Source of the DNA: a virus
DNA: 24,985 nt
Virus record (IMG/VR): IMGVR_UViG_3300047673_000133
Location: 1 to 24,985 of that record
Reading direction: 5' to 3' (one strand)
Made by a program: the position numbers and the translations under genes. The notes beneath the pieces were generated by a model. It made no database searches, was not told where the DNA came from, and was given only the letters and a program-made list of their open reading frames with translations. Numbering within the stretch: the stretch's first letter is position 1; each line of letters opens with the position of its first letter. Positions 1 through 24,985 of the stretch are shown here, one piece after another.

Positions 1-126
1 TAACGGAGTCGTCATAATCCGTTGTTGTACAGTTTCCACACAGCAAGCCCCGTGCTATGCTTGTTCCATGCCCCGTAAGGGTTTCCGGGAAATTTTGCCC
101 GGTGTGGATGCTACACAGGACAATCC
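1..126 (+). other. Integrase upstream region
   Basis: This stretch holds the leader of the integrase. An AGGA ribosome-binding site lies seven bases before the ATG at 127. A short inverted repeat, CCGGG at 85-89 and CCCGG at 98-102, has an 8-base loop. I see no convincing sigma70 promoter and no recognisable tRNA fragment. An attachment site could lie here because integrases often sit next to attP, but nothing in the sequence identifies one. Confidence 0.4.
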
Positions 127-1539
127 ATGAGCGAGCATATTACAAAGCGCGGCGGGAGGTACTATTACCGGCGTAGGGTACCCGCTGACCTCATTGAGAA
201 GTACGGTAGGAAAGAGCATACCCAGGCTTTGGGGACAGCGGAGAGGCGGGTAGCAGAAAAGGAGGCGCGTAAAGCGGCTGTCCTACTTGATGAGATTTTT
301 GACAAGCTCCGCGCGGACATGCAGGGGCTAGGTGAGGTAGTTGGCGCACCTATCATGATATCCACGCTACCCGCAAAGGCGTTGTCCTTGGACGAGGTTT
401 TACAGTACGAGGACGCGGAGCGTATCGCCTTGGAGCGGGATGAGGCATTGCGGGATGAGCGAATCGAGGAAATGAAGGATGCAATACGGGGCCTCTCCTC
501 GGAGACCCGCTCGGACTTTCTCCAGCGGCTCACACAGCCCGCCCCCGTTGAGGTTGACATGGGGCCAGCGGTTCCGGCTCCCGCGCCCCTCTCCGCCCCT
601 GTGAGCGAGTCCAAAGGCGGATTCCCGGAGGCTATTAAGGAATGGCAACGCAAGCGGACCCCCGGCCCCGGTGCGGTGGACGGCATGAATTTAACCGTGT
701 CTCGCTTCTTTGAGGTTTGCGGGCGTGTGTCTTTGCAGGCCGTCACGCGGGACCACGTTAAGAAGTACCAAGACCACTACCTAGCGGCGGGTATGAATCC
801 CGGCACGGTGCGTTACTACAGTTCGCTACTTAAGGCGCTGCTAGCGGTGGCGTTCGATTCGGGAATGATAAAGAGTAACCCCGCGTTGGGTGTCAAGCTG
901 GACCGCCCTAAGAAGGCCCCCAAGGCGTCCCGTGTTGCGTTTGCTATGGAGGACGTTAGGGTTATCCTGGACAAGCTACCCACGGCGGGTAACCCGCATT
1001 GGGTACCCTTGGTTAGCCTCTATACAGGTATGCGGCTTGAGGAGATATGTCAGCTTGCCCCGGACGACATTCGAGAAGAAACGTATCGGGACGCTAAGGG
1101 TAAGACCAGGGCGGTGGCGGTTATCTATGCAACGGACGAGGGCGACAACCAAGGACTTAAGAACGCGGGTTCAAGGCGGAAAATCCCTGTGCATCCCGCA
1201 TTGGTGGAGGCGGGGTTTCTGGACTACGCCAAGGGCCAAAGCGGCGGGCGCATATTCCCCGGCCTTAAGGCTAACAAAGCCGGGAGAGAGGGAGCGAACC
1301 TTAGTATTTGGTTCGGCAAATTCCTACGCGAGAAGTGCGAGATTACCGACCCGCGTAAGGTGTTCCACTCGTTCCGCCACCTGTTCAAGGACGTACTCCG
1401 TGAGCATGGCGTAGAGGAGCAAGTTAGCGACGCGCTGACGGGCCACACAAACGGTAGCGTAGGCCGCACATACGGCGGGGACTACTACCCGCTCCGTCCG
1501 CTCGTAGAGGCTGTAAATCAATTTGAGCTACACCTATAG
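127..1539 (+). CDS. int: Tyrosine recombinase (phage integrase)
   Basis: Site-specific recombinase expected to integrate and excise the phage by the tyrosine recombinase mechanism. The N terminus (ITKRGGRYYYRRRVPADL) is the usual start of phage integrases that bind arm-type sites. A core-binding SAM-like domain follows at roughly residues 165-265, and the catalytic domain fills the C-terminal half. The active-site residues are visible: R303 in TGMRLEE, H414 and R417 in HSFRH, H440 in LTGH and the nucleophile Y449 nine residues later. A basic hairpin near GLKNAGSRRK could supply the catalytic lysine. At 470 residues it is somewhat longer than average, with a Pro/Ala-rich linker near residues 145-165. 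The ATG has an AGGA box seven bases upstream. Its stop directly abuts the stop of the convergent gene at 1540. It appears intact and active, unlike the integrase-like protein at 23569. Confidence 0.95.
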   Translation: MSEHITKRGGRYYYRRRVPADLIEKYGRKEHTQALGTAERRVAEKEARKAAVLLDEIFDKLRADMQGLGEVVGAPIMISTLPAKALSLDEVLQYEDAERIALERDEALRDERIEEMKDAIRGLSSETRSDFLQRLTQPAPVEVDMGPAVPAPAPLSAPVSESKGGFPEAIKEWQRKRTPGPGAVDGMNLTVSRFFEVCGRVSLQAVTRDHVKKYQDHYLAAGMNPGTVRYYSSLLKALLAVAFDSGMIKSNPALGVKLDRPKKAPKASRVAFAMEDVRVILDKLPTAGNPHWVPLVSLYTGMRLEEICQLAPDDIREETYRDAKGKTRAVAVIYATDEGDNQGLKNAGSRRKIPVHPALVEAGFLDYAKGQSGGRIFPGLKANKAGREGANLSIWFGKFLREKCEITDPRKVFHSFRHLFKDVLREHGVEEQVSDALTGHTNGSVGRTYGGDYYPLRPLVEAVNQFELHL

Positions 1540-1821
1540 CTATCTTGGCGGGGCGTTGTAGATAACACCGTCTACGGCGTCCCCTACCTCCCGCGCTGCA
1601 CACCCGCCCTCGTCCATACACGTATAGAGCTTTTCCCGTGACTCCACGTACAGCCTAGAACGCGCGCTCGGCGGGTCGTGCATGTGCGCCTTTAGACAGT
1701 CTCCCAAGGCGTGCGGCGGGGCGTGAGGATCGATTACCAAGACGTGACACTCCTCGATACCCGCGTAGGCGGACGGTACGGAGGCGCACAGAATTACAGC
1801 GGTGAGGATGCTACGGAACAA
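1540..1821 (-). CDS. Small secreted Cys-containing protein
   Basis: Unrecognised 93-residue protein. The first 20 residues form a textbook signal peptide: MFRS, a hydrophobic stretch ILTAVILCASVP, then the cleavage motif AYA before GIEE. The mature part has four cysteines (in EECH, GDC, YTC and GGC), suggesting two disulfides and a periplasmic or secreted location. The start codon is TTG at 1821, with GAGG six bases upstream, and no in-frame ATG lies near the N terminus. It is the last minus-strand gene before the convergent integrase and lies beyond the terminator at 1871-1897, so it may have its own promoter or depend on readthrough. It could be a lysogenic-conversion (moron) product or an envelope-acting phage factor; neither can be shown from the sequence. 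Confidence 0.6.
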   Translation of the reverse strand: MFRSILTAVILCASVPSAYAGIEECHVLVIDPHAPPHALGDCLKAHMHDPPSARSRLYVESREKLYTCMDEGGCAAREVGDAVDGVIYNAPPR

Positions 1822-1870
1822 TTAGGGCCTCTACAGGCGGCTACACGGGCGTATAGCGTACCGTAAACCC

Positions 1871-1897
1871 AATAGAAAACGGGGCGCAAGGCCCCGG
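1871..1897 (-). terminator. Rho-independent terminator, minus strand
   Basis: Read on the minus strand, CGGGGC (1891-1896) and GCCCCG (1880-1885) form a GC-rich stem with a 5-base loop, followed by TTTTCTATT. This is a standard intrinsic terminator placed just after the 26-codon gene at 1901-1981. Confidence 0.8.
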
Positions 1898-1900
1898 TTC

Positions 1901-1981
1901 TCATTTAAGTATCAGCAATGCCGCGCTTACGGCTATCACGGCCACAAGGGCGAGGATGAGTGCTATCTCGTACCAGCGCAT
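1901..1981 (-). CDS. 26-residue membrane peptide
   Basis: Very short gene encoding a charged start (MRWYE) followed by about 20 hydrophobic residues (IALILALVAVIAVSAALLIL) and a final lysine. It is a single transmembrane helix with almost nothing else. The ATG overlaps the stop of the upstream gene as TAATG, and a strong terminator follows its TGA by a few bases, so it is well framed as the last gene of a two-gene unit. Because a lysozyme lies next door on the other strand, a role in lysis (for example a pinholin-like peptide) or as a small membrane regulator is possible. That is inference only. Confidence 0.55.
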   Translation of the reverse strand: MRWYEIALILALVAVIAVSAALLILK

Positions 1982-2190
1982 TAGCGCGCTCCCGGCAAAT
2001 CGAAATTCTTCTCCGGGTGGCGGCGTATGTAATCCAAGAGCATCCCGCGTGCGCGGCTTTTCGTCTCCGCCTTAATCAGCTTCCCGCTGAGTACAAAGGG
2101 TTCGCCATCCAGCCACGCGGCCCACATGGTAAAGCCTCCCTTTGGCCCCGTGGTGCGCTTAGCATCTACGCGACGACTATCGAACGGCAT
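1981..2190 (-). CDS. Hypothetical 69-residue protein
   Basis: Unrecognised small protein rich in basic residues (FDSRRVDAKR, LIKAETKSRARG, YIRRHPEKNF), with a tryptophan-containing middle (TMWAAWLDGEPFVL) that resembles a short beta-hairpin domain. The start at 2190 is preferred because it carries the phage's recurrent leader box, TAGGAGTAC, at correct spacing. A longer form starting at 2226 has an AGAGGA box and would add 12 residues. It is co-oriented and overlapped (TAATG) with the 26-residue membrane peptide. Upstream, at 2258-2271, lies a motif shared with the control region at the right end of the window, so this gene or the divergent lysozyme may share that regulator. Confidence 0.6.
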   Translation of the reverse strand: MPFDSRRVDAKRTTGPKGGFTMWAAWLDGEPFVLSGKLIKAETKSRARGMLLDYIRRHPEKNFDLPGAR

Positions 2191-2257
2191 TTTACGTACT
2201 CCTACGTTGTTAGGCGTAGCGCCCATGTACGTATCCTCTCACGGGTACCCTTTTAGT

Positions 2258-2271
2258 GTCAATACTTTTGG
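2258..2271. promoter_or_regulatory. Shared control motif, copy 1 (near lysozyme)
   Basis: GTCAATACTTTTGG lies between the divergent 69-residue gene and the lysozyme. The same pattern, GTCAAYACTTTYG, overlaps both divergent -35 boxes at 23434-23447 and 23488-23501. On the minus strand it contains a perfect TTGACA (2257-2262), but no good -10 follows. It may therefore be an operator or phage-specific promoter element rather than a simple sigma70 promoter. A further match, GTACCCTTTT, precedes it here and also occurs in the right-end control region. Confidence 0.5.
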
Positions 2272-2295
2272 TAAATTAATTTGGAGGCTGGCCCT

Positions 2296-2790
2296 ATGGC
2301 CCTCAACAAAAACATCATTGCGTCTATTGCTGGCGCGGTTTTACTCAGTACTGCTATGTTTACGGCCAGCTTTGAAGGCACGGTTAATAAGGTCTATACG
2401 GACCCGGTTGGACGTAAGGCGGTATGCGTGGGCCATGACTCCTACGCCCCGGACGGAACCCCGCTTAAAGCTGGTGCGGTCTACTCGGACGATGTTTGTA
2501 GCTACCTCCTCGGCAAGGACATTAAGGCGGCTGACGACTCGGTTACGCGGCTGGTTAAGGTTCCGTTGTCGGTCGGTGAGCGTATGGCGTACGTGGACTT
2601 TGTGTTTAACGTGGGGAGTGGTGCATTCGCTACCTCTACGGCTCGCTCCAAGCTCAACGCTGGAGACCATAGGGGAGCATGCGGGGAATTGCTTAAGTGG
2701 GATAAAGGTAAGGTACGCGGGGAGCTAGTTACTCTCCCCGGTTTGCAGAAGCGACGCCAGGCAGAATACAAGGCGTGCATAGAGAAGTGA
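2296..2790 (+). CDS. GH24 phage lysozyme (endolysin), probable SAR type
   Basis: Peptidoglycan-degrading lysozyme used in host lysis. The ATG at 2296 is chosen because GGAGG lies at 2283-2287, which leaves a 164-residue protein, normal for the family. Residues 7-24 are weakly hydrophobic and Ala/Gly-rich (IIASIAGAVLLSTAMFTA), as in signal-anchor-release endolysins that are held in the membrane and then released. The catalytic Glu is E27 in FEG and the family Asp is D36, nine residues later as in T4 lysozyme. The position of the third classical residue, Thr26 of T4, is Ala here (A42 in GRKAVCVGHD). It is the only plus-strand gene between the integrase and the right-hand control region and is closed by its own terminator. 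No holin or spanin is recognisable nearby, except possibly the 26-residue membrane peptide. Confidence 0.88.
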   Translation: MALNKNIIASIAGAVLLSTAMFTASFEGTVNKVYTDPVGRKAVCVGHDSYAPDGTPLKAGAVYSDDVCSYLLGKDIKAADDSVTRLVKVPLSVGERMAYVDFVFNVGSGAFATSTARSKLNAGDHRGACGELLKWDKGKVRGELVTLPGLQKRRQAEYKACIEK

Positions 2791-2793
2791 GAC

Positions 2794-2818
2794 GCCCCGC
2801 GCAAGCGGGGCTTTTATA
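2794..2818 (+). terminator. Rho-independent terminator after lysozyme
   Basis: A 7-bp stem GCCCCGC/GCGGGGC (2794-2800 and 2805-2811) with the tetraloop GCAA is followed by TTTTATAT. It starts directly after the lysozyme stop and isolates that transcript from the opposing lipoprotein gene. Confidence 0.9.
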
Positions 2819-2822
2819 TGAC

Positions 2823-3617
2823 TTACTGGCTAGCGCCTACGGGAGGCGTTGCGGTGACAGCTTTGTAGCGTGAGGCAATGTCAGCGGCTACGGCATTCGT
2901 CCGGAGGTTAAGCAAGTACGTATCCGGCGTGCGGCAATCCGCGCCCATATGGTCCGGAGTAGCTACCGTGTTAGGGAGCGCACCAACCACGTAGAGCAAC
3001 GCTGAGTTACTCGCAATGCTGATAGCGTTGGACAGCCCGTTAGCCGTGTTGTCTTGTGCGGGTGTTGCGTCACACGTAGGAATAGGCGAGACCACAAACA
3101 CTTGCTTACCGCTAACGTGGGCGCGATTCACAAACACGGACAAATCGTTAGCGAACTGAGTAGCGGCGGCTTGCTGCGTTGGGTCACTCATGGGCGTGGT
3201 CATGTTGTCAAACTGGAAATTAACAATGAGCCACTCGCTAGGGTCTTTGCCGAATTGGTCCGGAGTCGGCGGGAGGCCGTTATTCTCGCCCATGACGATA
3301 CCGTGTAGGGTCGTCCCGTCCATAACCTCAGCGGTAACGTTGGCGGTAACACCCAGCGCGGCTAATGCGTCTTGCAAGCTCTGTACGGTCGCGGCGTTAG
3401 GGTCGGACGTAACTACAGGTGCGCTAGCTGCGTCCAATGCCACGGCGCGCAACGCAACTTTAGCCGTTGCCTGGGTTCCTTGTTGGAACGGGAGACCGTA
3501 GAACGACAGCGAGAGGGCCTTAGCTGGCGGCGTGATTGTGTTTGATGAGCCTCCGCCTCCGCCGCACGCGGCAAGGGTTACGGCTGTGAGTGCTGCAATA
3601 ATTGTGTTTTTAATCAT
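2823..3617 (-). CDS. Lipoprotein with degenerate SGNH-hydrolase fold
   Basis: Predicted envelope lipoprotein of 264 residues. A signal peptide ends in the lipobox LAAC with C18 as the lipidated residue, followed by a Gly-rich tether (GGGGGSS). The rest aligns by eye with SGNH/GDSL esterases: LSFYGLPFQQGTQ occupies block I, where active members have FYGDS; VNFQFDNM occupies block III, where they have a GxND motif; GKQVFVVSPIPTCD matches the strand before the C-terminal block; and PDHMGADCRTPDTYLL replaces the DxxHP motif. The nucleophile Ser and the block III Gly/Asn are missing, so hydrolysis is unlikely. It follows the RNA polymerase gene and may be expressed late or from the prophage. A surface-exclusion or receptor-masking role is inference. 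The start has only a weak ribosome site (AATAAGA). Confidence 0.65.
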   Translation of the reverse strand: MIKNTIIAALTAVTLAACGGGGGSSNTITPPAKALSLSFYGLPFQQGTQATAKVALRAVALDAASAPVVTSDPNAATVQSLQDALAALGVTANVTAEVMDGTTLHGIVMGENNGLPPTPDQFGKDPSEWLIVNFQFDNMTTPMSDPTQQAAATQFANDLSVFVNRAHVSGKQVFVVSPIPTCDATPAQDNTANGLSNAISIASNSALLYVVGALPNTVATPDHMGADCRTPDTYLLNLRTNAVAADIASRYKAVTATPPVGASQ

Positions 3618-3692
3618 GGTCTTATTGAAAGTGGGTTAATAGCCCCGGAGGGCATTACGTAAGTTTACACTGAGTTACCGGGTTTACAAGGA

Positions 3693-6011
3693 TTAGAACC
3701 ACGCGAATAGCGATTCCCGCACCTCGTTTAGCTCTAGCGAGCCGTAGGCCGGTAGCTCCGGGAGCGAGGCTTTACCCTCCGGCGACAACCCCGCCGCTAC
3801 CTCCGTGGTCCAGTTCGCTAGTAGGTCCGTAGACATGAGCGTTACAAACTCCTCCCGCGTTGCGTTGAACACGTCCCCGCATTGTGCGAACGGTGCGCCA
3901 AAGCTATCGTGAATCATCCAAAAATTACGGACTCCTTTACGGTATAGCGCATTGACCGTGCGGACCATATGGGAGGCGTCTACTCCGTGGACAAAGTTGG
4001 GCGATACCCCCGCGCGCTGGCCGCGCTTGCTGAGCGTATCCTTGCGGACCTTAAACTCGCGCTTGCGCTCAATCCCAAAGCTACGGGTTACGAGGGGCTT
4101 GGTAATCTCGTTGAATCGCTCTTGCGTCACCACAAGTCCAGCGGGAGTGGTCCAACGGAGTGGCTTACCCTCCTCGGTGAGAACGTCCGCCACGCCTTGC
4201 AAGTACGCCATAGCGGCCAACATACCCGGCGCAACCTCGGTAAAGCATGCGTTAATCTGATTAGCCAACCATAGACACTCACCCTCAGGCGCTCCCGTCT
4301 TGGTTTGGACTTGCTCGCCAAACGTAAAGGCCCCCGCGCTATAAACCTTGGTCATGCTCGGACCCTTGAGTAGATCGCGGTCTAGCGCCTTGCTGGCCCA
4401 AAAGTGGAGGTGTGCGAGTAAGTCCGCCCCGGCCCCAGCTACCAACATACAGAGGCGGCGAGTGAGAGCCTCCGCCATACGTCCGTAGTAATCGTCTCCG
4501 CGTTCCGTGGGTGTGAGGTTGACCATTGCGCCCGCGCTACCGTCCCGCGTCATACCGGAGAGCATTTGCACACCTGAGCAAGACCCGTCCAACGCTCCGG
4601 CCAGGTGCGACTTAAACCCCGGCCCCTCGTACGTGTACCCCGCCCACTCCATGCATGCGGCTAGGAATTGGTAAGGCTTGTCCGCCTTGCGCCACGCGGT
4701 ATTAACGTACGGGTCGCTTGCGATGCGCAAAAGGTCCGCCTCGTTATCGCGCGTCCATTGCTCGCGTTCCTCAGGCGTCCGGTTGACCTTGCGCCCGTCT
4801 ACCATGAGCTTGTCCTCACCCATGAGGTTACACAGGTTGATAGCCAGCCAGCGCACGCCCTCACGACCCAACGGGACACCCTCGGCAAACTCCAGCAAGC
4901 CTTTACAGAGGTCAGACCCTTGCGGGCTAATGATCGTAGTAGCAGGATACATGCGGCCCCGCCAATCGAGATTCCACGGGAAGTAAAACGCCTCAGCGGC
5001 CTCTACCTCTGCGAATGCGTCAAGCGTCAGCGCGGAGCGAATCATATTGCTACGCGTCTCCGTGGGTGCATCATGCCGCACCTCTACCGTACCGTAGCCC
5101 TCGATATACGAGGACAGCGCCTCACGTTCGAAGTAATCAGCCACCTCTTTAACGCGCGCATTGACACGCCATGCGGTCCCCTGTAGGGCGTTGAGGGCGT
5201 CAACTATGTCTTGACCCTCGATAGCTTTACGGACGCCCCGTACGGCCTGTATGTGGCTGTACAGATACCCACCGTGCGCCATTGAGGTGGACCACGGTAC
5301 GGGAGGGACTAACATAGGCTTGCCCTCGATAAACTCCGCAAGGCTAGATTCCGTCAATACCTCTTGAATAAACTTGGTGGTAGCCATGAGGTTATTAACC
5401 TCTTGCATGGCGGAGCCAAACTGACGCTCTCCCGATACCTCCTCAATCCAGCCGGTTGCGTTACAGAAGTAGTCAATGAGGACTAACGCGGTTTGCTCGT
5501 AGCCTAGTGTCTTGTGTGGGTCCACGCCTCCGCACTTATCCTTAAGACGTGCGCCGATACGCTTAGCCGCGCTTTGCACACTCGCACCGTCTAGCGTCAT
5601 CATGCGGCCCCAAGAGACCGATAGCCCCGCCCATGTAGCCTCAACCATTTGCGAGATAGCCAAACCACTAACAGGGTTCTTACTCTTGCCGTCTAGTTGG
5701 ACGCGTGACGTTTGACTATTCTCGGGAGACAGCGCCCGTCTAGGATCAATGCGGACTTGTGGGCCACCCGTTGCTAGCGCTTTGGTAAAGTCATTAAGCG
5801 CTCGCTCTACCGCGTCCCGGCGCAAATGTGACTCACCAATCTTAAACTCACTCATAGCCTCGCGTGATAGCTGGCGGAGAACTAACTCGCTCTTTCCCTC
5901 CGTTACCAAGCGGTCCACATGCGCGCGGGCGTATGGGCGCTCCGTGGGAAGTTGCGAGGCTTGCATGTCGCGCTTTGCTCGGCGCGTTGCTTGGTAAGCG
6001 GAGATTGTCAT
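3693..6011 (-). CDS. T7-like single-subunit RNA polymerase
   Basis: Phage DNA-dependent RNA polymerase that transcribes later phage genes from its own promoters. Key motifs are present: motif A DGSCSGVQ with metal-binding D475, motif B KGPSMTKVYS with K549 and Y557 spaced like K631 and Y639 of T7, and motif C HDSFG with D702. The C terminus SLFAWF matches the aromatic foot of T7 RNA polymerase. At 772 residues it is shorter than T7 (883), with most of the reduction on the N-terminal side, as in other distant relatives. The ATG at 6011 has AAGGA five bases upstream; an immediately preceding TTG is less likely. It is the last large gene of the replication operon, which is the phiKMV-type position. 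No T7-consensus promoter was found in the window, so its recognition sequence is probably divergent. Confidence 0.95.
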   Translation of the reverse strand: MTISAYQATRRAKRDMQASQLPTERPYARAHVDRLVTEGKSELVLRQLSREAMSEFKIGESHLRRDAVERALNDFTKALATGGPQVRIDPRRALSPENSQTSRVQLDGKSKNPVSGLAISQMVEATWAGLSVSWGRMMTLDGASVQSAAKRIGARLKDKCGGVDPHKTLGYEQTALVLIDYFCNATGWIEEVSGERQFGSAMQEVNNLMATTKFIQEVLTESSLAEFIEGKPMLVPPVPWSTSMAHGGYLYSHIQAVRGVRKAIEGQDIVDALNALQGTAWRVNARVKEVADYFEREALSSYIEGYGTVEVRHDAPTETRSNMIRSALTLDAFAEVEAAEAFYFPWNLDWRGRMYPATTIISPQGSDLCKGLLEFAEGVPLGREGVRWLAINLCNLMGEDKLMVDGRKVNRTPEEREQWTRDNEADLLRIASDPYVNTAWRKADKPYQFLAACMEWAGYTYEGPGFKSHLAGALDGSCSGVQMLSGMTRDGSAGAMVNLTPTERGDDYYGRMAEALTRRLCMLVAGAGADLLAHLHFWASKALDRDLLKGPSMTKVYSAGAFTFGEQVQTKTGAPEGECLWLANQINACFTEVAPGMLAAMAYLQGVADVLTEEGKPLRWTTPAGLVVTQERFNEITKPLVTRSFGIERKREFKVRKDTLSKRGQRAGVSPNFVHGVDASHMVRTVNALYRKGVRNFWMIHDSFGAPFAQCGDVFNATREEFVTLMSTDLLANWTTEVAAGLSPEGKASLPELPAYGSLELNEVRESLFAWF

Positions 6012-6032
6012 CAAGTCCTTATCAGTTAATAG

Positions 6033-6638
6033 TTAGCCCCATTGCTCCGCCATAGCGTCAGCAATACCGAGAAAAGTACGGCTCCGCTCTTTCCATCTAT
6101 CAGGACCAGGCGGGAGGTTGTGGATGCGTTGGTCCCTACCGTCTACGATGTTCGTAGACTTGAGCTTAGGGAGGTTCTTAAGCCATAGACACGTAGCCTT
6201 AGTCTCTCCGTGTCCGAATTGCCACGGCTGGACAATTTGGTCAGGTTTCCTAATGCGGCTACTAATGACGCTAATGGGATTCTCAATTGCTATACGCTCA
6301 ATAGGCGCGTCCATAAGGAGTTTTACAAACTCAAGCGCGGCGGTTTGATCCTTTCGCCTATTCGGGTACTTAGGGTGCGGGCGGCGCTCGGAGGTTGGTA
6401 AATGTTTGTCCTCAGGGTGGTATAGCCAAAGAGTCCCTGACGTAGCCAAATACGTGCAAGGCGGGTGAGCTACCATCAAATCCCAACCCTGATAAAGAAC
6501 GTCTCTTACGTCCCCTTGGTAATGGTTCCCGTTGGGTGCGTCCGTTGGCAACATGTCACAGCTAAGCGCGTAGTGTCCTCGCGCGGTGAAAGCGTCTCTA
6601 ACTCGTCCGCTATACTCACAAGCAACCAAAACGCGCAT
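6033..6638 (-). CDS. Cytosine-C5 methyltransferase-like protein
   Basis: Protein of 201 residues related to the small phage branch of cytosine-C5 DNA methyltransferases. Near the N terminus is the SAM-binding-like stretch VACEYSGRVRDAF; HPPC carries the candidate catalytic Cys (C61); and IENPISVIS (ENP at 119-121) stands where classical enzymes have ENV. It is much shorter than stand-alone C5 methylases (over 300 residues) and lacks an obvious target-recognition domain. Its specificity is unknown, and it could be a general protective methylase or a divergent enzyme. The start overlaps the stop of the upstream gene as TAATG, and the gene ends 22 bases before the RNA polymerase start. No restriction enzyme gene is near, so self-protection against host restriction is the likeliest role (inference). 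Confidence 0.7.
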   Translation of the reverse strand: MRVLVACEYSGRVRDAFTARGHYALSCDMLPTDAPNGNHYQGDVRDVLYQGWDLMVAHPPCTYLATSGTLWLYHPEDKHLPTSERRPHPKYPNRRKDQTAALEFVKLLMDAPIERIAIENPISVISSRIRKPDQIVQPWQFGHGETKATCLWLKNLPKLKSTNIVDGRDQRIHNLPPGPDRWKERSRTFLGIADAMAEQWG

Positions 6639-6832
6639 TAGGTAAATGCGTAATAGTCTTGGGTAAGCTCGCGCTCTAGCCGCGTTGAGTCTGACACACC
6701 AAGCTCTAGGTACGCGTCCCGCATGTGGTCTCCGGCTCGTTCCTGATTACCCGTCTCCAGCGCAATAGCGATAAGGTTATAAAAGGCGTTGTACTTAGCA
6801 GTATTGATTACGCGGTTGAGCGTTGCGTCCAT
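6638..6832 (-). CDS. Hypothetical small helical protein
   Basis: Unrecognised 64-residue protein (MDATLNRVINTAKY...) that looks alpha-helical, with a Leu/Ala-rich first half and an acidic second half ending in DYYAFT. The ATG at 6832 is chosen because AAGGA lies eight bases upstream; an upstream GTG would add seven residues without a ribosome site. It overlaps the previous gene by 25 bases and the methyltransferase start by TAATG, so it is translationally coupled on both sides. Confidence 0.6.
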   Translation of the reverse strand: MDATLNRVINTAKYNAFYNLIAIALETGNQERAGDHMRDAYLELGVSDSTRLERELTQDYYAFT

Positions 6833-6996
6833 CGGTTGTATTCCTTTTCGCACTCTTGGTAGATAGATTCGGCTTTGCTGAATAGTTCGGCGCGGCGTCC
6901 TTTACGTGTCTCTTTGTTTGCCTCGTCTAACACGGCGTAGAGCGCACTGTTAGGAGCTACGCGTGTGTCTTTGTAGTAGACAGTGGAATTGCTCAT
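6808..6996 (-). CDS. Hypothetical 62-residue charged protein
   Basis: Unrecognised protein, highly charged and probably helical (LDEANKETRKGRRAELFSKA). Its start overlaps the stop of the upstream dNTP pyrophosphohydrolase-like gene as ATGA, and its 3' end overlaps the next gene by 25 bases. This arrangement suggests translation by coupling rather than by a strong ribosome site. No motif indicates a function. Confidence 0.55.
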   Translation of the reverse strand: MSNSTVYYKDTRVAPNSALYAVLDEANKETRKGRRAELFSKAESIYQECEKEYNRWTQRSTA

Positions 6997-7508
6997 TGAC
7001 AGTCTTTGGGCGGGTACAACGCGTTGAGGTGTTCTATGATTGCCTCCACCTCCGCGAATGCGTTATTAGTTGCTACCTCGTAGTCAATCTCCGAACGCAG
7101 TGCGCCGCCACGGGCCAGCCCAACGCGCGGGCGGTTGTCGATCAACATTCCCGTAGCCTCTGCGGTTAGCAGAATCGTGCAACACGCCTTTACCGCGCCC
7201 AAGTGGTGTACAAGCTCTTTACGGTCTACCCGTTCGCCTGAGGTGTACTGTGCGGTGTGTCGGAGGATCGCTCCTAGATACGTCATTGCCTCTACTGGCG
7301 TATGGATATAGTTGTTCTCTCCATACTTGCGCTTACCGCTGTGTAGCGCTGCGCTCTCGTGTAGCGCTGCAATGCTATGGATAAGGTGGATCGGAGGCTT
7401 CTTATCCCCGTACGCTTGCTTGGGGTTAGGCGCAACTCCAGCGCCCTTGACGTACTCTTTTCCGTCAACCATAAAACTATTTGCCGACACCGTATAAGTA
7501 CTATCCAT
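6993..7508 (-). CDS. dATP/dGTP diphosphohydrolase family protein (MazZ/DUF5664-like)
   Basis: Predicted nucleotide pyrophosphohydrolase of 171 residues that would convert purine dNTPs to monophosphates. The family pattern is clear: KKPPIHLI and a helix ending in HSGKRKYGENNY (KYGENN at residues 61-66), a second helix with LGAILRHTAQYTSGE, then a third, HHLGAVKACCTILL. These carry the His/Glu/Asp residues typical of this all-alpha, metal-dependent fold. To my knowledge the family includes MazZ of phages with 2-aminoadenine (Z) DNA, although members also occur in phages with ordinary DNA. The start at 7508 overlaps the upstream MazG-like gene by eight bases and has GAGG seven bases upstream. 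Its pairing with a second small pyrophosphatase points to dNTP-pool control during replication. Confidence 0.75.
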   Translation of the reverse strand: MDSTYTVSANSFMVDGKEYVKGAGVAPNPKQAYGDKKPPIHLIHSIAALHESAALHSGKRKYGENNYIHTPVEAMTYLGAILRHTAQYTSGERVDRKELVHHLGAVKACCTILLTAEATGMLIDNRPRVGLARGGALRSEIDYEVATNNAFAEVEAIIEHLNALYPPKDCQ

Positions 7509-7722
7509 ACTTGCGCCTCATTTTCTTAAGTTTCTTAGCTACGCGTTTGTCAAAGCGGGCATTCTTAATAACCCCGCGCTCTATCAGTAAAAGAACAAAG
7601 GCCACTGTGTCAGCGGCCTCGTCCGTAATTTGGTTTGCGCCCCAATCCTCACGGGCTAGTTTCATGGCGGCTTGTATAAACTCACTCGCCTCCTCTGCTG
7701 CATGTCGGAGTAGGGCTGTCAT
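7501..7722 (-). CDS. Small MazG-like all-alpha NTP pyrophosphatase
   Basis: Protein of 73 residues with the two signature metal-binding motifs of the MazG/PRA-PH superfamily: EEASE at residues 10-14 and DEAAD at 34-38, separated by a helix. It is short, a minimal domain, and ends in a very basic tail (RFDKRVAKKLKKMRRKYG) that could contact nucleic acid. The likely reaction is hydrolysis of a nucleoside triphosphate to monophosphate and pyrophosphate, but the substrate cannot be read from the sequence. It lies directly upstream of, and overlaps by eight bases, the MazZ-family gene, so the two probably act in one pathway. Confidence 0.7.
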   Translation of the reverse strand: MTALLRHAAEEASEFIQAAMKLAREDWGANQITDEAADTVAFVLLLIERGVIKNARFDKRVAKKLKKMRRKYG

Positions 7723-7729
7723 TTAGTTA

Positions 7730-8518
7730 TCAGGAAATGAGGAGGTTTTTACGATGGCCCTTGGAGCTAACCATTACGCGCCCGCGTGACCAATGCCCGC
7801 ATTTGCAGCGGTACCGGGTGTACTGGCCTACTTGAGTACTACGCTTGCCCTTGCGGATAACCTCAGCGCTACCGCATGCGGGGCACTTGTGCGCGCCCTC
7901 GGTACCGTCCTCTTTGTAGTTGGCCACGTTAGGGTGGCCTTGCATCCACGGACGGAGAATGAGATACAACTCCTCAAGGCTGAGAACGTCCTCAATGTTG
8001 TACGCTTTCATTTCCGCCCACGCCTCCGGGTTGCCCTTAAGGCACTCAACCCAAAGAGAAAAGCCGGGGTACTTGCCGTGCTTTAGCTTCTTATGTTGCG
8101 TACAGAGTTTGTCCGTAAGAAACTCCAGCTTTGCAGAGGTCATAGCGAAGTGCTTACGCGCCTCAAGCAACGTATCCACAACCTTAAACGGACTCGGCGG
8201 GAGGAGACCCAGCAATAGAAAGCGCGCTTGAATCTTGCGAACGTCAAACTTCTTACCGTTATGGGCTACGATAATGTCCGCTTGGTCTAGGAGTTTCCAC
8301 AGCTTGCGGACAATGCGGGTGTCATCCTCCTTATTGCGCCGCTTACTATTGTCCTCGTACATAATAGTTTGCTCGCCTAACCACTTTGCGCAAAAGGAGA
8401 GGATGCACCACTCTTTTGTAACTTGACCAAGGCTAAGGTTTTGTTGCCACAGCGACCACACATAACCCATAATCGGGGAGGTTTCGATATCAAGTACTAG
8501 AATGCGCGGTTTATTCAT
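7730..8518 (-). CDS. DEDDy 3'-5' exonuclease with C-terminal zinc ribbon
   Basis: Ribonuclease H-like exonuclease of 262 residues. The four acidic residues are visible: D10 and E12 in VLDIETS, D92 in HNGKKFD, and D177 in YNIEDV, with Y173 giving the DEDDy pattern. This resembles the proofreading domain of DNA polymerases as a free protein. The C terminus adds a zinc ribbon with CPAC and CKC pairs in a basic setting, likely for nucleic-acid binding. The start at 8518 is preferred because it overlaps the previous stop as ATGAATAA; a start 42 bases upstream would add a poorly supported extension. The family DNA polymerase here has its own exonuclease residues, so this may be a recombination, RNA-processing or DNA-degrading nuclease. 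Confidence 0.8.
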   Translation of the reverse strand: MNKPRILVLDIETSPIMGYVWSLWQQNLSLGQVTKEWCILSFCAKWLGEQTIMYEDNSKRRNKEDDTRIVRKLWKLLDQADIIVAHNGKKFDVRKIQARFLLLGLLPPSPFKVVDTLLEARKHFAMTSAKLEFLTDKLCTQHKKLKHGKYPGFSLWVECLKGNPEAWAEMKAYNIEDVLSLEELYLILRPWMQGHPNVANYKEDGTEGAHKCPACGSAEVIRKGKRSTQVGQYTRYRCKCGHWSRGRVMVSSKGHRKNLLIS

Positions 8519-8711
8519 ACTGTGCGGTTGCGTCCTTTGTGATTTGTTCGCGTGCTTCATTTTCGAAGCGGGTAGCGTCTTGGTTGTAAATGTCTATCGT
8601 CACGGTGCGTACGGCCCTAAACTCCGTACCGTCCACGTTGGCTACAATCTCGTAGACCATTAGGCTGTATTGCTCGGTCCAGCCCTTCTTTACCGTCTTA
8701 ATTACTGTCAC
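8511..8711 (-). CDS. Hypothetical 66-residue protein
   Basis: Unrecognised small protein that looks beta-rich in the middle (YEIVANVDGTEFRAVRTVTIDIY) and helical at the end. The start codon is GTG at 8711, overlapping the TGA of the endonuclease VII-like gene as GTGA. Its own stop overlaps the exonuclease start by eight bases. Tight coupling on both sides suggests a real gene acting with the nuclease cluster, but its role is unknown. Confidence 0.6.
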   Translation of the reverse strand: MTVIKTVKKGWTEQYSLMVYEIVANVDGTEFRAVRTVTIDIYNQDATRFENEAREQITKDATAQYE

Positions 8712-9109
8712 GTACTCTCCAACTTCTTAGCCGCTCTTGTGGCCCGCGCTTTAGCATTGCGCTTGATACGGCTAGCCTCCTTCTTTTCCTCAGGTGTTTT
8801 ATGCGTGTGGTGCAAGAGGAACGTAGGGTTATTGTTGAAATGTTCGATATACGCAGCACAGCGGCGCAACACCTCAGGAATAGGGAGACCCGTACCCATT
8901 GCCTTAGCTGCGTTCTCAATCTTGCCCAACCGGCTGTTAGTCCACGTCGCAAGGATCGCGCGGTGAAACCCGGTAATGTGGCAATGGTCGGCGGCGGCTT
9001 TATCAGGCGGGATAGTCCAACCGGATATAGGATCACGTCCGCCTTGCTCGGCTAGCTTGCGCGCCCGGTACTCCGGTAGCTCACTGGCCTTTAATTTTTG
9101 CAAGCTCAT
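8708..9109 (-). CDS. Endonuclease VII-like nuclease (His-Me finger)
   Basis: Protein of 133 residues related to phage recombination endonuclease VII, which resolves Holliday junctions and branched DNA before packaging. The nuclease signature is ADHCHITGFHRAILAT (D41, H42, H44), followed by a conserved Asn (N58) and SRLGKIENAAKAMG. The CxxC zinc pairs of T4 endonuclease VII are replaced: GRDPISG stands before the His-Me finger and no CxxC follows it. As far as I recall, this is how autographivirus members look. The C terminus is very basic, suited to DNA binding. The ATG at 9109 has GGAG five bases upstream, and the gene begins inside the 3' end of the exonuclease gene. Confidence 0.85.
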   Translation of the reverse strand: MSLQKLKASELPEYRARKLAEQGGRDPISGWTIPPDKAAADHCHITGFHRAILATWTNSRLGKIENAAKAMGTGLPIPEVLRRCAAYIEHFNNNPTFLLHHTHKTPEEKKEASRIKRNAKARATRAAKKLEST

Positions 9110-10019
9110 TAAGCTCCTTGGTTACGCGGGTCTCCAGGCGAGCTAACGCCCCCGCAATGTGTTTGCATGGCGGGAATGCCTCAGCGACGTTGGAGAGGGT
9201 TGCTTGAGCGTCCGTACGGAGCCATAGGAGGCCCGCTTGTTCAATCAAGGCGTCAGCCCACACCTCACCGTAATGGTCCTGATACGCGGCTTGTACGCGG
9301 TCATACGCGTCCTCTACGCAAGTGGTCCCGGCTAGATACTTCTCAGCCCGCGCCTCTCCGCACTGTTGGCCGAATAGCTTAGGCAAGCCCGGTATGTGGT
9401 CCGCTCCGTCACCCTGGAGCATTTGGAGATAGAACCACTTAGCCCCGTACTGGAGACCGTCCACGCCTATAACGTCATACGCGCCTACGGGTACCTCGGT
9501 AAGGCTGGAGTCCATCCAATTAATATGGAGACCGGGGAGCATTCGCATATCTTTATCACGGGTCGCAATAACCGTCCGCTTTTGGTGTGCGCAATACGCT
9601 ATCCCGTCGTCCGCCTCCCGCGTTACCCAAACCTTAGGTGTAAAGCGCGGCCCCTCGTAATGCTCAAGTACCTCACGCAGATAGCCCCAATTCTTAGGTC
9701 TACGGGACGCGTTACGCTGGCCTTGGTACTTCTTAACCGTTGCGATTAAGAACCGGTGCGCCTTGGTACAACCGCTAGCGCTTAGGTGTAGCCTTACCGA
9801 CTCCGCCCCACTCTTTAGCCGCATAAGCTCGGTGCGGTCGAATGCGTTTTGGCGCGCCCTTGCTGGCTCGCACTCGTCATTACCCGCCGCGTAATACGCA
9901 AGGTAATCACCGTCTAGGTGCATTTCCAAACCGGGAACGGTACCGGGAAATACTCCCGCGCCAAACTGAGGGGACGACTCGGCGGCTTGTGCTATCAAGC
10001 CCGCTAAGTCAAACGTCAT
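9081..10019 (-). CDS. FEN/PIN-type 5'-3' exonuclease
   Basis: Predicted 5'-3' exonuclease of 312 residues, equivalent in role to T7 gp6: removal of RNA primers and degradation of host DNA. Motifs in order are HLDGDYLAYY (D36), HRFLIATVKKYQGQR, the metal-binding EADDGIA, ATRDKDMRML, and the helix-hairpin-helix region with MLQGDGADHIPGLP. The N-terminal segment MTFDLAGLIAQAAESSPQ precedes the catalytic core and resembles the start of the single-strand binding protein gene at 12016. Its start lies inside the preceding small membrane-protein gene, with GGGAGG ten bases upstream. The endonuclease VII gene begins inside its 3' end. Confidence 0.9.
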   Translation of the reverse strand: MTFDLAGLIAQAAESSPQFGAGVFPGTVPGLEMHLDGDYLAYYAAGNDECEPARARQNAFDRTELMRLKSGAESVRLHLSASGCTKAHRFLIATVKKYQGQRNASRRPKNWGYLREVLEHYEGPRFTPKVWVTREADDGIAYCAHQKRTVIATRDKDMRMLPGLHINWMDSSLTEVPVGAYDVIGVDGLQYGAKWFYLQMLQGDGADHIPGLPKLFGQQCGEARAEKYLAGTTCVEDAYDRVQAAYQDHYGEVWADALIEQAGLLWLRTDAQATLSNVAEAFPPCKHIAGALARLETRVTKELNELAKIKGQ

Positions 10020-10119
10020 GCCGCATCAACCTCCCGATAGCGTAGCCAAGCGCGAAAAACAGTAAGAATTCCACGACGCTAGCGCCCAGAATCCATAGAC
10101 CAATCTCCAATCCTTTCAT
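10009..10119 (-). CDS. 36-residue membrane peptide
   Basis: Short gene encoding MKGLEIGLWILGASVVEF followed by a second hydrophobic run (LLFFALGYAIG) and a basic end, RLMRHDV. It predicts a single transmembrane helix with a cytoplasmic positive tail. Its ATG overlaps the stop of the upstream gene as ATGA, and its stop overlaps the exonuclease start by 11 bases, so it fits the operon's spacing pattern exactly. The function is unknown; a small membrane anchor or host-membrane effector is possible. Confidence 0.6.
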   Translation of the reverse strand: MKGLEIGLWILGASVVEFLLFFALGYAIGRLMRHDV

Positions 10120-10289
10120 GTCTCAGCAACCTCCCGCGCCAGCGCTGCTACAAGCTCCGTAGCGGCTGCGGCAAGCTGTACAGCGGTCTCAAGAGACTCC
10201 GCAGTACCTCCGGCGCATGTACTATGGTTCAACTCCTTAAAGCGCTTGCCTACGTTGATTAGCGCCTCGGCTGAGTTATTAGCCCTCAT
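10116..10289 (-). CDS. Hypothetical 57-residue helical protein
   Basis: Unrecognised protein, mostly helical and Ala/Glu-rich in its second half (AVQLAAAATELVAALAREVAET). The ATG at 10289 overlaps the TGA of the PP-loop gene (ATGA), and its own TGA overlaps the next ATG the same way. There are no catalytic motifs. The amphipathic C-terminal helix may be an oligomerisation or binding segment. Confidence 0.55.
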   Translation of the reverse strand: MRANNSAEALINVGKRFKELNHSTCAGGTAESLETAVQLAAAATELVAALAREVAET

Positions 10290-11170
10290 GTAGATGCCTC
10301 CGTCTCGAACACTTCGCAACTCTCTGAACAGCCCGCGTCCCTATCCGCGTCACTAGGCGTAGGTGCCTGGCCGTCTTTAAGCTCTTGGTGTAGCCTGAAA
10401 AGATCGTTGGTCGAGCGGTTACCGCGAAAGAAAACGCGCGGCTTTCCATCGTTGGTACGCGCTCCGCTAAAGCCGTGTTGCTCCTCCATGCGGCGAGGAA
10501 AGTCGTAAATCTCCGGGCGTTCCGAGATAAGCCGCATGTGTTTAGACAGGGATTTTTTCCAACACCATTTACAGTTGCCCTCATGCTCCTGTAACCCTAG
10601 CTGGAACGGCTGTTGTTTCCACCACTCATTTACGTCTTGTTTATCAGTGGGAAACATATCAACTAGCGGGTAAATGATCCGCTCCGCGCTAGCGGACGCC
10701 TTGACTCTACGCGGCTCGTCCTCCCGGATACCTATAGCGGTGTCGTAGCTACCAGGGCCCCAACCGATCGAGCGCAAATAGGACCGCATTGGCCTAAGTT
10801 TTAACTCGCGGTTGCACGGCTGGAACACCACGTTAGGTACGCCGTACTTGCGTATAACCTCCTCGTATGGCTCTCCCTTGCGGCTTGCCGTCGCATAGGT
10901 GACAACGCGGTGAGTAGTGCCTACGCCCGCCCCTGGGTGTACTACCGCCTCAAGCCATACGGTTTTAAAACCAAACACCTCGTCACACATATGCACGAAT
11001 CTAAGGGTTCTCTCGTCCTCCTCTCCGGTGTTAGCGAACGTCACCCGGATATCGTGGGTGTCTCCAAATTTATCGAGCAATAGCTTTGTCATGAGGCCCG
11101 AAGTCTGTCCGCCGCTAAAGCTAATTGCCAAGCGGGGACGGCTAAGGACCGTATAAGCGGTCCTTGCCAC
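10286..11170 (-). CDS. PAPS reductase-like PP-loop ATPase
   Basis: Protein of 294 residues in the adenine-nucleotide alpha-hydrolase (PP-loop) superfamily, annotated in many phages as PAPS reductase. The PP-loop SFSGGQTSG is at residues 17-25, followed by VTFANTGEEDERTL. A Cys pair (GNCKWCWKKS) near residue 200 could hold a metal or a persulfide. The usual chemistry is adenylation for sulfur or amide transfer, but real substrates in phages are mostly unknown; tRNA or nucleotide thiolation and DNA modification are candidates. The start is GTG at 11170, only three bases beyond and in the same frame as the TAA of the upstream gene, with AAGGAG partly overlapping it. This suggests termination-reinitiation. 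Confidence 0.75.
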   Translation of the reverse strand: MARTAYTVLSRPRLAISFSGGQTSGLMTKLLLDKFGDTHDIRVTFANTGEEDERTLRFVHMCDEVFGFKTVWLEAVVHPGAGVGTTHRVVTYATASRKGEPYEEVIRKYGVPNVVFQPCNRELKLRPMRSYLRSIGWGPGSYDTAIGIREDEPRRVKASASAERIIYPLVDMFPTDKQDVNEWWKQQPFQLGLQEHEGNCKWCWKKSLSKHMRLISERPEIYDFPRRMEEQHGFSGARTNDGKPRVFFRGNRSTNDLFRLHQELKDGQAPTPSDADRDAGCSESCEVFETEAST

Positions 11171-11173
11171 TCC

Positions 11174-12016
11174 TTAGCCCATACTCGCCAACGGGTCCAC
11201 GCTAGCCGCGTTCTCCGGTACCTCGTCACGCTCCGGCGTCTCTGCGTCCGGGATATCCGCCTCAGGTGTGCCCTCCGGCATAGCGGCAAGAGCGGCCAGC
11301 GGGTGAGCCGTCCAATTCTTAGCCTTCATAATGCGTTCCTGAAGAACGTTCTTAGAGCGCTTGGGGCTGATAACCTCGCCCTTATCGTTCTTACGCTCGT
11401 CGTAGAAGCCAGGGATATGGAGGCTGTCCCACATAGCCTTAGTACCCAAATCCCAAATGAACGCCTTAAGCTCGGTGATTGCGGGCGCAACCTCAACATT
11501 AACCATGTCACCCGTAACCACGTCTTGCACTGTGGTACCACGGAAGTTATAGCCGTTCGCTCCCTTGAGGTTGGCGTAGGTTTTCTTGCCGTCCGCGCTC
11601 TTGCGGTGGAATACCTCTACGATAAAAGGCTTACCCAGCAATTGCGCCATGTGCGTAGCCGTTCCGCCGTGCGCTTGGTTCATTGCGGAGAACAGCTTAA
11701 AGAAGTTAGCGCGGTCGCTAAAGCTCAGTGTCTCTTGGACCGTGATACGGTGCGGAATAAGCGTACCGTCATCCAACTTACGCGGCTGGTGGTTCGGGCC
11801 GGAAAGCTCAAACACGAGGTCAACCTTGTCACGGAGGACCAACTTACCGGCCATGTTTTCCTCTTCATGCTTGCCAAGCTCAAAGTAACCAACAAGGCGC
11901 GCACGGGCCATACCCGTGGCTGGCGGTTGGTACTCTGCACTTTGCTTAACTTGGGTCATATCCGGACCCGTCTTAGCGGCTTGTGCGATAACGTCAGCGA
12001 GATTAAATTGAGTCAT
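11174..12016 (-). CDS. Probable single-stranded DNA-binding protein
   Basis: Protein of 280 residues placed directly after DNA polymerase, as the single-strand binding protein often is in phiKMV-like phages. The central region (about 35-220) looks like a beta-rich OB-type domain with many aromatic and basic residues. It ends in an acidic, proline-rich tail (about 245-270) and the tip SVDPLASMG. Acidic C-terminal tails are typical of SSB proteins and recruit partners. The first residues, MTQFNLADVIAQAAKTGP, resemble the start of the FEN exonuclease. The leader carries TAGGACTAC about eight bases before ATG. Assignment rests on position, tail and size; I see no signature that proves it. Confidence 0.6.
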   Translation of the reverse strand: MTQFNLADVIAQAAKTGPDMTQVKQSAEYQPPATGMARARLVGYFELGKHEEENMAGKLVLRDKVDLVFELSGPNHQPRKLDDGTLIPHRITVQETLSFSDRANFFKLFSAMNQAHGGTATHMAQLLGKPFIVEVFHRKSADGKKTYANLKGANGYNFRGTTVQDVVTGDMVNVEVAPAITELKAFIWDLGTKAMWDSLHIPGFYDERKNDKGEVISPKRSKNVLQERIMKAKNWTAHPLAALAAMPEGTPEADIPDAETPERDEVPENAASVDPLASMG

Positions 12017-12049
12017 ATAAGTGTAGTCCTAACTAATTGGTAGATTTAT

Positions 12050-14455
12050 TTAATGAAGGAATGACGGCGTGTAACCGCTCATGTATTGCTGTCTTAGTTC
12101 AACGCGGAATTTATCGGCGCATGCTTCAAAGTCCCCCGTAAATTTGCGCTCTTGCATCATGTTGTCTCCGTGTACCGTGACACTCGGCACAGGGACGGGA
12201 ATAGTCCAACCGAAGTACCATTCCATAAAGTCGCTAGCGGCCAACATGCAAGCATGTAGAAGCGCGCTTGACTCTACGAGTACCTCCTTTTGTGCGTCCG
12301 CGTACAAGGCGTCATGCACCTGATTTACGAGCAAGGCCCGATGGTTGAAATTCTTACGGGCATAGAAGGCGCGGATAGAGAGCCACATAGCCGCCTTAGC
12401 CCATTCCCCGCCAGTCCCTTGGACCTCGTAGTTAGCGATTTCCGTAGGGCTAAAGCCTTGCGGTTGTGGCGTGGGCTGTCCCGGCCTCGGCTTGCGCCTA
12501 AGCAACCAACCCGGCGTAGGTGACTCCCGATAGCTATAGACCTTGTTATCAGGCGTAACGCTAAAGCCCTTACCAAGCTGGCACATAAGGCCGTCAATGT
12601 CCGGGTGCGGCTGTACGTTTTGCGTGGGTCGGCGGCTACGTTTGATCCGTTCCGTCTTTTTGCGGTTGTACTCCTCAAGCTCTGGATACCGCTCATTTTC
12701 AGCCTTAATCAACGCCTCTACGTCCTCAAGGCTCATACCTGTGGTCTCCGCAATCTTTGCGGCTCCCGCACCGTACGCACGTTGGAACGAGAATTCCTTA
12801 GCGCCTTGTCGCTTCTTAGGCCAGCCCTCACGCGGCGCAATGCCGTTAGCCTCGTCACCCTTACACCAAAGCAAAGCCTCCGCGTACGTCACGCCCTCTT
12901 TCTGGCTAACGCGTACGCAGTGCATATCAAGGCCAGCATTCAAGTCCGCAATAAGCTGGACACAGCCGCTTAGAATCGCCTGGACGTACACCTCAAGAGA
13001 GGTAAAGTCAGATTGGACAATTTGGCCGTTCGCACCAAAGCGCGACTCAAAGACTAGCTTGACTTGTGACTTGCCCTCCTTAGGCACATTCTGGAGGTTA
13101 GGGTTAGACGAGGAGAAACGCGCCGTAACCGTGGACGTGTGGTTAATGCTGTGGTGGATAATTGAGTCAATCCCCACAAGGGTAAGCATCCCCTTAGCCT
13201 CACCCGTCTTTTCGTCAACCGTGACGTAATACGTACCAAGGTCTTTAGTGAGGTTCGCTACACCCGCCAGCGTCTTTAGGAACGGGATATCTCGATTACC
13301 CAACGCCTCGATAACCTCACCCGCTACGCTGTACAGTCCGTCCGTGCTACTGGCCCACTCCTCCTTAGGCGCGGTGTGTCCCGGAAACTCATAATAGAAG
13401 TCACGCATAGCGGTTTTAGGTCCGCGCGCAATGTCATCTACTTTGATTTTCTTTGTCTTAAGCTCACCCGCGTTCTTACCACTGAGATAGCGGAGCGGCT
13501 CCGGTGGATGCGCCAACCCGTGCCACTCGTCCTTAAGCATGGTCTTATGCTCGACCTTGCCGTCTACCATCCCCTTTTCGTGCTTGAGGTAGATAACCTC
13601 AGCGTCCAATTTGTAATAGACGGGGTTACCCTCCTCGTCTGTTACTACGGTGCGCTTTTGATACTTAACCTTACCGCCAAAGATAAGCGGGCTAAGGTGG
13701 TACCGATTCGACCAATTGAAGTCAAACGGGAGCGCGTCCGGGAGGTACCCGCGTAGCTCGGTGGTAATCTCCTCCAGCTTGCGCGTTAGTTCGGAGGCGA
13801 GCTTTACGCCCAACTCACGATTAACATACATGCCGTTCCGTTCCATTTCAACGGTACACAGCAAGCTACCCATGTTGAGGAGGATAGATTTAACCTGACC
13901 CGTCTTACGCGCCTTGGCAAGCTGGCCTAGAAAAATCGTTTCTGTGTTACCGATATCCCCTAGCCCGCTATCGTCTCCGCACAGGTACCGCATGAGTAAA
14001 TCGCGGTCAATGTCTACTGTGTCAATCCCCGCATTCCATAGCGCCTTAACCTCGTCAATCTTGAGGCTACCGCCATACGCGGGGACCATATCGTCCATTG
14101 AGAGCATTTGGGAGTTAGGCTCCATCCCTCGGAGCAAGTACTCCGCAAGTTGGCAATCCCAGACATTTCCGCCGCGTGCTACAAACTCCATCCACGCCTC
14201 TAAATTCTGAGGCTCACGCAGCGCGTACAACAAGTCAAACTTGATATTGACGCCAACAAGTATCGTTGTGTCTTTTAGCAGTTTTGTAAACCAGTCAAAG
14301 GGGCGAGTACCGCGTCCGAAGTATTCGCCAAAGACTTTCGTGTCTTTACGTTTCCAGCCGCTAGCCACAGGGAAGTTATCCGCAAGGAACGGGCTAGCCT
14401 TGCGTTTCATGTAGCTCTTAATTGTTGTCTCGATATCCCAAACGCAGTAACTCAC
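12050..14455 (-). CDS. Family A DNA polymerase with 3'-5' exonuclease
   Basis: Replicative DNA polymerase of 801 residues. The exonuclease domain begins at once with WDIET (D7, E9), and VGVNIKFDL is the second exonuclease motif. Polymerase motif A is SDFTSLEVY with D483, motif B is RQGAKEFSFQRAYGAG with R549, K553 and Y561 at the standard spacing, and motif C is VHDALYAD with D715. Motif C has Ala where E. coli Pol I and T7 have Glu after HD. The start codon is GTG, with the recurrent TAGGACTAC leader box overlapping the stop of the upstream gene. Its position after ligase and HD hydrolase and before the probable SSB is standard for this phage group. It is expected to need helicase, primase and possibly a host processivity factor. 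Confidence 0.95.
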   Translation of the reverse strand: MSYCVWDIETTIKSYMKRKASPFLADNFPVASGWKRKDTKVFGEYFGRGTRPFDWFTKLLKDTTILVGVNIKFDLLYALREPQNLEAWMEFVARGGNVWDCQLAEYLLRGMEPNSQMLSMDDMVPAYGGSLKIDEVKALWNAGIDTVDIDRDLLMRYLCGDDSGLGDIGNTETIFLGQLAKARKTGQVKSILLNMGSLLCTVEMERNGMYVNRELGVKLASELTRKLEEITTELRGYLPDALPFDFNWSNRYHLSPLIFGGKVKYQKRTVVTDEEGNPVYYKLDAEVIYLKHEKGMVDGKVEHKTMLKDEWHGLAHPPEPLRYLSGKNAGELKTKKIKVDDIARGPKTAMRDFYYEFPGHTAPKEEWASSTDGLYSVAGEVIEALGNRDIPFLKTLAGVANLTKDLGTYYVTVDEKTGEAKGMLTLVGIDSIIHHSINHTSTVTARFSSSNPNLQNVPKEGKSQVKLVFESRFGANGQIVQSDFTSLEVYVQAILSGCVQLIADLNAGLDMHCVRVSQKEGVTYAEALLWCKGDEANGIAPREGWPKKRQGAKEFSFQRAYGAGAAKIAETTGMSLEDVEALIKAENERYPELEEYNRKKTERIKRSRRPTQNVQPHPDIDGLMCQLGKGFSVTPDNKVYSYRESPTPGWLLRRKPRPGQPTPQPQGFSPTEIANYEVQGTGGEWAKAAMWLSIRAFYARKNFNHRALLVNQVHDALYADAQKEVLVESSALLHACMLAASDFMEWYFGWTIPVPVPSVTVHGDNMMQERKFTGDFEACADKFRVELRQQYMSGYTPSFLH

Positions 14456-14467
14456 GTATCAGTAGTC

Positions 14468-15016
14468 CTATTTAGTCAGTTCAGTAAAACGCAACATGAA
14501 ACGGAGGTAAGCCTCGCGGGACGGTTGCGGATAGACACGCTTTCTAACCGGCTCGATACCCCGCGCCCATGACCAAGCAATCATGTCCGTAGCGTGAAAC
14601 TCCGGGCGAGGCTTAGGCATCAAATCCCGCCTCTCAGTAACAAGCATGCGGAGGTCCGCTTGTTTGACGCACGGGTCCAACGGGTACGCCAACCCAAAGC
14701 GCGCACAGATAGCCCCCTCTACGCGTTGCTCAATCGCTTTGTACTCCGGGACGAGTTGCTTAAGGGGGCTATTCATGTCCGCCATGTACGCCTCAGAGGC
14801 GTCATGCAAGAGACCCGCTAAGGCATGCTCAGGCGGTACCAAGTCGGAGACGGCTACGCTGTGTTGGGCAACGCTGTAAAAGTCCCGTGTGTGGCCCGTA
14901 AAGCGGTTTTGACGGCTCAGCGCGTGGGCTATGTCCTCGATATCGATCATGTCCGCCGTGGGGCGGGAAAAGTCGAAGTATCGGCCCGTAGCCGTGAGGA
15001 TTTGCGGAGGGATCAC
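14468..15016 (-). CDS. HD-domain phosphohydrolase (YfbR/DatZ-like)
   Basis: Metal-dependent HD hydrolase of 182 residues. The HD ligands are visible as H52 in VAQHS, H71-D72 in LLHDAS and a later Asp in KQADLRML, with the family-typical DFSRPTADMIDIEDIAHALS opening. Members act on deoxynucleotides: host YfbR is a 5'-deoxynucleotidase, and DatZ of Z-DNA phages is a dATP triphosphohydrolase of this same broad family. Substrate choice cannot be decided here. The start is GTG, overlapping the upstream TGA as GTGA. Lying directly before DNA polymerase, it probably tunes the dNTP pool together with the two pyrophosphohydrolases at 6993-7722. Confidence 0.8.
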   Translation of the reverse strand: MIPPQILTATGRYFDFSRPTADMIDIEDIAHALSRQNRFTGHTRDFYSVAQHSVAVSDLVPPEHALAGLLHDASEAYMADMNSPLKQLVPEYKAIEQRVEGAICARFGLAYPLDPCVKQADLRMLVTERRDLMPKPRPEFHATDMIAWSWARGIEPVRKRVYPQPSREAYLRFMLRFTELTK

Positions 15017-15156
15017 TGTTTAGCCTTATTAAAGTCCGTATACGCCTCTGTGGGTGTACTACCCACTCCGCAACGGTAATCCGTACCTCTACGAAACGCG
15101 CAGTACCAGCGTCCCATGCTGTAGTACTTTGACGAGTACCAAATGTGCGGTCTCAT
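15013..15156 (-). CDS. Hypothetical 47-residue Tyr/Cys-rich protein
   Basis: Unrecognised short basic protein (MRPHIWYSSKYYSMGRWY...) with many Tyr, Trp and Arg and two Cys, probably a compact beta structure. The start at 15156 overlaps the upstream TGA as ATGA, which is why it is chosen over longer in-frame forms. Its stop overlaps the HD hydrolase start as GTGA. Confidence 0.6.
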   Translation of the reverse strand: MRPHIWYSSKYYSMGRWYCAFRRGTDYRCGVGSTPTEAYTDFNKAKQ

Positions 15157-15377
15157 TGCTCGGGACCGTCCACAATGTAGCGGACCGCTTTCTCCATATC
15201 GGCCAGCGTGTACCACGCACCCGGCAGCGTTCCCAACGTCATAAACACACGCTCTCGTACACCTCTCTCATATGTCTCCGTGGCACGCTGCGAGGCGGCA
15301 TTACTAAGCCCTGAGATTTGGGTACGCAGTGCTAAAATTTGGCCTTCAAGTTGTGCAATCTTTTCACGCGTGTCCAT
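15153..15377 (-). CDS. Hypothetical coiled-coil protein
   Basis: Protein of 74 residues. The N-terminal third (REKIAQLEGQILALRTQI) has a heptad pattern consistent with a short coiled coil; the rest looks like a small helical, winged-helix-sized domain (MTLGTLPGAWYTLADMEKAV). The ATG overlaps the ligase stop as TAATG, and GAGGA is seven bases upstream. It could be a dimeric DNA-binding or adaptor protein, but no family is recognised. Confidence 0.6.
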   Translation of the reverse strand: MDTREKIAQLEGQILALRTQISGLSNAASQRATETYERGVRERVFMTLGTLPGAWYTLADMEKAVRYIVDGPEQ

Positions 15378-16309
15378 TAGGTATCCTCAATGTGGCGAAA
15401 CGATTTAAAGACGGGGTGGCGTGGAGCCTCTTTAATCCCGTGGTCAAAGTATTTAAACGTTACGAGTTGGTCTACAATTTCATGGCGGTTAGCCCAAAAC
15501 TCCGCCCGCTGCGAGGCTGTAAAGCCAGTGCCGATATTGAACGTGGTTCCGTCCGGGTCGTCAGCAAAACGAACAACCAACGCCCCTAGAGTGCCTTTAC
15601 CTACTAGGCCGTCCTTTGCTGTGCTGCGTTCCGTGTTGCCCAAGGCGTCCCGCTTAGCCTCGTTGGTGTTATGCATTTCCTCAACGTAGCCCACTACCTC
15701 AGCCTCAGCGTCTACGAATCGCTTAACCTTAACTAGTCCGCCCTCCCGCTCCGTACTACGTCCGCACTTATATAGGGCGTGTGGGGAGCGAATCATTAGG
15801 CCCTCGTAGCCCTGCTCAAGGAATTGAGCCTCAAGCGTAGCTAGCTCCTCATGACTCGTAACGCTGTGTTGCGGAACGCCTCCAATGCAGTCCGTCATTA
15901 GCTCGTCCAACACCATATGGCATACGGATTGCTCCGCCGCGTCTAGTCGGTCGTCGTAGGGTTGGATTCCGTTAATAGTCTCCGCACCTACCTTATCGAA
16001 CACGTAAAACTTAAACTCAGGCTCTCCGGACTTGCGCATAACGGCCATGCTGTTTTGCATACAGTTCGGGTCCGTGGGGCTACCTACAACTAGCTCGCCG
16101 TCCAGGCCCTCTAGTACGTCCCCATACTCCTTAAAGAACCGCTGTACAAATTCGTTCGGAATAGGTTTGAGGCTACGGCTATACGCAACCCCGCCAAACA
16201 CCACGCAGCGGATACCGTCAATCTTTGGCGAGGCCCACACGGGAAACTTGATTAGCTCCGGCTTGGTGAGCGTCGCGGCTAAGTTGGGGCGGAATCCAGC
16301 CGGGACCAT
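15377..16309 (-). CDS. ATP-dependent DNA ligase
   Basis: Nick-sealing ligase of 310 residues, close to the size of other T7-like phage ligases. Motif I is SPKIDGIR with the adenylated lysine K29; motif III is near GLDGELVVG; motif IV is EGLMIRSP; motif V is GLVKVKRF. A C-terminal OB-type domain follows from about residue 215. The ATG overlaps the stop of the upstream lipoprotein gene as TAATG and has no strong ribosome site of its own, so expression is probably coupled. It joins Okazaki fragments made by the primase and polymerase of this operon. Confidence 0.93.
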   Translation of the reverse strand: MVPAGFRPNLAATLTKPELIKFPVWASPKIDGIRCVVFGGVAYSRSLKPIPNEFVQRFFKEYGDVLEGLDGELVVGSPTDPNCMQNSMAVMRKSGEPEFKFYVFDKVGAETINGIQPYDDRLDAAEQSVCHMVLDELMTDCIGGVPQHSVTSHEELATLEAQFLEQGYEGLMIRSPHALYKCGRSTEREGGLVKVKRFVDAEAEVVGYVEEMHNTNEAKRDALGNTERSTAKDGLVGKGTLGALVVRFADDPDGTTFNIGTGFTASQRAEFWANRHEIVDQLVTFKYFDHGIKEAPRHPVFKSFRHIEDT

Positions 16310-16713
16310 TAGCGGCGGCTCCGGAACGAACCAAACGAGGAACTACGCGAGGAGCTATAGCTCGGACGGCTGTAGCTATACGAGGGGCGCGGCGTGTACA
16401 CCGTGCGCGGAGCAACACGGGTAACGTTGGTTACGCTCCGATTAATCACGGTGGTATTTCGGCTGTAACCGCCTCCACCTCCGCCGCTCATGAGGTGACC
16501 CATGAGCATCCCCGTAAAGAACCCGTCATTAGCGGGCGCTGGGGCGGCCTGTACAACCGTCACAGGGGCTTGCATGGGCTGAGCCATAACGGCGGCTTGG
16601 GGAGGCTGTGCGTAGGTCACAGGGGCGCTATTGTCAGTGCAGGCAGCTACGAGGCCGATGGCAAGAATGCCGGAGATACCGATTACAAAAATGGTGCGTT
16701 GTGATTTGGTCAT
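16309..16713 (-). CDS. Small low-complexity lipoprotein
   Basis: Predicted lipoprotein of 134 residues. A signal peptide (ISGILAIGLVAAC) ends in a lipobox with C25 as the lipidated residue. The mature protein is low in complexity: a Pro/Ala/Gln/Val-rich stretch, a Gly run (GGGGGG near residue 80), and a Ser/Arg/Tyr-rich basic tail (SYSRPSYSSSRSSSFG). No enzyme motif is visible. An envelope protein inside the replication operon, between helicase and ligase, is out of place functionally and suggests a moron-like insertion or a host-envelope effector such as a superinfection-exclusion protein (inference). It overlaps both neighbours (ATGA and TAATG), so it is fully integrated into the operon. 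Confidence 0.7.
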   Translation of the reverse strand: MTKSQRTIFVIGISGILAIGLVAACTDNSAPVTYAQPPQAAVMAQPMQAPVTVVQAAPAPANDGFFTGMLMGHLMSGGGGGGYSRNTTVINRSVTNVTRVAPRTVYTPRPSYSYSRPSYSSSRSSSFGSFRSRR

Positions 16714-18005
16714 GCAATCTCCGTAGGCATAAGTAAGCGGCCTCGGTCTCCGTCAAAGAGAACCTCCGCCTGTGGTGATTTGGGTTGTCCAGCGCGCGCG
16801 AGCTTATTTTTGGTAAGCCCAATCCAGCGGGTTTTGTCGTAGAACGGGTCATTGCTTGACCCAAGGGTAATGATTGCGTCAGCCGCGCCTTGCTTACCCG
16901 TTTTGGAGTCCTTAAGCATTGGGAGCGTAGGAAACGTGAGGCCGTCACCGTCAGCGCTAATCTGTGAGTTTGCGATTACCGGCGTGTTGTACTTAACCGC
17001 CATGAGTCGCGCCCACTGATACATAGCCTCTAGCAATTGGTCCGTACGTTGTCCGCCGTTGAGGGCGGAGCCGCTAAACTTGATGTTGTCCACCATGTCA
17101 AACACAACCAAGCCAGGAGGACAGCGGCGCATAATGTCCTCGACCTCGTAGCTATAAAAGTCGTGAATATCCATAACGCGGATACGATCAATCCCGCCAA
17201 CGGCGGCGGCGTACGCACTCCGAATCTCGCCCTTCTGCGTGAGCTTGATTAGGTCTGCGGTAGTGGCGTTAAGTGCTGACTGGTAGATACGGCTAACGAT
17301 GCGTCTACCCGGCCCCTCATTGTTAAACCACAGGACGTAACGCCCGTGGTCGGGACCGTAGTACGTGTCAAACTGTTTAGCCATGTGTGCGACCTCGCTA
17401 GCTACAAACGTGGTCTTACCCTTATCGGGTCGCGCAGCTAACACAATGAAGTCACCCGGCCTAACCGGACGCATGCACAAGTTAAGACAGTCAAGGCGGA
17501 AATGTAACCCCGCGTCGTCTTTGTCGTCCTGGAGTATCTCCTCAATGTCGGTATCGACCCAGGGCAACTTACCCTTACGTGACGTGTTAGTCTCGTAGCG
17601 GGTCATTTCCTCGCGTAGCGCTATGTAGAGGTCAATCTCCTCTCCGGACTCGTACCGCGTAACCAAGTCGGTAATACGGTGCGCCGTCTCCGCTGCGAGT
17701 AAGCGCTCCATAATCCCGGACTCTAGCGCGGGGTCGCAATCCTCGCTAAATACCCCGCCTAGATACGTCCGATATAGGGCTAGTTGCTCTGCGGTTAGCG
17801 TGGGGTGTGCGAACGTTCCGAACCACAACATAAAGGGGTCCAGCTCGATTCGCTCAACGCCCTCCATTTCCGCAAAAAACTTACCGAAGTCCTCAAGGAT
17901 TACCTTGCTCTTTTCCTCAAGCGCTACCTTGGGTACCGCCTTTGCTAACCGCTCGTACCGTTCCTTGTACTTGAACAGACGTAAAAGCGTAATTTCCAAT
18001 GACAT
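16710..18005 (-). CDS. Replicative DNA helicase (DnaB/T7 gp4-like)
   Basis: RecA-fold hexameric helicase of 431 residues that unwinds the fork. The N-terminal 150 residues are a helical region like the primase-binding part of DnaB-type helicases. The ATPase core has Walker A ARPDKGKTTF with K197, Walker B LVVFDMVD with D303, and a later VIANSQIS segment matching motif H3. It lacks a primase domain, which is encoded separately at 18478. The ATG at 18005 follows an AAGGAGTAC leader box. Its stop overlaps the lipoprotein start as ATGA. Confidence 0.92.
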   Translation of the reverse strand: MSLEITLLRLFKYKERYERLAKAVPKVALEEKSKVILEDFGKFFAEMEGVERIELDPFMLWFGTFAHPTLTAEQLALYRTYLGGVFSEDCDPALESGIMERLLAAETAHRITDLVTRYESGEEIDLYIALREEMTRYETNTSRKGKLPWVDTDIEEILQDDKDDAGLHFRLDCLNLCMRPVRPGDFIVLAARPDKGKTTFVASEVAHMAKQFDTYYGPDHGRYVLWFNNEGPGRRIVSRIYQSALNATTADLIKLTQKGEIRSAYAAAVGGIDRIRVMDIHDFYSYEVEDIMRRCPPGLVVFDMVDNIKFSGSALNGGQRTDQLLEAMYQWARLMAVKYNTPVIANSQISADGDGLTFPTLPMLKDSKTGKQGAADAIITLGSSNDPFYDKTRWIGLTKNKLARAGQPKSPQAEVLFDGDRGRLLMPTEIA

Positions 18006-18009
18006 GCGG

Positions 18010-18246
18010 TTATGTACTCCTTAGTATCTCTTCTAGGCTTGTCTGTGTGGCCCCGTATGCCAGCGCGTAACGTGCAATCTTTTCGCGCTCCTGATAGCCC
18101 TTAAGCTGAGCCTTGAGAGTTGCTATCTCAGCGGACAACACGGCGCAACGGTCTAACGCGTCCTGGGCCTTAACAAACTCGCCCTCCGCGTCCTCGTGCA
18201 TCGTGTCATCTAGGGCTAGGTCATACCGCTTAAATACAATGCTCAT
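18010..18246 (-). CDS. Hypothetical coiled-coil protein
   Basis: Protein of 78 residues with a central coiled coil (ALDRCAVLSAEIATLKAQL). The start at 18246 is preferred over a longer form because its ATG overlaps the upstream stop as TAATG. It lies just before the helicase gene. A role as a helicase or primase accessory factor is possible from position only. Confidence 0.6.
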   Translation of the reverse strand: MSIVFKRYDLALDDTMHEDAEGEFVKAQDALDRCAVLSAEIATLKAQLKGYQEREKIARYALAYGATQTSLEEILRST

Positions 18247-18494
18247 TAGCACATTCCTTGTCCGGGGTTGTCTCGCCATGAGTAATCGTCAAGGCGCTTT
18301 TGTTGCTCTGCGTTCCGGTGTTGCAAGTGTTCAATCTCACGCGATTGGATAACAAGCGCGCTGCGGCCTTGGTCCCGCTCTTTCTGTAGCGCCTCCAAAA
18401 TCTCCGCTGTCCGTGGAGACACACGCAAGACGCAACGCTTACCGCCAGCGGATAGAACAACGGGCACCAAGCTAGGCTTAGATTCGATGCTCAT
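18246..18494 (-). CDS. Hypothetical coiled-coil protein
   Basis: Protein of 82 residues: a short beta-like N terminus (LVPVVLSAGGKRCVLRVS) and a helical, charged second half (QSREIEHLQHRNAEQQKRL) predicted to form a coiled coil. The ATG at 18494 has AGAGG just upstream and lies inside the 3' end of the primase gene. It forms a pair with the next coiled-coil gene between primase and helicase. Confidence 0.6.
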   Translation of the reverse strand: MSIESKPSLVPVVLSAGGKRCVLRVSPRTAEILEALQKERDQGRSALVIQSREIEHLQHRNAEQQKRLDDYSWRDNPGQGMC

Positions 18495-19293
18495 TCAGAA
18501 CCTCTATGATTTGGTGACGCTGGAGTAACTTAGGGTCTCTATCACTCAACACGCTGCACACCTTTACACCGTAGGCGCGGAGCTTCTTAACTATCTCTGC
18601 GGCGGCTGTCTGTCCCGCCTTATCCGGATCGAGCCAAACGTACACAGGCTTAGCCGCACGGATTACCTCGGCGGCTGTGTGGTCGTTTAATTTGGTACCA
18701 AGGATTGACCAACCCGCTACACCTACGCGGCTAACCTTGTAGGCGCTAAGCATGTCCTCAGTGAGAACTACCGCGCTCCCCTCTCCGTACCTCACAATGA
18801 GGCGGGCTTTATCGACACGGGGATTTAGATACTTGCGCGGGTTTGTTGTGTCTAATGTTCGCGCTTGCCAATACACAGGCACACCCGTAACGCTGTCATA
18901 GACTGGCATTACTACGCGCTCTAACCGTGGATTCCAGTAGAACCCTAGCGCCTCAATCTCCGGGTTTGATATCCCGGCTTTGTATAGCCAAACGCGCGCA
19001 CTTAGGGGCCACTGCTGAGGCTCTCGAACAATCGGGAGCGGGAGGCTAGGATCGTCACGGACAACCCGCTCAGCGTCCCGCATTCGTTGGATACGCGCTA
19101 ACTTATCCGCCAAATTCTCCGGGGCCTTCTCATGCCAACCCTTGTAACCGCAACGGTGACAGTAAGCGCTATACCCGTCCTCTTTGTGGTTAAGCTGGAG
19201 GGAGTCACCAAGGCCGCAATCATGGGCTATCTTTCTGGTGTATCCCTCCGGCAACCGCTCAGCGTGCGCTACCCATGTTTTCGAATCGCTCAC
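18478..19293 (-). CDS. DNA primase (zinc finger and TOPRIM)
   Basis: Primase of 271 residues, matching the primase half of T7 gp4 as a separate protein, as in phiKMV-like phages. The zinc-binding N terminus has AHDCG and YCHRCGYKG. The TOPRIM domain carries the catalytic E179 in VVLTEDMLSAY and the metal-binding D222 and D224 in WLDPDKAG. It lays RNA primers for the family A polymerase with the separate helicase. The start is GTG, with GAGG seven bases upstream. Confidence 0.92.
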   Translation of the reverse strand: MSDSKTWVAHAERLPEGYTRKIAHDCGLGDSLQLNHKEDGYSAYCHRCGYKGWHEKAPENLADKLARIQRMRDAERVVRDDPSLPLPIVREPQQWPLSARVWLYKAGISNPEIEALGFYWNPRLERVVMPVYDSVTGVPVYWQARTLDTTNPRKYLNPRVDKARLIVRYGEGSAVVLTEDMLSAYKVSRVGVAGWSILGTKLNDHTAAEVIRAAKPVYVWLDPDKAGQTAAAEIVKKLRAYGVKVCSVLSDRDPKLLQRHQIIEVLNEHRI

Positions 19294-19305
19294 GCTGTCA
19301 CCTCA

Positions 19306-19599
19306 TTAAAAGTACTTGGTTACGCCGTGCTTAGCGGCCTCCACACTTGCGGCCTTGGACACAGCCAGGGCAACGTTTAGCGCTTTGATTCGCAACTCTT
19401 GCGCTTGCTGTGCCTGTGCATTGTGATAAGCGGCCAACTTACGGAAACGTCCCGTGCGGGCGTCCGCACGCTTAACCATCGCACTAAGGCTAGCTACGTG
19501 GAGGTCCACCAACTTAGCCCGTACTGCTACCGTCATGTTTGCGGCGGCTTGGTGTGCTGCGTTGAACGCTACGAGAATTGCGGCGGTAATTTTGTGCAT
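19306..19599 (-). CDS. Hypothetical helical Ala-rich protein
   Basis: Unrecognised 97-residue protein, almost wholly alpha-helical and rich in Ala and basic residues. The first 20 residues (HKITAAILVAFNAAHQAAA) are mildly hydrophobic but lack a convincing cleavage site. AAAGG lies eight bases before the ATG. It sits just upstream of the primase gene in the early part of the operon. Confidence 0.55.
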   Translation of the reverse strand: MHKITAAILVAFNAAHQAAANMTVAVRAKLVDLHVASLSAMVKRADARTGRFRKLAAYHNAQAQQAQELRIKALNVALAVSKAASVEAAKHGVTKYF

Positions 19600-19608
19600 T
19601 GTTAGCCT

Positions 19609-19944
19609 TTAAGTGTTGGTTAGTTCGCGGTACGTTTCCCGCGCTTCGATGTATGCCGCGTAGTGAAAGTCTGCGGCCTCGTACTCTTGTTGCGATTGCT
19701 CACCGTACATAATCGCGTCTCGCCTCGCCTCAAGTACTGCGGCGTGACCCTCTCCCACTGCGGCGGCGGCGTCATTGGCGTAAGCTCGTTTGAATGCGGC
19801 CATACGACCCAGGTCTTTACCCGCGTCCGTACACTCCAGAAACTCGCTGTAGTGTTTCCGCTCAGTGGCCTTAAGGTACTCAAGCCTCAGCGTGTGGAGT
19901 CGCTCGCGCTTGCTGCGCAACCATGCGGTAATGCGCTTAATCAT
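19609..19944 (-). CDS. Hypothetical helical protein with basic N terminus
   Basis: Unrecognised 111-residue protein. The N terminus is strongly basic (MIKRITAWLRSKRERLHTL), followed by long charged helices with several Tyr. Its start overlaps the upstream stop as ATGA. It may bind nucleic acid or membrane through the basic amphipathic start, but there is no diagnostic motif. Confidence 0.55.
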   Translation of the reverse strand: MIKRITAWLRSKRERLHTLRLEYLKATERKHYSEFLECTDAGKDLGRMAAFKRAYANDAAAAVGEGHAAVLEARRDAIMYGEQSQQEYEAADFHYAAYIEARETYRELTNT

Positions 19945-20144
19945 GCTTTCACCTTGGAGGGTTGCTGATAGGTAAGCTGGACCTCGCCCGCTGCGTTACG
20001 GATAGAGAACGGGTATTCGTCCAAGTGGTTAATCGGGTCCGTGTCTACCTCCTCACGAAACCCGTCCATAGCGTCTATCAACGTTGGGTAGCCCGCATGT
20101 TGACCGCGTGAGCGGCCCCACGCGTCCAGAATGAAATAGTTCAC
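19941..20144 (-). CDS. Hypothetical 67-residue acidic protein
   Basis: Unrecognised protein opening MNYFILDAWGRSRG, with an acidic middle (FREEVDTDPINHLDEY). The start is GTG at 20144, two bases past the stop of the upstream gene, so translation is probably coupled. It looks like a small alpha/beta domain of unknown role. Confidence 0.55.
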   Translation of the reverse strand: MNYFILDAWGRSRGQHAGYPTLIDAMDGFREEVDTDPINHLDEYPFSIRNAAGEVQLTYQQPSKVKA

Positions 20145-20146
20145 CG

Positions 20147-20521
20147 TCAGACGAGATTCGCCAGCGGGTCACCGTTAGCGGCTTGCGCCTCGCTCACGTC
20201 AGCCGGAGCGTCCGCCTCCTCAACCTCCTCACCAACGCCCGTAATGTCGCTAGGACGGATAGAGACGATTTCCTCGTCAGCGCCCGCACCCTTAATGACA
20301 CGAATAACCTTACCCTTATCGGTGTCGATAATCGCGCGTACCTCGCCCATGTAAGTAGCTCGCGTGTCCTTGCGGCCAAACAGGAACGAGACGATATCGC
20401 CCGCCTTGAGGTTATCGATAAAGCCCTGAGCCTTAACGTTGGCCTCCAGTTGTTCAACCTTGGCGGTATCGGCTTTGATACGTACGCGGAGTTTGCTGAT
20501 TTGTTCTGCGATGGTCGTCAT
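20147..20521 (-). CDS. Hypothetical protein with SH3-like core and SSB-like tail
   Basis: Protein of 124 residues in three parts: an N-terminal coiled coil (EQISKLRVRIKADTAKVEQL), a small beta domain beginning LKAGDIVSFLFGRKD that resembles KOW/SH3 folds, and an acidic Glu/Asp/Ala-rich tail ending AANGDPLANLV. The tip is strikingly like the AASVDPLASMG end of the probable SSB at 11174. The leader carries TTAGGACTAC. It may be a DNA- or RNA-associated regulator sharing a docking partner with the SSB (inference). Confidence 0.6.
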   Translation of the reverse strand: MTTIAEQISKLRVRIKADTAKVEQLEANVKAQGFIDNLKAGDIVSFLFGRKDTRATYMGEVRAIIDTDKGKVIRVIKGAGADEEIVSIRPSDITGVGEEVEEADAPADVSEAQAANGDPLANLV

Positions 20522-20553
20522 GATTAGCTGTAGTCCTAAGTAGTTGTGGGTGT

Positions 20554-20760
20554 TTAAACTGTGATTGAATCGAGAGCCTCTAGCTCATGGTGGTCAAACG
20601 GTGTATCTCCGGTGAGTCGGTGCGGGGCCTCGTCAAACCGGACCCACATAGGCATGTCGCAGCGTCCATCGTCGCGGGTAATCGTCCCTACCGCCTGGTG
20701 ATACGCGCTGGACGGAACATTGACCTTAACGCGGTCTCCTACCTTGTGCGTGACGCTCAT
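20554..20760 (-). CDS. Hypothetical SH3/KOW-like protein
   Basis: Protein of 68 residues opening with SVTHKVGDRVKVNVP, the classic start of an SH3-like beta barrel, followed by AVGTITRDDGRC and MWVRFDEAPHRL. The start at 20760 overlaps the upstream stop (ATGA), which decides it over a longer form. It is the second of three early genes here with a VGDxV opening. Confidence 0.6.
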   Translation of the reverse strand: MSVTHKVGDRVKVNVPSSAYHQAVGTITRDDGRCDMPMWVRFDEAPHRLTGDTPFDHHELEALDSITV

Positions 20761-21053
20761 ACCGTCTCCAGTTGCTTGCGGACCCATGCGAGGCGCGCGG
20801 GGTTCTCATGCTGTGTTTCAGCGAGGCTACTCTCTGTGTATCCGTCCTCGTCGCAAAACGGGTAATCCGTGTTCAACCCGTCCCGCTCAAACATCTCCGC
20901 CAACTCGTTTTGGATTTGCTCGTAGTAATCTAGGCAAAACCTGTACGCATTGCTGCACAGACCAAAAGACCTATCAAACGTAGCGCCCTGGGGTGCGTCC
21001 GCGTCTACCCACGCGATATACGCGCTGAGAAACTCCCGCATTAGATCGCTCAT
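20757..21053 (-). CDS. Hypothetical conserved-looking phage protein
   Basis: Protein of 98 residues, acidic and helical (MREFLSAYIAWVDADAP, then TFDRSFGLCSNAYRF). Similar small proteins, with an N-terminal aromatic helix and a GLC.N motif, are familiar to me from other phage early regions, but I cannot name a family or function. It overlaps both neighbours by ATGA. Confidence 0.6.
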   Translation of the reverse strand: MSDLMREFLSAYIAWVDADAPQGATFDRSFGLCSNAYRFCLDYYEQIQNELAEMFERDGLNTDYPFCDEDGYTESSLAETQHENPARLAWVRKQLETV

Positions 21054-21412
21054 GCGGCCTCCTTCAACTCACGGACCACGCTGAATGTACCCGCGTCCTT
21101 AACCTCATGGACCGTGTACACAGTACCCGGCTCACCAACCTCCGTAATCCACGTCTTGGCCGCCTCGGCGGTTGCGTGCTGCGTCCGGTATTGCTCCAGC
21201 GGGGAGCTAACCACGTAGTAGCCACTCGGCGCGACCAATTCGAAGCGATTATTCACATGCGCCCAATGCTCCGGCTGACCCTCAAGGCGGATTGCGTCTT
21301 GTCGGTCAATAGCCGCCACGGCGTACAGCGCGCCATTTACAAGGCCAAATTCCTTACGGAATGAATCGTTAACGCAACGCACCTTGTCACCAACCTTAAA
21401 TTGCTTGCTCAT
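21050..21412 (-). CDS. Hypothetical protein with N-terminal SH3-like domain
   Basis: Protein of 120 residues. The first 60 residues (KQFKVGDKVRCVND, GALYAVAAIDR, IRLEG) read as a small beta barrel; the second half is mixed alpha/beta (YYVVSSPLEQYRTQHATAEAA). The ATG at 21412 follows the leader box TTAGGAGTAC at close to ideal spacing. It is probably an early regulator or host-interaction protein; no function is assigned. Confidence 0.6.
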   Translation of the reverse strand: MSKQFKVGDKVRCVNDSFRKEFGLVNGALYAVAAIDRQDAIRLEGQPEHWAHVNNRFELVAPSGYYVVSSPLEQYRTQHATAEAAKTWITEVGEPGTVYTVHEVKDAGTFSVVRELKEAA

Positions 21413-21446
21413 GTATAGGTACTCCTAAGTATCAGTGGACGATTGT

Positions 21447-21629
21447 TTAACGCAGTACGGCGCGGGCTTTGAGGCTGAACATTCCTTTGTCCGCCTCGCG
21501 CTTGTTAGCGACTACCACGCGCTTTGCGTCTTGGTCGTAGTTGAGGTATTGGCCCACGGTGTGCGTACGGTCCAGGTTGAACGGGCGTGGGTTCGTTGCG
21601 GGCGTGGTGGCGTTAGCTGTGGTGTTCAT
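21447..21629 (-). CDS. Hypothetical 60-residue early protein
   Basis: Small basic protein with a Thr/Ala/Pro-rich, probably disordered N terminus and a short structured end (YLNYDQDAKRVVVANKRE). AAGGA lies eight bases before the ATG. No homologue is recognised. Its place near the start of the early operon suits a host take-over or anti-defence role, which is only a guess. Confidence 0.5.
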   Translation of the reverse strand: MNTTANATTPATNPRPFNLDRTHTVGQYLNYDQDAKRVVVANKREADKGMFSLKARAVLR

Positions 21630-21661
21630 ATCAGTTTCCTTGGGAGTGTGAGAGGTGGTGT

Positions 21662-22003
21662 TTAGGCTTGCGCAACCGTGGGGTTATCGCGCACAAAGTC
21701 ATGCAAATCTTTCGCTTCTTTGAGGCCGCAACAGATACGCGCCCGCGCCTCCTTAATCCACGGCACGGCGTAATCCCAACCAATGTACGGCGTACCTACG
21801 GTGACGTTGATAGCTCGAATGTCGGACCCGTAGATAGATGCGCCGCACGCCGCACGCGCAGCGGTTAGCAACGTAGACGGTGCAGCGCCCGCGCCAATAG
21901 CAGGCACCACGAAAAGCGCGTTAAACACTCTCTCAGCCATAGCGTCACCCTCAGCCGATTGGACGAGAGCAACGGCGCGGATAAAGTCAGGATTGAATTT
22001 CAT
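21662..22003 (-). CDS. Hypothetical 113-residue early protein
   Basis: Unrecognised protein, helical at the start (DFIRAVALVQSAEGDAMAERV), with a central Gly/Ala-rich part and a second half carrying WDYAVPWIKEARARICC. It is preceded by the recurrent leader TTAGGAGTAC. There is no signal peptide or clear membrane segment. Confidence 0.55.
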   Translation of the reverse strand: MKFNPDFIRAVALVQSAEGDAMAERVFNALFVVPAIGAGAAPSTLLTAARAACGASIYGSDIRAINVTVGTPYIGWDYAVPWIKEARARICCGLKEAKDLHDFVRDNPTVAQA

Positions 22004-22039
22004 TTGTACAGGTACTCCTAAATAATATTGAAAGTGATA

Positions 22040-22219
22040 TCAGTACAGTCGCCAGCTAACCGCACTAGGCGCTAGCTTTGCATCGTCACGCGGACCAAAG
22101 TATCCGCACTGTATTGGGTGGTTGACTTGCGCGCGCTCTACCCGCTGCGTGCACCTCTTAAACTCGTCCTCAGCGCTCAGCCGCGTCCGAGTATCGATAA
22201 CGTGTCTTGCTGTGTTCAT
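22040..22219 (-). CDS. Hypothetical 59-residue early protein
   Basis: Small basic protein (MNTARHVIDTRTRLSAEDEF...) ending SAVSWRLY. The start at 22219 is chosen because AGGA lies nine bases upstream. Its leader contains three copies of one 7-base arm in alternating orientation (22230-22282), able to form two competing hairpins, one of which covers the ribosome site. The protein's function is unknown. Confidence 0.55.
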   Translation of the reverse strand: MNTARHVIDTRTRLSAEDEFKRCTQRVERAQVNHPIQCGYFGPRDDAKLAPSAVSWRLY

Positions 22220-22229
22220 TCCGTGATTT

Positions 22230-22282
22230 CCTGGATTACTAATGAATCGTATCCAGGTTAATCGTGTACGACCGTCCTGGAT
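22230..22282 (-). promoter_or_regulatory. Three-arm alternating hairpin in mRNA leader
   Basis: In mRNA order the leader reads ATCCAGG (22282-22276), CCTGGAT (22257-22251) and ATCCAGG (22236-22230). The middle arm can pair perfectly with either outer arm. Pairing with the last arm would cover the start of the AGGA ribosome site of the gene at 22219; pairing with the first would free it. This layout resembles a translational switch, although no ligand or protein is implied by the sequence. Confidence 0.45.
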
Positions 22283-22292
22283 TCCTAACTGT

Positions 22293-22541
22293 TTAGTGGA
22301 AAAGTGCAACGTCGTCTTGCACTTCAATGGAGTTACCGTGAGGCAAGATCGCGCTAAGCTCCTTGAGCGTCGCGTTTAAGTCTCCGGCGCAATTCGTTAC
22401 CACAGTTACCAACATTCCCCGGTTCCTCTCAGTTACGCACGAACGGTACACATGCATACCGCAATGGGTCATGCTGGCAACAATTCCGGCGTACGCGGGC
22501 TTACCGCTAACGGGGACAGATACTTGTAGAGTTTTAATCAT
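22293..22541 (-). CDS. Hypothetical 82-residue early protein
   Basis: Unrecognised alpha/beta protein beginning MIKTLQVSVPVSGKPAYAG, with three Cys and a C-terminal acidic end (SIEVQDDVALFH). The start at 22541 is chosen because the stop of a possible short leader ORF overlaps it by eight bases and AAAGA lies just upstream; a longer in-frame form has no ribosome site. Confidence 0.55.
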   Translation of the reverse strand: MIKTLQVSVPVSGKPAYAGIVASMTHCGMHVYRSCVTERNRGMLVTVVTNCAGDLNATLKELSAILPHGNSIEVQDDVALFH

Positions 22542-22602
22542 GATTCTTTGGTTGTGTTGTCGATACCGCACAAACCGGAATAACGGCCACGTCTCCGGCT
22601 AT
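22534..22602 (-). pseudogene. Possible 22-codon leader ORF lacking ATG
   Basis: The leader box TAGGAGTAC (22605-22613), which precedes ATG or GTG in several other genes of this operon, is here followed at ideal spacing by ATA instead. The frame stays open for 22 codons and ends in TAA overlapping the next gene's ATG by eight bases, the same overlap seen at 8511-8518. Either it uses a rare AUA start (or the internal GTG at 22590), or it is the remnant of a decayed gene. Confidence 0.25.
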
Positions 22603-22610
22603 ACGTACTC

Positions 22611-22970
22611 CTAATAGTTTGTACGACTATTACCCGTTGCTCGGTCAAGCGTGAATATTCGCGGCTGTACGATAGCGCGGACCGATGTAGTACCCGCGTT
22701 GTATCCGCGCGCCTCAATAGCCTTGACTACACGGGCCAGCTTACGCGGGCTTACGCGACTAAGGTCTAGAGCATCGTTGTGCCCTACTCCGGTCTTTGCG
22801 GGTATAAAGTCGCACGCGTCAGCCAACCTACTCGTCTTAGTCTCTCCGAATGCCGGAGACTTGTAACGGTCATGGTTTATCTTGCGTTTGGGCTTTTGTG
22901 CTGACGCGGGCAATCGCTCCGCCTGAGGTGATGCTAGCGGCGTACGTTGGTCAATGGTAAAGCGAGACAT
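22611..22970 (-). CDS. First gene of the early operon, hypothetical basic protein
   Basis: Unrecognised 119-residue protein, basic and probably partly disordered at the N terminus (ASAQKPKRKINHDRYKSP), with a more structured C-terminal half (LSRVSPRKLARVVKAIEARG and a beta-like end). It is the promoter-proximal gene of the minus-strand operon, following a roughly 300-base leader. The AGGAGG ribosome site is the strongest in the operon but can pair with an upstream CTCCTA. First early genes of T7-like phages often counter host defences or host functions; that role here is inference. Confidence 0.6.
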   Translation of the reverse strand: MSRFTIDQRTPLASPQAERLPASAQKPKRKINHDRYKSPAFGETKTSRLADACDFIPAKTGVGHNDALDLSRVSPRKLARVVKAIEARGYNAGTTSVRAIVQPRIFTLDRATGNSRTNY

Positions 22971-22979
22971 ACGATAGAC

Positions 22980-22998
22980 CTCCTAGTTAAATTAGGAG
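22980..22998 (-). promoter_or_regulatory. Hairpin covering the first early gene's ribosome site
   Basis: In the mRNA, CTCCTA (22998-22993) and TAGGAG (22985-22980) form a perfect 6-bp stem with a 7-base loop. The second arm is the Shine-Dalgarno sequence of the gene starting at 22970, so translation may depend on opening this hairpin. Confidence 0.5.
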
Positions 22999-23281
22999 AC
23001 TCAATACGAATCACCTAACCTAACCTTTCGGTCAGTCCCTCCAGCTATTAACCTTTGGGCCATCGTCACTTGGAGTACTCAGGTTGCCCCTCTTACGAGA
23101 CACATTGCCTAAGGTCACTGTAATACACGCGCCTTGCGCTACAGCTAACGACTTCAACAGTAATACCCTTGCATTCCCGGCTGAGGCTCAAGCAATTCCC
23201 CAGGAGGCTACTCACGGATTGGGCATCCGGTCATTACTACTTGTTGCACCCGTTACAGTTCGTAACAAGTACGCAGGCCGA
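22999..23281 (-). other. Long non-coding leader of the early operon
   Basis: This stretch of about 280 bases lies between the proximal minus-strand promoter and the first early gene. No credible gene is present: minus-strand ATGs give at most 18 codons without a ribosome site, and the 104-codon plus-strand frame at 23084-23398 starts at TTG with no ribosome site. An 8-base palindrome GAGTACTC lies at 23073-23080. It may encode a structured leader or small RNA, but no known class was recognised. Confidence 0.35.
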
Positions 23282-23310
23282 ATGTTAGCTAGGTCACATA
23301 CGGGTGTCAA
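23282..23310 (-). promoter_or_regulatory. Sigma70-like promoter for early operon (proximal)
   Basis: Read on the minus strand, TTGACA (23305-23310) and TAACAT (23282-23287) are separated by 17 bases. The -35 is perfect and the -10 matches 4 of 6. It would begin a leader of about 300 bases before the first early gene. Confidence 0.55.
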
Positions 23311-23409
23311 CAGTTTTGTTGAATCGTTTACTTCCCGCCTACAACCCTGTGTCCCTAGCCGCTTCCCGCCTTGGTCGCCGCGTTTGCTACCGCGCTGACC
23401 ACGGAACGA

Positions 23410-23438
23410 AATGTACGTGAGTACACCTAAGACGTCAA
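23410..23438 (-). promoter_or_regulatory. Sigma70-like promoter for early operon (distal)
   Basis: On the minus strand, TTGACG (23433-23438) and TACATT (23410-23415) are 17 bases apart. The -35 lies within the shared motif at 23434-23447. The inverted repeat TGTAC/GTACA (23412-23425) overlaps the -10 side, a possible operator. It is back-to-back with the plus-strand promoter at 23497. Confidence 0.5.
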
Positions 23439-23447
23439 CACTTTTGC
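23434..23447. promoter_or_regulatory. Shared control motif, copy 2
   Basis: GTCAACACTTTTGC on the plus strand overlaps the -35 box of the distal minus-strand promoter. It matches copy 1 near the lysozyme and, in the opposite orientation, copy 3 at 23488-23501. Confidence 0.5.
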
Positions 23448-23490
23448 GATAGTACTAACCCTATGCGTATTTTGCGTACCCTTTTTTGCG
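23442..23490 (+). repeat. Three TTTTGCG direct repeats
   Basis: TTTTGCG occurs at 23442-23448, 23470-23476 and 23484-23490, all in one orientation, with starts 28 and 14 bases apart. They sit between the two divergent -35 boxes. Such spaced repeats are typical of binding sites for a regulator or of integrase arm sites. Confidence 0.5.
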
Positions 23491-23501
23491 AAAGTATTGA
23501 C
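23488..23501. promoter_or_regulatory. Shared control motif, copy 3
   Basis: GCGAAAGTATTGAC is the reverse complement of the pattern GTCAAYACTTTYGS seen at 2258 and 23434. It overlaps the -35 box of the plus-strand promoter of the integrase-like gene, so one binding protein could control both divergent promoters. Confidence 0.5.
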
Positions 23502-23525
23502 AACAAAACCTTACCCCTGTAATGT
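23497..23525 (+). promoter_or_regulatory. Sigma70-like promoter of integrase-like gene
   Basis: A perfect TTGACA (23497-23502) and TAATGT (23520-23525, 4 of 6) lie 17 bases apart and about 44 bases before the ATG at 23569. It would give a short leader and is likely to work with host polymerase, as expected for a gene expressed in lysogeny or immediately after infection. Confidence 0.65.
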
Positions 23526-23568
23526 AGCGCGCGTACGGTCAAACAAACAACTACAGGAGCATAACCAT

Positions 23569-24474
23569 ATGCCTAACATCGTCACTAAATACGGGACGGA
23601 CGGAAAAGTAAGCTATCAGGCGATTGTGCGCGTTGATAAGGCTAGACCCGTTAAGAAATCATTCCCTACATTGGAGGAGGCTGAGACTTGGCGCGTTGCT
23701 AAGGACGCTGAGCTACGCCTCCTAAAGACGCTCCCGGCATATGAATTTACCTTTAGGGAGGCCGCTGAGGACTACTCACTTTACTATCCCGCCGTGTCTA
23801 AGGAATTGTTAGCTCTCCTGGACGAAACTTGCGAGCGCGCAATTGTAGATATCACAGAGGGATGTATTGAGAACGTCCAAGACTCGGACCTAGACGTTAT
23901 CGAGTCCGTAATTGAACATTCCCGTAGACACATGGGCGTAGTCGTTCCTGTTAATCCCGTGGTGAGCTTGCGTGCACGCCGCCTTAATCTCCCGTACAGA
24001 CCGATTACGCAGTTTGAGGAGGACGCGCTTATAAACGGAGCCAAAGACTTGGCTAATGGATGCTTGCAAGACGTTCTAATACTCGCGCTAGATACCGGAC
24101 TGGTACAGCAAGAGATTATTGACCTCGGTAATAGCAACGTTGATTTAGAGGCCGGTGTTATCTGTATGAGCGAGACTCGTACAATAGAGCTAACAGCCCG
24201 TGCTAAGACTATCCTAGCCCGTAGATTTGAATATAACAAGCGTGAATTCTCGAATAACACGCAAGTATTCCCGTACCTCCAAAAGAACACAGCCCAAACG
24301 TCATTTATCCGCCTTAGAGCTAAACTCGGTCTTAATGGGCCGGATTTTAACGACCTCCGAAAGATTGCAATTCATAGATTATCTGAGAAGCTCAGCATTC
24401 CCGCACTCAAGGACGCTCTTGGTTATGCCAAGTATGATTCCCTAGACTGGTTACTCAACCTCAAGCAATCATGA
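23569..24474 (+). CDS. Catalytically degenerate integrase-like protein, possible regulator
   Basis: Protein of 301 residues with the layout of a phage tyrosine recombinase. It has an arm-binding-type N terminus (SYQAIVRVDKARPVKKSF, then LEEAETWRVAKDAEL), a reduced core-binding region and a catalytic-fold C-terminal half. The active site is almost entirely lost: the first Arg of TGxR is V179 (DTGLVQQE), the His of HxxR is N261 (only R264 of NDLR remains), the LGH histidine is Y286, and the nucleophile position nine residues on is L295. It should bind DNA but not cut it. The ATG at 23569 has AGGAG nine bases upstream, and a good sigma70-like promoter precedes it. It is divergent from the early operon, the usual place of a phage repressor, so a regulator or accessory recombination factor is the favoured inference. 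Confidence 0.75.
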   Translation: MPNIVTKYGTDGKVSYQAIVRVDKARPVKKSFPTLEEAETWRVAKDAELRLLKTLPAYEFTFREAAEDYSLYYPAVSKELLALLDETCERAIVDITEGCIENVQDSDLDVIESVIEHSRRHMGVVVPVNPVVSLRARRLNLPYRPITQFEEDALINGAKDLANGCLQDVLILALDTGLVQQEIIDLGNSNVDLEAGVICMSETRTIELTARAKTILARRFEYNKREFSNNTQVFPYLQKNTAQTSFIRLRAKLGLNGPDFNDLRKIAIHRLSEKLSIPALKDALGYAKYDSLDWLLNLKQS

Positions 24475-24545
24475 GCGATACCGACCCGGAGACGCGCCAG
24501 CAAAGGCCCTCCATGGTATGTAGCGTCCGCTTACAAAGTTGGTAG
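24471..24545 (+). CDS. Possible 24-codon gene
   Basis: A short frame begins with an ATG overlapping the integrase-like stop (ATGA) and encodes MSDTDPETRQQRPSMVCSVR plus four residues. It has no ribosome site of its own, and support is limited to the coupling pattern common in this phage. Confidence 0.2.
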   Translation: MSDTDPETRQQRPSMVCSVRLQSW

Positions 24546-24694
24546 AGGGACTAGGAGAGAAGCAAACTCTTTAAACGCCTCGGCTGTGGAATGCGGCCTC
24601 TTTACCTCGCACACTCCCTATATTAAAACCCTAGTTATTCCCATGGTTTAAACACCGTGGGTTTATACCTATTATTAAACCAAGGATAATACCC
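24546..24694 (+). other. AT-rich intergenic region with inverted repeats
   Basis: From about 24620 the composition turns clearly AT-rich. It contains a 7-bp hairpin, CCATGGT/ACCGTGG at 24641-24660 (one G-T pair), and a near-repeat of the HNH start region: CCCATGGTTTAAAC at 24640-24653 against CCCATGGTTAAAC at 24692-24704. In the first copy, the ATG is followed after one codon by a stop. No gene is seen. Confidence 0.5.
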
Positions 24695-24711
24695 ATGGTT
24701 AAACCCTTGGT
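24679..24711 (+). promoter_or_regulatory. Hairpin enclosing the HNH gene start
   Basis: ACCAAGG (24679-24685) pairs perfectly with CCTTGGT (24705-24711), looping out 19 bases that contain the ATG at 24695. The left arm includes the AAGG of the ribosome site, so translation of the endonuclease may be repressed in this RNA form. Confidence 0.5.
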
Positions 24712-24985
24712 GTCTCCCCGCTTACGCGGTAGCAAAGGAGTAGCTCAACGTAAGCGTATTAGAGAGAGAGATAATTACCAATGTGTTAAGTGTAGGATAG
24801 CTGTATTAGTTGGTGAGGTAGACCATATTCAATCACTAGAGGATGGCGGCTCTAATGATGATAGGAATATGCAACTTCTATGTACTAGGTGTCATGTTAG
24901 AAAGACAGCTAATGATAGAGGATATGTATTAACCACTGGTACTAACATAGATGGTAATCCGACTAATCCTAACCATCATTGGAAT
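24695..24985 (+). CDS. HNH endonuclease (3' end beyond window)
   Basis: The frame stays open to the window edge, giving the first 97 residues. The HNH nuclease core is complete: a basic helix (RLRGSKGVAQRKRIRERD), a first zinc pair in YQCVKC, the catalytic VDHI, then GGSNDDRNMQLLCTRCH with the conserved Asn, second zinc pair and last His. Small HNH proteins of this type are either homing endonucleases or partners of terminase in cos cleavage; terminase genes, if present, would lie to the right. The gene is visibly more AT-rich than the rest of the window, suggesting recent acquisition. AAGGA lies eight bases before the ATG but can be locked in a hairpin. Confidence 0.88.
   Translation, partial: MVKPLVSPRLRGSKGVAQRKRIRERDNYQCVKCRIAVLVGEVDHIQSLEDGGSNDDRNMQLLCTRCHVRKTANDRGYVLTTGTNIDGNPTNPNHHWN

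Follow-up and report, generated by a model that had tools for sequence, protein, structure and literature searches.

Beside the RNA polymerase gene of a virus record lies a small gene whose product looks like an esterase of the SGNH type in which the catalytic residues have been exchanged. Is this protein still an enzyme, and if it is not, what might it do for the phage? We addressed these questions for the gene in its window (the whole 24,985-base virus record) and for the family to which it belongs.

The gene and its neighborhood

The features around the gene are:

2281-2790, plus strand: phage lysozyme (endolysin), a convergent neighbor (Pfam and PHROG-type matches)
2794-2811, plus strand: terminator-like hairpin, 3' of the lysozyme gene
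2823-3617, minus strand: candidate pseudo-SGNH lipoprotein gene, 264 amino acids, phrog_8011 (open reading frame, phrog_8011 match, fold, and hhalign)
3564-3575, minus strand: lipobox L15-A16-A17-C18, followed by G-G-G (sequence; C18, G19, and G20 are present in 56/56 family sequences)
3693-6014, minus strand: T7-like RNA polymerase (Pfam RNA_pol, 2.5e-64, and a phage-family match)

The lipoprotein gene has 264 codons, an ATG start, and no internal stops, and the polymerase gene, on the same strand, precedes it by 75 nt. An initial annotation of this DNA had described an intact frame with a clean lipobox (LAAC) next to the RNA polymerase, and our analysis agrees with it on each of these points. 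The signal peptide is MIKNTIIAALTAVTLAAC and the lipobox cysteine is residue 18, from which we infer that the protein is located in the envelope. Lipoproteins without an aspartate at position +2 are expected in the outer membrane; as there is no aspartate at +2 here, the outer membrane is the most likely destination of the protein.

Two other aspects of the window should be mentioned. First, the lysozyme has a hydrophobic N-terminus, which we take to resemble that of the SAR endolysin class. Second, the window contains two tyrosine recombinase (integrase) genes, one near either contig end (127-1539 and 23497-24474), so that the T7-like RNA polymerase and the replication module at 3693-19293 (DNA polymerase, primase, DnaB-like helicase, ligase, exonuclease, and endonuclease VII) occur in a phage that also has integrases.

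A family from phages and prophages of Burkholderiaceae

Residues 3-255 of the protein match phrog_8011 (E = 2.4e-47), which is listed with function unknown, and there was no significant match in Pfam or NCBIfam. The named relatives are Bcep176 gp55 (33.7% identity across 67% of the query) and, via Bcep176 gp55, KS9 gp26. Both are recorded as hypothetical proteins, with notes that they are phiE125 gp28-like and similar to phi1026b gp27. A profile search with five sequences matched 93 virus stretches (80 were kept) and also 13 bacterial contigs (10 from Paraburkholderia, one each from Caballeronia and Burkholderia, and one Rudaea metagenome-assembled genome). The family is one of phages and prophages of Burkholderiaceae. 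Among the gathered loci, 99 open reading frames match the family profile, and they reduce to 56 non-redundant sequences once rows at least 93% identical to a kept row are removed. (This set is without the Bcep176 and KS9 proteins, L002 and L006, and without L073 and L098, which have no recognised lipobox.) Because 99 loci carry a family member, the unusual motifs that we describe below are not a chance property of the window.

All 55 family members that were searched match the phrog_8011 profile and none of them matches the Pfam SGNH models (PF13472 and PF00657). Several weak matches were discarded: PF04273 for the window protein (E = 0.017, under the cut-off); 17 Pfam families that are scattered across the members with no consistent family; and phrog_542, which matches 12 of the 55 members and covers only the lipoprotein N-terminus in Bcep176 and KS9, so that it is no clue to homology. 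One member of 55 matches phrog_15667, "superinfection exclusion" (E = 0.0087), which we set aside and do not use as evidence. PADLOC matched none of the 55 members, sequence searches of the PDB gave no credible match, and no plasmid record matched. We found no printed account of phrog_8011 as a pseudo-SGNH protein in the open-licence PMC literature. The family was already known, as an uncharacterised one; what is new is its conserved identity as a pseudo-SGNH lipoprotein with a dedicated upstream element.

The family appears to keep an SGNH fold

An AlphaFold2 model, computed from an alignment of 55 of the 56 sequences (L043 was excluded for its long N-terminal extension), has a pLDDT of 81.9 and a pTM of 0.76. 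In the PDB, Foldseek ranks a carbohydrate esterase first (E = 6.7e-4), and acetyl-xylan esterases, TesA, and GDSL-type lipases come next. Because the rmsd values in the Foldseek list are large (5.6-20.6 Å), we give more weight to the VIA-align comparison, in which the top rows are esterases and lipases of the SGNH/GDSL type and the model aligns to 1esc with a Z score of 12.9 and an rmsd of 3.7 Å over 188 residues.

Profile comparison points the same way. With hhalign, the window family matches six canonical phage SGNH lipoproteins at a probability of 98.3% (E = 1.1e-14). (Pattern searches of viral contigs yielded canonical proteins of this kind, and Burkholderia phage Magia gp29 was identified with tblastn.) An alignment of the mature domain alone, with signal peptide and linker removed, has a probability of 95.3% (E = 2.3e-8, score 59.8), as compared to scores of at most 23.3 for 50 column-shuffled controls and a probability of 0.17% for a reversed alignment. 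A profile of six TesA-type chromosomal SGNH proteins was not matched (probability 0.11%), so the link to the superfamily goes through the phage lipoproteins and the fold. Together, these comparisons support the view that the family keeps the alpha/beta/alpha fold of SGNH hydrolases. The initial annotation had proposed that this fold is retained and had named structure prediction as the check; the predicted structure is an SGNH fold and not a different one.

The viral structures that match the model are lipases and SGNH-domain tail proteins (tail spikes and tail fibers), and VIA-align matches a tail chain of phage N4 (9lc0_I, Z = 11.1). Phage tail proteins often have SGNH domains, so the window protein could be a virion component, such as a tail-associated glycan-binding protein. 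We consider this very unlikely because the family members have a signal peptide with a lipobox (C18 in 56/56, with the two rows lacking a recognised lipobox excluded) and because the gene is free-standing with its own upstream element (see below).

The catalytic residues are replaced across the family

The sites that correspond to the SGNH motifs are:

3489-3497, minus strand: G41-L42-P43 at the G-D-S site (hhalign; Pro in 55/56)
3303-3317, minus strand: G101-T-T-L-H105, the kept glycine of block II and an invariant histidine (Gly in 53/56, His in 56/56)
3204-3215, minus strand: Q135-F136-D137-N138 at the GxND site, where the family consensus is Q-L-D-D (hhalign)
2925-2939, minus strand: D227-C228-R229-T230-P231 at the D-C-x-H-P site, with Asp kept and His replaced by Thr (alignments, and DCLHP of Magia)

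At the nucleophile site, hhalign pairs G41-L42-P43 with G-D-S, so that the catalytic serine corresponds to Pro43. (This pairing rests on the full-length hhalign comparison and on the end of strand 1 in the model because the mature-only alignment starts after block I.) Among the 56 non-redundant sequences, position 43 is proline in 55 and alanine in one, and all four proline codons are used. There is no serine at this position in any row of the full family alignment. The initial annotation had read FYGLPFQQGT (residues 39-48) as a replacement for a FYGDS nucleophile block, and the alignment of P43 with the serine bears this out. In block II, G101 aligns to the oxyanion glycine, with moderate certainty as this is a loop alignment.

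In block III, hhalign pairs N133-F-Q-F-D-N138 with N-F-G-L-N-D. Asp137 is found in 55/56 sequences and Gln135 takes the place of glycine in 52/56. N138 is private to the window, and 55/56 non-redundant members have aspartate there, so the family motif is QxDD. VNFQFDNM (residues 132-139), which the initial annotation had proposed as the substitute for GxND, is indeed present and does replace that block, with Q135-F136-D137-N138 on G-L-N-D; its N138 is not a feature of the family.

The last block lies outside the canonical alignment and was placed via P0004, a second degenerate lipoprotein family (A4 in our alignments). By hhalign, A4 matches the canonical SGNH lipoproteins at a probability of 100%, and it matches the window family at a probability of 95.6%, or 76.3% for the mature domain only. 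In this way D-C-L-H-P of Magia corresponds to G-C-L-Y-P of A4 and to D227-C228-R229-T230-P231 of the window protein. Position 230 is threonine in 51 and serine in 5 of the 56 sequences. This replacement of the catalytic histidine, and also the retention of D227 and G101, were not in the initial annotation.

As the catalytic serine, asparagine, and histidine are all replaced, the SGNH reaction should not run. The replacement of the serine and the histidine across the whole family strongly suggests that SGNH chemistry has been lost. Of the earlier suggestion that the fold was kept and the activity lost, the first half is supported by the model and the second half has this strong indication from the alignments.

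The chief alternative to a loss of catalysis is a rebuilt site, given how little the polar pocket residues vary. H105, Q154, D158, and D227 are invariant (56/56), Asp is found at positions 137 and 138 in 55/56 each, and position 230 is Thr or Ser in 56/56. Under this explanation, the SGNH triad was lost and another catalytic arrangement arose from H105, D137/D138, D227, and T230, and it might act on a different bond. Also, the mature domain has 36 highly conserved positions, and 20 of them are in the strand-end loops that we took to form the old active site (20 among 67 loop residues versus 16 among the other 157, out of 224; P = 4e-4, Fisher's exact test, with the loops drawn after conservation had been seen). 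Against a rebuilt enzyme, the nucleophile position has neither Ser nor Cys. Furthermore, C182 and C228 are each lost once in the 56 sequences, both in L071, which fits a disulfide rather than a cysteine nucleophile; C228 is probably bonded to C182. Overall, we view a rebuilt enzyme as rather unlikely.

The family is under purifying selection. In 13 of 14 hand-chosen pairs, dN/dS was 0.034-0.244; these values are rough because the remaining pair was saturated and several values of dS were above 1. Could the gene be the decaying remnant of a former esterase? Its catalytic residues are lost and the window's N138 is private, as decay would predict. We find this hardly credible, given these dN/dS values, the conservation of the replacement residues (with four different codons for proline at position 43), and the conservation of the upstream element. 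Purifying selection and conserved pocket loops do fit a new binding role.

A promoter-like element upstream of the gene

3662-3669, minus strand: TGTAAACT, a promoter-like (-10) element, 52 nt upstream of the ATG (conserved in the family)

Of the 56 family genes, 38 have TGTAAACT at 46-64 nt upstream of the start codon, while 0.01 would be expected from the background of the same contigs. Among the remaining upstream regions, some have a near variant in roughly that position, such as TGTAAGCT or TGTAGACT, and others have no clear variant. The KS9 counterpart is TGTAAAAT. Further copies of TGTAAACT in the fetched loci are mostly before the same gene in near-identical or named relatives, including Bcep176. 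Within the window, GTGTAAACTT has a single copy at up to one mismatch. One such copy is not unusual by chance (1.46 expected), so the case for the element rests on the family.

TGTAAACT resembles a -10 box (TAAACT). When we scored the upstream regions with approximate sigma-70 matrices, 23 of 55 were above the 95th percentile of controls (one of the 56 sequences, too near its contig end, was left out). A standard consensus sigma-70 scan called no promoter at the element's site in the window, so TGTAAACT could also be the site of a regulator. GTAA repeats with a spacing of about 10 nt surround TGTAAACT in the window (3634-3690, minus strand) and in upstream regions of the family: among 40 of these, GTAA precedes the element by 10 nt in 10 and follows it by 10 nt in 6 (0.06 expected for each). 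This spacing suggests helically phased binding sites.

A promoter for a T7-type phage polymerase is unlikely because the motif also precedes the gene when its neighbors are spanin genes, tail-side genes, or others. In a search of the collection for the element with a start codon, 119 stretches matched; among the 80 listed, three had a GC content above 0.52, and all three belong to this family. TGTAAACT was not seen in 14 stretches upstream of canonical SGNH genes or of P0004. We propose that TGTAAACT is a promoter-like element that travels with the phrog_8011 gene.

Varied phage backgrounds and probable transcription in lysogens

The gene has different neighbors in different phages. In the gene-called loci, the upstream neighbor is an RNA polymerase in 10/82 and spanin-like genes in 20/82, and the central tail fiber J is often no more than four genes away. 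(For these counts, 82 of 96 loci were indexed by a simple gene caller, and each cluster is named from one representative.) Even the slot behind the polymerase holds two divergent versions, with polymerases 56-57% identical and lipoproteins 33-37% identical to those of the window. In L010, the polymerase is 57% identical to the window's but the lipoprotein, a few genes away, is 71% identical. This mismatch fits gene exchange between phages.

The location behind spanin-like genes raises the possibility of an accessory role in lysis, in which an outer-membrane lipoprotein aids the spanin or endolysin step. The gene directly follows spanin-like genes in the 20 loci just mentioned, it is behind the Rz/Rz1 genes in Bcep176 and one gene past them in KS9, and it is convergent with the lysozyme gene in the window. 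We think this role improbable: the gene has its own promoter-like element, KS9 and Bcep176 already have Rz/Rz1, the lysozyme gene of the window is on the opposite strand, and the phi1026b homologue (as identified by record notes) is transcribed in uninduced lysogens, in which most phage genes are silent (PMC2920897).

In RNA-seq of a phi1026b lysogen, phi1026bp28 is at 199,000 RPKM, the third of the 29 genes listed in Table 3 of PMC2920897, and 54 of 89 phage genes had no detectable expression. phi1026bp28 should be gp27 because the same source equates phi1026bp79 with gp78. The KS9 note on phi1026b gp26 is consistent with this, bp27 being a DNA adenine methylase. The record of KS9 gp26 notes a similarity to phi1026b gp27, and it is by such annotation notes that the homologue is linked to our family. 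By analogy, the family gene may be transcribed in lysogens.

Among the criteria for a phage moron in PMC2920897 are its own transcriptional control and a GC content that sets it apart from the other phage genes. The GC content of our gene is 0.572 versus 0.545 for the window, within one standard deviation of 795-nt windows, so it does not stand out in the way expected of a classical moron. The background does vary: RNA polymerase, spanin-like, or other genes precede the gene, depending on the locus.

A proposed role for the family

We propose that the gene is an independently transcribed prophage moron that encodes a non-catalytic, ligand-binding SGNH lipoprotein of the outer membrane, and we consider this explanation probable. 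The gene, with a putative promoter of its own, would probably be transcribed while the prophage is silent. The product would be exported, anchored by its lipid, and most probably directed to the outer membrane, where it would display an SGNH fold whose reaction is switched off by the changes of nucleophile Ser to Pro, catalytic His to Thr, and oxyanion Asn to Asp. As the pocket loops are under strong selection, binding is the most likely mode of action: the old active-site cleft would hold a small or polymeric ligand or a protein partner. SGNH proteins usually act on acylated envelope glycans or lipids, and a ligand of this class is a natural candidate. By holding its ligand, the protein would alter the surface of the lysogen, and phage adsorption might change with it.

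A narrower proposal is that the protein masks a receptor. A former glycan-deacylating SGNH esterase would now bind and cover the acylated glycan that it once cleaved, and so hide the lysogen from later phages whose SGNH tail spikes recognise or deacetylate the same glycan. Magia gp29, which is encoded next to an O-acetyltransferase gene, may trim acyl groups from surface glycans, and if the window family and P0004 both took this path, then it happened at least twice. We regard this specific version as unlikely. The initial annotation had named receptor masking and superinfection exclusion as examples of a new binding role at the envelope; the evidence that bears on them is indirect, namely the promoter-like element that accompanies the gene and the strong lysogen transcription of the phi1026b homologue (as identified by record notes).

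With these results, a widespread and unexplained gene family of Burkholderiaceae phages has a predicted fold, a promoter-like signal, and a likely mode of action. Should the protein indeed work by binding, then a prophage-made pseudoenzyme alters the host surface, and both a lysogen phenotype and phage exclusion can be tested. Our results also warn against labelling such proteins as esterases.

Comparison with known systems

The window gene belongs to the same family as Bcep176 gp55 and KS9 gp26 (phrog_8011), for which no function, fold, or promoter is recorded. In Bcep176 and KS9 the gene is behind the lysis genes, while in the window it is behind the RNA polymerase.

Canonical phage SGNH lipoproteins share with the window family the lipoprotein export, the SGNH fold, the order of the motifs, the cysteine after strand 4, and the cysteine of D-C-x-x-P. 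Magia gp29, annotated as an "outer membrane-associated lipid esterase," keeps GDS, GLND, and DCLHP and matches Pfam Lipase_GDSL_2 (5.4e-20). In contrast, G-x-P, QxDD, and DCRTP stand at these sites in the window family, which is not matched by the Pfam SGNH models. In phage Magia (L138:4959-6923), the gene for the canonical outer-membrane SGNH esterase adjoins an O-acetyltransferase gene on the opposite strand, near the tail fiber; the two could form a surface-modification pair.

P0004, which surfaced in related viruses during the search for canonical proteins, is also a lipoprotein family with a degraded SGNH site, which is degraded in a different way. It occurs in 21 loci, with members at L129:8727-9689 (minus strand) and in L139-L159, and has GDD for GDS, ESHTxND (so that xxND is retained), and CLYP or CLVP for CLHP (His to Tyr or Val). 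It reaches Pfam Lipase_GDSL_2 weakly, with 28 bits against a cut-off of 32.9. As P0004 and the window family degenerate separately, SGNH activity has apparently been lost more than once among these phage lipoproteins. P0004 is followed by a canonical or near-canonical SGNH lipoprotein frame in L129/L139, L155, L148, and L149, and these could be pairs of a dead and an active enzyme. L129 also contains a single open reading frame (6821-8551, minus strand) with a canonical SGNH lipoprotein domain and a C-terminal glycoside-hydrolase-like domain (GH130, GH32, and GH43 Pfam matches).

Finally, some phages block superinfection with a lipoprotein or membrane protein of their own, such as T5 Llp or Cor of phi80-like phages. 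By description, the window protein would be like them in being a small envelope protein that is made by the infected cell or the lysogen.

Follow-up and report, generated by a model that had tools for sequence, protein, structure and literature searches.

The window analysed here, a stretch of 24,985 nucleotides from IMG/VR virus record IMGVR_UViG_3300047673_000133, represents only about half of a ~47-kb genome and carries a homologue of the tyrosine recombinases at 23569..24474 on the plus strand. The reading frame is unbroken from the ATG at 23569 to the stop codon at 24472-24474 and encodes a protein of 301 amino acids with an N-terminal beta-beta-beta-alpha domain (residues 1-54), core-binding-like helices (62-138) and a catalytic-domain fold (148-296). 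The protein matches Pfam Phage_integrase (PF00589) over the cut-off (E 1.8e-7) and the PHROGs integrase family phrog_1 (5.5e-13). Its AlphaFold2 model, for which 17 homologue sequences served as input (pLDDT 85.7, pTM 0.72), is matched by Foldseek to XerA, lambda Int, Tn1549 Int, HP1 Int and P2 Int with a probability of about 1.00. With both a core-binding and a catalytic-domain fold in the predicted structure, it belongs to the tyrosine-recombinase fold superfamily. When aligned with 12 active integrases, all of which carry R, E, H (Y in one), R, H and Y, it presents V179, E182, N261, R264, Y286 and L295 at the catalytic positions. Arg I (V179), the beta-hairpin Lys, His II (N261), His III (Y286) and Tyr (L295) are lost, so that R264 alone survives from the catalytic set R, K, H, R, H/W, Y, with E182 also kept. 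An active tyrosine recombinase requires the full set, and the product of 23569-24474 is in that sense catalytically dead. Nor does it qualify as a CI/LexA-type repressor, as Pfam detects neither an HTH nor a Peptidase_S24 domain within it.

The dead gene sits in a constant gene order, in which a leftward early operon (primase, DnaB-like helicase, PolA and, further on, a phage RNA polymerase) is followed by the divergent dead gene, HNH, TerS, TerL and portal. Seven relatives, 46.8-48.5 kb long, were read from end to end, and the terminal repeats of G001, G006 and G010 are consistent with completeness. In the window, the first gene of the early operon lies at 22611..22970 on the minus strand and the operon, with its primase, helicase, DNA polymerase and phage RNA polymerase, ends at 3693. 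The HNH gene (24695..24985, plus strand) lies 3' of the locus and is truncated by the window end, with TerS and TerL next in relatives. A DUF6538-type integrase at 127..1539 on the plus strand, ~22 kb from the dead gene, is catalytically complete, with R, E, H, R, H and Y in the alignment, and is assigned by Pfam, alignment and tree to a lineage distinct from the dead protein. Several early ORFs lack a known domain, and those early ORFs of the window that were scanned showed neither an HTH nor an S24 domain.

The genome as a whole is mosaic (window 3693-18005 and relatives), with phage RNA polymerase and replication genes that resemble those of Autographiviridae-type podoviruses joined to an HK022-like TerL; PolA stands at 61% to that of Burkholderia phage JG068 and TerL is about 63% identical to HK022. 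The early operon also includes a PAPS-reductase-like gene (PF01507, 10286-11170) and a dATP/dGTP diphosphohydrolase-like gene (PF18909, 6993-7508). Adjoining the lysozyme gene is a putative lipoprotein of unknown role (2823-3617), which has a signal peptide followed by a Cys-Gly-rich stretch and is kept in several relatives at 45-67% identity.

Upstream of the dead gene lies PR, a rightward sigma70-type promoter (23497..23525, plus strand; TTGACA at 23497-23502, a 17-bp spacer and TAATGT at 23520-23525). A ribosome site, AGGAG at 23555-23559, precedes the ATG, and a promoter is present at the same place in relatives. Two leftward promoters occupy the minus strand, PL1 at 23410..23438 (TTGACG, 17 bp, TACATT, with TGTACT seven bases after the -35 box) and PL2 at 23282..23310 (TTGACA, 17 bp, TAACAT). 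Strong divergent sigma70-type promoters are general to the genomes that carry the dead gene, here called dead-type; each has one or two that face left, and most also have one that faces right and lies about 50-75 bp ahead of the gene. A candidate operator, the dyad TGTAC-GTGA-GTACA, lies inside PL1 (23412..23425) and recurs in G001, G002 and G008. A candidate second operator, the dyad GTTAC-AGTTC-GTAAC, lies in the PL2 leader (23252..23266), and GTTAC-N5-GTAAC is also present in G001 and G002. An earlier note, made from the sequence alone, had described a recombinase fold with V179, N261, Y286 and L295 at catalytic positions and R264 retained, an intact frame behind a good promoter and ribosome site, and a second, fully catalytic integrase at 127-1539. 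All of these claims held, the fold by Pfam, PHROGs and AlphaFold2/Foldseek, the residues and the second integrase by alignment, and the frame and its signals by sequence. Its statement that no conventional CI/Cro-type gene is visible in the window held for the domains and ORFs scanned.

About 20 homologues occupy an equivalent locus at 28-76% identity. The first IMG/VR search returned six at 58-75% identity and a profile added four, and the distant subfamilies L066, L068, L119 and L159-L166 were reached through terminase neighbours and their own scans. Across an alignment of 17, in which identity to the window protein spans the same range, N261, D262, R264, E182 and G285 are invariant. The Arg I position is V, T, A, S or M in every aligned member and His II, the His of the HxxR motif, is Asn in all of them; the LGH and Tyr positions vary between subfamilies. 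As L066 still retains an LGH-like motif and a Tyr, we infer that Arg I and His II, whose loss is common to the family, were probably the first to go. The dead proteins group into a single clade that excludes active integrases (support 97/98), with the integrases of Pseudomonas phage PAJU2, Mannheimia phage PHL101 and Burkholderia phage Paku as the nearest catalytic relatives in the tree, and their dN/dS is 0.06-0.17. Family-wide residue loss, one clade and purifying selection of this strength show that the dead gene belongs to an old, maintained family and is not a recent pseudogene, which rules out recent decay of an integrase. Descent by duplication of the phage's own integrase is likewise ruled out, as the tree separates the two lineages. 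Among the homologues examined at the locus, none has an intact active site. Two scans of genome contigs revealed no dead-type prophage copies in bacterial genomes, and plasmid matches were distant integrases only. One dead-type homologue comes from L164 (IMG/VR 2816332285_000001), a contig whose style of identifier points to an isolate genome, not a metagenome, and which may offer a route to a culturable host.

Retrieval through TerL (about 80% identical) yielded relatives in which the same locus, on the same strand and between the same flanking genes, is occupied by a repressor of unrelated fold (L069-L077, L080 and L081). In these CI-type repressors Peptidase_S24 is matched at E 4e-9 to 2e-19 and HTH_3/CI only weakly. 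Of 25 records, 11 have S24 and 13, all without S24, have the dead recombinase; the remaining one is a fragment with neither, and no record has both. The TerL tree places the exchange between CI and dead types as one event, and 11 versus 13 should therefore not be read as 24 independent observations. A standard repressor elsewhere in dead-type genomes was sought and not found, with no HTH_3 match over the cut-off in the 10 dead-type records scanned and no S24 in the complete or near-complete relatives either. Whole-record profile searches can miss weak members, as PF00589 missed the dead gene of G004, and such absence is therefore not absolute. Operator-like repeats of CI-type relatives differ from those of the dead type (TCTACCGA, CCATTGGGAA). 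In L076, which is S24-type, an ORF 5' of the repressor (4433-5206) was recognised by eye as resembling BRO-type antirepressors. Near-identity searches with CI-type DNA in plasmids and phages gave no match, and the only host clue from one flank was a short Burkholderia match. Among the checks that the earlier note had proposed, those based on sequence comparison fall in its favour: no homologue with an intact active site shares the locus, the losses of Arg I and His II are conserved across aligned members, homologues keep their position divergent from the early operon, and no conventional repressor was detected elsewhere by the S24 (0/13 dead-type records) and HTH_3 (10 records) searches.

Within the clade of the window, the switch-region promoters share a spacer motif. 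TG(T/C)AC(C/T) is found in the spacers of 10/13 switch-region promoters versus 8/40 promoter-like sites elsewhere, and several of those eight, all with a perfect TTGACA, lie near the lysozyme gene and the lysogeny module. The extended pattern TTGAC(A/G)-N6-9-(T/G)G(T/C)AC(C/T) matches 31 times in eight window-clade genomes, where local shuffling predicts 2.35, and not once in six S24-type or distant dead-type genomes, where 1.98 are expected. Its register is fixed: when offsets 0 to 59 after TTGACA are compared, (T/G)GTACC occurs 13 times at 7, once at 6 and five times over the rest of the range. The window has clear copies of the motif in PL1 and, as TTGACA-N7-GGTACCC, between the lysozyme gene and the leftward ORF 1981-2226 (2243..2262, minus strand), but degenerate ones in PL2 and PR. 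The stretches that the earlier note had put forward for binding, 23400-23530 and 2250-2280, hold or overlap this motif; there are no binding data. Same-genome repeats are weak in dead-type switch regions, apart from the -35 boxes, and clear in CI-type ones. The cross-genome, fixed-register test was informative. In G010 and G012, whose dead protein is 31% identical, both PL and the promoter of a PrtN-like gene (PF11112, 1.3e-29) close to the integrase carry TGGGCC seven bases downstream of TTGACA, and PR has a related GGCCCC. The PrtN-like gene runs from 1575 onward in L140 (G010) and lies around record position 24299 in L147 (G012); it might be an excision-type gene under the same repressor as PL. 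Motif and protein subfamily co-vary, which is consistent with the dead protein reading the motif and no proof of it, and the motif could belong to another protein.

In three relatives (G004, G005 and G008) tblastn detects no integrase, yet the dead gene is kept. At their integrase locus, between the tail genes and lysozyme, stand a ParA-type ATPase and an HTH_36 protein (G005, L040-L042, 41656-43324; G004, L037-L039, 24160-25828; G008, L047, 1950-3591). This arrangement, which resembles that of phage-plasmids, suggests that close relatives persist as plasmids instead of integrating. Since the dead gene is kept without an integrase, it is not merely an accessory of integration, a role that should not outlast the loss of the integrase. 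Members of the dead family also coexist with unrelated integrase types.

We consider it likely that the dead recombinase is a domesticated, non-catalytic protein that acts as the lysogeny (immunity) repressor of its phage. The strongest functional evidence is comparative and its reading inferential, namely that collinear relatives have an S24 repressor at the same locus. That the dead protein binds the motif, and that binding represses, are inferences, as is a temperate life, which is deduced from the integrase, ParA and the exchange at the repressor locus. In the proposed mechanism, the dead protein would be made rightward from its own sigma70 promoter and would probably bind short sites between the -35 and -10 boxes of PL1 and PL2. 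There it would occlude sigma70 RNA polymerase, possibly at PR also, and the shut-off of PL1 and PL2 would withhold the replication genes and the phage RNA polymerase. It would probably act as well at its own promoter and at the promoter in the lysogeny/lysozyme region. The lytic programme would thereby be kept off while the genome exists as an integrated prophage or, in some relatives, as a ParA-bearing plasmid. The CI/LexA-type repressors of L069-L077, L080 and L081, presumed to do the same job, carry an S24 autocleavage domain and presumably allow SOS-type induction. As the dead protein lacks this domain, we infer from known CI/LexA biology that induction should not proceed through RecA-stimulated self-cleavage; an antirepressor is, by inference, the more likely route. 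Of the readings offered by the earlier note, that of a lysogeny repressor is supported by comparative evidence, with repression itself inferred, and that of a recombination accessory is not supported as the main role. Its view that the protein is retained for DNA binding is supported by dN/dS as to retention, with binding inferred.

Alternative roles must be weighed against this model. The dead protein could be an accessory of the 127-1539 integrase, such as a directionality factor or a non-catalytic subunit at att sites, as its recombinase fold, its arm-binding-like N-terminal domain and the presence of both proteins in some records would allow. We regard this as very unlikely. An accessory should occur with an integrase and depend on it, and retention in the three integrase-free relatives largely refutes the idea; the dead family is also found alongside unrelated integrase types, its gene lies far from the integrase and an S24 repressor substitutes for it in relatives. 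A functionless, decaying former integrase would explain the lost catalytic residues and the drift of the LGH and Tyr positions between subfamilies, but is all but excluded because the gene is under purifying selection, with unbroken frames, invariant N261, D262, R264 and E182, and a fixed locus and promoter.

Harder to dismiss, and still unlikely in our judgement, is another early DNA-binding role, as activator, Cro-like regulator or replication/partition-site protein, in which case the true repressor would be a small early protein that has escaped recognition. Many early ORFs lack a known domain, no binding data exist for the dead protein, and the long, promoter-rich non-coding region before the gene could also hold an origin. 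Against this, the repressor of CI-type relatives occupies exactly this locus, the strong divergent promoters with their shared spacer motif fit repression, and the dead gene persists alongside an integrase and alongside ParA alike.

A precedent for the lysogeny-repressor reading is MrpR (YopR), the master repressor of Bacillus subtilis prophage SPbeta (PMC10516654, PDB 8A0A). MrpR has a recombinase fold without recombination, with Arg I replaced by Val/Ser and His II by Asn (PMC10516654, Table 3), and represses its phage through a 15-bp repeated promoter element; its authors suspected a wider recruitment of recombinase-fold repressors (PMC10516654). The dead protein meets the MrpR-like definition of a recombinase fold with losses that include Arg I and the His, and in both cases the recombinase function is lost and the phage has a separate recombinase for integration. 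However, MrpR begins with the core-binding domain whereas the dead protein has an extra N-terminal beta-beta-beta-alpha domain, MrpR keeps a Tyr important for DNA binding where the dead protein has Leu, and its site and early-region layout are unlike those of the window phage. MrpR (8A0A) is absent from PDB profile matches to E 10 and from the 50 Foldseek matches examined, and a shared repressor ancestor is therefore not indicated. The dead family is thus probably a second, independent domestication of the MrpR type, with the repressor role itself inferred. Its nearest catalytic relatives, the integrases of PAJU2 and PHL101 (about 30% identity to dead subfamily L119) and of Paku, carry R, E, H, R, H and Y, whereas in the dead family at least Arg I and His II are gone and the gene stands at a repressor locus. 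In the literature searched, we found no report of this phage group and no recombinase-fold lysogeny repressor other than MrpR.

A bolder reading, which we offer only as a possibility, is that lysogeny repressors have repeatedly arisen from dead recombinases and still assemble in the multivalent manner of recombinases. Protomers bound at the switch region might then pair with others at the lysogeny module, some 21 kb distant, in a non-covalent synapse, a DNA loop that co-represses the early genes and, in some relatives, the PrtN-like gene, and that is released without SOS cleavage. The simpler repressor model, if true, would itself establish a second lineage of recombinase-fold repressors, derived from arm-domain integrases in a different phage group. 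Relatives with an S24 repressor swapped in, and relatives with the integrase replaced by a plasmid-partition module, provide natural controls. A repressor without an autocleavage domain raises the question of how such prophages are induced. An integrase match alone is a poor indicator of integration, and as such genes are readily annotated 'integrase', repressors of this kind may be missed.
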